The notes under the pieces: model-generated
Told to the model about the DNA's origin: nothing
Database searches by the model: none
What the model saw: the letters and a program-made list of their open reading frames with translations, nothing else
Source of the DNA: Candidatus Brocadia sinica JPN1
GTDB lineage: Bacteria > Planctomycetota > Brocadiia > Brocadiales > Brocadiaceae
Assembly: GCF_000949635.1 (NCBI RefSeq)
Contig: NZ_BAFN01000001.1
Span: forward strand, 3,159,052-3,223,051
Reading direction: 5' to 3'
DNA: 64,000 nucleotides
Position numbers and translations under genes: made by a program
Shown here: positions 1-64,000 of the stretch, piece after piece
Position numbering within the stretch: the first letter of the stretch is position 1
How the letters are laid out: every line of letters begins with the position of its first letter

Positions 1-1
1 G

Positions 2-406
2 CCGGGCGTTGGAATGTATATTGTCAAAAAGGGCGTGGTGAAAATTTACAAGGCATCGGCAGATGGGAAGAATGATGCCCTTGCAATCCTGAAGGATGGT
101 GACTTTTTTGGCGAGTTGGCGTTACTAGACGAATCACCGCGCAGCGCCTCTGCAATTGCTATGGAAGTATGTCATATCCTGGGATTTTTCAGGCCAGAAT
201 TTTTTAGTGTGCTTGAACGGAAGCCGCGGCTCGGCCTCAAAGTGGCAATGAAACTTGCCAGAATTATCGGCAAGCGCTTGCGTGTTACCAGCGCTGAACT
301 TCAATCCATCACCACCAGATTGCATAAGCCAGAAAACCTGACGAAGATAATTCTAAACGGAATAGAGCAATCAGGCAGAGGTGGAACCAAAGAAACTAAA
401 AAATAA
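2..406 (+). CDS. Cyclic nucleotide-binding (CAP/Crp-type) domain protein, 5' end outside window
   Basis: The reading frame is already open at base 2 and runs to 406, so the gene begins upstream and only about 135 C-terminal residues are visible. They form the second half of a cNMP-binding beta-roll: MYIVKKGVVKIYK, then GDFFGELALLDESPRSASA, which is the phosphate-binding-cassette pattern (GE-L-A-L-x-x-x-x-R-S-A). A helical tail follows (KLARIIGKRLR) with no helix-turn-helix, so this looks like a sensor or adaptor domain rather than a DNA-binding Crp regulator. An ATG at 14 falls inside the conserved roll and is not a likely start. The AI-2E family membrane gene starts 23 bases downstream, so the two may be co-transcribed. 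What ligand it binds cannot be told. Confidence 0.75.
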   Translation, partial: PGVGMYIVKKGVVKIYKASADGKNDALAILKDGDFFGELALLDESPRSASAIAMEVCHILGFFRPEFFSVLERKPRLGLKVAMKLARIIGKRLRVTSAELQSITTRLHKPENLTKIILNGIEQSGRGGTKETKK

Positions 407-429
407 ATTTTTAGGGACAGTACGCTATC

Positions 430-1548
430 ATGAAGTCCTCTCAACGTACTATTACCATCCACATAAACGGGCGTTTTTTCTCTCAATTAATCAAGTGGTT
501 TCTTGTTCTTCTGGCACTTGGGTTTGCCATCACATCTTTTATTGTAATGAAGCACTTGTCAGTCGCATTTATTGTCTCTGTTTTACTGGCATTTCTTCTG
601 GAGCCGATCGTCCTTGCTATTGAAAACCACGATGTCAATCGCACCTGGTCTGTTGTTATTGTCTTTGTTTCAATTGCAGCAATTACTGCGTTTGGAGTTG
701 TATTCTTGTTGCCGGGCATATCGGCTGAATTTCAATCCATATCCGCGTATCTGCAACTGAAGCCTCCTTCTGTTCTTACCGCTGAACTCGAGGCGACGAT
801 TGATAGCAAATTTCCTCTTATGAAACGGCATGGGTTGTCTCACGAAATAGCTGTATACCTCCAGCACGGTCTTGATGATTTGATCAAGGAAAGCATTGAT
901 ATCCTTTTTGAATTTGTCCATATCGTCTCCATGATTTTTATCGTCCCCGTCTCCACTTTTTTCCTCCTCAAAGACGGTCGTCAAATTAAGAAAACTTTCA
1001 TACAATTCGTGCCAAATCGTTATTTCGAGATGACGCTAAGTGTGATTCACAAGATTAGTCAACAAGTGGGTTCGTACATTCGCGGTCAGCTCCTTGACGC
1101 GCTCATTGTCGGCATTCTCTCAAGTATTATCCTACACGTATTACATGTTCGTTATGCTTTTCACATTGGCATTCTCGCAGGCTGCGCTAATATCATTCCA
1201 CACTTCGGACCAATCTTTGGCGCTGTTCCTGCTATATTCATTGCACTTATGGACACGGGTTCGCTTGGACAAGTTATTGTGGTGACATTCTGCTTTGCGG
1301 GCATTCAACTATTCGACTATCTCTTCATCTCACATATGGTGATCTTCAAGAGAATCCACATACATCCCCTCATTGTAGTTGTCGTTGTTCTTGTTGGCGG
1401 CTATTTGATGGGGGTCATAGGGATGTTTGTATCTTTGCTGCTTTTCAGTATTTTGAAAGTAGCCGTGATGGAACTCGTGTGGAGTTTCAGGCATTATCAC
1501 ATCTTCGGACGTTCTCAACGGTTCCTGTCAGAGAACAGCAATGAGTGA
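430..1548 (+). CDS. AI-2E family transporter (PerM/YdiK type membrane protein)
   Basis: 372 residues, the usual length of this family. Two hydrophobic segments occur near residues 20-60, another near 70-95, then a polar loop of about 75 residues (110-160) and four or five more segments in the C-terminal half. The C-terminal half carries the family signature region IIPHFGPIFGAVPA and the closing GGYLMGVIGMFVSLLLFSILK. Family members are multi-pass inner-membrane exporters or permeases; proven substrates are few (autoinducer-2 export, Na+/H+ antiport), so none is assigned. It starts 23 bases after the cNMP-binding protein and could form an operon with it. No partner gene gives a clue to the substrate. 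Confidence 0.8.
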   Translation: MKSSQRTITIHINGRFFSQLIKWFLVLLALGFAITSFIVMKHLSVAFIVSVLLAFLLEPIVLAIENHDVNRTWSVVIVFVSIAAITAFGVVFLLPGISAEFQSISAYLQLKPPSVLTAELEATIDSKFPLMKRHGLSHEIAVYLQHGLDDLIKESIDILFEFVHIVSMIFIVPVSTFFLLKDGRQIKKTFIQFVPNRYFEMTLSVIHKISQQVGSYIRGQLLDALIVGILSSIILHVLHVRYAFHIGILAGCANIIPHFGPIFGAVPAIFIALMDTGSLGQVIVVTFCFAGIQLFDYLFISHMVIFKRIHIHPLIVVVVVLVGGYLMGVIGMFVSLLLFSILKVAVMELVWSFRHYHIFGRSQRFLSENSNE

Positions 1549-1737
1549 CAATTTCCATAAGAAGACAGGGGAACAACAACCCATTTTTAATCATAATAAA
1601 TCATGGTCTCTTTGGAGAATTCCTCTTTAAAATAATCCTAGAATTTGACAAAAAATACTGCTAAACTAAAACAAGTAAATCCTTGTTTCATAAATTTTGA
1701 TTCCTTGCCCGGTAGTCAGAATTGTAACAAGAGTCAT

Positions 1738-1784
1738 AAAACCGCCATGAATCCTGCCTTGAAAGAAGGATTCACGGTTTTTTT
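1738..1784 (+). terminator. Strong intrinsic terminator
   Basis: Left arm AAAACCG (1738-1744), a 3-base bulge, TGAATCCT (1748-1755), an 11-base loop, then AGGATTCA (1767-1774) and CGGTTTT (1775-1781) running into a T-tract. The two-part 15-bp stem plus T-run is a convincing rho-independent terminator. It lies 190 bases after the AI-2E gene and only 48 bases before the korD start, so it either ends a transcript or works as an attenuator in a korDAB leader. Confidence 0.7.
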
Positions 1785-1831
1785 GGAGCAGACAACCATT
1801 TTCCCTTCTATCAGGGAAATTCAGAAGACCC

Positions 1832-2086
1832 GTGCCTGAAGAAAAAACTCGAAAACGAAAAGGGATCGTACATATTAATCATGAATACTGCAAGCGTTGC
1901 GGCATCTGTGTGAATTTCTGCCCTGTCAAAAATCTGGAGATTCGACAGCAGAAATTAACGGAATTAGAGAGGTGTATTGCTTGCAGGATGTGTCAGCGAT
2001 ACTGTCCTGACATTGCTATTGAAATTGAGGAGATAGATGCCGAAACAGTTATTACAGGGAAATCAGGCAATCGCAATGGCGGCTGA
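1832..2086 (+). CDS. korD: 2-oxoacid:ferredoxin oxidoreductase, ferredoxin-like (delta) subunit
   Basis: 84 residues with two 4Fe-4S motifs: CKRCGICVNFCPVKN and CIACRMCQRYCP. This is the bacterial ferredoxin fold used as the delta subunit of 2-oxoacid:ferredoxin oxidoreductases, carrying electrons from the TPP active site to free ferredoxin. The start is taken as GTG at 1832, just before the charged N-terminus (PEEKTRKRKG); no ATG fits upstream without crossing the terminator. The 3' end overlaps korA by 50 bases, an unusually long overlap that suggests translational coupling. Function is secure from motif plus neighbours; the exact 2-oxoacid is inferred. Confidence 0.85.
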   Translation: MPEEKTRKRKGIVHINHEYCKRCGICVNFCPVKNLEIRQQKLTELERCIACRMCQRYCPDIAIEIEEIDAETVITGKSGNRNGG

Positions 2087-3053
2087 GGTCGCTGGACTAA
2101 AATTTTTTGCAGGTTATCCCATTACGCCTGCTTCTGAGATTATTCATGAAATGGTCAACAAGAAGCACATCAAAGTACTCCAGATGGAGGATGAAATCGC
2201 CTCCATCAACGCTATTATCGGTGCTTCGCTGGCTGGCCTCAAGGCAATGACAGCAACCTCCGGACCGGGCTTTTCCCTGATGCAGGAAAGTATCGGACTT
2301 GCCCACATGATGGAAGTGCCGCTCGTGATCGTCAATGTTCAAAGGGTAGGCCCGAGCACCGGCATGCCCACCTTGCCGGCACAGGGAGATGTTATTCAAT
2401 GCATACACGGTAGTCACGGAGATTACTTTCCTATCGTATTTTATCCCAATTCCGTTTTAGAACTCTACAAATACACTATTGCAGCATTCAATGCCGCAGA
2501 AGAATCATTGAGCCCCATTATTCTCCTGAGCGATGGATATATCAGCCACCTTTACGAAACCATTATTCCTCATAGGGATTTTGAGATCAGGAAACGTAAC
2601 CGTCCACCTCTGGGCACAGGTAATCGGCATTTTACGGGACTATCCCACGAAGACTCTGTGCCAAAGACTTCTGATGTTGATAATTACAGGCGGCTGATTA
2701 CCCGTTTACAAGAAAAACAACAACTGGCGGCCCAACGGTACAACCACTATGAATATCTCGAATGTGGTAAGGAGACCGACACACTTCTCATATCGTACGG
2801 AGCGCTTTCCCGGATAGCTTATTATTTTAAAAATAATTTTGCGCTCTACAGACCCGTGCGTCTATTTCCTATTGTTGAAGAGATCAAGATTATCGCATCC
2901 AGATACAAACGAATCCTTATTATGGAGATGAATACAGGACAATATGCCCACGAAATCGAGCGCATATTACATCGTGAGGTGGAGTTCATACCGATTCTGG
3001 GTGGCCGCATTGACCTGAAGGAAATAAAGCAAAAAATATATGAACAAAGATAG
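2037..3053 (+). CDS. korA: 2-oxoglutarate-type 2-oxoacid:ferredoxin oxidoreductase, alpha subunit
   Basis: 338 residues. The N-terminus (QLLQGNQAIAMAAEVAGLKF, then FAGYPITPASEIIHEM) is the pyrimidine-binding domain typical of KorA/VorB; TSGPGFSLMQE and the PTLPAQGD motif follow, then the central domain II near residues 240-330. Together with korB it forms the TPP-dependent catalytic core that oxidatively decarboxylates, or reductively carboxylates, a 2-oxoacid with CoA and ferredoxin. It lacks a fused gamma domain and no separate gamma gene is seen next to it, as in the short KorAB(D) enzymes. In an autotroph the reductive direction is plausible, but direction and substrate are inferred. Its 3' end overlaps korB by 14 bases. 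Confidence 0.87.
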   Translation: MPKQLLQGNQAIAMAAEVAGLKFFAGYPITPASEIIHEMVNKKHIKVLQMEDEIASINAIIGASLAGLKAMTATSGPGFSLMQESIGLAHMMEVPLVIVNVQRVGPSTGMPTLPAQGDVIQCIHGSHGDYFPIVFYPNSVLELYKYTIAAFNAAEESLSPIILLSDGYISHLYETIIPHRDFEIRKRNRPPLGTGNRHFTGLSHEDSVPKTSDVDNYRRLITRLQEKQQLAAQRYNHYEYLECGKETDTLLISYGALSRIAYYFKNNFALYRPVRLFPIVEEIKIIASRYKRILIMEMNTGQYAHEIERILHREVEFIPILGGRIDLKEIKQKIYEQR

Positions 3054-3792
3054 CCATTTTAAACGTTATCTGAAGCTCGATTTGCTGCCAACGCCATGGT
3101 GTCCGGGTTGCGGGAATGGAATTGTTCTGAAAACTATATGCCAGGCCTTTGATGAACTTGACCTGCCCAAGGAGGGTACCGTAGTCATTTCTGGAATTGG
3201 ATGTTCGGGCAGGAGTGCCGGTTTCTTCGATCTGGATTCGGTTCATACCGCACATGGCAGGGCTATCCCTGTAGCCGAAGGCATTAAATATGCAAACGAT
3301 GCCCTGAATGTCGTTGTAGTAAGCGGGGATGGTGACTTGCTTGGTATCGGTGGCAACCACTTGTTACATGCTATACGAAGAAATACACACATTACCGTCA
3401 TCTGTTACGCAAACGAAATTTATGGTATGACAGGCGGCCAGGTCTCACCAACCACTCCCCACAGCACAAAGACCCTGACCACACCCGATGGCAATCCGGA
3501 TTATCCTGCCGATGTACAGTTTCTGTTCAAACACTATAATGGTTATTTTGCCCGCACCACAGCTTATCACCTGAATCACATGAAGAAATGTATTGTGGAG
3601 GCATTACAATTCAAGGGCTTTTCTTTTGTAGAGGCAAGGACGATGTGCATCGTCAATTACGGGCGCCGCCTGGGTTACAAGAACTCCAACGAAATGCTTG
3701 TGCACTACAAGGAATTTTACAAGATCAACGACTACGCGGAAGAGCTGGCTCAAGATGAGATCGGGATTTTAAAAAGTACTCCGGTATCTTGA
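3040..3792 (+). CDS. korB: 2-oxoglutarate-type 2-oxoacid:ferredoxin oxidoreductase, beta subunit
   Basis: 250 residues. It holds the TPP and Mg2+ binding region GDGDLLGIGGNHLLHAIRRN followed by YANEIYGMTGGQVSPTTP, and the N-terminal Cys pair WCPGCGNG that binds part of the proximal Fe-S cluster in KorB/PorB. ISGIGCSGR is also typical. Length and order (delta-alpha-beta) match compact KOR operons. The start overlaps the korA end, so the three genes are translated as one coupled unit. The family cannot be split into 2-oxoglutarate and other 2-oxoacid enzymes by eye; KOR is the best match in overall motif pattern. Confidence 0.87.
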   Translation: MNKDSHFKRYLKLDLLPTPWCPGCGNGIVLKTICQAFDELDLPKEGTVVISGIGCSGRSAGFFDLDSVHTAHGRAIPVAEGIKYANDALNVVVVSGDGDLLGIGGNHLLHAIRRNTHITVICYANEIYGMTGGQVSPTTPHSTKTLTTPDGNPDYPADVQFLFKHYNGYFARTTAYHLNHMKKCIVEALQFKGFSFVEARTMCIVNYGRRLGYKNSNEMLVHYKEFYKINDYAEELAQDEIGILKSTPVS

Positions 3793-3818
3793 GCGTAAGG
3801 AATTTTAAAAGCTGCGGT

Positions 3819-4037
3819 TGTAGAGCGACGGCCTCGTCTCTCTACATTGAGAAAATCGAATGCCTAATTTAAGTATATATTGGCTGGATGACAGATTCCC
3901 AAGTCCTGGTTTTGAAAATTGCTTGGCAGCAAAACGGGCGTCTTGTGAAAAATTGCAGTCACAAATAGAGTTTAAGAACGAGTTGTAAAATTATACGTGG
4001 ATTTCTTCGCTGGTTTAATCTGCAAGATTAAACCAGC
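3819..4037. repeat. Two hairpins in the korB / DUF362 spacer
   Basis: The 288-base spacer between korB and the convergent DUF362 gene has no credible gene. It holds TGTAGAGCGACG (3819-3830) with near-perfect complement CGTCTCTCTACA (3835-3846), and a perfect 12-bp hairpin GCTGGTTTAATC (4009-4020) / GATTAAACCAGC (4026-4037). Neither is followed by a T-tract, so they may be factor-dependent ends of the convergent transcripts or dispersed repeats. Confidence 0.5.
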
Positions 4038-4080
4038 CTTGAAGTTGTTGAAACTAGCTTAAAAATTCCTAACAATTAAG

Positions 4081-5073
4081 TTATACCTGTATTTCTTCAA
4101 ACCCCTTTAGTCGATAATTAATCTCCCCAAGTCCCTGTTCATGGGATTCCCTGATGTAACCTACATCCGTAGGTTGCATACCAAACAAGGTGGCACCGTA
4201 AGCATCCGCAGCGACTGGGTCTGTACTCACGATGATGCGACGTGCACGTTCTGCAGAATTATCAACGTCATCCAGCCTCCCTCCGGTAGGCCCGTGATTT
4301 TTCAGTATTCGAAAGGCATCGAGTACGGTCAGGTCTACTTTAAGGAATTTATTGAGATCGGCAATCTTGGGGTGTATATCGGTATGGAGACTGCCCCGGT
4401 CACCTCCGATCATACCAAAAACATTTTTGAGTCCCATAGAAAGCCTTGAAGTGCCGTGTTGTTTTGCAATGGGCACATTGATAAGCACATCTACTTCATT
4501 GGCATAGACCATTTCTTCGTAAAAAGGCCAGGATTTTAAAATCTTGCCATCAGGAATCGTAAATTCCTGGAAACGGTTCTTGTCAAGATAGGTAACCTCA
4601 GCACCGGCATGGCGGGCAGCTGTGGCAATACCGCTGTTGTTGTAAGAAGGTTCTGGATTCGAGGAACAGGTATGGTCCATGATCTTTACCCGACTTGCCC
4701 CGGCCTCCCGGCACAATTCCACAAGGGCTGCCACTACATAAGGGTTGGTGTTGGCGGCAAATTCCGGCCTTTGATTCCAGGCAATATTGGGCTTAATAAT
4801 TACCCTGTCACCTTTGGAAACGAGTTTGTCCATGCCGCCCAGGGCATTCATGGCACGACGTACCATCTCTTTTATGGTAACGGGTTCGTCTGCAAGGTCA
4901 GAGACGTTTCCATGCACCACAACCAGTCCCGGTTTTAAGTGGTGTTCCTTGAACTTTTTTACGGCTGGACTTCTCTTGATGGCACCTAAATAGGATACAC
5001 CATAAATACCAGCGCCCACCGCAATACTAGTCTTGAGAAAGGTCCTGCGGGAAATTTTGGTATCACTGGGCAT
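4081..5073 (-). CDS. DUF362 protein with Tat signal peptide
   Basis: 330 residues from ATG at 5073, which opens MPSDTKISRRTFLKTS: a twin-arginine signal followed by a hydrophobic stretch (IAVGAGIYGVSYLGA). An ATG 54 bases upstream would add an unlikely tail before the Arg pair. The body (VIIKPNIAWNQRPEFAANTNP, VKIMDHTCS, INVPIAKQHG, LKNVFGMIGG, DPVAADAYGATLFG) is the DUF362 core. Some relatives bind Fe-S clusters, but this copy has few Cys residues and no ferredoxin domain, so no redox role is claimed. The Tat signal means it is exported folded, possibly with a cofactor; tatC lies 29 kb away at 33.6 kb. Confidence 0.8.
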   Translation of the reverse strand: MPSDTKISRRTFLKTSIAVGAGIYGVSYLGAIKRSPAVKKFKEHHLKPGLVVVHGNVSDLADEPVTIKEMVRRAMNALGGMDKLVSKGDRVIIKPNIAWNQRPEFAANTNPYVVAALVELCREAGASRVKIMDHTCSSNPEPSYNNSGIATAARHAGAEVTYLDKNRFQEFTIPDGKILKSWPFYEEMVYANEVDVLINVPIAKQHGTSRLSMGLKNVFGMIGGDRGSLHTDIHPKIADLNKFLKVDLTVLDAFRILKNHGPTGGRLDDVDNSAERARRIIVSTDPVAADAYGATLFGMQPTDVGYIRESHEQGLGEINYRLKGFEEIQV

Positions 5074-5127
5074 AGTTGAATCTCTATAATCAGAAATCAA
5101 AAAAACAAAGAGGATGTAAAGAATCAT

Positions 5128-5466
5128 CGATAAAAATTTTTAACTATATCAATTCGATTTAGTCTTTATTATCTCAAATCTTATCGCAAAAAATCAAATT
5201 TTTTACTATCAAACAAAATACTGCGCACATTGAGTAAATTCTGTAGCCACTGTGTCACATAGGTTTTTTTGAAAAAAGGTCTCCGCATCCCTGTATTCCT
5301 CAGTGCCTCTGTTCTGATACAAGCTGGTAGACTGGAGGCAGTGCCTCCAGCCCCCAGTCGTCGCCAGATACATTGGACAACGACCAATGCATCCTTTTAA
5401 ACCATACGTCTTTCTCGTAGTTGGCGACCCCAATAGCGTTGCTCTATACCAGAGAAAAGTAAAGTA
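5128..5466. other. Spacer with candidate 3' end of a decayed - strand group II intron
   Basis: No credible gene. Read on the - strand just after the maturase C-terminus (5467), the region folds into an 11-bp hairpin (about 5358-5386) and then a GC-rich hairpin, palindrome CTGGAGGCAGTGCCTCCAG at 5332-5350, preceded on the - strand by GGGGG and followed by TCTAC. The order is that of intron domains V and VI, and the second hairpin resembles domain VI. The AGC catalytic triad of domain V is not evident, so this would be a degenerate end. Confidence 0.35.
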
Positions 5467-5698
5467 TCATGCCTTAGCGCACACCTTAAGAAATTCTCTT
5501 TCAAATGAGAGTAACCCCAATTTGAAGAAACGGTGAGTAGGGAAACGTTTGTTGTCAGTTCTCCACTTTCTTGAGAACTTGAAGCATCGAAGCCTCATCC
5601 GTACCCAACAGTCTAATGAGCGATCAAGTTTCTTCACATCGCCCAGTCGAAAGTAATTGACATGTCCCCGTATCACAGGGTTTAATCTATCAATGAGC
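5467..5698 (-). pseudogene. Group II intron maturase, C-terminal fragment
   Basis: The - strand frame encodes LIDRLNPVIRGHVNYFRLGD and then a basic tail with CWVRMRLRC, the maturase (GIIM, domain X) C-terminus of group II intron proteins. It lacks the reverse transcriptase part, which lies 2 kb away on the same strand (7703-8638), because a + strand intron (5699-7702) has inserted between them. Joining the two halves gives a continuous match (TRRTQGVNLQ-A-LIDRLNPVIRG), although the exact junction is off by one base in frame. The gene is dead both through this insertion and through a frameshift near 8222. Confidence 0.75.
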
Positions 5699-6216
5699 GT
5701 GCCCAACGAAGGGTAGTGCCTACTAACGGGTGCAAGTCCCGTCATGGCAAAAGCCGGAAGCCATGTAGCTTGGATGGCATGGGGTGATGGAAACGTTACC
5801 TTTTGAAGCCCATCGACAAAGTGTCGCAAGGCGGCATGAGCAACTATCCGGGTTGTAACGAGAGTGAACGTAGAAGTAGCCTCGTAAAGATTGATATCCA
5901 CTGGCCGAACCTCTTCAATTTAGGTGAAGGCAGAACCGATGTATTGATACTGGCGTGACGATACAAAGGCGGTGGCGGGGTAGCAGCGGCGACACGGATG
6001 GAAAGAGGAGCTATCAACTGGGGAAACCCTCCTTGTCCCTTGCGGAAACGTAAGGAGCAAATGTATGCCTTATAAGTTAAAAGGCGAAGTGGGCAGAAAG
6101 ACAAGAGGGTGGTGGATGAGTCCGTAGTAGTGAAGATGGCAAGGACAGCATAACCTTGCCGGAGCGAAGGGGCTCTGCTGTATCTAAATCTTTCTTTAGA
6201 GGTGAGGCAGGGAAGA

Positions 6217-7518
6217 ATGACAAATGCTTCCATAAGTCTGCAGGAACTGAGGAGGAAGATATACATCAAGGCGAAGACCGACAAGCACGGGAGGTTTTGG
6301 GGATTATACTGTCATATCAGCAAGGATGAACTTCTGAGAGAAGCCTATCGACTGGCAAAGGCCAACGATGGAGTACCTGGAATCGATGGGAAGGACTTTG
6401 AGGACATCGAGAGGGAAGGACTGGAAGGATTTCTGGAAGGGATAAGGCAGGAACTCCTCGAACGGACGTACCGGCCGTTGCCCAACAGACGGGTAGAGAT
6501 ACCGAAAGGCAACGGCAAGACCCGAACCCTTGGAATACCGACGATAAGAGATCGGGTAGTCCAAGGGGCACTGAAGCTCATACTTGAGCCGATATTTGAG
6601 GCAGATTTCAAGGACTGTTCCTATGGGTACAGACCGAAGCGTCATGCACATCAGGCGATAGATCGGGTGACAAAAGGCATACTCCACGGATTGACCAGAG
6701 TAGTGGATGTAGACTTGAGCGGATATTTTGACAACATAAGGCATCACAAACTGTTGGAAAAAATAGCCAGGAGGGTGCAGGATGATGACATTCTGCATCT
6801 TTTAAAACTCATCCTCAATGCGAACGGGCGGAAGGGAGTGCCGCAGGGTGGAGTGATATCTCCGCTACTATCGAACATCTACCTGAACGAAGTGGATGAG
6901 ATGATGGAACGGGCACGGGAAGTAACCCGACGTAAAGGATATGATAACCTTGGCTTTATACGGAGTGCGGACGATATGGTCATACTCGTGCACGGGCATC
7001 CGAAAGAGGACTGGTTGCTCCAGAAAGTACAGAAACGACTCAAGGAAGAGCTGGACAACTTAGAGGTTGAAATGAATCTGGAGAAGACGAAGGTAGTAGA
7101 CCTCAAAAAGGGAGGTAGTTTCAGCTTTTTGGGATTTGATATACGCCTGAACCGCAATTGGAAAAGCAAGATCTATGTCAGCAAGACGCCGCGGAAGAAG
7201 AAGTGCATTGAAATCGGCAAGAGAATAAGAGCAGTGCTCAAGGCAAACTGGAACAAGCCTTTAAAAGAAGTAATTCAGGCAGTAAATGCAGTAATACGAG
7301 GTTGGGTGAATTACTTTCGGATAGGCAATAGCAACAGTACTTTCTGTAAAGTGAGGAATTATACTGAGAAGAAGGTGAGACGGTTTGTCACGAAGAGGAA
7401 GAAACGCAAGGGCTTCGGCTGGAAGCGGTGGAGTAGGGAGGTAATATATCAGGAATGGGGATTGTATAATGATTATCGAATACAATACTTACACCCGAAA
7501 ACAGCTTCATGTCGATAG
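6217..7518 (+). CDS. ltrA: Group II intron reverse transcriptase/maturase (LtrA family)
   Basis: 433 residues from ATG at 6217, which has a GAGGCAGGGAAGA ribosome site; an upstream in-frame ATG at 6202 would bury that site. RT blocks are in order: NDGVPGIDG, RRVEIPKGNGKTRTLGIPT and RDRVVQGALK, VVDVDLSGYFDNI, GVPQGGVISPLLSN, then the active-site block. The maturase X domain has AVIRGWVNYFRIGN. No HNH endonuclease is visible. The protein should splice the host intron and copy it into DNA for retrohoming. The active-site block reads FIRSADDMVILV, with Ser instead of the usual Tyr of YADD, which may weaken RT activity. The element is otherwise intact. Confidence 0.85.
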   Translation: MTNASISLQELRRKIYIKAKTDKHGRFWGLYCHISKDELLREAYRLAKANDGVPGIDGKDFEDIEREGLEGFLEGIRQELLERTYRPLPNRRVEIPKGNGKTRTLGIPTIRDRVVQGALKLILEPIFEADFKDCSYGYRPKRHAHQAIDRVTKGILHGLTRVVDVDLSGYFDNIRHHKLLEKIARRVQDDDILHLLKLILNANGRKGVPQGGVISPLLSNIYLNEVDEMMERAREVTRRKGYDNLGFIRSADDMVILVHGHPKEDWLLQKVQKRLKEELDNLEVEMNLEKTKVVDLKKGGSFSFLGFDIRLNRNWKSKIYVSKTPRKKKCIEIGKRIRAVLKANWNKPLKEVIQAVNAVIRGWVNYFRIGNSNSTFCKVRNYTEKKVRRFVTKRKKRKGFGWKRWSREVIYQEWGLYNDYRIQYLHPKTASCR

Positions 7519-7549
7519 GTGTATAATGCCTTGCTGAGAAGGGAACAGG

Positions 7550-7702
7550 AAAGCCGTATGAGGGAAAACCTCACGTACGGTTTGACGAGAAGATGCTGGA
7601 AATAGGGTATGGTTGAGATATTGTGACACTCTCAAAGGAAACGGAGAGAAACGGGGAACACTAACTTCAGCCTGTAGCTACTACGCCAGTGTTTTACTCT
7701 AC
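7550..7702 (+). ncRNA. Group II intron domains V and VI
   Basis: Domain V is a 34-nt hairpin with the AGC triad at 7552-7554. Domain VI closes with a stem of 7 bp (ATGCTGG/CCAGTGT, with two G-U pairs) plus 3+3 bp flanking an unpaired A at 7697. Its terminal loop is about 88 nt instead of a few nucleotides. Pairing was read by eye from the sequence. Confidence 0.7.
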
Positions 7703-8638
7703 CGGCTTGCAGGTTGACGCCTTGTGTGCGTCTGGTGATGTCTCTGATGGCGCCCTTGAGTTTGTCCAGTGATTTCGTGCTTATACCCTTGTATTTGCCA
7801 GAAAAATCGTATCCGAGAAACCTGAAGCCTCGTTTGAAGTTAGTGAGCTTGGTTTTATCCTCGCTCAGCTTCATTCCAAGCTTATTTTCAATGATATCTT
7901 TGACACAGCAAAGGGCGGCAGGGAGTGTTTCTTGATTTTTAGTCATGACAATGAAGTCATCGGCATATCGGACAAACTTATATCCAGCCTTTTCAAGCTC
8001 CTTGTCAATGATGTCACCGACAAGGTTGGCAAGTAAGGGGAAAATGACGCCTCTTTGCGGAGTGCCTTCGGTTGTCTTATGCACGATGCCATCTTCCATG
8101 ACACCTGCCTTAAGCATATTTTCAATACTGTTCAAAACCCATCCATCAGCGATCTTTTCACGCAGCCTATCCATGATAAGCTTATGGGGTAGAGTGTCAT
8201 AGAATGCTGTTATATCCGCATCCAAGACTTCTTTATACCTTCCTGCTTATACTGTTCAAGCCTCTTTATAGCATCATGGCAGCATCGGTTCTGACGAAAT
8301 CCAAAGCTATTATCCGAGAAATCTTTCTCGAAAATAGGCTCTATGATTTGCCTGAACGCCTGCTGTACCACCCTGTCTTTCACAATGGGTATGCCAAGAG
8401 GTCTCTTGTCATGCTTGCCTTTGGGAATATATACCTGCAGTACAGGCGAGGGTTTGTATACGGTGGTTTTTAGCTCCTTGTGAATATTCATGATATTATT
8501 TTCAAGGTCACTTTCAAACTGCTTAATACTTACCCTGTCGAGACCGGCTTTCCCTTTATTCTTCTTTACGTGCTGAAAAGCAGCATAAAGGTTCTTAAGA
8601 CCGAACACCTTATTTCGTAATGAATGATACTTAAGCAT
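7703..8638 (-). pseudogene. Group II intron maturase (intron B), RT part, frameshifted and interrupted
   Basis: Reading from ATG at 8638 on the - strand gives LKNLYAAFQHVKKNKGKAG, VYIPKGKHDKRPLGIPIVKD and RVVQQAFRQIIEPIFEKDF, all group II RT motifs. The frame stops at 8210 after KKSWMRI. The next frame carries on from about 8225 (MDADITAFYDTLPHKL, KFVRYADDFIVMTKN, FLGYDFSGKYKGI, IRDITRRTQGVNLQ), so one base has been lost near 8222. Motif RT-4 is also worn (TPQRGVIFPLLANLV instead of QGGVISPLLANI). The gene is then cut at 7702/7703 by intron A. The active site YADD is intact, unlike that of intron A. Confidence 0.8.
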
Positions 8639-9421
8639 CTCTCGATAGTTTCCTTTTGATTGATTTCCGAAACCATACTTCTCAACCGTGTTTCCTGAGT
8701 GCTAATACCCTATGCCATAAGCACAACAAGAGAGGTTCTTATTACTAACGTGCTTTATACAAAGAGTATCCGTCCTCACTGAACGTATTTAATCTACCAC
8801 TTTCATCAATTCCACTACGGTTATGCCCCTTCATCCTGAAACCAATTCATGACTATTATGAGCAATGCTGACGGCTTTAAAGATAGTCGTTTGAGAGAAA
8901 CGGTCTATCACCATCTCATACAGATTGGATTTCGGATTCCCTTATACCGCACTGTTAGGGACTCATGTCCCAAGATGTAAGCGCTCTCCCTCGGTCATAT
9001 GGATTACCCATCCCCGTTTTCACGAGGACATATTTTCCCTTCGTGATGCATGTTCTAATGCATTATCCAGAGATGTATTCGCCTAATCTCTTTCGACATC
9101 TTCCGCAAGGACATTGCTTGTGCTTCACCAGGGAAGGGAGGTTGGCACGAATAATACGCCATACTCATACACCCCAAAAGGTCATCTGCACCTCGTAACT
9201 CCGTCATATCACCTCACGGTGGGTACGCTATCTTTCTACGCATACGGATTGCTCCATTGTATGTGCATAGGTACAAACTTCTCTACGAGGAATTAGGCTC
9301 GCAGAGGTGGTATTTTCAACCACTCAGGTATTCCATACTTCAAGGCACGCCAACCCCCTGCATTCCCTTTTCCAGGGGGACTTGGGTGTTGCTATGCTAC
9401 GATATGCGTTAAATTTTCGCT
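8639..9421. other. Non-coding stretch, probably 5' part of - strand group II intron B
   Basis: No credible protein is encoded on either strand over 780 bases. It lies immediately upstream (on the - strand) of the intron B maturase, where domains I-IV of such an intron should be, and it contains many short hairpins. The 5' boundary could not be fixed: GTGCG occurs on the - strand near 8955, but this is too close to the maturase for a normal domain I, and other candidates lie farther up. Confidence 0.35.
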
Positions 9422-9685
9422 TTACTCTAACTCCGGTAGTTCTTCTGTTGGTAATAAGGTGCTTATTGAACGTGGTTTGCCCGGTGTTTTCTCAATTAAT
9501 CCACGTCTTTCCAGGGATAAAATCATTTGATGTACACTCGGTGGGGTTACCTTAAAATATTTCTGCATATCCGCTTCTGCAGGTGAATAGCCGTTTAATT
9601 TCGTGTAATAATGGATAAACGCCAGATATTGGCCTTGTTTTGGTGTGTATTTATGTTTTAATGTAGCATGGGGTTTTTTGATCAT
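9422..9685 (-). CDS. LexA-like winged-helix DNA-binding protein (stand-alone)
   Basis: 87 residues. It matches the N-terminal LexA DNA-binding domain: KYTPKQGQYLAFIHYYTKLNGYSPAEADMQKYFKVTPPSVHQMILSLERRGLI, with the helix-turn-helix at about residues 33-60 and the wing at ERRGLIEKTPGKPRS. There is no C-terminal peptidase domain, and the protein ends in an acidic tail, so it is not a self-cleaving SOS repressor. Small single-domain proteins of this type are common beside mobile elements. The gene borders the group II intron island and could be its host's cargo or an unrelated regulator. Confidence 0.65.
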   Translation of the reverse strand: MIKKPHATLKHKYTPKQGQYLAFIHYYTKLNGYSPAEADMQKYFKVTPPSVHQMILSLERRGLIEKTPGKPRSISTLLPTEELPELE

Positions 9686-10407
9686 AAATTTTTATTCCAT
9701 AAGTATTATATTTACTACGAAGATCGCGAAGGACGCGAAGTAAGATATTTGTTGATATATTGAATTACCAAAAACATTTAACATAATTATGATGCCGTTT
9801 TAAAAATAACTTGTAATAAAAAAGATATACTTATTCAATGATCGTCTCTTTTGTTTTCAAACTTCATGCCCTTCGTGTTCTTCGTGGTTAAAACCTTTGT
9901 CATTTTTCCATTCTGCTAAATCCCATATTATGGCAGGAGAAACTGGCTTTGTTTCTGTTTCAGAAACATAAAAACCAAAGAGCCTTTTCCTGGGTTGATA
10001 TAATTCATTCAATTCCCGGTTTTATTAATACTTACTTAAAATGTATGGTTTAAAGGTTTGATTTGCATATTAGATCAATGGCCGTTAAGAAACTGCTTTA
10101 GAAGATTAATAATTACCTATGCTACACATACGTGTTTTCTTTCTTGCTGTTAATAACAGTGGTATAGTATCAATTTCACTTATTTGCGTCAATTAACATC
10201 CATCTCATGAAACCGCGTATTATTGTACCAACTCATCATATCGTACCTTCTTTGCTTTTATATAAAATTTAGCACACCAAAACAAAAAATAATTGAATTC
10301 CCTTGAACGCTTTAAAATTACTAGTAAAATAAAAACAATTAAAATGTAGCGCTTAATAATTGGGTACAGATTAAACGTATTTAAACATTCGGAGGCATAT
10401 CAAACTC
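9686..10407. other. 722-base intergenic region upstream of serS
   Basis: No gene is visible. It holds short dispersed-repeat-like phrases (GATCGCGAAGGACGCGAAG near 9722 and CCCTTCGTGTTCTTCGTGG near 9869, roughly complementary in theme) and is otherwise AT-rich. A good ribosome site, GGAGG at 10391-10395, precedes serS. No T-box or other riboswitch was recognised. Confidence 0.5.
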
Positions 10408-11685
10408 ATGCTTGATATAAATTTTATCAGGAATAATCCTGACAAGGTAAAACAGGCCATTGCCCATAAACATGAAAATGCAGCCAACATTGACCAGATT
10501 TTAGAGTTGGACACACAACGCAGGTCTCTGATACACGCCTGTGAACAACTGAAAAGCAAACGAAACGAAAAATCAAAAGAGGTCAGCGAACTGAAAAAAA
10601 GGGGACAAGATGCCTCCGGTATTATTGAAGAAACGAAAAAGATTGGTGATGATATAAAATCATTCGAGGAAAAACTGAAGGAACTGGAACCCCAAATCAC
10701 CAACCTGCTCCTTCGCATCCCAAACATCCCTGCAGCGGACGTACCCATTGGTAAGGACGAGAATGACAATGTCGTCGTCAAGACATGGGGACAGCGAAAG
10801 ACGTTTGATTTTAGCCCTTTACCTCACTGGGAACTTGGACGTATTTTAAATATCCTGGACCTGGAACGCTCTTCCAAAATCTCAGGTTCGGGTTTTATAT
10901 TACTAAAAGGTCCTGGTGCAAAACTTGAGCGCGCCTTATTTTGCTTTATGCTAGACACCCATACCAGAGAACACGGCTATACTGAATTGTTTCCTCCGTT
11001 TCTCGTTAACCGCACGTCTATGACAGGCACAGGCCAATTACCAAAGCTGGAAGAGGATATGTATCGAACTGCTATAGATGACCTCTTCCTTGTTCCCACG
11101 GCAGAAGTTCCTGTCACTAATATCCATCGAGATGAAATACTCTCTTACAAAGACCTTCCCATTTACTATACAGCCTATACTCCTTGTTTTCGGAGAGAGG
11201 CAGGCTCTTATGGTAAAGATACAAGGGGTATTATACGGGTACACCAATTCAACAAAGTAGAACTGGTTAAAATCGTAAAGCCGGAAGCATCTTATAATGA
11301 GATTGAGTCTTTGCTTGGCAATGCGGAAAGGATACTCCAACTCCTGGGACTTGAATATCGGGTAGCTAAATTATGCACGGGCGATATGAGTTTTGCAGCA
11401 GCAAAGTGCTATGATATTGAGGTCTGGGCTCCTGGTACGGGCAAATTCCTGGAAGTTTCTTCCTGCAGCAATTTCGAGGATTTCCAGGCAAGGCGCATGA
11501 ACATACGTTTCCGGGATGAGGATGGGAAATTGCGATTTGTGCATACCTTAAATGGCTCTGGATTAGCCCTGCCAAGAACGGTTATCGCACTTCTTGAAAC
11601 CTATCAGCAAAAGGACGGAACCGTCATAATCCCTGATATCCTCAAGCCATATATGGGGGGAATGAAGGTTATTGGCAGACGATAA
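10408..11685 (+). CDS. serS: Serine--tRNA ligase
   Basis: 425 residues, the normal SerRS length. The N-terminal coiled-coil arm that grips the tRNA-Ser long variable arm spans about residues 25-105 ([20 protein letters not shown] and on). The class II core follows: motif 1 near [22 protein letters not shown], motif 2 [19 protein letters not shown] with [10 protein letters not shown], and motif 3 [20 protein letters not shown]. It charges tRNA-Ser, and tRNA-Sec if present, with serine in the cytoplasm. It stands alone, with GGAGG at 10391 as ribosome site. Nothing is unusual. Confidence 0.96.
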
Positions 11686-11730
11686 TCTCCAGTTGTTTCT
11701 GTTTCTTTCCCAGTTTGAATTCGTATCTTA

Positions 11731-12273
11731 TTATTTTAGAGAATAGCTCTTTCCAAACATCTCGATGCCAAACCACTTTCCTTCTGAGCCAATCAATAAC
11801 CTGCCCTTGCCGGTAATAAGCAGGAATAATACGAGGAGGGGAAATAGCACGGGAAGCGCAATAATTAAAATGGATAAGGTTACAAAAACGGCAGGCACCG
11901 ATGCGACCAGCACAACTGCCAGTAACGGAAAGATGAGCATGAACATAATAACAAGAATGCTTAAGGCAAATACCAGAATGGGAGGCATGACCAAGATAGA
12001 CAATATGCCCCAAAAACCCTTTCCAAAAAGACCAGAGATCTTCTTTCCATACAATATTACACCACTACTTAAATCTTCCTGGATCGTTTGAGAAATTTTA
12101 ATTTCGGGTAGTTCTTCTGGGGTAGCATCTTCTTGTCTGGGTTGTTCTTTTGTAATGGGTGTTTCTATGCTTGTAACAGAAGAAACATCGCCTGCCAAAG
12201 CTTCTTCCGCCCCTTCTTTCGGGAGATTTTCTTCAGATTCCTTTATCTTCTTTTTTCTTTTCCATATCGCCAT
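11731..12273 (-). CDS. Hypothetical membrane protein with charged N-terminal region
   Basis: 180 residues. About 75 hydrophilic, Glu-rich residues (MAIWKRKKKIKESEENLPKE onward) precede a strongly hydrophobic block (GFWGILSILVMPPILVFALS and three further stretches up to residue 155), so three or four membrane passes are likely. The C-terminus (KGRLLIGSEGKWFGIEMFGKS) is short and polar. I recognise no family. It is last in a probable - strand operon after the dynamin-like GTPase, a 62-residue protein and ispF, with 25 bases to ispF. A role in membranes is possible given the dynamin neighbour, but that is guesswork. Confidence 0.6.
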   Translation of the reverse strand: MAIWKRKKKIKESEENLPKEGAEEALAGDVSSVTSIETPITKEQPRQEDATPEELPEIKISQTIQEDLSSGVILYGKKISGLFGKGFWGILSILVMPPILVFALSILVIMFMLIFPLLAVVLVASVPAVFVTLSILIIALPVLFPLLVLFLLITGKGRLLIGSEGKWFGIEMFGKSYSLK

Positions 12274-12298
12274 AGTGAAATTGTTTCATCCTTTACAA

Positions 12299-12775
12299 TT
12301 ACAGGTACTCACATAAACTTGCAATGGCCTGAGCTGCAATAGCCTCACCACGACCAATGGCATCTACGCCTTCCATCGTTGTTGCCTTGATGTTGACCCT
12401 GCTTGCATCCATATGGAGCCATTCCGCAATATTTTTCTTCATCTCTAGTTTTTTGGAACCGATTTTTGGTTTTTGGGCAAGGATCATTACGTCCACATTG
12501 TTTACCTTGCATCGTCTCTCTTTCACAAGATCGGCAACCTTAAAAAGGAGAAGCTTGCTGGAAACTCCTCTCCACTTTGGATCGGTATCCGGGAAGTGTT
12601 CTCCAATATCACCAAGGGCTGCTGCTCCAAGTAATGCATCACATACGGCATGGAGCACGACATCGGCATCCGAATGACCAAGCAAGCCTAAATGGTAATC
12701 AAACTCGACGCCGCCCAGTACCAGTTTGCGATTTTCAACAAACTTATGAATATCATATCCGATTCCAAACAGCAT
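12299..12775 (-). CDS. ispF: 2-C-methyl-D-erythritol 2,4-cyclodiphosphate synthase
   Basis: 158 residues, standard for IspF. The motifs FGIGYDIHKF (metal-binding DxH), GLLGHSDADVVLHAVCDALLG (the HSDADV signature with the Zn His), ALGDIGEHFPDTDPKWRG and the C-terminal NIKATTMEGVDAIGRGEAIAAQA are all present. It cyclises CDP-methylerythritol 2-phosphate in the non-mevalonate isoprenoid pathway, supplying precursors for hopanoids and quinones. A GAGGATTC ribosome site lies between it and the preceding 62-residue gene, 11 bases apart, so it is part of the operon beginning with the dynamin-like gene. Confidence 0.95.
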   Translation of the reverse strand: MLFGIGYDIHKFVENRKLVLGGVEFDYHLGLLGHSDADVVLHAVCDALLGAAALGDIGEHFPDTDPKWRGVSSKLLLFKVADLVKERRCKVNNVDVMILAQKPKIGSKKLEMKKNIAEWLHMDASRVNIKATTMEGVDAIGRGEAIAAQAIASLCEYL

Positions 12776-12786
12776 GAATCCTCTTT

Positions 12787-12975
12787 TCAGTATCCCTCCA
12801 GTTTTCTTAGTTCTAATTCTTTCAGCCTTCTTTCGGCACTTTTGCGTATCTTTTCATCATAGCTATATAAAGATGTTTGTTTATAAATTGCCTTAGCCTT
12901 ATTCACATCAGCCAACATTTTTTCGTAAACTTTTGCAAACAAACCATCATGGAAAGAAATTTTTATTGTTCCCAT
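12787..12975 (-). CDS. Small hypothetical protein (62 residues)
   Basis: The sequence opens MGTIKISFHDGLFAKVYEKM, continues with a helical, charged body (DVNKAKAIYKQTSLYSYDEK) and ends RRLKELELRKLEGY. A clear ribosome site (AGGAGAAAG) lies 5 bases before the ATG, and the gene starts 10 bases after the dynamin-like gene stop and ends 11 bases before ispF. Context, ribosome site and natural composition support a real gene. I recognise no family; a small helical partner of the GTPase is one possibility. Confidence 0.6.
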   Translation of the reverse strand: MGTIKISFHDGLFAKVYEKMLADVNKAKAIYKQTSLYSYDEKIRKSAERRLKELELRKLEGY

Positions 12976-12985
12976 GATCTTTCTC

Positions 12986-14731
12986 CTATGTTAAACCACT
13001 TTTTCTCATAAGGCTCTTCACATTTTCCAGTAACAAGTTTACTTCAGATACCTGTCGCACCATTTCTTCCCTCTCCGTCCATCGAAGGTCGCGGTATGAC
13101 GAAATGTTGTTACTAATATCTTCGATCACGCGATCAATGGCTTTGTCGATTTCAAATTTCATGAACTCGACAAATCGTTCACAAATTGCATCCGTACGTT
13201 TTATAAATTCATTTCGGAACGACTTCCTTCTCTGAGGGAAAATTGCAAATCCTATAGATGCCAATGTCACGGCAATTCCTATAACGACGGGGGGAGGCAC
13301 AATCCATGAGAACATCATTGTAACACCAACGCCAATGCCAACGGCAAACGCTTCGGTCAATAGAAAGCCAATAAATCCGCCCTGCACCAAACTGTTCAGT
13401 CTCTCCGATTCTCGTTCAATATCTAATTCTCTGAATTCCTTAGAACGTGACTTTAAAGCAACCTCAATTTCGTGCTTTCGGTCGTCGTAGCGCCGCTCTG
13501 CGTGTCCATCAAGGATACTTCCCGCCCTGCGGTCATATCCCACTTCTTTTTCTATATGGTCTCTTGCCAAATCCCATAATGACCGGTTATTTCTTGCGAC
13601 ATAATCCACCACATCATCGACAATACGATCTAGATCAGTTTGAGGATTTAAAAGCCCGTAAACTTCCCTCTTAAACCGCTCATCAATCTTTTCCCTTCCC
13701 ACCTTGGAAAGAATTACGGACTTCATAGTAACATACGAATTCAGGAAATTATCTAATTTTTCTTTTAATCGAGAAAATACAAGCTTAATCTCGTCTCTGT
13801 ATTTTAATGTATACTCCTGCATGTCCTGCTTTTTATTCTTAAGCCGTGTCTCAAATCGTTCAATACTTTTGATATCGGTATTGCACTTATTAACCCTCTC
13901 GCTGAGATCCTGTTGGAGTTCAGTAAATACACTGAACAAATATTTTAAGGGGCTGACCAATTTAAAATCGATCTTTGTATCGAGGTCCATTTTTTCAAAT
14001 ACAAAAGTTTCAACCTCTTTAATCTTGCTTTTTTCAAGGAGAATCGCGTCTCCTTCAACTTTCGCTTTATAAGCCTCCTTCGCGGACATCAATAATATCT
14101 TGGGTTCAAAACCAAGCAACCGGTAACAATTCTTTTCCAGAAAACTCAGGATCTCATTGAGTTCTTCAGGAGTTTTCAGGTCTATCTTGTTCAGAATAAA
14201 TAGCACTTTTCGGCCCCATTTACCCTTCAAAAATTGCAGGAATTGTCGCTCACTCTCCGTAAATGGGTGGTCCGCAGAGGTTACAAAAAGGACAAGTTCT
14301 GCTCTATGGACAAAGCTTTCCGTTAGCGCTGCATGTTCTATAATAATTGAATTGGTACCTGGTGTATCAACCAGAGTAACGTCTTTCAATGCTTCCATAG
14401 GGTAAGTTGCCTGACACAAATGATCACCCACCTCTTTGACCTCAACTTTATCTCCGTATGTCAACAGGGTGATTCGATTCGTAGTAGGAGTCGGGCCATC
14501 CTGTAAGACATGCTCACCGCACATGGCATTAATGAAACTGGATTTACCAGAGTTGTACTCGCCGGCTATCACGAGATAAAAAGGTTCTTCTAACTGGGTG
14601 CGCATTTCAACTACTCTTTTCTCCATCTCTGAGATGCCAACCCGTTCAAAAAACTTCTTTGAGTTATCAAGGAGATTCACAACCTCAGGATAAATATCTC
14701 TATGTTTTGCTTTTGTGGTTATATTTAACAT
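12986..14731 (-). CDS. Dynamin-like large GTPase (bacterial DLP)
   Basis: 581 residues. The G domain has P-loop GEYNSGKSSFINAM (residues about 57-70), switch/G3 DTPGTNS, and G4 FILNKIDLK, with G5-like LMSAKEA. A helical region follows (about 250-410), then two adjoining hydrophobic segments near 440-490 (GFIGFLLTEAFAVGIGVGVT and WIVPPPVVIGIAVTLASIGFA), as in bacterial dynamins that insert a hairpin in membranes, then a C-terminal helical stalk. Bacterial DLPs remodel or tether membranes. In an anammox cell with an internal organelle such a function is attractive, but no direct evidence is in the sequence. It heads a - strand operon. Confidence 0.85.
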   Translation of the reverse strand: MLNITTKAKHRDIYPEVVNLLDNSKKFFERVGISEMEKRVVEMRTQLEEPFYLVIAGEYNSGKSSFINAMCGEHVLQDGPTPTTNRITLLTYGDKVEVKEVGDHLCQATYPMEALKDVTLVDTPGTNSIIIEHAALTESFVHRAELVLFVTSADHPFTESERQFLQFLKGKWGRKVLFILNKIDLKTPEELNEILSFLEKNCYRLLGFEPKILLMSAKEAYKAKVEGDAILLEKSKIKEVETFVFEKMDLDTKIDFKLVSPLKYLFSVFTELQQDLSERVNKCNTDIKSIERFETRLKNKKQDMQEYTLKYRDEIKLVFSRLKEKLDNFLNSYVTMKSVILSKVGREKIDERFKREVYGLLNPQTDLDRIVDDVVDYVARNNRSLWDLARDHIEKEVGYDRRAGSILDGHAERRYDDRKHEIEVALKSRSKEFRELDIERESERLNSLVQGGFIGFLLTEAFAVGIGVGVTMMFSWIVPPPVVIGIAVTLASIGFAIFPQRRKSFRNEFIKRTDAICERFVEFMKFEIDKAIDRVIEDISNNISSYRDLRWTEREEMVRQVSEVNLLLENVKSLMRKSGLT

Positions 14732-14846
14732 AAAACTAACTAATATAGAAAATTGATTAATATCTGTTAACGAAAATAGCGCCAGGGATGGTGTTGCGAT
14801 AAATTAGTATCTTAGCAGTTTTTCAGTGCAAGTCAAACTTTTCTTT

Positions 14847-15233
14847 TTAACCGCAAAAGGCGATAGCCTCGATCTCCACGCCTGCGTCCCTGGGCAACCT
14901 TGCTGCCTGAACTGCCGCTCTGGCTGGCGGTTTATGTGAGAAAAATTCTTTATACACATCATTAATTACCGTGTAATCATTCAAATCTTTTATAAAGATG
15001 GTCGTCTTTGCTACCTTATCTATGGAAGAACCTGCAGCCTCCAGGATGTGTTTTATGTTTTCCAGGACCTGTCGTGTCTGAACCTTGATATCTCCTTGTA
15101 CAATTTCCCCCGTTGCAGGAAGTAAAGGAATCTGTCCTGACACAAAAACAAGATTTCCAATCTTAATTGCCTGGGAATACGGTCCAATTGCCGCAGGGGC
15201 TTTATTTGTTGATATAACCAATTTTTCCATCAC
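14847..15233 (-). CDS. ridA: RidA family enamine/imine deaminase
   Basis: 128 residues, the normal RidA length. The motifs [12 protein letters not shown] (substrate-binding N-terminal loop), [17 protein letters not shown] and the C-terminal [14 protein letters not shown] are present, and the catalytic Arg is in [17 protein letters not shown]. It hydrolyses 2-aminoacrylate and similar reactive enamines formed by PLP enzymes. Two consecutive ATG codons follow GGGAGGCTGTG, so the first is taken as start. Single gene, no obvious partner. Confidence 0.93.
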
Positions 15234-15582
15234 AGCCTCCCTTCATAATTTAGAAATCTAAAATATTTAAAATAGGGTACAATAACTTCATTGAGAATAT
15301 TAATTTGGCCAACAAGCACTGGAAAATAACACTGTGCTTGCTGGTATTCGGACAAATCTAATTTGTTCCGCATAAATTTTGTACCATACTAACAAAATTA
15401 CCTCTTTCCTTTCAACCTTCGAACGGATATTTCAGGTTTTTTATTGATTGTTTCAGTCTTTTTTGCTTCTATTTTTTACCAGGGACAAAGCAGCGCCTGA
15501 CTTAATTTATGCATTACAAATCTTAAATAAGTTCAAAAATAAAAGATAAAAATTTGGAAATATCTATAAAATCGCAAAGCTT
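15234..15582. other. Spacer with two hairpins between divergent ridA and truA
   Basis: No gene is visible in 349 bases. CCAACAAGCAC (15309-15319) pairs with GTGCTTGCTGG (15334-15344, one G-U). Just after it CGGACAAAT and ATTTGTTCCG (about 15349-15370) form a second hairpin. Neither has a T-tract. As ridA and truA are divergent, promoters of both must lie here, so the hairpins may be operators or dispersed repeats rather than terminators. Confidence 0.45.
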
Positions 15583-16329
15583 ATGCGTAATATACGGCTT
15601 TTAATAGAATACGATGGTACTGATTATGCGGGCTGGCAATGGCAAAAGAACGATAAAACCATTCAGGAAACCATCTCGAAGGCAATAGAACAAGTCGTTC
15701 ATGAACCGATCAAAATTTATGGCGCCAGTCGCACCGATGCAGGTGTTCATGCCCTTGGTCAGGTGGCTAATTTTCACACCGCTTCAGATATTCCATCCGA
15801 AAGGCTTCTCCACGCAATAAATTTTCACCTACCTCACGACATCACGATAAAAGACGCAAGAGACGTAGCGGGGTCCTTTCATGCCCAATATGACGCCCAA
15901 TCGAAGGTGTATCAATACACACTTCTCAATAATTGGATACGCAGTTCACTGAATCGTGATTTTTGTTATGTATCCGGATTCCAATTAGACATGGATAGAA
16001 TGATTGCTGCAGCGAGACACCTCATAGGCACCCGGGATTTTACCTCTTTTACAACAAAGGCCTGGTGCGAAAAGAACAGGATACGTACTGTAAAGGAGTT
16101 GGATATTGAAAAAGAAGGGCAGTATGTCTATTTTACGGTTGAGGCGAATGGGTTTTTATACAATATGGTGAGGACCATTGTAGGCACATTGATAGAAATA
16201 GGGAGAGGGAAGATAGCCGTGGAGCATATGAAAGATATTTTAGATGCAAGAAATAGGAATCTGGCAGGTCCTACGGCGCCAGCCATGGGGCTATGCCTCA
16301 TGAAGGTTCGATACGAAAACGACTATTAA
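15583..16329 (+). CDS. truA: tRNA pseudouridine(38-40) synthase
   Basis: 248 residues. The catalytic Asp is in GASRTDAGVHALGQVANF; the N-terminal IEYDGTDYAGWQWQ and later FLYNMVRTIVGTLIEIGRGK and LAGPTAPAMGLCL motifs complete the TruA pattern. It converts uridines 38-40 of the tRNA anticodon arm to pseudouridine. The gene stands alone with a divergent ridA upstream. Nothing is unusual. Confidence 0.95.
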   Translation: MRNIRLLIEYDGTDYAGWQWQKNDKTIQETISKAIEQVVHEPIKIYGASRTDAGVHALGQVANFHTASDIPSERLLHAINFHLPHDITIKDARDVAGSFHAQYDAQSKVYQYTLLNNWIRSSLNRDFCYVSGFQLDMDRMIAAARHLIGTRDFTSFTTKAWCEKNRIRTVKELDIEKEGQYVYFTVEANGFLYNMVRTIVGTLIEIGRGKIAVEHMKDILDARNRNLAGPTAPAMGLCLMKVRYENDY

Positions 16330-16488
16330 CAACTACTCTTTCTAATCTGATGTGAGATACTTTTTTATATTTTTCTAAAAATCCCGGTTATTTCTTGACT
16401 CTGAACAGCAACAAGAATAAACTGATATCCAAAAGGCTTTTGTTTCCGGGTTTAGGAAACGCTATACCAGTTAAATCGGAGTAAAATC

Positions 16489-16827
16489 ATGACAGAACGC
16501 GAAGCCGGTCAAAATAGAAGGCAGTACCCCCGTCTTAATGCACCTATTTATTGCAGGCCAGCACGCCTCACTTCGCCTCGCAGCCCGCTGATCAACATCG
16601 GACTTGGCGGCATCCGGGTATACAGTGACAGGACATTCAAGGTCGGTGAGCGTCTAGAGGTAGAATTGTTTTTGCCAGACAACACAAGCATGACGTGTAA
16701 CGTAAAAGTCGTGTGGCTGAATCCTTTGGATGGATCAACTGCCAAATACGATGTGGGTCTTCAATTTCTAGAAGTGGAAAGTAACGACTTACGACGCCTG
16801 GCGGGTATTCTGAAACAGAACGCATAG
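16489..16827 (+). CDS. PilZ domain protein
   Basis: 112 residues forming a single PilZ domain. The first cyclic-di-GMP motif RxxxR appears as RRQYPRL, the second (D/N)xSxxG as NIGLGGIRVYSD, where Ser is replaced by Leu, and the barrel ends with KYDVGLQFLEV. PilZ domains bind c-di-GMP and control motility, polysaccharide or export. The altered second motif leaves ligand binding open. The gene is single, with no motility genes next to it; motA/motB homologues are 40 kb away. Confidence 0.85.
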   Translation: MTEREAGQNRRQYPRLNAPIYCRPARLTSPRSPLINIGLGGIRVYSDRTFKVGERLEVELFLPDNTSMTCNVKVVWLNPLDGSTAKYDVGLQFLEVESNDLRRLAGILKQNA

Positions 16828-17136
16828 TTTCCTTTTTAGAAAATGACAAGATCGCCTGTTTAAAAATTGTTTTGCCAGAGGAAAGTGCCTGCTGGCACTG
16901 AAAACGAATTTTTCTGGATACCATAAAGCCGACTATTCTTTCTCCATAATTTTTGGATATTCAATCTTACAATTCCTCGTCACGATTTAATCTCATTTCC
17001 CAGGTATTATATACTCCCCCGTATCCCATAGTTCTCTACCAATGGTCTATTATGTTTAATTCATTGACACAATTTTTAAAAATCGTTATATTTATTAAAA
17101 AATAAATGAGCCCTGTATTTTATGAAAGGTTTTTCT

Positions 17137-17463
17137 ATGATCTCAATTGAGGACTTTTTGAAGGTAGATCTGCGTGTGGCAGAGATAAAGCACGCAGAGC
17201 CGCATCCAAACGCTGATAAGTTGTTAATATTGAAGATTGATGCGGGTGACGGTTTAGAAAATAGGCAGATTGTTGCTGGAATTAGAAACTATTACAAACC
17301 AGAAGACCTGATTGGGAAACGGATCGTTATTGTAAACAACCTTGCTCCTGCAACCCTTCGGGGTGTTGAAAGCCAGGGAATGCTGCTGGCCGCAAAGGAT
17401 GGAAATCAGGTGGTAATCCTCACACCGGAAAAGGATATAAAGCCGGGCTCAAAAATACAATAA
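17137..17463 (+). CDS. Stand-alone tRNA-binding OB-fold protein (MetG C-terminal/CsaA-like)
   Basis: 108 residues from ATG at 17137, which has AAAGG 8 bases upstream; an ATG 15 bases earlier has no such site. The whole protein is the tRNA-binding OB fold: DFLKVDLRVAEIKHAEPHPN, ADKLLILKIDAG, RQIVAGIRNYY, KRIVIVNNLAPATLRGVESQGMLLAA. It equals the C-terminal dimerisation and tRNA-binding domain of methionyl-tRNA synthetase, encoded here as a separate gene, as in several bacterial lineages. It likely acts in trans on tRNA or MetRS. recN begins 28 bases downstream, so both probably share a transcript. Confidence 0.85.
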   Translation: MISIEDFLKVDLRVAEIKHAEPHPNADKLLILKIDAGDGLENRQIVAGIRNYYKPEDLIGKRIVIVNNLAPATLRGVESQGMLLAAKDGNQVVILTPEKDIKPGSKIQ

Positions 17464-17491
17464 AAAATTTGCAGAAAATGGCAAATTAACC

Positions 17492-19207
17492 ATGCTGCAG
17501 GAGCTATATATAACGAATTTTGTATTAATTGATAGAGTCACCATTAAACTCTGTGAACGGTTAAATGTATTTAGCGGGGCAACGGGTGTAGGAAAGTCAT
17601 TAGTGATCGGTGCACTTAATTTTATCCTTGGCGGGCGTGCTACTTCGGATGTTGTACGAAGTGGCAAAGATGAGGCCACAGTAATAGGCAAATTCTCTAT
17701 CACAGATAGAAATTTTTTACAACAGATTAAAAAAATATCGGATAATAATACTATCGAAGAAGAACTCTTAATTCAAAGAAGTATCGATACGAACGGGCGG
17801 AGCAGATGCCGCTTGAACGATGTTCCTATCACGGTATCCATGCTCAAGGAAATTGGAGAGACGTTAGTCAGCATTCATGGTCAGCACGAGCATGAGACCT
17901 TGTTACATGGCGCCAACCAACTATATATCCTGGACGATTTTGGAGGAATTTCCCCGTTACGGGAAGATTTTGCCGGGGTCTATCAACAGATTACAGAAAA
18001 AACAAGATTGCGGGAGACACTGAAAAACAATCAGCAGGAACGAAGGCAAAAGGTGGATTTATATGCCTTCCAGATCGATGAGATTGATAAGGCACAACTC
18101 AAGGCAGGTGAGGGAGAAGAGCTTGAAAAAGAAAGGGGTATCTTAAGTAACGCTGAAAAAATATATAGTACCGTTACCTCATGTTATTCACAGATCTATG
18201 AATCTTCCGACGCTGTTGTTGAGAGGTTGAAGTCAGTTATTCGTGAATTACAATCGGTTGTAAAACTTGACGACACCCTGCAAAAGATATCCAACGACTG
18301 CAGTCAATCATTGTATCAAATCGAGGATACGGCCTTTTCATTAGGAAAGTATAGAGATGCATTTAATTATGATCCTCAAAGGTTAGAATATATTGAAGAA
18401 CGTTTAAACATAATCCGAAAATTGAGATCAAAATACGGAAACACTGTAGAAGAAATTCTATCCTATCGTGACGAGATAGCATCAAAATTGAAGCAGCTTT
18501 CGGAGGAAGGAAGTACGGTTGAGCATGCAGATGAAGAATTGCGGATATTGTCTGATCTGTTGAAACAGAAAGGCGAAAAGTTAACCCAGAAACGTCTTTC
18601 AACCGCTGACAAATTAACTCCCCTGATAAATAAAGAGCTTCACGAGCTGGGTATTCCTCACGGTCGGTTTTGTGTCCAAATCACGTCTCCATTTTTGCAT
18701 GAGAGCGGGAACACGGATGATTTCCATGCGAATAGTTATGGATTTGATCAGGTTGATTTTTTGATTTCTCCGAATCCTGGTGAGGACTTGAAACCGCTGA
18801 GGAAGATTGCCTCAGGCGGTGAGATATCGCGGGTTATGCTGGCCTTGAAGCACCAACTGGCTAAAGTCGATAAGACACCAGTATTGGTTTTTGATGAGAT
18901 CGACGCCAATATTGGTGGCAGAATGGGAGAGGTTATTGGAGAAAAGCTGAGTAGTATTGCAAGGTCACACCAGGTGATCTGCATCACCCATCTTCCCCAG
19001 ATCGCCAGCTATGCAGATGAACAGTGGAAGGTAAATAAGCAGGTGAAAAATGGCAAAACGTTTTCGACAATCGAAAACTTATCAGGAGAATCCCGCCTTG
19101 AAGAAATTGCCGACATGATCAGAGGAAGTGAAAAAACGGATATTACCAGAAAACAGGCACAGGAGATGTTGCGAGATGCGAAAAGAAAGGCAAAAAGTAA
19201 GGACTAG
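17492..19207 (+). CDS. recN: DNA repair ATPase RecN
   Basis: 571 residues, the usual size. The N-terminal half has YITNFVLIDRVTIKL and Walker A GATGVGKSLVIGALNFILGG; the C-terminal half has the signature ASGGEISRVMLALKHQL and Walker B VLVFDEIDANIGGRMG, then ITHLPQIASYAD. A coiled-coil middle (about residues 160-370) separates them, as in SMC-like proteins. RecN tethers broken DNA ends in recombinational repair. It follows the OB-fold gene closely. The Walker A has A-T-G-V where GATGSGKS-type variants are common, well within the family. Confidence 0.95.
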   Translation: MLQELYITNFVLIDRVTIKLCERLNVFSGATGVGKSLVIGALNFILGGRATSDVVRSGKDEATVIGKFSITDRNFLQQIKKISDNNTIEEELLIQRSIDTNGRSRCRLNDVPITVSMLKEIGETLVSIHGQHEHETLLHGANQLYILDDFGGISPLREDFAGVYQQITEKTRLRETLKNNQQERRQKVDLYAFQIDEIDKAQLKAGEGEELEKERGILSNAEKIYSTVTSCYSQIYESSDAVVERLKSVIRELQSVVKLDDTLQKISNDCSQSLYQIEDTAFSLGKYRDAFNYDPQRLEYIEERLNIIRKLRSKYGNTVEEILSYRDEIASKLKQLSEEGSTVEHADEELRILSDLLKQKGEKLTQKRLSTADKLTPLINKELHELGIPHGRFCVQITSPFLHESGNTDDFHANSYGFDQVDFLISPNPGEDLKPLRKIASGGEISRVMLALKHQLAKVDKTPVLVFDEIDANIGGRMGEVIGEKLSSIARSHQVICITHLPQIASYADEQWKVNKQVKNGKTFSTIENLSGESRLEEIADMIRGSEKTDITRKQAQEMLRDAKRKAKSKD

Positions 19208-19238
19208 CAAAGCGAAGCCCCGGATTTATAAAATATCT

Positions 19239-19334
19239 GGAACCACAGATTTCTCAAATTACACAGATTTTAGATTGTTAAATTCCACTAAGTATTGAGA
19301 TTTTTATCTGTGAAATCTGCGCAATTTGGGTTCC
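19239..19334. repeat. Imperfect long inverted repeat, 96 bases
   Basis: The sequence begins GGAACCACAGATTTCTCAAA and ends GCGCAATTTGGGTTCC, with CACAGATTTTAGATT and ATCTGTGAAATCTGC in between, so the two halves are roughly complementary. Such ACACAGAT/ATCTGTG phrases are typical of dispersed intergenic repeats. It fills the recN-rluB spacer and could fold into one long stem acting as transcript end. Confidence 0.5.
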
Positions 19335-19393
19335 ATCAATTCTTTTTAAAACCTGACTCATTTATAAAGATAAACAGCAGATAAAGATTTTTC

Positions 19394-20200
19394 ATGTTAG
19401 AACGTTTGCAGAAAATATTGGCAGAGGCAGGAGTCGGTTCACGCCGCGAATGTGAAAAAATCATTACGGCGGGGAGGGTGACTGTTGATGGGAAACGCAT
19501 TGCATCCCTGGGTACAACTGTTGATGCAGAGAAAAGTGAAATACGTTGTGATGGGTCGTTAATACAAAAACAACGCAAGATTTATTTTTTGCTCAATAAA
19601 CCAAGAGGCTACGTGTGCACAAACCGTGATGAACTGGATCGGTTAAAGGCAGTTGATATCATAAAAAATGTGACTCAAAGGATATATACCATCGGAAGGC
19701 TGGACAAGGAAAGCGAAGGTCTGATTATCCTAACCAACGATGGTGACCTTGCAAACACGTTGTCTCATCCAAAGCATGAAGTAAGGAAAACCTATTTTGT
19801 AGAGGTAGATGGATACCTGACAGATGCGGCAATTAAGGCACTGGAGTCCGGGGTTTGGCTTTCCTTCGGCAAAACACGGCCTGTAAGGGTTCAGAATGTA
19901 CGAAGAGGCAGGCAAAGGAGCAGATTTGAGATGGTGTTGAAGGAAGGCAGAAACAGAGAAATCCGTCGTATGCTTGTTGACTGTAACTATAAGGTACGCA
20001 TCCTGCGGCGGATAAAAATTGGTAATTTGCATGATCCCGCCTTGAAAATCGGCAAATATCGGAAATTGGCAGATCACGAAGTGGCGCGGCTTTATGCAAT
20101 AGCGAAAAGAGTTGATGCAAAGGATACAGGTAATAGTTCACCACCAGACGTACAGAGAACGCAAAGAGGGCACCGTGTCGAAACTGGTAAAGATTTATAA
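19394..20200 (+). CDS. rluB: Pseudouridine synthase, RsuA/RluB family
   Basis: 268 residues. An N-terminal S4 RNA-binding domain (LERLQKILAEAGVGSRRECE, ITAGRVTVDGKRI) precedes the catalytic domain with GRLDKESEGLIILTNDGDL, where the Asp is the nucleophile, and the closing EGRNREIRRMLVDCNYKV. It isomerises a uridine in rRNA. RluB acts on 23S rRNA position 2605 in E. coli; RsuA on 16S. RluB is favoured by the S4 start and length but the split is not certain. The last 35 residues are low-complexity and variable. Confidence 0.88.
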   Translation: MLERLQKILAEAGVGSRRECEKIITAGRVTVDGKRIASLGTTVDAEKSEIRCDGSLIQKQRKIYFLLNKPRGYVCTNRDELDRLKAVDIIKNVTQRIYTIGRLDKESEGLIILTNDGDLANTLSHPKHEVRKTYFVEVDGYLTDAAIKALESGVWLSFGKTRPVRVQNVRRGRQRSRFEMVLKEGRNREIRRMLVDCNYKVRILRRIKIGNLHDPALKIGKYRKLADHEVARLYAIAKRVDAKDTGNSSPPDVQRTQRGHRVETGKDL

Positions 20201-20304
20201 GGAAATACCCTTATGAAAAAATCACCTTTTCTCCGCGAGAACATCTGCGACCTCCGTGTTTTCTGTGGTGGGCTAAACTTTTCAGAATAGAAATCGAGGA
20301 AAAT

Positions 20305-21579
20305 ATGACGCAGCTACAGCTGGCCAGACAAAACATCACCACACAAGAGATGAAACAGGTTGCGAAAGATGAAGGTCTGGATCCTGAATATATCCGGCTA
20401 CGTATCGCTGAGGGTAAGATTGTCATCCCCGTGAACCGCAAACGCAAGGCATCAAAGGTTTGTGGTATTGGTGTCGGGCTTAAAACCAAGGTTAATGCCA
20501 ATATAGGAACGTCAGCCGATTATGCTGACGTTGCTAACGAGATGGAAAAGTTACGGACAGTGGAAGAAGCGGGCGCTGATGCTGTAATGGATCTTAGCAC
20601 CGGCGGCGATTTACGAGCAATACGGAAAAAGATTATCGGATCGGCCTCTATTGCAGTAGGAAGCGTGCCCATTTATGAGGCGGCCGTCAAGACCGTTCAG
20701 CACAAGCGCGCGATTGTCGATATGACCGCAACAGACATGCTTGAGGCAGTACGGTTGCATTGTGAGGACGGTGTGGATTTTATTACCGTGCATTGTGGCG
20801 CCACAAAAGGGGTGCTCAGGCATCTGAAAGAAAACAAACGCATTTGCGGCGTGGTAAGCCGTGGCGGAACATTTTTGGTAGAATGGATGATCCATAACGG
20901 CAGGGAAAATCCACTGTATGAAGAATATGATGAGATATTGGCCATAGCAAAAGAATATGACGTGACCCTGAGTCTGGGCGATGCCATGCGGCCGGGGGCT
21001 TTGGCAGATGCGTTTGATCGTGCACAAGTGTACGAGCTAAACGTACTTGCGGAACTTGCGCAAAGGGCGCTGGATGCCGGTGTGCAGGTTATGGTGGAAG
21101 GACCCGGACACGTACCGTTAAATCAGGTGATTGCACAGGTTCAACTACAAAAGGAACTCTGTAAAGGGGTACCCTTTTATGTGCTCGGACCAATTGTCAC
21201 AGACGTTGCTCCCGGATATGACCATATTACATCTGCCATTGGCGGGGCTATCGCCGCTGCTGCTGGGGCAGACTTCCTATGCTATGTAACCCCGACAGAA
21301 CACCTGAGCCTCCCTAGCCCTTCTGACGTAAGAAGCGGTGTGATGGCCGCGCGGATTGCCGCCCATGCTGCTGATATTGCTAAGGGGATTCAATCGGCGT
21401 GGGAATGGGATAAGAAGATGTCGCAATTCAGACGAAAGAGGAATTGGGAAGGACAGTTTAGCACGTGTATTGATCCCACGGTAGCGAGAAATATCCGTGA
21501 AAAGGGACGACCCCAAAACGACGAGGTCTGTTCCATGTGCGCTGAATATTGTGTATTTAAACTCAGCGATAAGGTATAA
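20305..21579 (+). CDS. thiC: Phosphomethylpyrimidine synthase ThiC
   Basis: 424 residues, the short form common in anaerobes. The radical SAM cluster site is the C-terminal CSMCAEYC (CxxCxxxxC). Other hallmarks: GLKTKVNANIGTSADYADV, AGADAVMDLSTGGDL, GVDFITVHCGATK, VSRGGTFLVEWM, VMVEGPGHVPLNQV, GPIVTDVAPGYDHITSAIGG. It rearranges aminoimidazole ribotide to HMP-phosphate, the pyrimidine half of thiamine. The KOR enzyme upstream needs thiamine diphosphate. No TPP riboswitch was recognised in the 104-base leader, so control is not of the common type. The leader has GAGGAAAAT before the ATG. Confidence 0.95.
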   Translation: MTQLQLARQNITTQEMKQVAKDEGLDPEYIRLRIAEGKIVIPVNRKRKASKVCGIGVGLKTKVNANIGTSADYADVANEMEKLRTVEEAGADAVMDLSTGGDLRAIRKKIIGSASIAVGSVPIYEAAVKTVQHKRAIVDMTATDMLEAVRLHCEDGVDFITVHCGATKGVLRHLKENKRICGVVSRGGTFLVEWMIHNGRENPLYEEYDEILAIAKEYDVTLSLGDAMRPGALADAFDRAQVYELNVLAELAQRALDAGVQVMVEGPGHVPLNQVIAQVQLQKELCKGVPFYVLGPIVTDVAPGYDHITSAIGGAIAAAAGADFLCYVTPTEHLSLPSPSDVRSGVMAARIAAHAADIAKGIQSAWEWDKKMSQFRRKRNWEGQFSTCIDPTVARNIREKGRPQNDEVCSMCAEYCVFKLSDKV

Positions 21580-21692
21580 AGTTATAGAATTTACCTCAAA
21601 GGAATTGTGTCGACTAATCAATCGAAGTCAGGAACAGAACTCAAGGACGATTCATGAACCTGCCAGGAACAGGTTTCAAAGAAAACACCACA

Positions 21693-21711
21693 CCCTGAAA
21701 CAATTTCAGGG
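21693..21711 (+). terminator. Possible terminator after thiC
   Basis: CCCTGAAA (21693-21700), a CAA loop and TTTCAGGG (21704-21711) form a perfect 8-bp stem, followed by TTATTGTTG, a weak T-rich tail. It lies 114 bases after the thiC stop, which is rather far, and the tail is interrupted, so the call is tentative. Confidence 0.45.
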
Positions 21712-21723
21712 TTATTGTTGATA

Positions 21724-22143
21724 CTCTATCGCTCTCTTTTATTCTTCCAGCACCGGATAGGAGCGGGTGGTACAAAGCCAGGGTTCAAGAGTCCATGCTG
21801 AGGCAGTTGTGCAATCCATTCGCAGTCCTTCATGTCAGTTTTCCGTCCAGGAATCTGTTTGATGTGTCTTGCATTGCCAACGGTACTGTAAATCTCTCTC
21901 TCAGGATGTTCCAGATAGGTTTCAATATGCCCCGGTGGACTCCATCGCCACGTGCGTTGTACCTTCCCTAGCCATCCAATCAGACAACGCAGGCAACTCC
22001 TTCGTCATGGTCGAAGGAGTCCGTTTTTCATTAAAGACACCATAGGGTTTTTTCTTTTGAATCCCTTTTGTAGTTTTTTTAATCTTTAGTCTCTTCGTGA
22101 GATCCTTTATCTCCTGCAAGGCCATGACTGGCAGGGTTTTCAT
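21724..22143 (-). pseudogene. IS110-family transposase remnant
   Basis: On the - strand an N-terminal fragment reads SDWMAREGTTHVAMESTGAY and then stops; in another frame it carries on with NARHIKQIPGRKTDMKDCEW and IAQLPQHGLLNPGFVPP. These are the E (MESTG) and D (GRKTDxKD) blocks of the DEDD domain of IS110 transposases. The first catalytic Asp region is replaced by unrelated sequence, and the C-terminal Ser domain is missing. So it is a dead remnant with at least one frameshift. No terminal repeats are expected for IS110, and ends are approximate. Confidence 0.75.
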
Positions 22144-22297
22144 CTCTTTTTCAATTTACGATTTGGAATTTTAGTTTAAAAAAATAAAAAGAGCGTCCGG
22201 ACAATCTGCGTTGTTTCCAACTACCGCTAAGCAGTTTCTCTGATTTCTTCTGGGTTTTGGCTAACAGTGGCGCATGAAAAATCTTTGATAAAGATTT

Positions 22298-22975
22298 TTA
22301 ATTACCGGCAAAGTGGAATGCAGTAGCAAATCCGCTTCGTCCATCGTAATTCCACTCCTGGTTGCCTTCCTGGAATCGATGGGTAACAGCCTTTCCCATA
22401 TCCAATGTCAGATCAAATTCCTTTGCCCAGATTGAAAAATTCTTGTTCACAATTTGAGTGGGTTTACCAGGATCTCCTGCGCCATGGAGTAACTCAATGT
22501 CTAAGGTAAGGTTATTGGCTACAATCGCCTTCTTGCGCCATTGGGAAGACTCCACATGCATAGGCACATATCTTACCGTAATCCTTTCCGGGGGAACTTT
22601 TGCAAAGCCGAATACATTGTTTTGAAAAATGTCCAGTAATGCGTTTTTCTGGACGGCTGCGGCCTTTTCATCAAGGTAAAAAACAATCCAATTCTTGTCC
22701 GCTCTCGCTGTCAAATCTGTTATGCCGATAACGGTCTGACCATCTAATGTATATTGCCCGTAATTCCCCTTTTTAATATGAAAGACACCGCTAATCTTAC
22801 ACGTTTTATTATGGGTCGGTTCACTTCCAAACAAACACGGACAACCAGGATTACAGGTACATCCCTCAAAATACTCACCTTCGATTGACCAGGCAGGACT
22901 GGCAAAAACGGCATTGGAGACACCCAATAACAGAAAAATAGCTACGAATCCTGCCAACACATAACTGATCTTCAT
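22298..22975 (-). CDS. DUF1326 protein, exported
   Basis: 225 residues. A signal peptide (MKISYVLAGFVAIFLLLGVS, cleavage near VFASPA) precedes the DUF1326 signature GEYFEGCTCNPGCPCLFGSEPT, a Cys-rich motif that could bind metal or form disulphides. The remainder, with FHIKKGNYGQYTLDGQTVIG and later APPERITVRYVPMHVESSQW-like segments, follows the family. Biochemical function of the family is unknown. The gene is single and is oriented away from the DUF2325 gene, so both promoters lie in the 354-base spacer between them. Confidence 0.75.
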   Translation of the reverse strand: MKISYVLAGFVAIFLLLGVSNAVFASPAWSIEGEYFEGCTCNPGCPCLFGSEPTHNKTCKISGVFHIKKGNYGQYTLDGQTVIGITDLTARADKNWIVFYLDEKAAAVQKNALLDIFQNNVFGFAKVPPERITVRYVPMHVESSQWRKKAIVANNLTLDIELLHGAGDPGKPTQIVNKNFSIWAKEFDLTLDMGKAVTHRFQEGNQEWNYDGRSGFATAFHFAGN

Positions 22976-23183
22976 CGTCCGTTTCCTCCTCTGAAAATGA
23001 AATACAAGATTATTACGTTATGAAACAAAGTCAATGAGATACCTTCTTCCTCCGCAATGCTAATAGCATAATCATGTCATAGGCCTTTGTCAAGATAGAA
23101 GGGACGGGAAACATTGAAGTCCGAATCAGACAACAACATGATTCTCAAAAAATGTTTTGATAAGAATTAAAGAAATTTTTTTA

Positions 23184-23211
23184 TTGACATCTCATAATTT
23201 TTGTTTATATT
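23184..23211 (+). promoter_or_regulatory. Promoter of the DUF2325 gene
   Basis: TTGACA (23184-23189), a 16-base spacer, and TATATT (23206-23211) match the sigma-70 consensus closely. The start of transcription would fall at about 23218, inside the palindrome at 23215-23229. It is 119 bases upstream of the ATG at 23330. Confidence 0.6.
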
Positions 23212-23214
23212 AGC

Positions 23215-23229
23215 TGAGACTGAGTCTCA
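23215..23229 (+). promoter_or_regulatory. Perfect 7-1-7 palindrome, Fur-like operator
   Basis: TGAGACTGAGTCTCA is a perfect 7-1-7 palindrome placed directly after the -10 box, where a bound repressor would block initiation. Fur sites have the same 7-1-7 form (TGATAATGATTATCA), and this one differs at a few positions, so Fur or another dimeric repressor is suggested, not shown. Confidence 0.5.
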
Positions 23230-23329
23230 CAATCAAAATATTCTGCAAATTTAAATGTTGAGGTTTTCTGTCACACTTCGACTCCGCTCCAGGCAGAGCC
23301 GAGAAACCTTTTTCAAGAGGAGGTAGAAA

Positions 23330-23647
23330 ATGTCTGTACTTATTGTCGGGGGAGACCATTTAGGAAGTATCCCAAAGGAGCTTGATAAAATCGGGGTTAC
23401 GGAGATTCGACACGTAACGGGCAGAAGCGGGCAGAAGATTCGGGATGGAATTCCGGAAACCATGGATTTTATTATTGTGCTGTACGATTTTGTGAATCAT
23501 AACCTTGCCCACAAAATAAAGAATCTTGCCGAGAACAGAAGAATTCCCGTTGTTTATGCAAAAAGGTCATGGTCATCTATTTATCAAAAAATGAAGGAGT
23601 GTCAGCAACAATTGAGAAAAGTTGGATTGCAAGCTCTCTTGAATTAG
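23330..23647 (+). CDS. DUF2325 protein
   Basis: 105 residues. MSVLIVGGDHLGSIPKELDK, IRHVTGRSGQKI and PETMDFIIVLYDFVNHNLAH are the DUF2325 pattern; the end (RIPVVYAKRSWSSIYQKMKE) also fits. The fold resembles a Rossmann-like nucleotide- or ligand-binding unit, with no known activity. An AGGAGG site sits just before the ATG. Its promoter overlaps a Fur-like palindrome, and DUF2325 genes often sit near iron-related genes, which hints at a role in metal or stress response. It is followed by a C-rich spacer and a strong terminator. Confidence 0.75.
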   Translation: MSVLIVGGDHLGSIPKELDKIGVTEIRHVTGRSGQKIRDGIPETMDFIIVLYDFVNHNLAHKIKNLAENRRIPVVYAKRSWSSIYQKMKECQQQLRKVGLQALLN

Positions 23648-23790
23648 GCCTTCGGCGACTTACACGTACACCTTTTTACGGCAAAATTCCACCCCCCTTC
23701 CCCCCGCCAGCGGGGGACAGTTGTCTGTCCCCCTCAGTGAAGGGGATTAAGGGGGGGCGAAAAGTTTGAAATTCCTATACTATTGAATTA

Positions 23791-23818
23791 AGCCGCTTTT
23801 GGCAGCGGCTTTTTTATT
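23791..23818 (+). terminator. Intrinsic terminator after DUF2325
   Basis: AAGCCGC (23791-23797), an 8-base loop, GCGGCTT (23806-23812) and a run of T form a compact rho-independent terminator 144 bases after the DUF2325 stop and just before the pentahaem cytochrome gene. Confidence 0.7.
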
Positions 23819-23879
23819 GCTTGTCTCAAACTCAGTTAGGAAACAAGCAATAAAACCGTTTAAATAAAATGAAATTCCT

Positions 23880-26198
23880 ATGCAAGGAAAACTTATGAAA
23901 TACTATAAAAAAATACTTATCCTCATTCTTTTTATAATAACCATATCCTTATTCTGTAAAAACTCCTTTGCAGGCGTGTCACACGTCCTCAGCAGAAATG
24001 CAGATTACTCAACAGATGATCATGCCTTTCTTACGACTGATACCCTTTACGTCCAGGTAACGCAGAATATTCTTGATTACCGGGAAATAAAAAAATCGTT
24101 CTTTACCTTAAAATCTCATCAGACAAAAAATAAAACCAAATATCCATTGATTTGGAACTCTGACCTGACAGCCTTTACCGGCCTTGCACCCCTCGAAAAT
24201 TACCCCATCGGTGACAAGATAACCATTCACATAACCTTGCGCGGGAAAAACGCAAAGGATGAAATTAAAAGGAAAGACCGCTTTGTTATTGGCAACACTG
24301 GAAAGTGGACTTTAACAGGAACCATTTATGAAAAAATATCGGATAAAGGTACAGGAACCCTCACCAACGCACGTGTGCGGATTCAAGGCGTTGCGGATAT
24401 TAACACAGATGATATCAGTTATTACCCACAAGAAGACGACAAATTTATCCTTTCCGGTGAGAATGGAAATTTTGCCATAGATTATGAAGGTATTTCCGGT
24501 CAGGTTATTGTGATCACCGCAGGTAAGGAAGGTTATAAAAATGCAGGCAAAGAAATAACCCTGGGGCACAACAACAGTGTTACCATTACCCTTTCCCTCG
24601 TTTCGGCGGAAGATCATCCATCATACGAATACCGATCCTCCAAATCATGCGAAAAGTGTCACAGTACTATTTACAATGACTGGCAAGACAGTGATATGGC
24701 ATATGCGGCTGTTAATCCCATTAACCAGCTTGTCTTTCTCCTCTACACGGCATGGTATGTCACCGGTGACCGTGCCAATTTTACGGACCCTTCCATCTTT
24801 AATGACCCAAACCCTGCATTTGTGGGCGATAAGGGAAAGATATTTGAAGATGCTACAGGGCGATACATGATTCTGGGAGATGCGGGACATATCCACGATT
24901 GCGCTGACTGTCATTCGCCATCCTACGCATCGAAGGTACAGGGCGATGGTGTCACTCCGTTATGGGATATGCGGGCAGGGATACTGACTGACGTAGATAA
25001 ACTCTCCTTTGTAGACAAACAGGGTGTTCACTGCGATTTTTGTCATAAAATGCATTCGGTTCGTGATGAGGAAGAGTATTGGACAGAACCGGGGGTAAAT
25101 TATAAGGTAAATCTCTTGCGCCCTGACCCATTACTTGAATCATCTCGGGAGGGCAAGGTCATGTTTGGGCCATTTGACGATGTCATCTATAAGAGCATGC
25201 AGGCATCCTATGCCGCTCAGTTTAAAAAAAGTGAAATATGCTCACCCTGCCATCAGGATGCCAGGAAACTCTATCTGCAACCCTTAGACGGGAATAACCA
25301 GCCGAAGGGCGATGCAATTGAACGCATCCTCTGGAGTGAGGACACTTACCGGGAATGGCGTTTTAGCGGATACAGCGGACTGGAAGAAGATTATCCCGTA
25401 AACAATTACGTGGGAAAGGTACTGCAATGCCAGGATTGCCACATGAAGGATCCGCCGCCGGATCCAACCATTGGTAAGTCAATTGCAGATTATAGAGAAA
25501 TTACCGACCCCTTTTTCATGATTTCGGAAGAGAAAAGAAAGTACGCTACTAAACGTGATCCCAGAACAATCTATCCCCACCGTTTTGAAGGAACCAACCA
25601 GAATCTGACAGCGGGGAAGAGGAAAAGGTATCTGGATTGGGCAGTAGATCTTACGGTTACCGACACAAAGGTAGAGGATGGTATCCTGAGTTTTGATGTA
25701 AACCTCATAAACTCCCATACAGGGCACACCTATCCTTCGGGAGTGACCCAGAGAAATGTTGTTCTGCTTGTGGAGGCAACTCAATCGGGAACCGTTCTTT
25801 CTCAAAGCAACGATCAGGTCATAGACACACCGGGTGGAAATTTTCCTGACGGTTACTATGAAGGTAAAGGGGATTATGCGGGAAAACCAGGGAAGATCTT
25901 TATGAAACACAATAGAATGATAGTAGACAACGACGAACTCAGCCCCTTTTTCTATGACATCTTGTATGCCCATGCTGTGGAAGAGTTGTACGATACACGA
26001 ATTAAGGCAAACCAAACAGACACTACACATTATGAGTTTCAAACAATTGATACCAGCAAAATTACCATAACAGCCAGACTTATCTATCGTTTCCTCCCAA
26101 AGGGCACCCTGGAATTTGCAGCAAGAAACGGATATGTGATTCCCCTGGAAGAAAATGATTATGAATCACACAAGGTAGGGGTATCTTTAAACCCGTAA
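23880..26198 (+). CDS. Exported pentahaem c-type cytochrome with Ig-like/regulatory-like N-terminal region
   Basis: 772 residues. A signal sequence (KILILILFIITISLFCKNSF) begins after the start; ATG at 23895 is an equally good start. Residues about 40-235 have no haem site and look like beta-sandwich domains (VRIQGVADINTDD, GNFAIDYEGISGQVIVITA). Five CxxCH haem sites follow: CEKCH (about residue 257), CADCH (340), CDFCH (384), CSPCH (453), CQDCH (516). The remaining C-terminal part (about 560-770, with HTGHTYPSGVTQRNV) is again beta-rich. It could move electrons in the periplasm-like or anammoxosome space. It lies 295 bases upstream of the encapsulin, so a functional link is possible but not shown. 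Confidence 0.8.
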   Translation: MQGKLMKYYKKILILILFIITISLFCKNSFAGVSHVLSRNADYSTDDHAFLTTDTLYVQVTQNILDYREIKKSFFTLKSHQTKNKTKYPLIWNSDLTAFTGLAPLENYPIGDKITIHITLRGKNAKDEIKRKDRFVIGNTGKWTLTGTIYEKISDKGTGTLTNARVRIQGVADINTDDISYYPQEDDKFILSGENGNFAIDYEGISGQVIVITAGKEGYKNAGKEITLGHNNSVTITLSLVSAEDHPSYEYRSSKSCEKCHSTIYNDWQDSDMAYAAVNPINQLVFLLYTAWYVTGDRANFTDPSIFNDPNPAFVGDKGKIFEDATGRYMILGDAGHIHDCADCHSPSYASKVQGDGVTPLWDMRAGILTDVDKLSFVDKQGVHCDFCHKMHSVRDEEEYWTEPGVNYKVNLLRPDPLLESSREGKVMFGPFDDVIYKSMQASYAAQFKKSEICSPCHQDARKLYLQPLDGNNQPKGDAIERILWSEDTYREWRFSGYSGLEEDYPVNNYVGKVLQCQDCHMKDPPPDPTIGKSIADYREITDPFFMISEEKRKYATKRDPRTIYPHRFEGTNQNLTAGKRKRYLDWAVDLTVTDTKVEDGILSFDVNLINSHTGHTYPSGVTQRNVVLLVEATQSGTVLSQSNDQVIDTPGGNFPDGYYEGKGDYAGKPGKIFMKHNRMIVDNDELSPFFYDILYAHAVEELYDTRIKANQTDTTHYEFQTIDTSKITITARLIYRFLPKGTLEFAARNGYVIPLEENDYESHKVGVSLNP

Positions 26199-26493
26199 AG
26201 AAGTCTTAAAAAGGATGTTGACCTTCAAAGGCTATTCATTTTCGTGTTGGTTTGTAGTTTCTATCCATTGGCATTTCTATTGCAAGTTGGATCAACTTAT
26301 TAGTGATTATTCTTAACTCGAATGTAAACAAATTATGAATTGATTATCATAAATTGATGTAATTATAGGCAAATCATTCAGTTACACGTCTTAAATAGTG
26401 TAAAGTTTGCGATTCAATAAAATTAAAACTAACCTGGGAGCATAACAACTTGTCTAATATCCTGGATAAAAATTCTAAAAAGGAGGAAAGATT
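26199..26493. other. Leader of the encapsulin operon
   Basis: No gene is visible in 295 bases. The promoter of the encapsulin pair must lie here or farther upstream. GATTATCATAAATTGATG around 26342 is AT-rich with some symmetry, but no operator is clear. A very strong ribosome site, AAAGGAGGAAAG, precedes the encapsulin ATG. Confidence 0.45.
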
Positions 26494-27627
26494 ATGGGTG
26501 CGGCAAATAAATTTAAAACATTTCATGGTTTGACAGGGGTTGTTGCCCTGCTCGCGATGTTTTGCCTTCCACAATTGGATTCGTCTGTTTTTGCAGCGTG
26601 TGCGAAAGAAGACGATTGCCTTTCGTGTCACACTTCACAGGAATTGAGAAAGGAACATAAGAATTGTGAATATTTGAAGCAGGGCTGTCTTGTGTGCCAT
26701 ACAACGCCAGTGGCCCCGCCTGATTACAGAAAGATGGGAGAAGCACCTGGTGCGTGTCCGCAAGGAGATATACGCTCCGGGATGAAGGAGCCAGGGTTTG
26801 CGGGAATTACTTCAGAAGTGCATCTTGGACATGAAGATTGGGAGAAGATGCAACGTGCGGTCCATGAGACAATTGAGAGTCATCTTGTGGGAAGGAAGTT
26901 TCTTGGAGTTTACGGCCCCCTCGGGACAGGTGCCCAATGTGTTCCTCTGGATACCTACGGTATTCCTTCCTGGGCCAGTGTTGATATGCTCGGTGAGGGC
27001 AATGAAGCCATTCACTCTTTAAAGAGAGATATTGCCCATATACCTCTTATTTACAAAGACTTTTGGCTCTTCTGGCGGGATATAGAGGCCAGCAAAAAAT
27101 GCGAGATACCGTTGGATGTAAGTGCGGCGATTGGTGCGGCTGTTGCTGCCGCTGTCAGGGAGGACGATCTTATATTTAATGGTTGCCCAGAGATGAATAT
27201 GGCAGGACTTTTGAATGCTCCTGGGAGGAATATCCTGAAGCTCGGTGACTGGTCGGTGATAGGAAATGGTTTTCAGGATGTCGTATCGGCTGTGGAGAAA
27301 CTGAGAAGCGCCGGTTTTCTTCCCCCTTATGCCCTTGTAGTAAACCCAAGGCTTTATGCCCTCCTCCATAAGGTTTATGAGCGTACAGGAAAATTAGAAA
27401 TAGACGGTGTAAAAGAGCTGGTGAAAGGTGGTGTATATCAAAGTCCTGTACTGAAAAAGGACGTTGCGCTCGTAGTAGCAACGGGGAGGCAGAACCTGGA
27501 TCTGGCCGTAGGAACAAATTATACAGTAGAGTATTGGGGTCCCCAGGATTTGAATCACCGATTCAGAGTTGTAGGGAGTTCGGCGCTCAGAATTAAATGC
27601 CCTCAAGCCATCTGCACAGTGGAGTAA
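26494..27627 (+). CDS. Encapsulin shell protein with signal peptide and N-terminal dihaem domain
   Basis: 377 residues. Residues 10-35 are a signal peptide (VVALLAMFCLPQLDSSVFA). Two c-type haem sites follow, CLSCH (42-46) and CLVCH (65-69). From about residue 108 the protein is an HK97-fold encapsulin (family 1): RKFLGVYGPLGTGAQCVPLD, KDFWLFWRDIEASKKCEIPL, LDVSAAIGAAVAAAVREDDL, GDWSVIGNGFQDVVSAVEKL, and the closing beta-region VGTNYTVEYWGPQDLNHRFR with VVGSSALRIKCPQAI. Encapsulins self-assemble into closed shells around a cargo enzyme. Cytochrome-fused shells paired with a nitrite reductase-HAO cargo are known from anammox genomes. The signal peptide implies assembly outside the cytoplasm, perhaps in the anammoxosome. 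The ribosome site AAGGAGGAAAG is very strong. The cargo gene starts 3 bases after the stop. Confidence 0.9.
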   Translation: MGAANKFKTFHGLTGVVALLAMFCLPQLDSSVFAACAKEDDCLSCHTSQELRKEHKNCEYLKQGCLVCHTTPVAPPDYRKMGEAPGACPQGDIRSGMKEPGFAGITSEVHLGHEDWEKMQRAVHETIESHLVGRKFLGVYGPLGTGAQCVPLDTYGIPSWASVDMLGEGNEAIHSLKRDIAHIPLIYKDFWLFWRDIEASKKCEIPLDVSAAIGAAVAAAVREDDLIFNGCPEMNMAGLLNAPGRNILKLGDWSVIGNGFQDVVSAVEKLRSAGFLPPYALVVNPRLYALLHKVYERTGKLEIDGVKELVKGGVYQSPVLKKDVALVVATGRQNLDLAVGTNYTVEYWGPQDLNHRFRVVGSSALRIKCPQAICTVE

Positions 27628-27630
27628 GTC

Positions 27631-30258
27631 ATGTTTGTTAAGTTAGGGACTTACTTAATAGTAGTGTTTGCACTCCTTTCCCTCTGGTTTCGATATGGAT
27701 ACGCTGAGATTCCCTGCCTTGCTGGAAAGGATGGAATCGTTGACCTGGAGATGGAGGCCAGGCCTGTAGCGATAGAACTCAGACCCGGGATATTCTTTGA
27801 TGGCTGGGGGTATTGTCTGAAGGGAGAAAAACCCACCGTACCGGGTCCCACCATCAAGGTGAGAGAAGGGACAAAGATCAGAATCCATCTCACCAATAAG
27901 CTAACCGTTCCTGCCTCCGTGCATCCACATGGAGTAAAATATACCGTAGCCAATGATGGCGCCCATATTGCAGGAAATCCCACGAGTATCGTGGAGCCAG
28001 GGAATTCAAGAACCTTTGAATGGGACACCACAGGTACACCGGGTACGTGGTTTTATCATACCCACGCATTTGAAAAAGGAGGAGAAGAGGGATTATATAG
28101 GGGATTATGGGGCGCACTCATTGTAGAACCGAAAGGGGGTGACGCTAACCCTCCAGACAAAGAGTTTGTCGTCTTCATGCATACATTTCATGTCAATGGG
28201 CAGGAATATGAAACCTTTAATGACAAATCAGGGGATATGGAGTTTATGAAAGGGGACAGTTCCGCCTTCCCTGGTCTGCTCTGGAAGGCAAAGATGGGAG
28301 AGAAGGTACGGTTTCATCTCATAAATTCTGCAGAGGAGGAGCATACCTTTCACACCCACGGCCACCGCTGGGTAGATCGGGCCAGTGGGCAGCTTATCGA
28401 TAACATCGGTCTGGTACCGTTTACTTCCTATGTCCTAGATTTTATTGCCGGTGAAGATGTCGGACCAGGCAACTGGGCGTTTCACTGTCACTTCCATGAG
28501 CACATGATGAATGGCATGTTTGGGATTTTCGTGGTGGAAAAGGGAGAGCCAAAAATAACGATGAAGGGAACGTCTTCCCCTTCTGGGGGGGGCAGGAATA
28601 TCCCCCGGGCTCAAGCGCTCCCTGAGTTCCCCATTCCGCCAGTCGAGGCGGGGAGTGGAATCGCATTTCAAGCGCCTCCTTCTGAAAGTCCCCCTCCTAC
28701 CCTTGAAACGTTACCGGGGTCTTTGACATACCAGGATCCATTATTGAAAAGCCTGTATGAAGAGTTTGTCGGACTAAGCCAGGGTGACGGCCCCTGGGGC
28801 GAATTTTATAAACCGATCCCTTTGTACACCTATTTTAATCCAGCCAGACATTATCTTCCGCCTGATAGCCAGGATTATAAAAGGCTCCTGGAAAAGTACA
28901 GACCTGACCAGTGTGTTGAATGCCACGAGGAATCCTCGCCTGGCATTGTGAATGAGTGGAAGGTGTCCAATCATGCCAATCCCAGGAAGAACCCGGAAGT
29001 CGCCGCAGAGACCCGGGAAATCGAGGAACTGATCGGTAAGGAACTGAACAACTGGAAGCCGGGGACAAAGGATGGTGTTTACTGCTCCTATTGTCATGGT
29101 GATGATCATGAGAATCTTTTTATGCCAACAGTCGATAATTCATGTGGCGCATGCCATCCGAAACAGGCACAGGAGTTTGCAAAAGGGAGGGAGTATGGAA
29201 AACCGAGCCATCCTCACAGCTGGGAGGGAAGTGTATCCGTTCCGTGGTATGTTGAACTTTATAGACGTGGTGAAGGGTACTCTATGGTGGGATGTGACCA
29301 GTGTCATCAGAATATGTCATCATGCGACGACTGCCACAGCCGGCATCGCTTTTCGGCTGCTGAGGCACGCCGTCCCGAGGCATGTTCAGGCTGTCATATG
29401 GGGCCAGACCACCCTGACTGGGAGAGTTACGAACATTCCAAATGGGGTGTGATATATCATACGACCGGAGAACTGTGGGATTGGGAAAAGAATCTCTCTG
29501 ATGTGATCCCCGGTAAAGATTACCTTGCCCCGACCTGCCAGTACTGCCATATGTATGTGGGTGATGGGCGGTGGGAGATGAATGTAGAAACCAAGGGCAT
29601 ATGGCGCATGGGTGTCATTCCTCCCAAAGAAGTAGAGTTTAAATCCGGACTGAAGGATTTTCCGTATGGCATAAAAATACCACCCATGGATAAGAAACTT
29701 GAAATATACTCAGCAGAAAGCAAGGAGAAACGCCGCCAGTGGATAGAAATGTGTGCAAGGTGTCATAGCATCAGGTTTTCTGATATGTGGCTTGATTCTC
29801 TGGATCAATACATGTTTGAATCATGGCGGAGGATTGATGAGGCACAGCTCATTGTGGAAGAGCTCTTTGCCAAAGATATGGTTAAACCGTCTCCGGAGGA
29901 AAGACCACCGTTTCCCTTAAGTGATTTAATCGTCAAGGTGCTTGGTCCAGAGAAATTAGGTACCGAAGTTTATAGCCTTTTTAAAAAGACCAGTGGCCAC
30001 TTGCCGGTTCTTGGTCCGGTTCTTGGCGCCTATGCCATATTTACCCGGAACGACGGGAATCCAAGTGGTGTAGAACGGGAGTATGTGGAAATGTGGTTCT
30101 GGAACCACCTGCAGGGATACAAGGGCACCGCCCATGCCCAGCAGGACATCAGCTGGTGGTGGGGCACTGCCAAAACGATGGGCAATGTGACCCGTATCCG
30201 GGACGAAGCGTTGAAATTACAGCGTTTAAAGAACATTGAAGATGCAGTAAAAAAATAA
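27631..30258 (+). CDS. Encapsulin cargo: multicopper (nitrite reductase-like) oxidase fused to octahaem HAO-like domain
   Basis: 875 residues. Signal peptide 1-25. A two-cupredoxin multicopper domain spans about 30-305: HPHG (98-101), HTH (143-145), HTHGH (241-245) and the HCHFHEH (285-291) with downstream M, the copper-binding set of multicopper oxidases. A Pro-rich linker (315-365) leads to an HAO-like domain with eight CxxCH: 428, 485, 505, 555, 565, 585, 636, 708. Haem spacing and EHSKWGVIYH fit HAO. The C-terminal QDISWWWGTAK lies where active HAOs have PDYTQWHG, so the Tyr that crosslinks the P460 haem seems to be Ile. That favours a reductive or non-P460 role (nitrite, NO or hydroxylamine chemistry). 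It is translationally coupled to the encapsulin. The C-terminus (KNIEDAVKK) may serve as targeting peptide, but this is unproven. Confidence 0.87.
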   Translation: MFVKLGTYLIVVFALLSLWFRYGYAEIPCLAGKDGIVDLEMEARPVAIELRPGIFFDGWGYCLKGEKPTVPGPTIKVREGTKIRIHLTNKLTVPASVHPHGVKYTVANDGAHIAGNPTSIVEPGNSRTFEWDTTGTPGTWFYHTHAFEKGGEEGLYRGLWGALIVEPKGGDANPPDKEFVVFMHTFHVNGQEYETFNDKSGDMEFMKGDSSAFPGLLWKAKMGEKVRFHLINSAEEEHTFHTHGHRWVDRASGQLIDNIGLVPFTSYVLDFIAGEDVGPGNWAFHCHFHEHMMNGMFGIFVVEKGEPKITMKGTSSPSGGGRNIPRAQALPEFPIPPVEAGSGIAFQAPPSESPPPTLETLPGSLTYQDPLLKSLYEEFVGLSQGDGPWGEFYKPIPLYTYFNPARHYLPPDSQDYKRLLEKYRPDQCVECHEESSPGIVNEWKVSNHANPRKNPEVAAETREIEELIGKELNNWKPGTKDGVYCSYCHGDDHENLFMPTVDNSCGACHPKQAQEFAKGREYGKPSHPHSWEGSVSVPWYVELYRRGEGYSMVGCDQCHQNMSSCDDCHSRHRFSAAEARRPEACSGCHMGPDHPDWESYEHSKWGVIYHTTGELWDWEKNLSDVIPGKDYLAPTCQYCHMYVGDGRWEMNVETKGIWRMGVIPPKEVEFKSGLKDFPYGIKIPPMDKKLEIYSAESKEKRRQWIEMCARCHSIRFSDMWLDSLDQYMFESWRRIDEAQLIVEELFAKDMVKPSPEERPPFPLSDLIVKVLGPEKLGTEVYSLFKKTSGHLPVLGPVLGAYAIFTRNDGNPSGVEREYVEMWFWNHLQGYKGTAHAQQDISWWWGTAKTMGNVTRIRDEALKLQRLKNIEDAVKK

Positions 30259-30510
30259 ACCACAGGATCACCCGGTACAGCATAGCTACAACCAAATCCC
30301 CCTTGAAAAGGGTAACAACCCCCTGAATTCCCCTTTGCTAAGGGGGACTAACTTGATAGTATAGGAATTTTCATTTTTTTAATGCGGGTTTGTGGAAAGG
30401 CGGCCTGTCTGCCCTGCCGGCACAAACAGGGAATGGGAGGGTTGAGCTTTGCTTTCTCTTCGAGTTGTACCTCAACCCAATTTACCAATGTTGAAATTAT
30501 CCGATGAAGA

Positions 30511-30577
30511 ACCCACCCCTTACCCCTCCCGAGAGGGGATTTCATTTATTCCCCTCTTGGGAGGGGCAGGGGTGGGT
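30511..30577. repeat. Long GC-rich inverted repeat
   Basis: The left arm 30511-30538 (beginning ACCCACCCCTTACCCCTCCC) and right arm 30551-30577 (ending GGGGCAGGGGTGGGT) are near-perfect complements around a 12-base AT-rich loop. It is followed by TAAATAA, not a T-tract. It may act as transcript end for the encapsulin operon or be a dispersed repeat. Confidence 0.6.
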
Positions 30578-30681
30578 AAATAATAAATGAACACAGAGGT
30601 ACAAATTGTGTCATATCTTGTGGGAGAAAAGAGTCCGCAGCAGGCGATAAGTTCACGTACAAGAAATTTCAAAGTTATACA

Positions 30682-30765
30682 GGTAGGAGCCGTCTCCTGT
30701 TGGCGACTTGTGGCGCTTGCAAGCCGTTGTGAATTACCAATCGCCGTCAGGAGACGGCTCCTACC
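30682..30765. repeat. Inverted repeat with perfect 18-bp arms
   Basis: GGTAGGAGCCGTCTCCTG (30682-30699) and its exact complement CAGGAGACGGCTCCTACC (30748-30765) enclose 48 bases that also hold partly complementary phrases (TTGGCGACTTG and AATCGCCG). TTTTT follows the right arm. The form suggests a MITE- or REP-like element. Confidence 0.6.
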
Positions 30766-30818
30766 TTTTTCTCCCAAAAAGTCGCCGAAGATAAGGAATT
30801 CAAAGTCGCGATTGTAGT

Positions 30819-30834
30819 GCGAACTTCAGTTCGC
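30819..30834. repeat. Small hairpin repeat
   Basis: GCGAACTTCAGTTCGC has two 7-bp arms around TC. A related GCGAAC recurs at about 30843. Its theme, an intergenic hairpin after TTGTAG, is similar to the hairpin at 3819-3846, where TTGTAG also precedes it. Confidence 0.4.
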
Positions 30835-31064
30835 TTATCGATGCGAACTAATTTATTGGGGTTTTTCAAAAACTAAATTGTTACCAAAAGTAAATGCAGT
30901 AATTCCTGGTAGCTGCAGAAATTCTGAAATGACAAGGTTTTTCATTGGCAGCATTTTTCATAAAGGATATGATGCGAAAAAAGCGAATTAGCTAACTGGT
31001 TTTTTTGTTCATCGTTGGATTAAGCGGAGCGAACCTATCAATAATGTCTTAGGGAGCATGCCCC

Positions 31065-33304
31065 ATGACCAAATGGACAACAAATGGTCTGTTTCCGTTC
31101 TTCTTGTCATCAGGCATTTTACTCCTAAGCGTCGTTCCTTTTATTTCACCCAAAATTCTCGCCGAAGGCACAGACACGTCCTCAACTTTGATATTGGGAA
31201 CAACCCGGTCAGTTGAAACCACCTCCAGCAAAAAGGAGAAACATACACGTGATGTGGAGGCTGCCGTTGCGGAAGAACTCGTAACCGAAGCCATCTGGTT
31301 TGGATTTGGGGAGGAAGTAGCAATTGCTACAAGACACGAAAGCCCCATCGGCAAGGCTCCCAGCATTGTTACCGTAATTACCGTCCGGGACATTAAGAAT
31401 TTGGGGTATCGCACCTTTGTAGAAATTTTAAGGACGGTACCGGGATTTGAAATTTTAAAGGATGATTCCTTTGGGGCTGTAGTCCCCAACGTGCGGGGAC
31501 TAATAGGTTCAGAGAAAATACGGGTGATGCTTAATGGACATCTCGTAAATAATCCTTTCAGCGGCGGGGGCATTTACTTTATTTGACGATTTCCCCCTGG
31601 AAAATATAAAAAAGATAGAAATCATCCGTGGCCCGGGTTCCGCTGTTTATGGTGAAAATGCGTTTTTAGCGGTCGTAAATATTATTACGATAGATGCGAA
31701 GGATATTGACGGCGTAAAGCTGAGTAGTGGTTACGGGAGTTTCGATACGTACGAGGAAAATGTTGTGTTTGGTAAGACATGCGGCAAGGTCGAGTTCTCC
31801 GGGATGGCCCGTTACAGGCAGACCACCGGTTTTGATGGTATTGTCGAGAGGGATAGACAAACAATAAATGATAACATCAGTTCTTCTTTACCTCCTCCTT
31901 TCAATTTCCCGGCAGCCTCCCAGGCTCCGGGAAGGGTGCATGACGGGAGGCAGGAATACGACCTGAACCTAAGAGTTACATACAAAGATTTCTACGTTGA
32001 GGGGTTATACATTAATAAAAATAAGGGACCTTTTATCGGTCCTCAATTTGCTCTGAATGACGAGTCTGATGTGGAAACTAACTATGTCTTTGTTGATGCC
32101 GGGTACAGGAAAACCTTTGAGGAAAGATTTACCGTAAAACCCAGGGTCTATTATGATCAATTTGATGACAATATTTACATTGAATCATTACCGGAGGGTG
32201 GAACTCTGGATAGGAACGGTGACGGATTCCCCGATACTCGTTATCCCGATGGACTTATTGGAAACGGCAAGGTGATTGAGAAGATTGTCGGTACAGAGAT
32301 TCCCTTTGATTATAAATTGTTCGATGGAAATATCATTACCCTGGGACTGGAATATCGTTTGATCAATCAAACCAATGTCCATTTTTTGAGCAATTTTCAT
32401 CCAGTAACACTGGAGCCTCTGGATTCTATCCAGAATTTTTCGGATTCTTATCCCTTTTTGGAAGAAGCTACACGAAGGATATGGTTGGTTTATCTGCAGG
32501 ATACCTGGGACATTACTGATACCTTACACCTCACCCTGGGGGGCAAGGCATGATCAATACAGTGATTTTGGCGGTGCGACCAGTCCACGTTCGGGTTTAA
32601 CATGGGCATTTATGAAGAACGCATCACTAAAACTGCTTTACGGAGAGGCCTTTCGCCCACCTAATTTTCAAGAGATGTTTACCACCAACCAGCCTGCTAT
32701 TGAGGGAAATAAGGATTTAGATCCTGAAACGATTCGAACATACGAGGTTGGATTAAGTTACCAGTTTAACAAACATGTTACCAGCAGTGTTAATTATTTC
32801 TATAATGACATCGAGGACCTCATTGTCTTACGTACTGCTGAATCTGCTAATGAACCCGCACGTTTTGAAAATTTTGGGGATGCCCATGTCCAGGGTGTTG
32901 AGATGGAGACCAGGGTGGATATAACAAAAGATAATTATGTCTTTATGAATTATACCTTCCAAAATCCGGAAGATAATCACGGAAACGATCTGCCATCCGT
33001 TGCTCAGCACAAGGGCAATTTTGGTATGAACGTGCATTATTGGAAGTATATCAATACCAACCTGAGCACCTTCGTCAGCGGGACCCGTTCCCGGAAAGAT
33101 GATAACCCCAGGGACGACTTGCCGGCTTATGCACTGCTTAATCTTTCGATCATTGCAAAAGAGTTCTTTAAGACCATGGAGGTGCAGGGGACGGTGTTTA
33201 ACCTGCTCGACAAGGACTATAGCGACCCGGGGCCCATGGCTATACCGGACGATCTCCCCAGACCCGGACGAACATTTTTTGTTGGATTGAGCTATCAGTT
33301 TTAA
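31065..33304 (+). pseudogene. TonB-dependent outer-membrane receptor, two frameshifts
   Basis: Three frames together give a complete receptor of about 746 residues: signal peptide (31065 onward, LFPFFLSSGILLLSVVPFIS), plug domain (GKAPSIVTVITVRDIKNLGY, FVEILRTVPGFEI, VMLNGHLVNNPF, IEIIRGPGSAVYGENAF) and barrel ending in RTFFVGLSYQF with the terminal Phe of outer-membrane proteins. The first break is at about 31570, in a run of five G; removing one G restores SGGAFTLFDDFPLENIKKIE. The second is near 32543, in a run of six G; removing one G restores LTLGARHDQYSDFGGATSPR. Both would be fixed by dropping one G, so sequence error or slip-strand variation are as likely as decay. Such receptors import siderophores, haem, B12 or other large ligands; the ligand is not evident. 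Confidence 0.85.
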
Positions 33305-33608
33305 CACACACGAAAAATCCTCTTTCAATTCTTTATCGAACGTCCTGTATATACCCTGCTTAACTCTCTCATACCTTTGGCTATATTTCCCCTAAAAATT
33401 TCAATAATTGCGTGATAGTAATATTTGTAAGGTAGTACAGTTTCTTCATTTTCCTCCGCTGGTTCAATCGTCCCCGATTGAACCGAAACAGCCCGATGAA
33501 TTGTTTCTTGTAATTTCAAGGAGAGGGCTGTATTATAAAATCTTTATTTTTGTCGCGATTATCAAAGATAATAAGTGTGAAATCGACAAAATCCAATGAG
33601 GATCTGGT
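33305..33608. other. Spacer with a 10-bp hairpin before tatC
   Basis: GGTTCAATCG (33461-33470), TCCC loop, CGATTGAACC (33475-33484) is a perfect hairpin without T-tract. A 64-codon open frame on the - strand (33325-33519) overlaps it but has no known pattern and is not called. A GAGG-type ribosome site stands before the tatC GTG. Confidence 0.4.
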
Positions 33609-34955
33609 GTGGAAAAGACAGAGACAGACGAAGTAACAAGTGAAATTGAAAATATCCGGATGTCATTAGGTGCACATCTGGAAGAGTTGCGGCGGCGGGT
33701 TGTCTATTCCATTATCGCCATTGTTTTTTGTTTCATATTGTGCTGGTTTTTCAAGGTACAGATACTGGATATGGCGAAAAGACCCCATAAGTTTGCCATG
33801 GAAAAGGTCGGTTTGTCAACTGAGTTGCAGGTACTCAGTTACCAGGAGGGTTTCTATGCCTACATGAAGCTGTGTTTTATAACATCAGTTTTCCTGGCCT
33901 ATCCGTTTGTCATTTATCAGATATGGAAATTTGTGAGCGTAGGACTCTATAAAAGAGAGCAGAGGTATGTGCTTTTATTTCTCCCAGTCTCGTATGTGGC
34001 ATTTGTGGTGGGGGGGCTTTTCGGGTATTTTTTGCTCATCCCTTTTGGTCTGCAATTCCTGATCGGTATCCTTGGTCCGGGTATTCAACCCATCATCACC
34101 ATGAAGGATTACGTCTCATTTGTTTTCCTGCTGACCGTGGCGTTGGGATTGGTATTCCAGTTACCGCTCGTTATGCTGCTCCTTTCCAGGATCGGATTTG
34201 TTACACCGGATAAGTTTATAAAGTGGCGAAAGTATGCCATTCTGGTAATATTCATTATTGCCGCCATTGTCACGCCACCGGACCCTTTTACGCAGACCAT
34301 GACAGCCGTTCCCATGATCGTCCTCTATGAGTTGGGAATACTTATTGCCAGACCCACACGAAAGGGATTTGTCTACTTAGGTTCGATTGTTGGGTGTGGA
34401 TCGTTACTCGTAGTTGCAGTATTTTTTTATTTGACGCATAAGGGCGGAGAAATCAATCTGGTACAAACACATGGTGAAATTCATTTTTTGTATCCGGAAG
34501 GTAAGGAATGGAATAAAGTATCAAACCATACCAGTTTCCAGAGTGGTATTACCCTAAAAACCGGTAGCGAGGGAAGGACTGCCTTATCCACAAAGAAAGG
34601 TATCGATCTGGGTATGGACTCAAATACCGAAGTGCATTTTATCGACCCGTTGAAAATACAGCTGAAATCCGGGCAAGTCCTCATTTCTGTAAAGGAATCA
34701 GAAGTGCCATTAGAAATTGATACCCCGAACGGACGGATTAAAACAAATAAGGGCACTTTGAATATCCAGGCAAGGGATTTTGTTACCATCGTGACGGCTG
34801 TAAAGGGTGAGGCTACATTATTATTAGAGGGCGAAGAGAAAAAGTTACTGGAAGGACGGCAACACAAAATGACCATTGGCGGCGAACCCGTTGACATCGG
34901 GTCTGTCATTAATTGGTCTGAAGGTGTATTGATCGAACCGAAAGAAATGAAGTAG
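33609..34955 (+). CDS. tatC: Sec-independent translocase TatC with C-terminal FecR-like domain
   Basis: 448 residues, start GTG at 33609. TatC proper covers residues 18-250: SLGAHLEELRRRVVYSIIAI, YMKLCFITSVFLAYPFVIYQ, YVSFVFLLTVALGLVFQLPL, FVTPDKFIKWRKYAILVIFI, VTPPDPFTQTMTAVP, with six membrane segments. Typical TatC stops near residue 250. Here a seventh hydrophobic segment (255-276) leads to a 170-residue beta-rich domain like FecR/DUF-type anti-sigma sensors (SFQSGITLKTGSEGRTALST, MDSNTEVHF, LKSGQVLISVKES, VPLEIDTPNGRIKTNKGTLN). With TatC C-terminus in the cytoplasm, the extra segment puts this domain outside. TatC recognises twin-arginine signals. Its partner TatA/TatB is not in the window. 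Confidence 0.88.
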   Translation: MEKTETDEVTSEIENIRMSLGAHLEELRRRVVYSIIAIVFCFILCWFFKVQILDMAKRPHKFAMEKVGLSTELQVLSYQEGFYAYMKLCFITSVFLAYPFVIYQIWKFVSVGLYKREQRYVLLFLPVSYVAFVVGGLFGYFLLIPFGLQFLIGILGPGIQPIITMKDYVSFVFLLTVALGLVFQLPLVMLLLSRIGFVTPDKFIKWRKYAILVIFIIAAIVTPPDPFTQTMTAVPMIVLYELGILIARPTRKGFVYLGSIVGCGSLLVVAVFFYLTHKGGEINLVQTHGEIHFLYPEGKEWNKVSNHTSFQSGITLKTGSEGRTALSTKKGIDLGMDSNTEVHFIDPLKIQLKSGQVLISVKESEVPLEIDTPNGRIKTNKGTLNIQARDFVTIVTAVKGEATLLLEGEEKKLLEGRQHKMTIGGEPVDIGSVINWSEGVLIEPKEMK

Positions 34956-35189
34956 TGCTTGCCAGCTTTAAAGAAGTACGATTTACGAACTATGATGTGA
35001 GATTTCGCCGTGAACGTTCAGCCGAACGATTTTAAAAATCAACATTAAAGTGTCATAAGTATGGTTTTTAGATACTCAATTTTTATTATTCCTTCTTTAA
35101 TACCGACATTTACTTTTTTATTTTCCTCAATGGGGCAGATACATACCTCTTTACCCTTGACACTCATAACGGAAGACACCTTCGAATAG

Positions 35190-35450
35190 TCGCTGTATAG
35201 TATTGAAAAATCGCAGGAAATCGACCTCCAGGAAATAACCTTTATTGATCCCTATGGTATGGTTGGCCTTCTCGGGTTGGGAGAACTTCTTAAAAAAGGT
35301 AATGTTCAAAAAACCCTGCGTCTTCCAAAATCAGAAGAAGTCATCAAATACCTTGAACGGGCGGATTTCTTCAGATTTGCTGGTGATTATTTCGCGCTTA
35401 AGCCGTCGAAACCGCAGATAACAGAAAAATATCTGAGGGGTTTTCATTGA
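35190..35450 (+). pseudogene. STAS-like protein fragment
   Basis: The frame reads SQEIDLQEITFIDPYGMVGL, then LGLGELLKKGNVQKTLRLPK, SEEVIKYLERADFFRFAGDY and a short tail, ending at 35450. The beta-strand plus helix order, with IDPYGM in the place of the phosphosite loop, resembles the STAS-like proteins that pair with anti-sigma-type ATPases. An in-frame stop at 35187 leaves no good start codon, so it is probably a truncated remnant. Confidence 0.45.
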
Positions 35451-35695
35451 AATATGACCTTGGTGCCATTGAAAAGGCCTTGCGTCACGGCGTGTTACGA
35501 CATGCTGAAAAAGGAAGAGGTCACGGCCTTACCGCCGTAAGGCGTTTTGTCAATCAATGGAACGGCAAACGCTCCATCCGCTCGGGAACTGCAAAACTCT
35601 CCATAATTCCTCAATGGGCTTGGGGGAAAGAGAGAGAACTCAATCTCACCCATTTCCCTGGTGTTCAGATCAGCATCCTTCTGCCGGAAATGTAA
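35447..35695 (+). pseudogene. Anti-sigma-type (HATPase_c) ATP-binding protein fragment
   Basis: From TTG at 35447 (overlapping the preceding stop) the 82 residues read MKYDLGAIEKALRHGVLRHA, EKGRGHGLTAVRRFVNQWNG, KRSIRSGTAKLSIIPQWAWG and a tail with FPGVQISILLPEM. The GRGHGL motif is the G-box of GHKL ATPases and FPGVQI-LLP a typical end. The N-terminal N-box is missing, so this is the C-terminal half of an ATPase. The STAS-like remnant before it fits as a former partner. Confidence 0.5.
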
Positions 35696-35828
35696 CTGAT
35701 GATTGACTTTTAGATAAGTAAAACTATAATTCAGGTAATATTAACTATAGAGGCAAGATTATGGCAACGATAACGAAAAAGGAACAAATAACAATACCCA
35801 AACCATTCAGATAAAATTGCTCTAAATT

Positions 35829-37051
35829 ATGATTTGCAAAAAATTGGGAAGACATCCAAGTCAACTGCAGATTTTTCTGTTCAAGAAGCTGTTCACATAC
35901 ATTTTATCATTGATAGTGCTGATAATAGTGTTGTCCTCGTCACTTTATGCTCAACACATTGCACGCCGATTGGGTCATCCCACCACACGTTTTGCCGACC
36001 CAATCCACACACCGGAGGATCTGCGTAATCGGTTTTCCTCGGAAGAGCTCAGGGCCGATATTGCTGTTATTGTAAGCCTATGCGACGGCTGGCAGGGCGA
36101 CATTGAGGATTTTTACCTCGCTGCAGCAACCGCGCCGATTACACCATTGCAGATACCCATCGGTGCCCGTTTGCCGGCTATGTCCGCACGCAAGAACGGC
36201 GAATTAATTCTGCACCGTGATGTACTTTGGATGGGCAATGAGCCGATCGACGCATATGAATTCTCTTTTTATTCAAAAGGCCGTCGTTACCGTTGTGTAA
36301 CGCCTAAGCTCTGTTGCAATTTCTGGGTCGAAGACCTTGGCCCGGACCAGCGCGCTCCTGTCCTGATAATCGAGTGCAACGCGCCGGACGCTGTTACTGT
36401 TAACCGTCCGGTGAAAGTTTGTCTGACGGTAAAGAATATCGGTGATGCACCGGACGAGTTGGTCACCGTAAAGCTACCGGTCCCCAGAGGTGCGATATTT
36501 GTCAGATCAACCGGCGAAACCAACGCAGCTGCGCGTCGCGTGGTCTGGCGCATCTCCAATCTTGTACCCGGGTCAAGCAAACAACTCTGCGCAAACTTCA
36601 ATGTGCAGCAATCCGGTTCCCTGACGTTTGAATCCTCCGCACGTGGAGTTGTCGCCCAGCCGGTGGAAACATGGTGCGCACCCGCGTCTCAGGCATACCG
36701 GCGGTTCTTTTTGAAGTTATTGACCTTGAGGACCCCATTGAAGTTGGCCATCAAGACACCTACGAACTTCGTGTGATCAATCAAGGTTCGACCACGCTCA
36801 CCAACGTAAAAATCGTTTGCACACTCGAACCCAGCCAGCAGTTCGTGTCGTGCGTCGGCGCAACGAATGGCCAAGCGCAAGGAAATACCATTGTAACGGA
36901 TCCTCTGGCCACGCTATCCCCGAAGGATACGGCCAAATGGCAAATTGTTGTCAAGTCCATTGCATCCGGAGATGTGCGCTTTACTGCTGAACTTGGGAGC
37001 GATCAATTCCAACGCCCCATAAAAGAAACCGAAGCAACCCGGCAATACTAA
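35829..37051 (+). pseudogene. Secreted repeat-domain (DUF11-like) surface protein, frameshifted
   Basis: The N-terminal frame starts MICKKLGRHPSQLQIFLFKK with a signal segment (FTYILSLIVLIIVLSSSLYA). Then a region typical of planctomycete secreted proteins (FYSKGRRYRCVTPKLCCNFW) and a DUF11-like beta domain (NRPVKVCLTVKNIGDAPDEL, VTVKLPVPRGAIFVRST). Near 36672 the frame is lost by one missing base; the + frame 36671 continues TRVSGIPAVLFEVIDLEDPI, EVGHQDTYELRVINQGSTTL and ends at 37051 after a second DUF11-like domain. Together about 407 residues. Such proteins are exposed on the cell surface. Decay and sequence error cannot be told apart. Confidence 0.65.
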
Positions 37052-37092
37052 ACTGCTACCGGTTTGCAGGGGGATACGGGTAAATTTGCGTT

Positions 37093-37197
37093 CATTTTGA
37101 AGAAATAGATAAGATATTAAAAGAATTAAAAAAGAATAGAAGTGAAGTTGTCTGGGATGCAATAACGAAAATGGACAATACTTACAGGAGGCAGTAA
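37093..37197 (+). pseudogene. Ribbon-helix-helix antitoxin remnant
   Basis: The frame reads EEIDKILKELKKNRSEVVWD and then AITKMDNTYRRQ with stop. KELKKNRSEVVWDAITK is like the second helix region of CopG/RHH antitoxins (KNRSEVVRDAI). The N-terminal beta-strand is lost. It precedes a PIN-domain remnant, which fits a broken toxin-antitoxin pair. Confidence 0.45.
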
Positions 37198-37204
37198 GCT
37201 ATAG

Positions 37205-37401
37205 AAAAGGGCAGAAAAGATTAAAAAGATTCGGCGTGATTTCTGGATAGAAGCCGGGGAGACCGAAGCTCTCTGGTTGGCGAGAAGACTTGATTGTGCA
37301 ATGGCAGTAGATGACGGACCAACAATAAAGGCGTGTAAGGTTATTGACCAGAGATTCACGACCGCGATTCATTTTTTGTTTTACTGTTTGCTGTCCGTTT
37401 A
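37205..37401 (+). pseudogene. PIN-domain (VapC-like) toxin remnant
   Basis: The frame reads KIRRDFWIEAGETEALWLAR, then RLDCAMAVDDGPTIKACKVI. GExEAxxLA and DDGPxIKA are the second and third acidic blocks of PIN nucleases. The first Asp region is missing and no start is visible, so the toxin is truncated at the N-terminus. It lies 7 bases after the antitoxin remnant and overlaps the end of the opposite PfkB gene by 3 bases. Confidence 0.5.
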
Positions 37402-38352
37402 GAAAGCCCTTTCCCCAAAAACGGATCCAAAACGTTTATTAAATGATTCGGGGGTAAAATGAAAATTTTGGGGCCCATATACTTCTACGCAATAGGCAGC
37501 ACAAACGGCCCCTATTTTCGCGGCATGAACGACATTATTTTTTGATACCATGAGCCCCTTGATTAACCCAGCCCTGTAAGCATCACCGGCCCCGGTAGGG
37601 TCATTTATCTGTTCCGCCTTGGCAACGGGAATATCAATGCTTCTGATTTTGTTATTTTCTTTAACCATGATAACGGAACCAAATTCTCCTTTTGTTACGA
37701 TGAGTGTTTTGGTCTTTTCTAAAATATCGTCGATCGACATGGAGGTTTTTTCCTGAATTAACTGCTGCTCATAGTCATTACAGATCAGGATTTTTGAACC
37801 ATGTATCATCTCCGTCAAAAGCTCTTGTGTCCAGGCAGGAAGGGATTGCCCGGGATCAAATATGTAATCAATCCCTTTCTTTTTATAGAGAGTTGAAAAA
37901 TTAACCATGTCGCCCAGATTTCCCGGTGCAACTATCGCAAGGGTCTTTTCGGGTATCACGAAATCAAAATTAACTTCGGAATTGAATTTCATCGCGCCGG
38001 GATTAAATGCGGTTATCTGATTGTCTGATTGATCAGTCGTTATATATGCACCGGCAGTGAGTTCCGTATTGATAATTTTAATGTGCTCTGTGGAAATTTT
38101 ATTCTTTTTTAGCCAGTTTCTGTAAGGTTCAAAGTCGCGTCCTCCGGTGGCTATTATGGTTGGATCTTCACCAAGCAGCGAAAGTGCGTAAGCAATATTG
38201 CCGGCTGTGCCTCCAAAATTCTCCATTAAACCGTTTATCATAAAACATACGTTGAGCATGTGAATCTTGTCTGGAAGTATGTGGTCAGAAAATTTTCCCG
38301 GAAAGTCCATAATCCTGTCGTAAGCCAATGAGCCGGAAACAAGAATGTTCAT
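37399..38352 (-). CDS. PfkB family carbohydrate/nucleoside kinase
   Basis: 317 residues, like adenosine and sugar kinases of the ribokinase fold. NFGGTAGNIAYALSLLG is the N-terminal PfkB signature and DPTGAGDAYRAGLIKGL the C-terminal one, in which the Asp of GAGD is the catalytic base. It phosphorylates a sugar or nucleoside hydroxyl with ATP in the cytoplasm. Overall wording (ILVSGSLAYDRIMDFPGKF) is nearest to adenosine-kinase-like proteins, but the substrate cannot be fixed. An AGGAGG site precedes the ATG on the - strand. Confidence 0.88.
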   Translation of the reverse strand: MNILVSGSLAYDRIMDFPGKFSDHILPDKIHMLNVCFMINGLMENFGGTAGNIAYALSLLGEDPTIIATGGRDFEPYRNWLKKNKISTEHIKIINTELTAGAYITTDQSDNQITAFNPGAMKFNSEVNFDFVIPEKTLAIVAPGNLGDMVNFSTLYKKKGIDYIFDPGQSLPAWTQELLTEMIHGSKILICNDYEQQLIQEKTSMSIDDILEKTKTLIVTKGEFGSVIMVKENNKIRSIDIPVAKAEQINDPTGAGDAYRAGLIKGLMVSKNNVVHAAKIGAVCAAYCVEVYGPQNFHFTPESFNKRFGSVFGERAF

Positions 38353-38684
38353 TTAGTCCCTCCTTCTTAGACTAATAAATCTTTGATATTAAATTAGGTT
38401 TTGTTTTGCTCTGCAAAACAAAACGACATTACCTTTTTCTGTTATTCCTGTGTAAACGGGAATCCAGATAAAAAGCGTCGGGATTCCCACTTTCGTGGGA
38501 ATGACATGATAAGAACAATCTACTTTAAAATTCCTTAGCATCAAGTCAGTACTACCAGCGTAGCTAGTGGCTCACTAGCCCTAAAAGGGCATTGTTACTG
38601 GTGTCCCTTAAGGGATACTCTCCGCTTTATTTTTTAATCTGGAATGCTCTCCATTTGCACGGTTATTAATGTACAATATACCTC
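38353..38684. other. Spacer with hairpins between the PfkB gene and IS3 element
   Basis: No gene is visible in 332 bases. ATTCCCAC (38483-38490), TTTC loop, GTGGGAAT (38495-38502) is a typical dispersed hairpin. GTTTTGCTCTGCAAAAC near 38400 and CTAGTGGCTCACTAG near 38563 add short palindromes. Confidence 0.45.
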
Positions 38685-38749
38685 TGTGCCAATAATAGTT
38701 GGACACTTTCCCATATATAGTTTAGTGTAGGGTGGGAAGGAGAAGATCT

Positions 38750-39241
38750 ATGAAAAATAGTAGTCCAATAAGTCTAAAAACAGATAACCTGTCTGTGGAA
38801 ACGGGAGGAGCCCGCAGGGCGACTGGAGTTTCCACAGACAGTGCAACCCAACCTGGTCATTTTCCTGATCCTGAGGTAACAGAGAAGGCTGTTCGCCGGA
38901 AATTCACCGCAGCATATAAACTCCGCATTCTTCAAGAGGCGGAGACATGTGCTACACAGGGTCAAATTGGGGCGCTTTTACGCCGTGAAGGACTCTACTC
39001 GTCCAATCTCACCACATGGCGTTGTCAACAGGAGAAAGGCGCCCTGGAATCGCTTTCCCCAAAACATCGCGGCTCAAAGGCGAAAAATATCGACCCCTCC
39101 GATCGTCGTATTGCTGAACTGGAAAAAGAAAACCGTCAACTTAAAGAGAAACTCAAACAGGCAGAAACTATTATTGACGTCCAAAAAAAACTCTCGGAAA
39201 TACTTCGGAGACCACTGGGTACAACAGGAGAGAAGATATGA
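38750..39241 (+). CDS. IS3 transposase OrfA (helix-turn-helix)
   Basis: 163 residues from ATG at 38750, which has GAAGGAGAAG as ribosome site; a GTG 18 bases earlier lacks one. The helix-turn-helix is in VRRKFTAAYKLRILQEAETC and IGALLRREGLYSSNLTTWRC, and a leucine-zipper-like helix follows (RIAELEKENRQLKEKLKQAE). The N-terminal 50 residues are variable. OrfA binds the IS ends and controls transposition. The stop overlaps the orfB start (ATGA), so translation is coupled rather than the usual programmed frameshift. Confidence 0.8.
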   Translation: MKNSSPISLKTDNLSVETGGARRATGVSTDSATQPGHFPDPEVTEKAVRRKFTAAYKLRILQEAETCATQGQIGALLRREGLYSSNLTTWRCQQEKGALESLSPKHRGSKAKNIDPSDRRIAELEKENRQLKEKLKQAETIIDVQKKLSEILRRPLGTTGEKI

Positions 39242-40221
39242 TGCGCGCCGCCGAATCTCTTGCTCAACATGTGTGCATCAAAAAGGCCTGCAAGGCACTG
39301 GGTATCCCAAGAGCGAGTTATTATTACTACCAAAAGTGCAAAAAAGACCTTTCTTGCAAAAGGGTATCTTCGACGCCTCCACTGGCATTGTCAGAGCAGG
39401 AACAGCAATCGGTTCTTGATATCTTCCATAGCGAACGCTTTCTTGATAAGGCCCCGCATGAGATGTATGCAACTTTGCTTGATGAAGGAACCTACCTGTG
39501 TTCCACGAGAACCATGTACCGTATCCTGAAAAAACATGGTGAAGTACGTGAAAGAAGAAACCAGGCGCTCAGACCCAATTACCAGAAGCCGGAGCTTCTG
39601 GCAACGGCTTCTAATCAGGTATGGTCATGGGATATAACAAAACTCAGAGGACCTGCAAAGCGGACATATTTCTATCTCTATGTCATTCTCGACATCTTCA
39701 GCCGTTATGTGGTCGGATAGATGGTTGCGCACCGTGAACAGGCCATATTGGCACAACGGCTTATCGCTGATACCTGTAAAAAACAGGCTATCAAGCCTGA
39801 ACAACTGGTGATCCACGCTGATCGCGGCCCAAGCATGACATCCAAGCCTGTGGCGTTTCTTCTGTCTGATCTGGGAATAACAAAAAGCCATTCTCGTCCT
39901 TACGTCAGTAACGACAACCCCCTACTCGGAGTCACATTTAAAACCCTCAATTACGGGCCGGATTTTCCGGATAATTTCGGCTCAATTGAGGATGCCAGGG
40001 TCTTTTGTAAGAACTTCTTTACCTGGTACAATAGAGGACATCATCATTCCGGCATCGGACTTTTGAAACCGGAAGACGTCCACTATGGACGTACGGACCA
40101 AATTATGAAAGAATGGAGTCTTGTCTTAAAAACCGCCTTTGAAAATCACCCTGAACGATTCAGAGGTATACCGCCATGTATGCCTATGGCTGCCTGGATT
40201 AATCAACCAAAACAAGATTAG
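39238..40221 (+). pseudogene. IS3 transposase OrfB with in-frame stop and masked catalytic Glu
   Basis: The N-terminal frame (39238-39720) has an HTH_21 domain (CIKKACKALGIPRASYYYYQ) and the first catalytic Asp in VWSWDITKLRG. At 39718-39720 the expected Trp codon is TAG (SRYVVG-stop-MVAHREQ). The next frame goes on with the second Asp in HADRG. The third motif should read DNPYSESQFK, but reads DNPLLGVTFK because of one extra C in CCCCC (39918-39922) and one missing A near 39935; the 15 bases between are read out of frame, losing the Glu. Full length would be 327 residues. Unless TAG is read through it yields only 160 residues. Confidence 0.85.
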
Positions 40222-40702
40222 ACTCTGCCTTTAGAGTCTAAATTATTTAAAAAAGTGTCTAATTTTCATTGACATATTCCAAATTGGTTCCATTTTAATG
40301 TCTCCTTTCTCTAGAAAGTCTCCAATAAAAAATCGCACAATATTCCACAGAGAATTAAAAAGGAAAATTTAACAGGAAAAGACTATTTACAGAAATTGGT
40401 GACACATTGGCGACGGTATTTTCGAATGTTGAAAAGTTGTAAGTATCTGTAAATTAAAATGTTAAAAAATGCCGAAGCAGGGAGTTGAACCCTGACCCCG
40501 TTGCCGGGACTAGACCCTGAATCTAGCGCGTCTGCCAATTCCGCCACTTCGGCTGATAAGAAATCGAGAGCAATGATTTTAAAGAATAAAAATAGTCAAG
40601 TCAATGGAATTTTAATAAATTGACCTTGCATTACTGTTGACAATCTGTTACGATTCCCCATTATTTTTGGTTATTTGACAATTATTTATTTGGTAGTATA
40701 AA
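40222..40702. other. Spacer with IS end, tRNA-Leu and smpB leader
   Basis: The IS right end is at about 40274. AT-rich DNA (40275-40470) has no gene. The tRNA-Leu gene occupies 40471-40553, opposite to smpB, and the remaining 149 bases form the divergent promoter space. Confidence 0.5.
40471..40553 (-). tRNA. tRNA-Leu (anticodon CAG)
   Basis: On the - strand the 83-nt RNA starts GCCGAAGTGGCGGAATTGGC and ends CTGCTTCGGC. The 7-bp acceptor stem GCCGAAG/CTTCGGC closes. The anticodon arm is CTAGA-TTCAGGG-TCTAG, giving loop TTCAGGG and anticodon CAG, reading Leu CUG. A long variable arm (TCCCGGCAACGGGGTC region) marks a class II tRNA, and the T arm is CAGGG-TTCAACT-CCCTG. CCA is not encoded. A short T-rich stretch (ATTTTTTAAC) follows and may end transcription. 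Confidence 0.95.
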
Positions 40703-41140
40703 ATGGAAATTATTGCCAAGAACAGAAAAGCGTATTTCCAATATGAAATTCTGGAAAAGTTTGAGGCGGGCATTGTGCTTACAGGAACAGAAGTCAAATC
40801 GATCCGGAATAAGGATGTAAGTATCAATGAAAGCTTTGCTCACATTGATAATGGAGAAGTTTTTATTCACGAAATGCATATTGGACAATATAAACAGGGG
40901 AATAGACAAAATCACGAGCCGAAAAGGGTTAGAAAACTGCTTTTACACAAAAGAGAAATCAGTAAGATAATCGGGAAGGTTACACAAAAGGGATATACGA
41001 TGGTTCCACTATCTTTATATTTTAAGGAAGGTATAGTAAAGGTGGAACTTGCCCTTGTGAGAGGCAAGACGACTATTGATAAACGTGAGGATATTAAAAA
41101 ACGCACCATAGAGAGGGAAATCCAGAGAGCCATGAGATAA
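40703..41140 (+). CDS. smpB: SsrA-binding protein
   Basis: 145 residues. It reads IAKNRKAYFQYEILEKFEAG, IVLTGTEVKSIRNKDVSINE, SFAHIDNGEVFIHEMHIGQY and ends DKREDIKKRTIEREIQRAMR; these are SmpB signatures (GxExKSxR, basic tail with DKRxxxKxR). It carries tmRNA into stalled ribosomes for trans-translation. No tmRNA gene was recognised next to it. The response-regulator-like gene follows 49 bases later. Confidence 0.95.
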   Translation: MEIIAKNRKAYFQYEILEKFEAGIVLTGTEVKSIRNKDVSINESFAHIDNGEVFIHEMHIGQYKQGNRQNHEPKRVRKLLLHKREISKIIGKVTQKGYTMVPLSLYFKEGIVKVELALVRGKTTIDKREDIKKRTIEREIQRAMR

Positions 41141-41189
41141 TTTTGGAATTCTTTATGGCAGACCCGCAAGAGAAAGTGAAAGGGGGAAT

Positions 41190-41609
41190 ATGCCTCCTGT
41201 AAGGATATTGATTGTAGAAGATGAACGTCAGACAGTTGATGCGTTAAGGGATTTGTTTGAACAGAATGGCTACGAAACTGAAGTTGCCCTTAATAAACAA
41301 GTGGCATTAGCCATACTCCAGGAAAGGAAAATGGATCTTGCAATCATAAGCACCAAGGTCCAGGAGATTTCTGGTTTAGAAATACTGTACGAAATAAAAA
41401 AGATAATTCCAAACATACCTATTATTGTGGTCAGTGACCAAAAATCAAAACGAATTGAATCTTCTTTCATGAAAGCAGGCGCAAATGTTTTTCTTGCAAA
41501 ACCTTTAGAATCATTGTTCGTCTTGCAAACGATAGAAAATTTATTAATAGCTCGATTTGCCATTGCCACACCAAAAAAAACAAAGTCGTACTCAAAAAGC
41601 AAGAAATAA
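41190..41609 (+). CDS. Receiver-domain protein lacking the phosphoacceptor Asp
   Basis: 139 residues forming a CheY-like receiver, with a short Lys/Ser-rich tail. The metal-binding acidic pair is present (LIVEDER, E10 D11) and so is the Lys in FLAKPLE. The phosphoacceptor block reads MDLAIISTKVQEISGLEI where a normal one reads DLVILDxxMPxxxG, so the Asp is Ser (residue about 54). It can probably not be phosphorylated in the usual way and is a pseudo-receiver. It has no output domain and overlaps no kinase; the carboxypeptidase gene follows 25 bases after the stop, suggesting co-transcription. Confidence 0.8.
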   Translation: MPPVRILIVEDERQTVDALRDLFEQNGYETEVALNKQVALAILQERKMDLAIISTKVQEISGLEILYEIKKIIPNIPIIVVSDQKSKRIESSFMKAGANVFLAKPLESLFVLQTIENLLIARFAIATPKKTKSYSKSKK

Positions 41610-41634
41610 TTTCTTTCTCGTTCCTGTAAGATTT

Positions 41635-43128
41635 ATGCATTGTTTCAAGTTAAATGTAAGAGTATGTTTTCAGACCTTTGCATTTTTCTTCATGTTTGGC
41701 GCAATTTTTACCGCCATTCTCGAAGCAAAAGTAATAAATCCCGGCAATCTCAACAATCGCCTCCAACTTCTTCTGTTAAAAAATCCATCTCTTAAAAATG
41801 TGTCGTACGGTATTAGCATTGTTTCCTTAAAAAAGAACTCTTCCCTCTTCAATTACCGAAGCAATGATTTATTCAGTGTTGCTTCCAATATGAAACTTCT
41901 TACCACTTCAGCAGCCCTGGACTATCTGGGACCAGATTTTGAGTATAAAACAATTATTAAAACCAATGGTAGAATAGCGACCTCAGGGGAACTGAACGGA
42001 GATATTATTATAAAAGGAAGTGGCGATCCGAATATTTCAGGGAGATTTTACGGAGGGAATATCTTAGCCATTCCGGAATCCTGGGCACAGGCTGTCAGAA
42101 ACCGGGGTATTTGTGCAATTACGGGAGACATCATAGCGGACGACACTATATTCGATCGTATGTATGTTAATCATGATTGGCCGCAAAACCAGTTGTCGGC
42201 GTGGTATTGCGCCCCAAGCTGTGGGTTATCTTTTAATGATAATTGTGTCGATATCACGGTCATTCCGGACAAAAAACCGGGGAGAGTTGTAACACTTTTA
42301 ATAGAACCGGGCACTTCGTATTTTACCATCTTTAATAGCTGTGTTTCTACAACCAACAAAAAGGAACACACGTATTCTATCCATCGGAAACCTGATACGA
42401 ACCATCTGTTTGTCAAGGGAAAGTTCTGGGTCAATGCATCTCCTGAAAAGACGTGGGTGACGGTACATAATCCGGCGCTTTATCTCGCAACTGTCTTTAA
42501 GGAAATTCTCGAAAAGAACGGTATTGCAGTGCATGGGAATGTTCGATTGATTGATGAGAGTGATTCGGTTAAACCCGATTGGGAAATAATTACACAAACC
42601 ACATCTACAATGGAACAGACCGTTTTCGTAACGAATAAACAGAGCCAAAACTTTTATGCCGAACAGATAATAAAAACCCTGGGAGCACAAATAAAGGGCA
42701 GAGGGACTTTAGAGGCTGGGACAGAGGTTATCCAGGAATTTATGACCAAATTAGGTTTTCAGCCTGAGGAATATCAGATTGATGATGGATGCGGTTTGTC
42801 GAAAAATAACCGGCTTTCACCCAAAATGATAACTACTCTTCTTGCATATATGAGTAAGCATCCGCACGCAAAGGTGCTGTGGGATTCTTTGCCCGCTTCA
42901 GGTACAGACGGAGGGTTACGGAGGCGAATGATTTCTCCGCGATACAAAAATAAAATACATGCAAAAACCGGCTATATTGCAAAGACATCAGCGCTTTCCG
43001 GATATATCGATGCCTCGCAGGGAGATATACTTGTCTTTTCAATTCTTGTGAACAATTTCAAAAATCTCAGTAAGGTCATGAAACTACAGGATGATATTTG
43101 CCAAACTTTAATAGATTGTTACAATTAA
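41635..43128 (+). CDS. dacB: D-alanyl-D-alanine carboxypeptidase/endopeptidase (PBP4 type)
   Basis: 497 residues from ATG at 41635; an earlier in-frame ATG at 41557 lies within the preceding gene. The N-terminus is hydrophobic (FQTFAFFFMFGAIFTAILEA), a signal peptide or anchor. Penicillin-binding motifs: SxxK as SNMK in SVASNMKLLTTSAALDYLGP, SxN as SKN in DDGCGLSKNNRLSPK, and KTG in IHAKTGYIAKTSALSGYID. The PBP4-type insert domain lies between. It trims or cuts peptidoglycan cross-bridges in the periplasm, in line with the presence of a thin murein in anammox planctomycetes. Confidence 0.9.
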   Translation: MHCFKLNVRVCFQTFAFFFMFGAIFTAILEAKVINPGNLNNRLQLLLLKNPSLKNVSYGISIVSLKKNSSLFNYRSNDLFSVASNMKLLTTSAALDYLGPDFEYKTIIKTNGRIATSGELNGDIIIKGSGDPNISGRFYGGNILAIPESWAQAVRNRGICAITGDIIADDTIFDRMYVNHDWPQNQLSAWYCAPSCGLSFNDNCVDITVIPDKKPGRVVTLLIEPGTSYFTIFNSCVSTTNKKEHTYSIHRKPDTNHLFVKGKFWVNASPEKTWVTVHNPALYLATVFKEILEKNGIAVHGNVRLIDESDSVKPDWEIITQTTSTMEQTVFVTNKQSQNFYAEQIIKTLGAQIKGRGTLEAGTEVIQEFMTKLGFQPEEYQIDDGCGLSKNNRLSPKMITTLLAYMSKHPHAKVLWDSLPASGTDGGLRRRMISPRYKNKIHAKTGYIAKTSALSGYIDASQGDILVFSILVNNFKNLSKVMKLQDDICQTLIDCYN

Positions 43129-43135
43129 AAATTAT

Positions 43136-43759
43136 ATGAGTGAACATATTAAAAAAGTCTATTCTTTCTATTCATGGATTTATGATGCCTTTTTTGGAAA
43201 AATTTTCGAGCATGGAAGATACTCCGCTTTTCATATGATGAACGTAAGGCCGGACGAAACCATACTTGAAGTTGGCGTGGGAACCGGATTATCATTGCCT
43301 TTGTATCCAAAGGATACCAGGGTGGTTGGAATAGATATCAGTCAGGAGATGCTGGATAAAGCAGAGCGTAAGAAACAGTATTATAATTTATCCCATGTAA
43401 ATCTCTCTACCATGGATGCGTCGTCCATGTCCTTTGCGGATAATACCTTTGATAAAGTCATTGCCTCTCATGTAATAACGGTAGTGCCTGACCCTTTGCG
43501 TACGTTAAAAGAGATAAAAAGGGTGTGCAAAAAGGAGGGGGAGATTTTTATACTGAATTATACAGGTTGCAATAACAAATTTATCTCCCGTTTTGAAAAA
43601 TTCATTTCTCCATTCCGGGATAAGGTAGGTTTAGGAAAGCACATCAATCTCGATGAATTGTTACGGGATACGCATCTCAGCATACTCTGCGAGCAGCAAG
43701 TCAATTTCCTGGGGATGTGCCGGTTGATAAAATGTAAAAGCAGTCCTTTCCTGGCCTAA
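43136..43759 (+). CDS. Class I SAM-dependent methyltransferase (PmtA-like)
   Basis: 207 residues. The SAM-binding motif I is ETILEVGVGTGLSLPLYPKD, motif II VVGIDISQEMLDKAERKKQY, then FDKVIASHVITVVPDPLRTL and FILNYTGCNNKFISRFEKFI. The N-terminal VYSFYSWIYDAFFGKIFEHG and overall pattern are like phosphatidylethanolamine N-methyltransferases of the PmtA type. Membrane lipid methylation is a reasonable guess. It is 7 bases after dacB and ends tail-to-tail 4 bases before the ugd end. Confidence 0.8.
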   Translation: MSEHIKKVYSFYSWIYDAFFGKIFEHGRYSAFHMMNVRPDETILEVGVGTGLSLPLYPKDTRVVGIDISQEMLDKAERKKQYYNLSHVNLSTMDASSMSFADNTFDKVIASHVITVVPDPLRTLKEIKRVCKKEGEIFILNYTGCNNKFISRFEKFISPFRDKVGLGKHINLDELLRDTHLSILCEQQVNFLGMCRLIKCKSSPFLA

Positions 43760-43763
43760 GTAG

Positions 43764-45080
43764 CTAATATTTCCTGCCCACACATATATAGTTAAATCCC
43801 AGTTTCTCCATTTCGTACGGCTCGTATATATTTCTGCCATCGATTATATTCGGATGCTTTATCAGGCGTTTGACTTTTTTTAAGTCAAGGTCTCTGAATT
43901 CATTCCATTCAGTTACGATAACCAAGGCATCGCATCCTTTCACCGCGAAATACGGATCGTCGCAGTATGTTACATCTTGTAAAATCTTTTTCGCAGTTTC
44001 CTGCGCCTCAGGATCGAATGCCTTTATCTTCGCGCCCAGCTCTTGCAGTTGTTGGATGATTAAGATGGAGGGCGCTTCCCTCATATCATCTGTCTTTGGC
44101 TTAAAAGCGAGTCCCCAAATAGCTATATTTTTGCCCTTCAACACTGGTACGAGTTTCTTGATTTTTTCGATAAGGGACCTCTTTTGCAGTTCGTTTACTT
44201 CATCCACAGCAGTTAATATTTTCGCCTCTATGCCGTTTGCTTTCATGATTTCGGCAAGGGCCTTGACATCTTTGGGAAAACACGAGCCGCCATATCCAGC
44301 GCCTGCTTGCAGGAATCTGGGGCCGATTCTGGAGTCCAATCCGATTCCTTTTGCAATGGCTTTGATGTCACCTCCCACCTTTTCGCAGAGTTGTGCCATC
44401 TCGTTCATAAAGGAAATTCTTGTTGCGAGCATTGCATTACTGGCATATTTGATGAGTTCCGCGCTACGAATGTCAGTAAACATAATGGGTTTGTCTGTCC
44501 TCGCAAGACCGCTATAGATGGACGTCATAATACGCTTTGCTTTTTCACTCTGCAACCCGATCACAATCCGGTCGGGATTCGTGAAATCCTTGATGGCTTC
44601 TCCCTCTCTCATAAATTCAGGATTAGAAACCAGATCATACTTTATCCGTTTATTCTGGAATGATTTTATCACCTTTCCAATTTTTTCTAACGTTCCTACA
44701 GGCGCCGTACTCTTGTTTACAATGACCTTGTATCCGTTCATATACTGTCCAATATTCTCGGCTACGGAAATGATAGCAGAGATGTCAGCACAATTATTAA
44801 CGTCAGGAGGTGTTCCCACGGCAATAAAAATAACTTCTGAATTTTGAATCCCTTCTTTGATCTTCGTTGAAAAGGCAATCCTTTTTTCTCTGGTATTCCT
44901 ATCCAGCATATCTTTTAACCCGGGTTCGTAGATAGGTATAATACCCTTTTTCAGATTGTTTATTTTGTTTTTGTCCACATCAATGCAAATTACATCATTA
45001 CCCATATCTGAAAGGCATGTAGCTGCAACAAGTCCCACGTAACCACAGCCGATGCAACAAATTTTCACACAATCCTCCAC
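43764..45080 (-). CDS. ugd: UDP-glucose 6-dehydrogenase
   Basis: 438 residues. NAD-binding N-terminus KICCIGCGYVGLVAATCLSD, the FIAVGTPPDVN motif, the catalytic Cys in GAGYGGSCFPKDVKALAEIM, and the third domain IAIWGLAFKPKTDDMREAPS. It oxidises UDP-glucose to UDP-glucuronate for polysaccharide or glycolipid synthesis. The assignment to UDP-glucose (rather than other UDP-hexoses) is by overall resemblance. It is downstream of a secreted hypothetical gene, with a terminator between them. Confidence 0.92.
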   Translation of the reverse strand: MEDCVKICCIGCGYVGLVAATCLSDMGNDVICIDVDKNKINNLKKGIIPIYEPGLKDMLDRNTREKRIAFSTKIKEGIQNSEVIFIAVGTPPDVNNCADISAIISVAENIGQYMNGYKVIVNKSTAPVGTLEKIGKVIKSFQNKRIKYDLVSNPEFMREGEAIKDFTNPDRIVIGLQSEKAKRIMTSIYSGLARTDKPIMFTDIRSAELIKYASNAMLATRISFMNEMAQLCEKVGGDIKAIAKGIGLDSRIGPRFLQAGAGYGGSCFPKDVKALAEIMKANGIEAKILTAVDEVNELQKRSLIEKIKKLVPVLKGKNIAIWGLAFKPKTDDMREAPSILIIQQLQELGAKIKAFDPEAQETAKKILQDVTYCDDPYFAVKGCDALVIVTEWNEFRDLDLKKVKRLIKHPNIIDGRNIYEPYEMEKLGFNYICVGRKY

Positions 45081-45103
45081 AGAGAAAGTTTTCCTGGAAA
45101 ATA

Positions 45104-45150
45104 AAAAAGCAGTAAGAAAAATGGATTAACATTAATCATTACTGCTTTTT
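45104..45150 (-). terminator. Terminator between the hypothetical secreted gene and ugd
   Basis: AAAAAGCAGTAA (45104-45115) and TTACTGCTTTTT (45139-45150) are exact complements. Read on the - strand the stem ends in a T-run, so it stops transcripts of the gene at 45179-45907. By symmetry it can work in both directions. Confidence 0.7.
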
Positions 45151-45178
45151 AAAGACTTACAAAAAAACACTTTTTTGT

Positions 45179-45907
45179 TTACTGCAAAGGATTTTTCACG
45201 AGCTTTGTACCAAAAGCGTGTGCTGTTTTCCCGATACGATATTCACCATCCACTGCGACGGTAACTTCTTTAACCATACTATTGGTTGATACATTTTCAG
45301 GTTCACCATCACTAAGTATTACCTTGTAGGATAAAGACCAATCTTTTATGTCCTTGTCCGGATCGACAAACAAGGATCCAATTTTTTTCGACAGATCATT
45401 GACCTTTTCCGTTACAAAGATGAGCCTGATGTTATTAAGATTAACCAAACGTTCCTGATAAACCTTGGGACTTTGGTAAGCGGGCTTAAATTCGGGAATA
45501 AATTCAGCAACTCTTCCTAAAGGAATGGGAGTATCCAAAAACTTTATTGAATATTCCTTTGCACGGTACGTCTTTTTCCCTTCGGACATATCCTCGCCAT
45601 AATAGAACCGATACTCGAGGTTGTGGTCGTTTCTTGTGAGATAATAGAAATCATGGATTATAACGTCGTACAAAAAGGTTGCTCTGAGCATACTTTCCTC
45701 TTCTGGCTTTACTATCATATACCGCCTGAAGGGTTCTTCTTCGCAATACAAATAGGTTGGTTTACCAAACTTTTCATTGATCTCCGCTTTCGTTGACCAG
45801 AGAAGACCGTCATCTAACGTTTCTTTTGCATGTAAAATGCTTGCAGAGAAAAGACCAGCGCTAAACAGACCTAAAAAAGACAGAACAATACTTAATTTCC
45901 TCTTCAT
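45179..45907 (-). CDS. Hypothetical secreted protein
   Basis: 242 residues from ATG at 45907, preceded by GGAAGGAACGAG; an in-frame ATG 66 bases earlier only adds an unlikely N-terminus. The signal peptide is LSIVLSFLGLFSAGLFSASI with cleavage near LHAKE. The mature part is mixed alpha/beta (KFGKPTYLYCEEEPFRRYMI, FLYDVIIHDFYYLTRNDHNL) with one Cys. I recognise no family. It is likely exported to the periplasm-like space. A terminator follows. Confidence 0.65.
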   Translation of the reverse strand: MKRKLSIVLSFLGLFSAGLFSASILHAKETLDDGLLWSTKAEINEKFGKPTYLYCEEEPFRRYMIVKPEEESMLRATFLYDVIIHDFYYLTRNDHNLEYRFYYGEDMSEGKKTYRAKEYSIKFLDTPIPLGRVAEFIPEFKPAYQSPKVYQERLVNLNNIRLIFVTEKVNDLSKKIGSLFVDPDKDIKDWSLSYKVILSDGEPENVSTNSMVKEVTVAVDGEYRIGKTAHAFGTKLVKNPLQ

Positions 45908-46188
45908 AAATTCTCGTTCCTTCCCATTATTGCTTAATAGCCGCAAGGTTGTACCTGAATCATTACAAAACAATAAAAATAAAAAAGAAGTATATAAACA
46001 AGTAGGGTGTTTGTCAATTAATAAATTGGTGAATGATATTTTGCGTAAACATTATTCCCGAAGTATATCAGTGGTATTTACAATTTTTTAAAGTGTTTGA
46101 CAATTCTGCCTATAATTGTTACAGATATAAACTACAGCGTTTTTACAAATGTATTTGTTAAACCTTATAGATAACGGGAATTTAAAAA

Positions 46189-46914
46189 ATGTTTAGAAAA
46201 TTTTGTATTTCAGTAATTGTCATGCTTCTTACCTTAAAAACCTTACACGCTTTTGAATCCGGAACTATCCGCGGAAGGGTCATTGATGGCTTTGGTAAAC
46301 CTGTCCCATTCGCAAATATCGAGGCACTGTCTGATGGGTCAAAATCGAAAACCAGTTCTGAGCCAACAGGCGCCTTTTCTGTCAGTTATAATCCCGGGAA
46401 TATTAAGCTTACCTTTAGCAAGGAAGGATATGTTCCGTCATATATACCATTATCGTTTGAAGAAAAAACTGATCTTTCAATAGATGATATTACTTTGTGG
46501 AAGATTCCTTCTAAAGGAGGGCTCTTTGTTGTGGGTGATAGTGACTATATAGAAATTAACAACGCTGAATATTATTATGAAAGCAGTAGCAAGGAAAGAC
46601 GCTTTTATGTAAAAGGTTCACCGGCAATGATTAAAGGCCAAAATCTGAGGATTATTGATTTCCAAATAGACAATCCCCTGGTGATAGGGAAGACGCTGTA
46701 TCGTGTGGATTCAAACGGTTCGGTTGGAAGTATAGTCTTTTATCCTTCACAAAAATATATACTGAATAAAGAAGAAGATTCCTATACGAAGATTGCTGAT
46801 AATGTAGGTTTGAGAAAAGTGAATTTACCGCCGGGCCGGTATTTTTACTGTACGGGAGAGATTACTATACGGTCAAAGACCGGATTTGGGTTCTTTTTCG
46901 AGATATCCTCTTAA
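46189..46914 (+). CDS. Hypothetical secreted protein with carboxypeptidase-regulatory-like domain
   Basis: 241 residues. A signal peptide (FCISVIVMLLTLKTLHAFES) is followed by a carboxypeptidase-regulatory-like beta-sandwich (GTIRGRVIDGFGKPVPFANI, SEPTGAFSVSYNPGNIKLTF, SKEGYVPSYIPLSFE). The C-terminal half (about 110-241) has no family I know. The 3' end overlaps the opposite ftsH end by 4 bases. The function is unknown; carrier or surface protein roles are typical of such beta domains. Confidence 0.65.
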   Translation: MFRKFCISVIVMLLTLKTLHAFESGTIRGRVIDGFGKPVPFANIEALSDGSKSKTSSEPTGAFSVSYNPGNIKLTFSKEGYVPSYIPLSFEEKTDLSIDDITLWKIPSKGGLFVVGDSDYIEINNAEYYYESSSKERRFYVKGSPAMIKGQNLRIIDFQIDNPLVIGKTLYRVDSNGSVGSIVFYPSQKYILNKEEDSYTKIADNVGLRKVNLPPGRYFYCTGEITIRSKTGFGFFFEISS

Positions 46915-48758
46915 ACAGAAGATGTCTTTTTAGGACTAGGGGCGGTTTCCGAAATAATCTTCCTGAGTTCTTCTCCCTCGATAACCTCTTTTTCCAAGAG
47001 GAGCTTTGCGAGAATTTCTAAACGGTCTTTATTTTCTTCAAGGATACCCTTTACCCTTTCATGTGTGTCGAAGATGAGCTTCTTAACCTCATTGTCAATA
47101 TCCTTTGAAACTTCTTCACTCAGTTCCCGGCCCGCGCGAAATCCCAGATCAAGGAATTGTGGCCTTCTGCCGTTTTGAAATGTCATGGGACCCAATTTCT
47201 CACTCATACCATATTCCCTGACCATGCTCATGGCTATGTCCGTTGCCCGTTCAAGGTCATTCTGTGCACCCGTAGAGATCTCATTAAAGGTAATTTCTTC
47301 TGCTACCCTACCACCCAAAAGAACGGCAAGTCGATCCATTAATTCCGACCTCGTCAATAAATAACGATCCTCTGTGGGCAACTGTAAGGTGTATCCAAGG
47401 GCAGAGATTCCACGCGGAATGATGGAAATTCTGTGGACCTTATCGGCGCCCGGAACAGACTCTGCCACCAAGGCGTGACCAGATTCGTGGTAGGCAATAA
47501 TCTCTTGTTCCCTTTTGCTCATGACCCTTTTTTTCTTCTCTAGTCCGGCAATTACCCTGTTGATGGCTTCTTCAAAACTGTCCATTCCTACAGCCTCCTT
47601 ACCTACCCGTGCGGCAAGGAGCGCTGCCTCGTTGACTACGTTGGCCAGATCTGCGCCAACAAATCCCGGGGTTCTTGCTGCAATGATTTTGATGTCTACG
47701 TCCTTACCAAGCTTTACATTTTTGCAGTGCACCTTTAATATTTCTTCCCGCCCCTTGATATCTGGTCTATCCACCAGAATATGCCTGTCGAACCTTCCGG
47801 GCCGCAGCAATGCCGGGTCCAGAATTTCTGGCCTGTTGGTCGCTGCCATGAGGATAACACCTTTTCTTGTGTCAAATCCATCCATCTCGAGGAGAAGTTG
47901 ATTCAGGGTGTTTTCACGTTCCTCGTGACCACCCGATATAGGCGCTGCTGCCCGTACTTTTCCCAGGGCATCAATTTCATCTATGAATATAATGCATGGG
48001 GCTTTTTCTTGTGCCTGTGCAAATAAATCACGTACACGTGCAGCACCGACTCCTACGAACATCTCGACAAATCCCGATCCGCCAATGGAAAAAAAAGGCA
48101 CCTTTGCTTCTCCTGCAACTGCCTTAGCAAGCAACGTCTTGCCTGTACCAGTGGGACCAACCAGTAATACCCCCTTGGGGATTTTCCCACCTAATCTTTG
48201 GTATTTTTGCGGGTTTTGAAGATAGTCGATAACCTCTTTCAATTCTTCCTTGGCCTCGTCCACTCCGGCCACATCATCAAAAGTAACACCTGTATCCTTA
48301 TCGATGTAAAGATTCGCCCTGCTTTTGCCAATGGACATGAGTCCTGCCCCCGTTGCCCCACGTCTCATGCGCGTCATCAGTATTAAAAATATTATCATGG
48401 GAATAAACCAAAGTAAAAAAAGGCTCTGACCCCATCCGCCATTCGTTGTTGCAGAAAATTTTACGTTATGCGCTATCAATTCCTTGATCAGGTCAGGGTC
48501 TTCAATCTTAACCGTCGTTACAATTTTTTTCGCCTTTTCTCCTTCTTCAGGTTTTAAAATCCCTTTCATGGTAGCGGAATCTATAATCACTTCTTCCAGC
48601 TTATTTGCCTGAATCAGTTTCTTAAAATCACTGTAAGGAATCTTTTCTGTCACTGTGAATGCAGAGAATGCAATACGGGGAACTGTTACTACAGACAGGA
48701 GGAGGAAAATTACAAAGAGGCTAGGAAAAAATCTTTTCGTCATTTTACCGGTTTGCAT
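46911..48758 (-). CDS. ftsH: ATP-dependent zinc metalloprotease FtsH
   Basis: 615 residues. Two N-terminal membrane segments ([20 protein letters not shown] and [18 protein letters not shown]) enclose an outer domain. The AAA module has Walker A GPTGTGKT, Walker [12 protein letters not shown], and [23 protein letters not shown]. The zinc protease motif is HESGH, with the third zinc ligand Asp further on. It removes damaged or unassembled membrane proteins. An extended C-terminal tail ([13 protein letters not shown]) is usual. Bracketed by hypothetical genes, it stands alone on the - strand. Confidence 0.96.
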
Positions 48759-49038
48759 AATTGCACTTTTTGAAAAGTAAGATGTATTCTATCGAACAAA
48801 CACAGATACTAAACGAAAATATATCAAATTATATACTTTTTTAGCAACTTATAATTTTATCTGATTTAATCCTGCAGGTGTTATCTTGCGATATGCCATT
48901 TGTTGTTGACGCACATAATGATAAGCCATACAATAAACTTTTATTATACATAATATTGGAGACAGAAGTTTGAAATGAAAAAGCAAGATTGTAATTTAGG
49001 AAAATAAATATTTATAAATTATAAAAATATTAACGTTT

Positions 49039-49944
49039 ATGTTCAAACCAAATTATATAAATTTGTACTGGGCTGGCAAACTTAACGAGAGGATTGAAAA
49101 GGCCCGGGAATTATTAAAAGAGTGCCAGATATGTCCAAGGCGATGCAAGGTCAACCGACTTGAAAATAAAATGGGTGTTTGTAAGGTAGGTAAATTGCCG
49201 AAGGTTTCAAGTTATAACCCGCATTTTGGCGAAGAATCACCATTAGTTGGCACTCATGGTTCCGGGACGATCTTTATTACATCGTGTAATTTGGGCTGCG
49301 TATTCTGTCAAAATTACGATATCAGCCATCTAGGAGAGGGATACGAAGTTTCTTTTGAGCGATTTGCACAAATGATGATCGAATTGCAAAACATGGGCTG
49401 TCACAATATTAATTTTGTTACACCCACACATGTTGTACCTCAAATACTCGAAGCGCTTCCCATTGCTATCAGAGATGGATTAAAAATTCCGTTAGTCTAT
49501 AACACCGGAGGCTATGATTTTGTGGAAACCCTGCAGCTACTGGAGGGAGTTTTTGATATTTACATGCCTGATTTCAAGTTTTTCGATAATGATGTTGCCG
49601 CAAAATTGTGCAAGGCCAGGGACTATCCCCAGGTGGTCATGAAAGCTATTAAAGAGATGCATAGGCAGGTAGGTGACCTTGTCTTAAACGAGCATGGTAT
49701 TGCAGAGAGGGGACTAATCGTCCGGCATCTTATTATGCCCGACGGATTGGCCGGTACACGCAAGGTTGTGGAATTTTTGGCTCGAAAAATCTCACGAAAT
49801 ACTTATGTAAATATCATGGATCAATATCATCCCTGTGGCCTTGCCCACAAATATCCTGAGATCAACCGGCGGATCACCGCTGAAGAATTCGAGATTGCCA
49901 TCCAAATAGCACATGAAGAAGGTATCGGCAGGTTAGCCAATTAA
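49039..49944 (+). CDS. Radical SAM protein, PflA-like (COG1313 type)
   Basis: 301 residues. The radical SAM cluster motif is CNLGCVFCQNYD (CxxxCxxC). The N-terminus has a four-Cys block (CQICPRRCKVNR and MGVCKVG), typical of this PflA-related family. Other features: SYNPHFGEESPLVGTHGSGT, FVTPTHVVPQILEAL, VYNTGGYDFVETLQLLEGVF and VNIMDQYHPCGLAHKYPEIN. Members are annotated as glycyl-radical enzyme activators, but no target gene is next to it. Activity is therefore unknown beyond cleaving SAM to a 5'-deoxyadenosyl radical. Confidence 0.82.
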   Translation: MFKPNYINLYWAGKLNERIEKARELLKECQICPRRCKVNRLENKMGVCKVGKLPKVSSYNPHFGEESPLVGTHGSGTIFITSCNLGCVFCQNYDISHLGEGYEVSFERFAQMMIELQNMGCHNINFVTPTHVVPQILEALPIAIRDGLKIPLVYNTGGYDFVETLQLLEGVFDIYMPDFKFFDNDVAAKLCKARDYPQVVMKAIKEMHRQVGDLVLNEHGIAERGLIVRHLIMPDGLAGTRKVVEFLARKISRNTYVNIMDQYHPCGLAHKYPEINRRITAEEFEIAIQIAHEEGIGRLAN

Positions 49945-50019
49945 GCAGGTTAAACGATTTCACTGGCTTACACGGTTTAAACCGTTTTCGATAGTTGAAT
50001 TTGGAATTTTCAATTTACT

Positions 50020-51255
50020 ATGACTGACAATTATGACTTCATTATTGTCGGCGGAGGCCCTGCGGGCATGATGGCCGCTGGTCGTGCCGGGGAGAGGGGG
50101 AAAAAAGTCATCCTTCTTGAAAAGAAGGACCATATAGGCAAAAAACTTCTCATGTGCGCTTCCGGGAGATGCAATGTAACCAACATAGCCCCATTAGAGG
50201 TATTCATAACGGTATACGGAAGGGGAGGGTATTTCCTCCGCACGGCATTGGAAACATTTGATAATGAAAAATTACGTTCATTCCTTCTGTTGTATGGAGT
50301 GGAAACAATTGTGGAAAATAAGGGGAGGGTCTTTCCAAAGAGCCAGAAGGCAGATTCCATTCTGAAGGCGCTTGAGGACTATATGCATGACCATCAGATA
50401 AAAATACAAACCAATGTGCATGTCTTGCGTCTCAATACAGAAAACAATCATGTAATCGGGGTTGAAACCAATCACGGAAATGTTTTGGGGAGAAACGTGC
50501 TCATCGCAACAGGGGGGCTTAGTTATCCCGCCACAGGCAGTACAGGAGAGGGTTATAAGCTAGCCTCATCCGCAGGCCACACAATTTGTCCAACATATCC
50601 CGCAATCATTGCCTTCGAGACGGCAGAAAACTGGGTAAAATCCCTGCAGGGAACCCCTGTCAAAAATGTAAACATCGTAGCCTATCAGCGAGGTAAAAAA
50701 ATCACGGGACAGTTTGGGGAGGCCCTTTTTACTCATTACGGTATCTCAGGACCGTGTATCCTGGATATGAGCAAACGACTTGTCGAGTGTTTTCCGGTTG
50801 GACCGGTGGAAATACGTATAGACTTTAAACCAGGTTATACGTCTGAAGAACTTGACGACATCCTCCTGGATCAGATTAAGCGGCACGGCAGTAAGGCTAT
50901 TAAATCTTGTCTTACTTTTTTTGTTCCGGAAAAATTAACCCCGGTTTTATTAAACCTTTGTAATATGGATCATCAAAAAAAGGCGTCTCAAATCACAGCG
51001 CCTGAAAGAAAGAAGATACTCAAACAACTCAAAGGGCTTCGTCTCACATTATTATGTCATCGGCCTGTCGAGGAGGCTATTGTTACGGCAGGAGGTGTAA
51101 GTCTGGACGAAGTTGATGCGAAGACGATGAAATCAAAACTCCTGGGAGGGCTGTATTTTGCTGGTGAAGTGCTGGATGTAGACGGTCCCACCGGAGGATT
51201 TAACCTCCAGGCGGCATTTTCTACAGGATATCTTGCAGGGAATTCCGTTGAATAA
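50020..51255 (+). CDS. HI0933/BaiN-type flavoprotein (NAD(P)/FAD-dependent oxidoreductase)
   Basis: 411 residues. FAD-binding N-terminus FIIVGGGPAGMMAAGRAGER, GKKVILLEKKDHIGKKLLMC, ASGRCNVTNIAP is the typical HI0933-family beginning. Also TGGLSYPATGSTGEGYKLAS, ALFTHYGISGPCILDMSK and the end LLGGLYFAGEVLDVDGPTGG, NLQAAFSTGYLAG. The family reduces unknown or bile-acid-like substrates; in most bacteria the substrate is unknown. Two short genes follow downstream and may be in the same transcript. Confidence 0.87.
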   Translation: MTDNYDFIIVGGGPAGMMAAGRAGERGKKVILLEKKDHIGKKLLMCASGRCNVTNIAPLEVFITVYGRGGYFLRTALETFDNEKLRSFLLLYGVETIVENKGRVFPKSQKADSILKALEDYMHDHQIKIQTNVHVLRLNTENNHVIGVETNHGNVLGRNVLIATGGLSYPATGSTGEGYKLASSAGHTICPTYPAIIAFETAENWVKSLQGTPVKNVNIVAYQRGKKITGQFGEALFTHYGISGPCILDMSKRLVECFPVGPVEIRIDFKPGYTSEELDDILLDQIKRHGSKAIKSCLTFFVPEKLTPVLLNLCNMDHQKKASQITAPERKKILKQLKGLRLTLLCHRPVEEAIVTAGGVSLDEVDAKTMKSKLLGGLYFAGEVLDVDGPTGGFNLQAAFSTGYLAGNSVE

Positions 51256-51291
51256 AATGGCATTTTGCTTTTTTCTCAGTAAGGCAGAAAT

Positions 51292-51474
51292 ATGCTTGAC
51301 ATCTTCAAAGGAAGTGCTATATTCCAACTGGGGTGGATGATCACTGATCCAAATACCAGGAAAGAGGTTAAGAAATTCTGGGGTGTCAGGACAATGGCCA
51401 CTGATAACCTAGATTATAAGAGGAGGTTGCTCAAAATGATTAAAAAGCAGGATAAGGATGATGCTAAAAGGTAG
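51292..51474 (+). CDS. Small hypothetical protein (60 residues)
   Basis: Opens MLDIFKGSAIFQLGWMITDP and ends KRRLLKMIKKQDKDDAKR; an amphipathic, basic C-terminus. A weak ribosome site (AAGGCAG) precedes the ATG. It is 37 bases after the flavoprotein gene and 9 bases before the next small gene. No family recognised. Acceptance rests on position and composition, so confidence is moderate. Confidence 0.4.
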   Translation: MLDIFKGSAIFQLGWMITDPNTRKEVKKFWGVRTMATDNLDYKRRLLKMIKKQDKDDAKR

Positions 51475-51482
51475 AAAATCCA

Positions 51483-51635
51483 ATGGGATCTGCCAAGAAT
51501 TACTGGTCGTTCGAATACCAATATTGTGCCGATCACGAGCAAGAAGTGGTGTCGTTGAAAGAAAGAAGTGCCAAAAAGAGATCAGCAAAACTTCTTGGCC
51601 TGGACGATTGGCTAGAGGTTTTGATAAGAATTTGA
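51483..51635 (+). CDS. Small hypothetical protein (50 residues)
   Basis: Opens MGSAKNYWSFEYQYCADHEQ and ends KLLGLDDWLEVLIRI. AGGTAGAAAATCCA precedes the ATG, and it begins 9 bases after the preceding small gene stop. Hydrophobic and charged residues alternate as in real small helical proteins. No family recognised. It is shorter than usual ORF thresholds and could be missed by gene callers. Confidence 0.4.
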   Translation: MGSAKNYWSFEYQYCADHEQEVVSLKERSAKKRSAKLLGLDDWLEVLIRI

Positions 51636-51682
51636 TAAATTTTACCGCTAAACACAGGAGAGAAAGGTAACGAAAAGAGCAT

Positions 51683-52138
51683 ATGAATAGCTTTAAAACG
51701 AATAAAAATAAGGATATTCAAGAAGACATTCAACCCTGGTATAAAGAAGGGTTGAGATTTGAATGTCAGCGATGCGGCAGATGCTGCCGCGGTGAACCAG
51801 GTGTGGTATGGGTGAATAAAAGGGAGATCGGGAAAATATCGGCATTTCTGGGTATTACACAAAATGCATTTGCCAAAAACTATTTGAGGAGCATTAATGA
51901 CCGATTCAGCCTCCTGGAATATGGCAACGGTGATTGTATTATGTACGATAATGGTTGTAAGATTTATGATGTTAGACCCTGCCAGTGCAGGTCATTTCCA
52001 TTTTGGACATCAAATTTAGAAAACAGGTCTGAGTGGGAAAAATTAAGGAAGACGTGTCCCGGTATAGGTAAAGGAAAATTACATACTATAAAAGACATTG
52101 AGGACAATGTAATAATATACGAAGGGCGTTTTGGCTAA
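51683..52138 (+). CDS. YkgJ family cysteine cluster protein
   Basis: 151 residues. The Cys clusters are FECQRCGRCCRGEPGVVWV, GDCIMYDNGCKIYDVRPCQC and RSFPFWTSN, the YkgJ/CxxCxxCC pattern thought to bind iron, zinc or an Fe-S centre. The family has no assigned reaction. A second member follows 113 bases downstream and feoB comes next, so an iron link is conceivable. A GAAAGG-type site precedes the start. Confidence 0.78.
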   Translation: MNSFKTNKNKDIQEDIQPWYKEGLRFECQRCGRCCRGEPGVVWVNKREIGKISAFLGITQNAFAKNYLRSINDRFSLLEYGNGDCIMYDNGCKIYDVRPCQCRSFPFWTSNLENRSEWEKLRKTCPGIGKGKLHTIKDIEDNVIIYEGRFG

Positions 52139-52251
52139 TATACGATCATAACAAGTATTTGTCCTTTCATCATGGTTCGACAAGCATTCGATTTGCTGAC
52201 GCAGAAGGCTCGCCACGAATGGTTTGATGATTATAAAACTTCATTCCGGTC

Positions 52252-52755
52252 ATGCCGAAGGATAATGACATAAAAATTTACAGGAATAAACCTTTGTCAA
52301 CTCAGTATCTGATAATGGAAAGTCCATCAGAATCAAATCTCTCTTCAGAATTAGAAATAATCTATCACCAGTTAGAAAAAGAGTTAACTCGATTGAATCC
52401 AGGTTGTAACAGGTGTGGAACGTGCTGTGATTTCAGCGCCTTTGACCATATTCTTTATGCGAGCAGCATAGAGATCAATTTTATTACCTGGAATGTGGAA
52501 GTGCCGGATTTCAACGTTTCAGACAACATTTGCCCTTTTCTCAAGAATAATCAATGCAGTATCAGAGACTTTCGAACGCTTGGATGCCGAGTTTTTTATT
52601 GCAATCCTCATTACAAAGAAGTTTTAAATGAGGTATACGAAAAGTATTATCAAATGATCAAAGATTTGAGTAGAAAATATGATACTCAATGGGAATACCT
52701 GCCCTTTCTTCATAAACTTGCTGAATTCAAATTAAAAACAGCGGTTGCCGGTTGA
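52252..52755 (+). CDS. YkgJ family cysteine cluster protein, second copy
   Basis: 167 residues. A longer N-terminus precedes PGCNRCGTCCDFSAF, then NICPFLKNNQCSIRDFRTLG and CRVFYCNPHYKEV, so the Cys pattern differs a little from the first copy. The C-terminal 45 residues (YEKYYQMIKDLSRKYDTQWE) are helical. The function is unknown; metal binding by the Cys set is likely. It lies between the first YkgJ gene and feoB. Confidence 0.72.
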   Translation: MPKDNDIKIYRNKPLSTQYLIMESPSESNLSSELEIIYHQLEKELTRLNPGCNRCGTCCDFSAFDHILYASSIEINFITWNVEVPDFNVSDNICPFLKNNQCSIRDFRTLGCRVFYCNPHYKEVLNEVYEKYYQMIKDLSRKYDTQWEYLPFLHKLAEFKLKTAVAG

Positions 52756-52994
52756 TAATTTTAACCCATCGTGTTTTTATCCTTCGAATCCCCGGAGAAA
52801 AAGTTTGACTTGTTCTGCAAAAGTATTATACTTGCGATAGAGAGACTCAGTATCAACTGCTTTTGCGGTAATCATTTCGTATCATACGAGAATTGAGAAA
52901 AGGTTTGTAATTTGTGTAGCTGCCGAAGGTCTGGTTTTATGCATAATTTGAGTTAATACTATTATTTGTTACCTTAAGAATAGGATTGAGCAAA

Positions 52995-55262
52995 ATGTCT
53001 GTAGTTGATATGAATACCTATAAGGTTGCCCTTGTGGGAAACCCAAATGTCGGGAAAAGTGTGATATTTGGTTTGTTAACAGGAAAATACGTGACTGTTT
53101 CAAACTATCCCGGAACAACGGTGGAGGTTTCCCGCGGTATTTGCAAAGGGTTGGACGGTGGAATTGAGATTGTAGATACGCCGGGGGCAAATAGTCTTAT
53201 TCCCCTTTCTGAGGATGAGAGTGTCGCAAGGGATATGCTTTTGGAAGAGTACAAAAAGCATATCGTCCAGGTGGCGGACGCAAAGAATCTTCGGCGTGGT
53301 CTACTGATTACCTCCCAACTAGCAGAGATGGGACTCCCTGTTGTACTGGTATTAAATATGTGGGATGAACTCTTAGATAGGGGTATGAATGTTGATGTAG
53401 ACGTACTGCAGGGAATTTTGGGTGTACCGGTCGTGAAAACTATTGCCACACATAGAGTAGGAATAACCGCACTGTTTAATGCTATACCCGTTGCAAAAGT
53501 CCCCAATCTTCATATTGATTACGGGAGCTTAATCGAAGAAGGCATTTCAAGGATACACAAAATATTGCAGGGTAACACGACAGTGAATGAACGAGCACTG
53601 GCGATAATGCTTTTATCAGGTGATGAAGCCCTTGAAGAAAAGTTACGACATAAACTCGCAGACGGTTCACTTGCTGAAATCAAGCGCATTCGGGATGGTA
53701 TTCAAAGCCATTTTAGCAACCCGTTGAGTTACGTGATTAACATCAGACGGGCAAATTTTGTGGATACGTTAGTTGACAAGGTGACCCTTACCCTCAGGAA
53801 GGAAAAAGAAACTCATCCGGTTGTGAGGGATATATTTTTTTATTTTCTTGTGCCATTGGTCTCTTTTTTCATGGGATATAAGCTTACGGCATTATTGATG
53901 TATCTCATTTCATCTCGACTTCCTTCCGGCAGTATTTTGACTTTTATCACGCCTCTTGCCGTCGGCGGTATATCATCTCTATGGTTCTCACTGTATCTCT
54001 ATTTGAGAGAATTCAAGGCAAAGAGCACGATTGCAGAGGTATTGGGGCGTATTACCATGCATCCGATAGCAGCCTTTCCTCTCTTGATTATTATTTTATG
54101 GATTGTTTATAAACTCGTGGGGGAGTTTGGGGCTGGAACGTGCGTTGATTTCTTTGAAGAGAAGGTATTTGGTCGTTCTTTAATACCTTCGGGTGGTTTT
54201 GATCTGAGCGTATATATTCCATTTATTAAAAAAACCTATGTATTTACCCATGTAAATTTCCAGGGGTTTAATTATTATTTTGGACTGCTTGCACAGAAAG
54301 TGATAAGCAAGGACAACATTATATTTGACTTGTTTTTAAATGAACAATCCGGATTAGTACGAGTGGGGCTTACCTATGCAATTGCTATTGTTTTTCCTAT
54401 TGTGGGGTTTTTCTTCCTGGCGTTTGGCATTATGGAAGATAGTGGTTATCTCCCGCGTCTTGCCGTTATGGTTGATAAGATATTTAAACGGATAGGGTTG
54501 AATGGAAAAGCGGTTCTTCCGATGGTGCTGGGTCTGGGTTGTGATACCATGGCGACCCTAACAACCCGCATCCTGAATACGAAAAAAGAGAGGATTATTG
54601 CCACCTTGCTGTTGGCATTAGCCATTCCGTGTTCTGCACAGTTGGGGGTTATTTCGAGTGTGCTGGGTAGGGTGTCGGGTATATATTTTGCTGTATACGT
54701 TTTTGTCATTTGCACACAGCTTCTCTTTGTAGGTTATTTGTCTTCCAAGGTCTTGCCAGGGACCCCTTCTGATTTCTTGATGGAGATACCTCCATTTCGG
54801 ATGCCTAAGTTATCGAATATCTTTATTAAGACGTTTTATAGAGTCCACTGGTTTTTAAAGGAGGCCGTGCCTTTGTTTATGCTCGGTACCCTTGCATTAT
54901 TTGTGGCAACAAAATTAGGAGCGCTTTCCTTTGCGGAGAGAATAAGTGCGCCAATTGTCAGGAATTTTTTAGGACTACCGGAAGAAACAGCGCAAGGGTT
55001 CATCCTGGGATTCTTGAGAAGGGATTATGGCGCCGTGAGTATCTTTAAGACGTTAGAAGAAAAAGGCGGGAGCGCCGGTATCGACCCAAAACAATTACTG
55101 GTTTCTTTGGTCGTAATTACATTATTTATTCCCTGCCTTGCCAATTTTTTTGTGATGATTAAAGAACAGGGAGCAAAAAATGCATTTTTCATGTTTGCAT
55201 TTATCTTGCCATATTCTATACTTATTGGTGGTATTTTACGGTTCATTTTACAACAATTTTAG
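52995..55262 (+). CDS. feoB: Ferrous iron transporter FeoB
   Basis: 755 residues from ATG at 52995 (AGGA site). The N-terminal G domain has GNPNVGKSVIFGLLTG (G1), YPGTTVEVSRG (G2), DTPGANSLIPLS (G3) and LNMWDE (G4). A GDI-like helical region follows (about 180-265), then the membrane part with two Gate repeats: AIVFPIVGFFFLAFGIMEDS-GYLPRLAV and GLGCDTMATLTTRIL with IPCSAQLGVISSVLGRVSGI. It moves Fe2+ across the membrane. It heads an operon with rseC-like and dtxR-feoA genes; the two YkgJ genes upstream may belong to the same neighbourhood. Confidence 0.95.
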   Translation: MSVVDMNTYKVALVGNPNVGKSVIFGLLTGKYVTVSNYPGTTVEVSRGICKGLDGGIEIVDTPGANSLIPLSEDESVARDMLLEEYKKHIVQVADAKNLRRGLLITSQLAEMGLPVVLVLNMWDELLDRGMNVDVDVLQGILGVPVVKTIATHRVGITALFNAIPVAKVPNLHIDYGSLIEEGISRIHKILQGNTTVNERALAIMLLSGDEALEEKLRHKLADGSLAEIKRIRDGIQSHFSNPLSYVINIRRANFVDTLVDKVTLTLRKEKETHPVVRDIFFYFLVPLVSFFMGYKLTALLMYLISSRLPSGSILTFITPLAVGGISSLWFSLYLYLREFKAKSTIAEVLGRITMHPIAAFPLLIIILWIVYKLVGEFGAGTCVDFFEEKVFGRSLIPSGGFDLSVYIPFIKKTYVFTHVNFQGFNYYFGLLAQKVISKDNIIFDLFLNEQSGLVRVGLTYAIAIVFPIVGFFFLAFGIMEDSGYLPRLAVMVDKIFKRIGLNGKAVLPMVLGLGCDTMATLTTRILNTKKERIIATLLLALAIPCSAQLGVISSVLGRVSGIYFAVYVFVICTQLLFVGYLSSKVLPGTPSDFLMEIPPFRMPKLSNIFIKTFYRVHWFLKEAVPLFMLGTLALFVATKLGALSFAERISAPIVRNFLGLPEETAQGFILGFLRRDYGAVSIFKTLEEKGGSAGIDPKQLLVSLVVITLFIPCLANFFVMIKEQGAKNAFFMFAFILPYSILIGGILRFILQQF

Positions 55263-55265
55263 TGG

Positions 55266-55679
55266 ATGCAAATACGAGGGAAGATACTATCTATTTCAGG
55301 CAATATTGCAGAGGTTTGTATTATCAAAGAAAATGTAACATGCGGAAGTTGCTCTGCCTGTCCTAAGAAATTGGGTGTACGTGATATTCTAAAAGTGGCT
55401 GCGATAGACGGAATCCAGATTGGGCAGGAGGTTGTGCTCCACGATACAAAAAATTGGCTTATGAAGAATAAAATTGTATTTTCATTGCTTGCCTTTGTGT
55501 CAGGAATTATATTGACAGAATTCATATCGAAGATTATATCATTCGGCGCTTACCACAAACAGATTGACCTGCTTGGAGCTGGTATGGCAACGGTGATAGC
55601 GTTGGTCGTATTATGGGTCAAGAGACCGAGATATCTTTTTAGAATAGAGTTGATAGGAAGGGGAAAGACTAAATTATGA
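55266..55679 (+). CDS. SoxR-reducing system protein RseC-like
   Basis: 137 residues. The N-terminal beta part has four Cys (CIIKENVTCGSCSACPKK) typical of RseC/MucC proteins, followed by two membrane segments (IVFSLLAFVSGIILTEFISK and LLGAGMATVIALVVLWVK). Family members sit with redox or Fe-S systems. It is 3 bases after feoB and overlaps the next gene by 4 bases (ATGA), so it is in the iron operon. A role in iron handling or redox protection is inferred. Confidence 0.78.
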   Translation: MQIRGKILSISGNIAEVCIIKENVTCGSCSACPKKLGVRDILKVAAIDGIQIGQEVVLHDTKNWLMKNKIVFSLLAFVSGIILTEFISKIISFGAYHKQIDLLGAGMATVIALVVLWVKRPRYLFRIELIGRGKTKL

Positions 55680-56326
55680 CCGAGCCCAGTCAGGAAGAAA
55701 TTCTGGAGTTGATATGGACAATGGAAGAGGAAACGAAAAGGGTCGAAAAAGGTCTGTTAATAAAAAAGATACCTCTTCCCGCAGCAGAAGAGAAATTGAA
55801 TACCCTTGTTAACGAGGACTATATAAAGATAGTGGACAATAGTGTAGAGTTTACCAAAAAAGGCAGGGCAGACGCGCGATTAGTTATCAGAAGACACCGG
55901 CTTGCAGAAAGACTGTTGAACGATGTCTTAGACGTAAAAGAAGATGCCATGGATTCCAGTGCATGTAAATTTGAACATATCCTCGATGAGGAAGTCACCA
56001 CAAGTATATGCACTTTATTGGGACATCCAATAAGTTGTCCTCATGGAAAAACTATACCGCCTGGAGAGTGTTGTGAAAAGGCGAATAAAGAGATAAGACC
56101 TGTTGTGATGCCGTTATCAGACCTGAGGTCAGGGGATAAGGCGAAAGTGTCCTACATTGTGACAAAATACCATGGTCGGCTTGATAGGTTATCTTCCATG
56201 GGTTTATTGCCCGGCGTTCAAATCCGCCTTCATCAAAGACAACCGACGTATGTTATCCAGATGGGTGAGACTCAAATTGCCCTTGACAGCGCTATTGCAC
56301 GGGATATATACGTGCGTCTTGTGTGA
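55676..56326 (+). CDS. DtxR-family metalloregulator with C-terminal FeoA domain
   Basis: 216 residues. An N-terminal winged helix (EEILELIWTMEEETKRVEKG, LLIKKIPLPAAEEKLNTLVN) is followed by the DtxR dimerisation part (RRHRLAERLLNDVLDVKEDA, SSACKFEHILDEEVTTSICT, GHPISCPHGKTIPPGECC) and an SH3-like FeoA domain (LSSMGLLPGVQIRLHQRQPT). Metal-binding His, Cys and Glu residues typical of DtxR/IdeR are present. It should bind DNA when loaded with Fe2+ or Mn2+ and repress iron import. It overlaps the rseC-like gene; the FeoA domain may link FeoB activity to regulation. Confidence 0.87.
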   Translation: MTEPSQEEILELIWTMEEETKRVEKGLLIKKIPLPAAEEKLNTLVNEDYIKIVDNSVEFTKKGRADARLVIRRHRLAERLLNDVLDVKEDAMDSSACKFEHILDEEVTTSICTLLGHPISCPHGKTIPPGECCEKANKEIRPVVMPLSDLRSGDKAKVSYIVTKYHGRLDRLSSMGLLPGVQIRLHQRQPTYVIQMGETQIALDSAIARDIYVRLV

Positions 56327-56810
56327 TCCTTGCTACGGTAACGCTTTATAATGTTATAGTTACACACTCTATAACTTTTAATACGTAAATTACCTCCTTG
56401 TTACTCATTGATGCCTCTGTATACTTGCCTTGTTGATGGTTATTTCATAACTGTTTGTTGACTAAGACTTATGGAATATTTATATCCCCACCCCATACCT
56501 TTGGTAATTTTAGAGACAGATCAGGTTTGTTTAAAATTTCTACAATAGTACAAAAAACACACAATAAATGTGCGCCTTCTTAAGGATGAAAAAAACTGAA
56601 TAACTCATAAACAGGTAATTGGTATTCAATATATTTTAACTGTATATTTCATAAATTATAGATATTTGTCTTCTGAGTACTATTAAGTTTAACTTTCCTT
56701 GAAGGTAACAGGTTCATACGAGGCATATTATTTGCTCATGCTACATTATAAATTTGATGCTAAAATCTTAATCATAAACTCATTTCTCTTTTGTAAGGAG
56801 TCTTAAAGTT
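56327..56810. other. 484-base spacer between the iron operon and motA
   Basis: No gene is visible. GTTATAG (56353-56359) and CTATAAC (56369-56375) followed by TTTT make a weak terminator for the iron operon. The rest is AT-rich. A clear AAGGAGTC ribosome site precedes motA. No sigma-28-type promoter was recognised. Confidence 0.45.
56353..56379 (+). terminator. Weak terminator of the feoB operon
   Basis: GTTATAG, a 9-base loop, CTATAAC and TTTT. The stem is AT-rich and only 7 bp, so it would be inefficient. It stands 26 bases after the last gene of the operon, which supports the call. Confidence 0.4.
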
Positions 56811-57611
56811 ATGGATCCCGGTGCACTGATTGGTCTGATAATTGGCGGTGGATTGATCATGGTGGGTATTGTTATGAGCGGCGGGGTAACTGCTGTAATG
56901 GGATATATCGATATTCCATCGATTATGATTGTAGTGGGGGGTACGGTAGCAGCAACAATTGTCAGATATCCTATTCCCACTGTGATGGGTGCGATTGGAG
57001 TAGCCAAAAAAACTGTCTTTGTAAAGATGGGATCGGCAGAGGAAGAGATTAAACGGTTGGTGGAATATTGCAAGGTTAGCCGTCGTGAAGGTCTTCTGGG
57101 ACTGGAGAAAGAAATCGAAAAAATCAATGATGAGTTTCTGATCAAGGCGGTGAGATTGTTAGTTGACGGTTCAGACTCCGATACACTGAGAGGTATTTTA
57201 GGAACGGAAATTGATAATGTCCGCCAAAGACATTCAGCCGGTAAAGGGATTCTTGAGTTTGCAGGGTTGATGGCCCCTGCCTTTGGTATGATAGGAACAT
57301 TGATCGGGCTTGTTGATATGTTGAAAAAGCTTGATGATCCGTCAAAGATCGGGGCAGGTATGGCCGTGGCGCTTATTACCACATTTTATGGAGTTATCAT
57401 GGCAAATCTGATGCTGTTGCCACTTGCCGGCAGGCTGGATACCTTAAGCAAAAAGGAGGTTTCATTGAAAGAAATTATCATGGAGGGGGTAGTCTCTATC
57501 CAAAAAGGGGATGCCCCCATGATAACGGAAGATAAACTAAAATCATTTCTGCAACCGAAGGCAGCCAGTAAAATATCCTCCGGTCCTGCAAAAGAAGGAA
57601 AACAGGCATAA
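56811..57611 (+). CDS. motA: Motor protein MotA
   Basis: 266 residues. Four membrane segments: GALIGLIIGGGLIMVGIVMS, SIMIVVGGTVAATIV, GILEFAGLMAPAFGMIGTLI, AGMAVALITTFYGVIMANLM. The cytoplasmic loop between the second and third includes RREGLLGLEKEIEKINDEFL, with charged residues used for rotor contact, and TLIGLVDMLKKLDDPSKIG is the family motif. It forms the stator with MotB, driven by H+ or Na+. Two motB-like genes follow; the first overlaps by one base. No flagellar genes are near. Confidence 0.93.
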   Translation: MDPGALIGLIIGGGLIMVGIVMSGGVTAVMGYIDIPSIMIVVGGTVAATIVRYPIPTVMGAIGVAKKTVFVKMGSAEEEIKRLVEYCKVSRREGLLGLEKEIEKINDEFLIKAVRLLVDGSDSDTLRGILGTEIDNVRQRHSAGKGILEFAGLMAPAFGMIGTLIGLVDMLKKLDDPSKIGAGMAVALITTFYGVIMANLMLLPLAGRLDTLSKKEVSLKEIIMEGVVSIQKGDAPMITEDKLKSFLQPKAASKISSGPAKEGKQA

Positions 57612-58297
57612 TGAGTGATGAAGAAAAGGGGTACGAACCTCCCGGCTGGCTTCTCACCTATGGGGATATGGTAACGTTGCTTGTTACTTTTTTTGTTATG
57701 TTGATCAGCCTTTCCACAATTAACATAGACAAGTATAAGAAGACTATGTTGAAGGTTCAAAAAACTTTTGATGCAAGTGGCGGGGAATCTTTATTGGAAG
57801 ACGGTACAAGTCCTATAGAAAACCTCTTTGAAAGAGACCTGGATCCATTGGAAGGTTCCGAAATGGAAGAACCACTTGAAAATTTCATTGATGATGAAGA
57901 GACATACGATTATTTATCAAATTTTCTTAAGGAAAGCAAACTAGCCAAATACATAAGCATTGAAGATATAAAGATAGGATGCAAGATGGAAATTTCCCTG
58001 GATTCGTGTTTTGAAAAAGGTGAATCCATGCTAAAAAGGGAGGCACATACCATTCTTGAGGAATTAGGTGTGGCATTACGAAGCATAAGAGGTAAGATTA
58101 TCATTGATGCCAATATAGGAATGGCCGTAAAGCCAGGTACAGAGGCAACAGATGTATCTATTGATAGAGCGGCCAACATATCTGATTTTCTCATTATCAA
58201 AGAAAATATCGAACCGCAAAGGGTTGCTATATCGGGATATTCTGGCGTTTATACAAATGAGAACGATACTATTGGGATTGTTATATTAAAAAAATGA
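57611..58297 (+). CDS. motB: MotB-like stator protein (with conserved Asp)
   Basis: 228 residues. The membrane segment reads PPGWLLTYGDMVTLLVTFFV with D19, the ion-binding Asp needed by MotB, followed by MLISLSTINIDKYKKTMLKV. The periplasmic OmpA-like domain is diverged: RAANISDFLIIKENIEPQRV is visible but the peptidoglycan-binding NxxLSxxRA motif is weak. It should pair with MotA as stator. A second motB-like gene follows 36 bases later. Confidence 0.88.
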   Translation: MSDEEKGYEPPGWLLTYGDMVTLLVTFFVMLISLSTINIDKYKKTMLKVQKTFDASGGESLLEDGTSPIENLFERDLDPLEGSEMEEPLENFIDDEETYDYLSNFLKESKLAKYISIEDIKIGCKMEISLDSCFEKGESMLKREAHTILEELGVALRSIRGKIIIDANIGMAVKPGTEATDVSIDRAANISDFLIIKENIEPQRVAISGYSGVYTNENDTIGIVILKK

Positions 58298-58333
58298 CCA
58301 TGGCGATGCAGCTTATCGGAGGCTTTTAGGAAG

Positions 58334-59020
58334 ATGTCTGCTGGGAATCAAAAGAAAAAAAGGATTTTTGAGACAAAGCCTCCCGATATGTTCATGCTAT
58401 CATATGCATCGCTTGCTACGTTATTACTGGCTTTTTTTATCGTCCTGAATACCTTTACCGAGGAAAAGAAAAAGGAGTTTATTGAGGGATTTCAAAGATC
58501 GATGAAAAGAAGGGAAATAACTTTTGGTATGGGCGGGATACTGTCTGGCTGGGGTGATGATAAAGAAAAAGAGGCTATTCGTAAAATGAAGTATATTTAT
58601 CCTGACGAGAAAAAGGAGTCAAGAGAAAGCAGTGATAAAGGTGTAAACGAAATCAACCGGGAGGAAGAGCACATACCGGCGGCAGTTGTAGTTTCTTTTG
58701 ATGAGCATGATGCTGCTATTCCTCTGGAGGGAAGACGTTCTCTGAATAATTTAATCGATTTAATTGGGGAAAGACCCTGCTCCCTTATTATTGAGGGACA
58801 TACGAGAAGAAATTTCATACCTTCAGGAGAATACCATAACTGCTGGAAACTTTCTCTGGATCGCGCGAAGGTGGTGGCTGATTATCTTCACGAAAAAGGT
58901 AATATTTCTTTTAAGCGATTGATTCCTGTAGGATACGGGAATAACAAACCCTTGACAAAAGACATCAGGAGCGACAGACATAACGATCGGGTATCGATAA
59001 TTATCAATATATTGAAATAG
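58334..59020 (+). CDS. MotB-like protein lacking the ion-binding Asp
   Basis: 228 residues, the same length as the gene before. The membrane segment reads MLSYASLATLLLAFFIVLNT, where the expected YxD is YAS: S26 in place of the Asp that carries the ion. The OmpA-like domain is well conserved (LIIEGHTRRN, LSLDRAKVVADYLHEKGNIS, LIPVGYGNNKPLTKD). So this copy looks like a peptidoglycan-anchoring partner while the previous copy carries the ion site. Whether they form mixed stators is not known. Confidence 0.83.
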   Translation: MSAGNQKKKRIFETKPPDMFMLSYASLATLLLAFFIVLNTFTEEKKKEFIEGFQRSMKRREITFGMGGILSGWGDDKEKEAIRKMKYIYPDEKKESRESSDKGVNEINREEEHIPAAVVVSFDEHDAAIPLEGRRSLNNLIDLIGERPCSLIIEGHTRRNFIPSGEYHNCWKLSLDRAKVVADYLHEKGNISFKRLIPVGYGNNKPLTKDIRSDRHNDRVSIIINILK

Positions 59021-59074
59021 ATTGTTTTCTTTTGGCTTGACAATACCATGCAGGTGTGATATTAATTCCCATCC

Positions 59075-60073
59075 ATGAAGACAATTCAAAATTCTTTCAT
59101 AACGATCTTTGGAGTATGGGTCCTTTCTGTTTTATCCAGCATAGATATTGCCACATATGCCGAAACACCTGGTTTTGAAATAGCTAAAGAAAATAACCAG
59201 AAGTCACCCCTCTTATTAGCAAAAAAAGAGGAAGATATAGTTATTTATAAAAAAGATATTATTATTCGTTCTGACGAGCTTAAGGCGGATTCGAAAAAAG
59301 ATGCAGAAGAGTTCAAACCCATCGAAAAACCGGTATCAAAAAGACAAGAACCGCAAAAGCAAGAAACACCTGCCCTGGATATTGTTGACAAGTATTTAAA
59401 AGAGGGGAAAAAATACGAGGCAAGAAATGTGCTGTCTGATTTTTTTATCAATAAAAAAATACCGGAAAAACAAAAAGAGATAAAGGATCTGTTGGATAAA
59501 TTGAATGAAGAACTGATCTTCTCGCCCCTACCTTCTCCAGATGCCACAATGTATACAGTTCAGGCCGGTGACGCCCTTGCCAGAATTGCAAAACAATTTA
59601 ACACAACCTACGAGCTGATTATGAGAATTAACGGCAAGACGTCCACACGATTGAACGTTGGCGAGCAATTAAAAATACTGACTGGAAAGACAAAGATACT
59701 CATTAGCAAGACTGACTTTACGCTGACATTGATGTTGAATGATCATTACGTAAAGCAATATCGCATTGCAACAGGGAAAAACGATAAAACACCGGTGGGT
59801 ACGTTTGAAGTAAAAAATAAGATGAAAGAGCCTGTATGGTATTCACCGGAGGGGGGTGTATTCCCCTACGGACACAAAGAAAATATTCTTGGTACCCGGT
59901 GGATAGGTTTCAAAGATAAACCAAACCTGGCTGGATACGGAATTCATGGTACGACACAACCCGAAACAATCGGTACGGCTTCGTCAAATGGTTGTATTAG
60001 AATGTTAAATAGCGATGTAGAAGAACTCTATGATTTTGTGACGTCGGATACCGAGATTATTATTCAAGGGTGA
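59075..60073 (+). CDS. LysM-containing L,D-transpeptidase (YkuD family)
   Basis: 332 residues. A signal peptide (FGVWVLSVLSSIDIATYAET) leads into a charged linker (KRQEPQKQETPA). A LysM domain spans about 160-205 (MYTVQAGDALARIAKQFNTT, YELIMRINGKTSTRLNVGEQ). The YkuD domain at about 210-330 has the catalytic HGTTQPETIGTASSNGCIRM, where His and Cys (SxGCxR) form the active site. It forms 3-3 crosslinks or attaches proteins to peptidoglycan. It directly follows the motB-like genes but is 54 bases apart; co-operation is not shown. Confidence 0.9.
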   Translation: MKTIQNSFITIFGVWVLSVLSSIDIATYAETPGFEIAKENNQKSPLLLAKKEEDIVIYKKDIIIRSDELKADSKKDAEEFKPIEKPVSKRQEPQKQETPALDIVDKYLKEGKKYEARNVLSDFFINKKIPEKQKEIKDLLDKLNEELIFSPLPSPDATMYTVQAGDALARIAKQFNTTYELIMRINGKTSTRLNVGEQLKILTGKTKILISKTDFTLTLMLNDHYVKQYRIATGKNDKTPVGTFEVKNKMKEPVWYSPEGGVFPYGHKENILGTRWIGFKDKPNLAGYGIHGTTQPETIGTASSNGCIRMLNSDVEELYDFVTSDTEIIIQG

Positions 60074-60079
60074 TGGGTT

Positions 60080-60709
60080 GTGTATAGAAACGAACCGCTC
60101 GAAAAGTATTTAAAAGATGCGGCTGCTGGAACACCGGTGCCCGGTGGTGGAAGTGTAGCAGCATTAGTAGGTGCATTAGCAACGTCAATGGCTTCAATGT
60201 CGGCAAATCTTACTATTGGCAGGGGAAAATTTAAGCAATACGATTCGCAACTGAAGAAGATACTAGAAGAGTCTGGAAAGAGCAGAGAAACATTATTATC
60301 CTTGATGGAGGAGGATATTAAAGTTTATAGCGGGGTCAATAATGCGTATGGATTGCCGAAGTTAACCGAAGCGGAAAAGAATAAACGGTCTGAAGAAATA
60401 CAAAAAGCAACCATCTTTGCAATGGAAGTTCCTTTAAAAACGATGATGTGTTGCCTTTATGTATTGGAACAGACGCGAGAATTAGTGGACATTGCGAATC
60501 CCAATCTCATTTCCGATGTGGGTGTAGCCTGTTTTTTGGCGGAAGCGGCATTTCAATGCGCAAAATTAAATGTGGAAATAAACCTTGCCACTATCAAGAA
60601 CCAAAGCCTTTTTGAAAAGGTGCAGAATGAAATAAGCCACGCCGAAAAGAAGGCAAAGCTATTTTTCAAAGAGATAAAAGCGTGCATTCAGGAAAAAATG
60701 ATGAGATAA
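60080..60709 (+). CDS. Cyclodeaminase/cyclohydrolase family protein (FchA-like)
   Basis: 209 residues, start GTG at 60080. PVPGGGSVAALVGALATSMA, MSANLTIGRGKFKQYDSQLK and later NLISDVGVACFLAEAAFQCA, KLNVEINLATIKNQS are the FTCD_C signature. Members convert methenyl-tetrahydrofolate or formimino-tetrahydrofolate; in acetyl-CoA pathway organisms FchA is the methenyl-THF cyclohydrolase. That would fit anammox carbon fixation by the Wood-Ljungdahl route, but no other one-carbon genes are next to it. It lies 6 bases after the transpeptidase gene. Confidence 0.83.
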   Translation: MYRNEPLEKYLKDAAAGTPVPGGGSVAALVGALATSMASMSANLTIGRGKFKQYDSQLKKILEESGKSRETLLSLMEEDIKVYSGVNNAYGLPKLTEAEKNKRSEEIQKATIFAMEVPLKTMMCCLYVLEQTRELVDIANPNLISDVGVACFLAEAAFQCAKLNVEINLATIKNQSLFEKVQNEISHAEKKAKLFFKEIKACIQEKMMR

Positions 60710-60731
60710 TTTTTCATATTGAGCATTTTCT

Positions 60732-61250
60732 ATGGAATGGGAAATAAAAAAGAGTTCTAACGGATGTCTGTTCTGTAATAAGGAGTTTTCTGAAGACGAA
60801 GAATATTATTCTGCCCTTTTTGATGAAAATAACACCTTCCTTCGTAAAGATTTTTGCACACCATGTTGGAACAAAGGCAAGGAAGGAGGGCCTTTTTCAT
60901 TTTGGAAAACGAAGGTGCCAAAGAAGGATAAGCCCGTTCAAACGTTTATAAACACCGAAGTCTTGCTCGATATGTTTATGAGATTGGAAGGAAACAACGA
61001 AACTCACCAAAGAAATCTCCGGTATGTACTTGCACTTTATCTGATCAGAAAAAAGGTGTTTAAATTAAAATCTTTTAAAAGAGAAAACGGAGAAGAGATT
61101 ATTACACTCTATTATCCGAAAGAAGACCGAGAATTCGATGTATTTAATTCAAATTTAAAAGAAGAAGAAATTGAAGCCATCACATCCGAAATGATCCAAC
61201 TCCTCAACTATCCATATCTGGAACGTGAAGTCCTAGGCACCGCAGATTAA
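60732..61250 (+). CDS. Hypothetical protein with two CxxC pairs
   Basis: 172 residues. A CLFCNKEFSEDEEYYSALF start and CTPCWNKGK make a four-Cys zinc-ribbon-like module; the C-terminal half (VLALYLIRKKVFKLKSFKRE and IITLYYPKEDREFDVFNSNL) is alpha/beta. No family with a known role is recognised; similar short Cys-containing proteins are annotated as hypothetical in planctomycetes. It follows the cyclodeaminase gene by 22 bases and is likely in its operon. Confidence 0.6.
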   Translation: MEWEIKKSSNGCLFCNKEFSEDEEYYSALFDENNTFLRKDFCTPCWNKGKEGGPFSFWKTKVPKKDKPVQTFINTEVLLDMFMRLEGNNETHQRNLRYVLALYLIRKKVFKLKSFKRENGEEIITLYYPKEDREFDVFNSNLKEEEIEAITSEMIQLLNYPYLEREVLGTAD

Positions 61251-61273
61251 ACACTTGATAAGAAAAAGCTGGT

Positions 61274-62128
61274 TTATGAAATTGCTGTGCTCCCTGTCGA
61301 AAGTCTTATTTTATAAGAATAATATTTGTGATTTCCAATTATTTTGGAAAGGCGTGTTGACCTATATCTGGTTGTAATGCAACCGATGGAGTAAAAGGTA
61401 ATCAACGGTGTTAAGATATCCAAAAAGGGAACCAGCACGTGTAAATCATACTCGGTCATTAATCCAATGAAATTCATGGCAAAAAAGTTTCTTATAAAAA
61501 GGAACAGATAAAGCGAAATGCTGATGCCCTTGCTTGTAGATAGATAATTGCAATAAATGTAAGCAAAAACAAGACAGGAACATAATTTTATTACGTCATT
61601 GAAGCTATTTAAAAAGAAGGATATATAATTGTTTTCAATAGATAATATCTCCAACCCTATGGATAATATGTATTTCGAAAAAAGATACAAACCGAATCCC
61701 ACGAGAATACCCAAGAAGAATACACCTTTTGTCCATCGGATAGAATTTATTATCTGTTTGGAGGATTCCAGATGTACTAATGGAAGAATAGCGACAACAC
61801 CTGTTTTTTTCATATAATTTTTTAGTTGTCTGATAAGTTGTAGATACCCTTCGCCTGGCTCTTCCTGGAGATTAAAGGACTTACCGGTTGTTGTCCTTTT
61901 TGAATCAGCAGAGATAAAGAACAGATATGCTATAGCAAATACAATAACTGTTATCATGTCACCATACATGTCAGGTATGCTGGGTGTATGAATATCATAC
62001 CGCAGATACGAACTTCCTGACTGCAGGATACGAAAAAAGATGAGTGCATTAATAATATTTTCTGTGGCAAACCTTAGATTAATGCCAATAAATATTAATA
62101 ATGAGCATATTTTGATTGAATTTGGCAT
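61274..62128 (-). CDS. Hypothetical multi-pass membrane protein
   Basis: 284 residues. At least six hydrophobic segments: IKICSLLIFIGINLRFATEN, MITVIVFAIAYLFFISADSK, GVFFLGILVGFGLYLFSKYI, FNDVIKLCSCLVFAYIYCNY, ISISLYLFLFIRNFFAMNFI, FLDILTPLITFYSIGCITTR. A cytoplasmic loop with QEEPGEGYLQLIRQLKNYMK sits between. No family is recognised. It is convergent with the Cys-pair protein and borders the truncated IS copy. Confidence 0.6.
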   Translation of the reverse strand: MPNSIKICSLLIFIGINLRFATENIINALIFFRILQSGSSYLRYDIHTPSIPDMYGDMITVIVFAIAYLFFISADSKRTTTGKSFNLQEEPGEGYLQLIRQLKNYMKKTGVVAILPLVHLESSKQIINSIRWTKGVFFLGILVGFGLYLFSKYILSIGLEILSIENNYISFFLNSFNDVIKLCSCLVFAYIYCNYLSTSKGISISLYLFLFIRNFFAMNFIGLMTEYDLHVLVPFLDILTPLITFYSIGCITTRYRSTRLSKIIGNHKYYSYKIRLSTGSTAIS

Positions 62129-62283
62129 ATAGCCTGTATTGTTTGGTGTAAAGAACTATCACAGAAAAATAGTCAAGAAAAACAATTTTCGAAATATCTT
62201 ATATATCGGAAAATTTTGAGAAAACTTTAAAGAAAAATGCGGAAGTTATGCGAGATGAGTGATGGGTGAATGTGGACGGAATA

Positions 62284-63015
62284 TATCAATGGAAGTTAGA
62301 TACTTTTTTAAATAATTTAGACTCTAAAGGCAGAGTCTAATCTTGTTTTGGTTGATTAATCCAGGCAGCCACAGGCATACATGGCGGTTTAGGTGAAATA
62401 CCTCTGAATCGTTCAGGGTGATTTTCAAAGACGGTTTTTAAGACAAAACTTCATTCTTTCATAATTTGGTCCGTACGTCCATAGTGGACGTCTTCCGGTT
62501 TCAAAAGTCCGATGCCGGAATGTCGATGTCCTCTATTGTACCAGGTAAAGAAGTTCTTACAAAAGACCCTGGCATCCTCAATTGAGCCGAAATTATCCGG
62601 AAAATCCGGCCCGTAATTGAGGGTTTTAAATGTGACTCCGAGTAGGGGGTTGTCGTTACTGACGTAAGGACGAGAATGGCTTTTTGTTATTCCCAGATCA
62701 GACAGAAGAAACGCCACAGGCTTAGATGTCATGCTTGAGCCGCGATCAGCGTGGGTCACCAGTTGTTCAGGCTTGATAGCCTGTTTTTTACAGGTATCAG
62801 CGATAAGCCGTTGTGCCAATATGGCCTGTTCGTGGTGCGCAACCATCTATCCGACCACATAACGGCTGAAGATGTCGAGAATGACATAGAGATAGAAATA
62901 TGTCCGCTTTGCAGGTCCTCTGAGTTTTGTTATATCCCATGACCATACCTGATTAGAAGCCGTTGCCAGAAGCTCCGGCTTCTGGTAATTGGGTCTGAGC
63001 GCCTGGTTTCTTCTC
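62284..63015 (-). mobile_element. IS3-family insertion sequence, truncated copy 2
   Basis: On the - strand this matches copy 1 from its right end (62284, TATCAATGGAAGTTAGATAC) inward to the middle of orfB (matching the start of copy 1 at about 39555). The rest (left half with orfA) is missing. It carries the same TAG stop near 62849 and the same extra C and missing A around 62629-62650, so both copies come from one already damaged ancestor. It also has a small extra insertion near 62388 (GGTTTAGGTGAAATACC) and other point changes. Its broken end abuts a 101-base palindromic element. Confidence 0.8.
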
Positions 63016-63017
63016 TA

Positions 63018-63118
63018 ATGCTTATTGAATTGTCTCAGTATCTGGCTATGGTAATGTTACCTAAAGGTTCTCTCTATTACATTTACATTGCCGGAAGCTG
63101 AGTTAACTCAATAAGCAT
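63018..63118. repeat. 101-base element with about 21-bp inverted ends (MITE-like)
   Basis: The left end ATGCTTATTGAATTGTCTCA and the complement of the right end, ATGCTTATTGAGTTAACTCA, match in 17 of 20 positions. It begins within 3 bases of the truncated IS3 copy, so it may have broken or replaced that element. No coding capacity. No other copy is evident in this window. Confidence 0.5.
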
Positions 63119-63188
63119 GAAAAAATGAGCTATAATGTCCCGTGTAACAAGTACTATTCTTTTTTCATCAGTTAGGTCATTCTCCTAA

Positions 63189-63449
63189 TTATTCGGTAAC
63201 TGGAGTAGCTGCGTCTTTCGTTGTGTTAAAGCTACAGGTTTCGCAATCTCCGGCAATGCCCCTCTTTTTCTTTTCTTTTAATGCAGACCGAAGCTTTATT
63301 ACCCGATCGGTGTCAACCTTTTTTTCTCTTTGTAACGTTAATAACCTGACGCGAATTTGCCTTGTCCTCCTGATACTGGGACACTTCGTTTTTATCATGC
63401 CTACAGGGCAGATACCTACTATTTTCTTTTTGTTTATTTTTTTTGCCAT
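63189..63449 (-). CDS. Small Cys-containing hypothetical protein
   Basis: 86 residues from ATG at 63449, preceded by AGGAGTTTCATTA; an ATG 18 bases earlier would lie on the ribosome site. The sequence opens MAKKINKKKIVGICPVGMIK, then TKCPSIRRTRQIRVRLLTLQ and ends with GIAGDCETCSFNTTKDAATP. Two Cys-containing ends enclose a basic helix, which may bind metal or nucleic acid. It follows rnc by 22 bases on the - strand, so it is in the rnc operon. No family recognised. Confidence 0.65.
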   Translation of the reverse strand: MAKKINKKKIVGICPVGMIKTKCPSIRRTRQIRVRLLTLQREKKVDTDRVIKLRSALKEKKKRGIAGDCETCSFNTTKDAATPVTE

Positions 63450-63471
63450 TAATGAAACTCCTTTCATAACA

Positions 63472-64000
63472 TTAAATGCAGGGTTTATTATCGTTTTCGT
63501 GAATTACATCAGGGACAATAATTTTCAATGTTTCTTTTGCAGCGGATTGCTCTGCTTCCTTTTTGCTTTTGCCCCATCCTCTACCATATTCAATACCTTT
63601 TATAAGTACGCTTACTTCAAACGACTTTCCATGGTCTGGTCCGATTTGTTGCAGGATCCGATAACTCGGTGTAACGCCGTATTCCTTTTGGCTATACTGT
63701 TGAAGGATGGATTTGTAATTTTTCTCATGCTGATCCTTGCAGACTATATCTACCTCTTTTTTTAAATACTTTACCGTAAAATTATAGGCGGGCTCAAGGC
63801 CTCCGTCGAGATATATTGCAGCAACAACGGCTTCAAATACATTAGCAAGTAAGGATTTCGGAAGAAAATTCCGATCATTTAAACCCCTTCCCACAGAAAG
63901 AAAATCTTTTAGATGCGCCTCCATACTAACTTTGGCAAGCGTCGTTTGACTTACCACTACGGATTTTATCTTTGTTAACTCACCCTCGCTACATTCGGGT
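63472..64000 (-). CDS. rnc: Ribonuclease III, 5' end outside window
   Basis: The frame is open to the window edge, so the N-terminal part lies beyond it; about 176 residues are visible. They include the second half of the RNase III domain (LSVGRGLNDRNFLPKSLLAN, VFEAVVAAIYLDGG, with the catalytic Glu in VFEAVVAAIYLD) and the C-terminal dsRNA-binding domain (YKSILQQYSQKEYGVTPSYR, GRGWGKSKKEAEQSAAKETL). The signature Asp/Glu motif ERLEFLGDxxL should be upstream. It cuts double-stranded rRNA precursors and mRNAs. A small Cys-containing gene follows. Confidence 0.92.
   Translation of the reverse strand, partial: PECSEGELTKIKSVVVSQTTLAKVSMEAHLKDFLSVGRGLNDRNFLPKSLLANVFEAVVAAIYLDGGLEPAYNFTVKYLKKEVDIVCKDQHEKNYKSILQQYSQKEYGVTPSYRILQQIGPDHGKSFEVSVLIKGIEYGRGWGKSKKEAEQSAAKETLKIIVPDVIHENDNKPCI

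Follow-up and report, generated by a model that had tools for sequence, protein, structure and literature searches.

What does an exported, haem-bearing encapsulin do for an anammox bacterium, together with the large redox protein encoded directly behind it? We addressed this question at a locus of Candidatus Brocadia sinica JPN1, analysed in a window of 64,000 nucleotides (the whole stretch of DNA under study) from a 4.08-Mb assembly of 3 contigs rated 100% complete.

Architecture of the gene pair

The features of the two genes, in window coordinates, are the following.

26481..26486, + strand: strong ribosome-binding site AGGAGG for the shell gene (sequence)
26494..27627, + strand: family-1 encapsulin shell gene, 377 aa (NF041155, PF04454 and EncA matches)
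26494..26595, + strand: inferred signal-peptide segment at the shell N terminus, residues 1-34 (hydrophobic from residue 12 on)
26596..26718, + strand: dihaem module, residues 35-75 (CxxCH at 42 and 65)
26794..27624, + strand: HK97-type shell domain, residues 101-377 (EncA residues 3-279 aligned, no large gaps)
27631..30258, + strand: multicopper oxidase (MCO)-HAO fusion, presumed cargo, predicted to be exported, 875 aa
27631..27705, + strand: inferred signal-peptide segment at the cargo N terminus, residues 1-25, with the break at GYA/EIP (hydropathy 2.2, residues 2-16)
27733..28545, + strand: two-domain laccase-type MCO (laccase matches, ligand alignment)
28546..28710, + strand: linker, whose length and sequence vary among relatives
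28711..30255, + strand: octahaem HAO-like domain with 8 CxxCH (562 bits to 6h5l)

In profile searches, the shell protein matched NCBIfam encap_f1 (NF041155) with 238.7 bits, against a cut-off of 100, and Pfam Linocin_M18 (PF04454) at 1.3e-60 over residues 111-360. The solved shell of the Myxococcus xanthus type, EncA, aligned with its shell domain over 278 residues (residues 100-377, 256 bits); EncA lacks both a signal peptide and haems, and its cargo is ferritin-like. By this homology, the protein is a member of the family-1 encapsulins. Its N terminus holds a hydrophobic 15-mer from residue 12 (mean hydropathy, 2.1), suggesting a signal peptide, and one more conserved His lies between the two CxxCH motifs. 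The AlphaFold2 model of the shell, built from 9 sequences only, reached a pLDDT of 33, and thus the HK97 fold rests on homology to solved shells. That of the presumed cargo, built from 8 sequences only, reached a pLDDT of 36.

Both open reading frames run from ATG to TAA, separated by the 3-base spacer GTC. In the downstream protein, residues ~59-307 make up two cupredoxin domains that match two-domain laccases at 1e-37, and residues 361-875 match the solved HAO-like protein 6h5l. The original prediction had described a complete pair in which a family-1 encapsulin with a signal peptide and two CxxCH is followed after 3 bases by an 875-residue protein joining an MCO to an octahaem HAO-like domain, and each of these points was borne out. 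We therefore regard the architecture of an encapsulin shell with an MCO-HAO fusion as highly probable on this sequence evidence.

A C-terminal targeting peptide on the cargo is usual, though not universal, in family-1 encapsulins. We looked for one in the MCO-HAO linker and the cargo C terminus among the relatives and found none; the C terminus belongs to the HAO domain, is conserved and is common to the free HAOr proteins, with no added peptide. Cargo devoid of targeting peptides is usual in the anammox encapsulin subgroup (PMC8229669, PMC6934571), so that its absence does not exclude membership in family 1. With no such peptide found, the encapsulation of the MCO-HAO protein is something that we infer.

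Relation to known systems and distribution

The pair is a member of the published anammox cEnc/NIR-HAO system and as such is already known. Freshwater anammox bacteria were reported to encode encapsulins with a dihaem N terminus next to a "NIR-HAO" gene (PMC6934571, PMC8346489, PMC8229669), and the system was reported by Giessen and Silver in 2017, as cited. Our pair has the same signal peptide, dihaem N terminus and family-1 shell, followed by the MCO-HAO fusion, in an anammox host, and we found no structural difference. The anammox cEnc proteins form T=3 compartments whose role is given as unknown and for which either detoxification or iron storage has been put forward (PMC8346489), in agreement with the earlier statement that the chemistry is unsettled.

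The shell is present in 20 of 62 Brocadiales genomes, and strong MCO matches occur in exactly the same 20, near the shell gene. The pairing of shell and MCO-HAO protein is thus not due to chance. As the system is missing from 42 of the 62 genomes, it is dispensable for anammox; dispensability fits a stress role and does not indicate which stress. Sampling of the phylum outside the Brocadiales gave matching shells whose alignments mostly cover the shell domain alone.

Two relatives carry more than one shell sequence. In G040, two shell genes lie in tandem on one contig, the first without the dihaem and the second with it, making a mixed shell possible. In the closest relative (G021), the remnant of a second shell copy is found upstream of the intact shell.

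Two genes upstream of the pair in Brocadia sinica may also be related to it.

23330..23647, + strand: small gene, possible accessory (homologue near the pair in several relatives, by neighbourhood comparison)
23880..26198, + strand: multihaem cytochrome gene, predicted to be exported, 772 aa

The former is probably the DUF2325 gene of Fig. 1 in Tracey et al. In G035 and G031, homologues of the 772-aa cytochrome lie downstream of the pair, no more than ~5 kb away; the link of this cytochrome to the encapsulin system is uncertain.

The copper domain is predicted to be of the laccase type

All 12 MCO ligands are present, in four of four motifs: H98-P-H100; H143-T-H145; H238-TF-H241-T-H243; and H285-C286-H287-FHE-H291-MMNG-M296. 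The MCO motif rules would place T1 in the second cupredoxin domain and assign eight His to a trinuclear T2/T3 cluster. The best solved relatives are two-domain laccases (8aip, 3cg8), which share the HxH, HxH, HxxHxH and HCHxxxHxxxxM motifs over ~250 aligned residues; ceruloplasmin was also among the matches. Unlike those laccases, the domain is joined to a multihaem enzyme, and its gene lies beside that of an exported encapsulin. Identity as a copper nitrite reductase (NirK) was rejected, as the domain scored 53.5 bits against a cut-off of 296.3 and its ligand set is laccase-like. Motifs and homology thus class the copper domain as a two-domain-laccase-type MCO, with predicted O2 reduction, and make "NIR" in NIR-HAO a misnomer for it. 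A laccase option had already been raised by Tracey et al. (PMC6934571). Of the original assignment to an encapsulin/NIR-HAO pairing, the pairing known from anammox bacteria holds and the nitrite reductase identity of the copper part does not.

The HAO-like domain lacks the cross-link Tyr

The closest solved relative of the HAO domain is 6h5l, and with eight CxxCH and this homology the domain is of the HAOr type. It has in common with HAOr (kustc0458 type) the octahaem arrangement, the absence of the cross-link Tyr and the same SWWWG motif, which in our protein (residues 841-845) stands where oxidative HAO has that Tyr. A W or an L occupies the position in every relative covering the site. HAOr differs in that an MCO is missing and that the protein encoded beside it, a dihaem cytochrome resembling class I (kustc0457 type), is unrelated to the shell dihaem. 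With the cross-link Tyr absent, an oxidative-type HAO was rejected, and so was a hydrazine dehydrogenase (145 bits against a cut-off of 900 for the family profile). The absence of this Tyr from the Kuenenia cargo has been published and interpreted as reductive catalysis.

Copper ligands have been lost in some relatives

The MCO ligands are intact in Brocadia, Jettenia, G040, G010 and G003, and in the separate MCO of G060, and broken in five relatives: G031 (Kuenenia), G029 (K. hertensis), G035, G032 and G044. T3 ligands are lost and all T1 ligands kept in G031, G029 and G035; G032 has lost one T3 His and one T1 His, and G044 the Cys and other ligands. The G031 protein, whose 852 aa equal the published length of the kuste2479 cargo, is the same fusion, with 74% identity over the aligned part, and differs by the loss of two T3 ligands (H145 to Y, H287 to Q) that the Brocadia sinica protein keeps. 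The tree is weakly resolved, and at least two changes are required. We found no description of this ligand-loss pattern in the open-access literature.

We compared the divergence of the two halves, leaving out the ligand columns. The MCO/HAO divergence ratio was 0.70-1.11 in 11 intact cargos and 1.19-1.78 in the 5 decayed ones, with no overlap. Our reading is that constraint on the MCO relaxes after the copper cluster has been lost. That the MCO diverges faster than the HAO half in the decayed cargos is a sign that the latter is the conserved core and would carry the shared function. As the T3 copper site is missing in Kuenenia, O2 reduction cannot be that shared function.

The shell haems are expected to line the cage interior

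The original prediction held that the shell can conduct electrons through its own haems. The N terminus of family-1 shells faces the lumen, as stated for these systems (PMC8229669), and the shell haems should thus line the cage interior rather than cross the wall. Together with the existence of haem-less shells in five other genomes, this leaves a conducting shell unsupported. In these five (G010, G003, G032, G029 and G044), the N-terminal region of the shell is kept with zero CxxCH, and the same MCO-HAO fusion is adjacent. In G060 the shell also has no haems, its frame perhaps being incomplete at the start, and the MCO is a separate protein. The dihaem, absent from 6 of the 20 systems, is thus not needed for the common function. 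In the published view, the cytochrome domain of the shell recruits the cargo (PMC8229669); given haem-less shells beside the same cargo, cytochrome-mediated loading cannot hold for all. The shell of B. carolinensis was reported without a cytochrome, and in the record that we examined (L007) the shell cytochrome is present in frame.

To what is the dihaem module related? Alone, it gave no significant match to solved structures. The partner of HAOr (kustc0457 type) is another, class-I-like cytochrome and showed no similarity, so that homology to it was rejected. With a profile of seven dihaem modules, the best non-shell match was the same hexahaem cytochrome in 4 of 4 genomes (E values of 4e-4 to 0.01), these four sequences being orthologues and hence not independent tests. 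Among shuffles with the CxxCH and His positions fixed, 0-4 of 500 scored as high as the real dihaem. The gene of the hexahaem cytochrome directly adjoins that of an HAO-like octahaem protein. Judged by its haem number and gene order, this cytochrome is the counterpart of the hexahaem subunit in the Rieske/cytochrome b complex Kuste4569-4574, a subunit whose haems have been suggested as electron donors to Kuste4574. Common descent of the shell dihaem and a haem pair of this cytochrome is a lead suggested by a weak resemblance.

An extension of this lead, to which we give a low likelihood, is that an electron-injection module on the inner wall shares its origin with the redox partner of an HAO-like reductase, namely the hexahaem cytochrome next to the Kuste4574-type protein, so that the cage would wire its own cargo. 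In Brocadia and Jettenia, the cargo would then reduce both nitrogen species and O2; in Kuenenia and others, losing the copper cluster would have left it with the HAO activity alone.

Possible functions

We favour, with a probability of roughly 0.42, a protective reductive sink inside the anammoxosome. Both proteins would be exported by Sec and receive c-type haems beyond the membrane, the anammoxosome lumen being the most likely site. An icosahedral cage would form from the shell domain, with the dihaem modules on its inner surface and the cargo inside. HAO and two-domain laccases are both trimers, and so the cargo is probably one too. Small cytochromes or the shell dihaem modules may feed electrons to the octahaem chain, and the active haem, devoid of the Tyr cross-link, may reduce NO, nitrite or hydroxylamine. 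In Brocadia sinica, the intact laccase-type copper site would additionally reduce stray O2 to water. An encapsulin protein was detected in the anammoxosome by proteomics (PMC6934571), and protection against hydroxylamine was reported by Xing et al. in 2020, as cited in PMC12445922.

Four other explanations were weighed. It is unlikely that the genes are operon neighbours only and that the MCO-HAO protein works free in the anammoxosome rather than as cage cargo. The missing targeting peptide, the C terminus shared with free HAOr and the variable linker, in line with PMC8229669, would agree with this, as would the impossibility of the proposed cytochrome-mediated loading in haem-less shells; however, perfect co-occurrence and adjacency in 20 genomes are typical of encapsulin cargo.

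Quite unlikely is a self-contained oxidase, in which the HAO half would oxidise hydroxylamine or hydrazine and pass the electrons intramolecularly to the copper site and on to O2. The direct fusion of an intact MCO to HAO in Brocadia sinica would suit such an enzyme, and so would the hydroxylamine stress role reported by Xing et al., again as cited. Nevertheless, no relative covered has the Tyr tied to oxidative catalysis, the fusion is kept by relatives devoid of T3 copper, and anammox cells live without O2.

We consider iron handling improbable, that is, an MCO acting as ferroxidase, a cage storing iron and haem domains serving as the electron outlet. Many MCOs are ferroxidases, and the ceruloplasmin match to the copper domain is consistent with such an activity. 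Iron-rich particles of ~25 nm in anammoxosomes were also proposed to be encapsulins (PMC6934571). Against this, five relatives (both Kuenenia included) have a broken copper site, HAO is the more conserved half, and the neighbourhood comparison found no ferritin-like cargo gene beside the shell.

Equally improbable is a catabolic nitrite reductase making NO for hydrazine synthase, as the name NIR-HAO implies: Brocadia seemingly has no canonical nitrite reductases, the related HAOr was reported to reduce nitrite to NO slowly (both PMC12485887) and no Cu nitrite reductase exceeded the profile cut-off in the Brocadia sinica genome, but the NirK score and laccase ligand set of the copper domain, the absence of the system from most Brocadiales genomes and the dispute over HAOr-type nitrite reduction (PMC11897245) weigh against it.

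Implications for the anammox encapsulins

For these systems, the label "nitrite reductase" is misleading, and cytochrome-mediated cargo loading is not a general rule. According to the ligand survey, Brocadia or Jettenia would be suited to work on the copper chemistry, whereas Kuenenia, the usual model, would be suited to the HAO half only.

Encapsulin shells in related genomes

At the Brocadia carolinensis locus (AYTS01000183), the N-terminal module with two CxxCH sites, or dihaem, was found in frame with the shell (L007:3526-4605). This observation contradicts the report of Tracey et al. (2019; PMC6934571), in which the encapsulin of this species was stated not to be fused to a cytochrome.

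Additional shell sequences were observed in two genomes. The closest relative, G021, harbors a remnant of a second encapsulin (L054:9649-10149), which covers residues 211-377 with 83% identity to the shell of the window and is flanked by a thioredoxin-like gene on one side and the intact shell with its dihaem on the other. Another Brocadiales genome, G040, has a tandem pair of encapsulin genes, of which only the second carries the dihaem, and MCO-HAO apparently follows on the next contig (L064:1-1767 and L065). It is possible that the shell of G040 has two components.

Genes around the pair and a free-standing laccase-like gene

Two neighbors of the pair in the window were considered:
31065-33304, TonB-dependent receptor, 3′ of the pair
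23330-23647, small gene near the pair

The receptor is split across three reading frames, whereas its counterpart in the neighborhood of the closest relative (L054:2852-5086) is a single long frame. The broken gene is either a pseudogene or the product of small assembly errors. A secreted thioredoxin-like gene lies immediately 5′ of the shell at nine loci of relatives (L054, L055, L056, L057, L058, L059, L061, L064 and L070) but is absent from the position directly 5′ of the shell in the window.

A second, free-standing laccase-like gene was noted at locus L053 (G000:C1:325864-326640; 434-aa frame, 33% identity to the multicopper oxidase of the presumed cargo). Similar genes are present in many Brocadiales genomes, including several without encapsulin.

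The small gene recurs near the pair in relatives, at L055, L056, L059, L065, L066, L068 and L072, and it could be a functional partner of the pair.

Follow-up and report, generated by a model that had tools for sequence, protein, structure and literature searches.

Organization of the tatC locus

Within the window, the entire stretch of 64,000 nucleotides analysed here, an uninterrupted reading frame on the forward strand (33609..34955) starts at a GTG with GAGG seven bases upstream and encodes a protein of 448 aa, in which a TatC core is followed by a seventh membrane segment and a FecR-like domain. A whole-genome search recovered this fused copy as the only TatC gene; two TatA/B-type genes lie elsewhere, with products of 75 and 69 aa when read from the probable start codons. 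The intact frame, free of internal stops and matched by the Pfam models of both TatC and FecR, bears out the fusion that a sequence-only reading of this DNA had proposed.

The core (33675..34313; residues 23-235) comprises six membrane segments and is covered in full by Pfam PF00902 (E = 6.3e-67; 225.9 bits against a cut-off of 25.1). It scores 194.7 bits against the NCBIfam TatC equivalog TIGR00945 (cut-off 132.7) and matches TatC chains of the PDB with E-values from 1e-37 to 8e-30. The motifs HLEELR and TPPDP and the Glu after GLY, which we take to be the signal-peptide and polar residues of TatC, are conserved across the 31 rows of an alignment (A3) and line up with E. coli TatC. Judged by these sequence features, the core is an ordinary TatC.

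A six-segment TatC has both termini inside the cell, so that a seventh segment would place the last 170 residues outside. This segment (TM7; 34359..34442), put at about residues 253-276, appears as a seventh hydropathy peak at about 254-272 and, in the AlphaFold model, as a single helix at 251-278, with strands from residue 282 onward. Directly before it stands a positively charged loop with the pattern P-[ST]-[KR], shared by every row of A3 except L138 (30 of 31). With a pTM of 0.51, the full-length model does not fix how the C-terminal domain sits against the membrane part. Three predictors applied by Medema et al. 2010 (PMC2881027) put the corresponding extension of Kuenenia TatC outside the cytoplasm. 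Together with the hydropathy profile and the known topology of the family, these predictions indicate that the domain would lie on the exit side of the membrane, and the outward placement first suggested for it holds.

Two other features of the window lie ahead of the fusion gene. A TonB-dependent receptor gene (31065-33304) is divided among three frames (31065-31586, 31765-32553 and 32612-33304), the first carrying a Pfam Plug match and the other two being assigned by eye; we regard it as a pseudogene or as the product of indel errors. At 27631-30258 is encoded an 875-aa protein combining a multicopper oxidase with a multihaem cytochrome c (Cu-oxidase_3, Cu-oxidase_2, Multi-haem_cyto). Among 30 tatC loci compared (three genomes being entered twice), 20-21 are divergently adjoined by ribH, nusB-PHP and ftsY, an arrangement seen in most of the order members compared (for example L098 959-5723 and L048 1136-5755); none of these genes occurs within positions 26001-42000 of the window. 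An assignment of the divergent neighbours to a Rieske/cytochrome b operon was discarded, since Pfam identifies them as ribH, nusB-PHP, ftsY and an sdhB-like iron-sulfur protein, and in view of these identities we claim no functional link.

Fold of the C-terminal domain

The outward domain (34443..34952, forward strand; residues 279-448) is all-beta. Pfam FecR (PF04773) matches residues 315-402 with E-values of 4.6e-6 for the full protein and 6.4e-7 for the C-terminal part alone, both passing the Pfam cut-off, and this is the only FecR match in the genome. The best-conserved stretch of the domain, GRQ..GGEP.D......W (34854..34916; residues 416-436), lies beyond the Pfam match, and the protein terminates 12 residues after its conserved Trp 436.

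AlphaFold modelled the isolated domain with a mean pLDDT of 86 and a pTM of 0.78, as 14 strands and a C-terminal helix. Foldseek matched the model to BDI_1681 (6e-6) and to PupR (2.6e-4), and VIA-align superimposed it on PupR (6ovk) with a Z-score of 15.5 and an rmsd of 2.0 over 117 aligned residues, pairing model residues 35-151 with residues 111-235 of chain 6ovk_R, which correspond to the CJM subdomain. A sequence profile of the domain also matched PupR (4.2e-7). The VIA-align list singles out no family apart from PupR and the BDI_1681 anti-sigma factor; 5ix9, at Z 7.5, was not used as evidence. The FecR fold anticipated for this domain is in this way confirmed.

According to PMC7186176, the CJM of PupR occupies residues 110-238, straight after the membrane helix, and the STN subdomain residues 250-324. 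Over this PupR domain (110-324) our model aligns only as far as chain residue 235, leaving the STN half without a counterpart. Nor does the genome encode an STN domain above the Pfam cut-off (two weak matches were seen), and Pfam detects no N-terminal anti-sigma domain in the fusion protein, whose N-terminus is TatC. The domain is, on the model, the CJM or juxta-membrane half of such a regulator of the FecR type and lacks the receptor-binding STN half. A CJM beta fold that comes right after a membrane helix is also the arrangement of the FecR/PupR sigma regulators (6OVK); unlike them, the fusion has neither an anti-sigma domain nor an STN subdomain. Because the CJM alone is retained, the protein resembles a FecR-type regulator in which the anti-sigma part was exchanged for TatC and the STN subdomain was lost, and this may be how it arose.

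Homology to FecR invites the view that the domain is a transducer relaying the state of export, or of a receptor, to the cytoplasm. We think this very improbable, since TatC stands where the anti-sigma part would be, the STN half is absent and the genome has no second match to FecR and, above the cut-off, none to STN. PMC7186176 assigns a part in the contacts of PupR with its transducer to the linker, beta17 and alpha2; each half of PupR, taken singly, failed to bind the partner. The suggestion that the domain senses or reports on export is weakened accordingly, as it is the partner-binding STN half that is lacking.

Another possibility is that the domain handles substrate on the trans side, holding or checking folded Tat cargo as it leaves. 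The predicted position of the domain next to the exit site and the beta-solenoid, a plausible protein-binding surface, speak for this idea; against it, the C-terminal domain shows neither conserved Cys or His residues nor any enzyme-like motif, and the residues best kept in it are chiefly Gly, Thr and Trp. We consider it unlikely as an account of the domain. The observations would be compatible with the domain holding proteins or serving as a scaffold at the Tat exit.

Conservation of the fused frame

When 75 genomes of the class were searched with the window protein, 69 gave a match, and in 61 of the 75 that match was unbroken as far as residue 417 at least. Matches in two pieces were returned from three genomes: in G022, a single contig, and in G030 the frame is disrupted near residues 272-312, and in G003 the two halves sit on separate contigs. 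In G043, G047 and G049 the match stops at contig ends, and in G062 and G063, both of family f6, at residue 251-253. The six genomes with no match were G032, G033, G037, G050, G069 and G070; since completeness is 96% for G033 and 93% for G037, some of these misses are unexplained. Among named loci (L091-L138), which cover Brocadia, Jettenia, Kuenenia hertensis, Scalindua, Anammoxibacter, Loosdrechtia and others, 45 of 48 extend to residue 436 or beyond, and the other three are cut by contig ends.

Comparison of the window gene with eight genes of the same genus gave dN/dS values of 0.084-0.126 for the extra domain and 0.017-0.070 for the TatC core, TM7 being looser. The FecR-like domain is under purifying selection. 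The original reading had itself named the alternative that a sequencing error at about 34350, a missed stop, joins two separate genes. The disrupted frames of G022 and G030 would be in keeping with errors of assembly in this region, but the conservation of a one-piece frame in 61 of 75 genomes and the dN/dS of 0.08-0.13 for the extra domain rule this out, and we assign it a negligible probability.

Distribution within and beyond the anammox order

The fusion itself has been known since 2010, contrary to the initial impression that it had no standard description: Medema et al. 2010 (PMC2881027) described it in Candidatus Kuenenia stuttgartiensis (kustc0286), with the same predicted non-cytoplasmic placement and likewise as the product of a single tatC, called it unique to anammox bacteria, and speculated that it takes part in protein sorting to the anammoxosome. 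Among the papers listed in a screen of the open literature, none stood out as a second or later description.

Here, all families of the anammox order carried the fusion. The class members outside the order comprised 13 genomes in four families, f6 to f9, and among these the fusion was present in the one genome of f7, the one of f8 and seven of the nine of f9 (the other two gave no match), and absent from both genomes of f6. The C-terminal domains of f9 and of the anammox order are homologous, matching by hhalign with a probability of 99.0% (E = 8.2e-18; 153 columns). Pfam FecR recognizes the domain of f7 (4.5e-10); of four f9 domains scanned, two matched below the cut-off (5e-4 and 6e-4) and two gave no match. 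The f8 domain, to which Pfam FecR gave no match, was matched by a combined profile from which f8 was excluded (4.6e-15). Of 47 TatC cores placed on a tree, all 22 that carry the fusion fall on one side of a branch with support of 97/92; f6 lies outside the fused branch, at a position that the tree does not settle.

Among the matches listed from 195 genomes of the phylum, none outside the class passes residue 276; in one other phylum sampled (that of G244, a genome titled Syntrophaceae) 281 of 297 genomes match and, among the matches listed, none extends past residue 270. None of 32 named non-fused loci (L139-L170) had more than 27 residues beyond the core; by their titles, L155 (Candidatus Brocadiaceae) and L147 (Candidatus Brocadiia) are exceptions among these.

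To compare this distribution with that of anammox, we used HzsA as a marker. Within the order, 44 of 62 genomes yielded a true HzsA, recognized by 63-100% identity across most of its length or by fragments of such a protein; because it was missed in the remaining 18, its absence is weak evidence for any one genome. HzsA searches gave no match in f6, f8 or f9, the failure in all nine f9 genomes being, unlike that in a single genome, no weak evidence; f7 yielded a distant partial match, in two pieces of 33 and 51% identity (G064:C183:46426-47985). The Pfam HZS_alpha model had no match in f6 or f9; we also observed 11 matches to it in f7 and 16 in f8, in large proteins. Given fusions in three families outside the anammox order without orthologous HzsA, and a single branch uniting all fused forms, the fusion is probably older than anammox. 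Its homologues in these families outside the order, together with the definition of the fold and of the missing STN half, are additions to the description of 2010.

These findings bear on the proposal of Medema et al. that the domain steers the one Tat system of the cell, or the proteins this exports, to one of two energised membranes. It gains from the presence of the fusion in all families of the order, from the fact that one TatC has to serve the whole cell, and from the classifier of those authors, which put the Tat system and seven of nine predicted Tat substrates in the anammoxosome (PMC2881027). Set against these points are the fused proteins of f8 and f9, where HzsA had no match, and of f7, where the match is distant; a fusion that arose on one branch including these families predates the organelle or is independent of it. 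We regard anammoxosome sorting as an improbable explanation of the domain.

Other TatC proteins with exit-side domains

Unrelated outward domains occur on TatC in other planctomycetes. Loci of f13, f14 and f36 were picked for their long frames and are not a random sample. TatC of f14 and f13 carries TM7 followed by domains other than FecR, and in the two f36 rows the extension is similar, but no stretch passed the threshold of 1.6 for a membrane segment. In f13 (L071 2201-2794), the seventh segment precedes a HEAT-repeat-like domain (Pfam HEAT_2, 3e-4). A FecR-like identity was considered and rejected for the extensions of f14 and f36 (aligned together as A6; hhalign 0.1%) and for that of f13, in which Pfam shows weak HEAT repeats. 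TatC of f26 and f51 ends in charged tails lacking a membrane segment.

Inserts also occur in the first outward loop: of the 32 named loci L139-L170, 14 have one of at least 34 residues, and in six it exceeds 100. Inserts of about 190-217 residues were observed in L077 (2278-2883), L080 (2356-3006), L150, L154 and L158. Seven inserts scanned against Pfam, L077 and L080 included, gave no clear match, and one compared with PDB sequences gave none. PMC13323110 describes large inserts in different periplasmic loops of TatC from Myxococcus xanthus (9E03) and Nitratifractor salsuginis (9E02), the former a homotrimer that adds to TatC-TatC contacts and the latter disordered in the complex; as the Nitratifractor case indicates, exit-side domains need not form a trimer cap. 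Like the Brocadia protein, both add a domain on the exit side to a TatC core, but their inserts sit within a periplasmic loop whereas the Brocadia domain follows TM6 and TM7 at the C-terminus and alone has the FecR-type fold.

Taking together TM7 with the CJM (Brocadiia), TM7 with other domains (f14, f13, probably f36) and first-loop inserts of 30-220 residues, planctomycete TatC may repeatedly have gained outward domains of unrelated folds, as exit-side platforms that preceded anammox and could later have been used for sorting or placing cofactor proteins at the anammoxosome membrane. We offer this broader suggestion tentatively and think it less likely than not.

Proposed role

The interpretation that we favour, with confidence about evenly balanced, is that of a working TatC that gained a CJM domain once, the domain serving as an exit-side accessory of the TatC trimer (a stabiliser, cap or dock) and not as a signal transducer. 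TM7 and the beta-solenoid CJM half would have been joined to TatC a single time, in an ancestor within the class, TM7 placing the domain in the periplasm or the anammoxosome lumen. By analogy, three copies of the domain would sit around the TatC trimer and might stabilise or cap it, in the way that the unrelated M. xanthus insert does as a homotrimer, or dock a partner on the exit side. Such an accessory domain would not have been invented for anammoxosome sorting, although use in sorting could be secondary.

An anammox cell has two membranes to sort its proteins between but only a single Sec and a single Tat system, and the fused domain was the one odd part put forward to explain how it does so. 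That class members lacking an orthologous HzsA have the domain too points to an origin before anammox and supplies comparison organisms with which the sorting idea becomes testable. Its C-terminal route to the exit side adds this protein to the short list of TatCs bearing exit-side domains.
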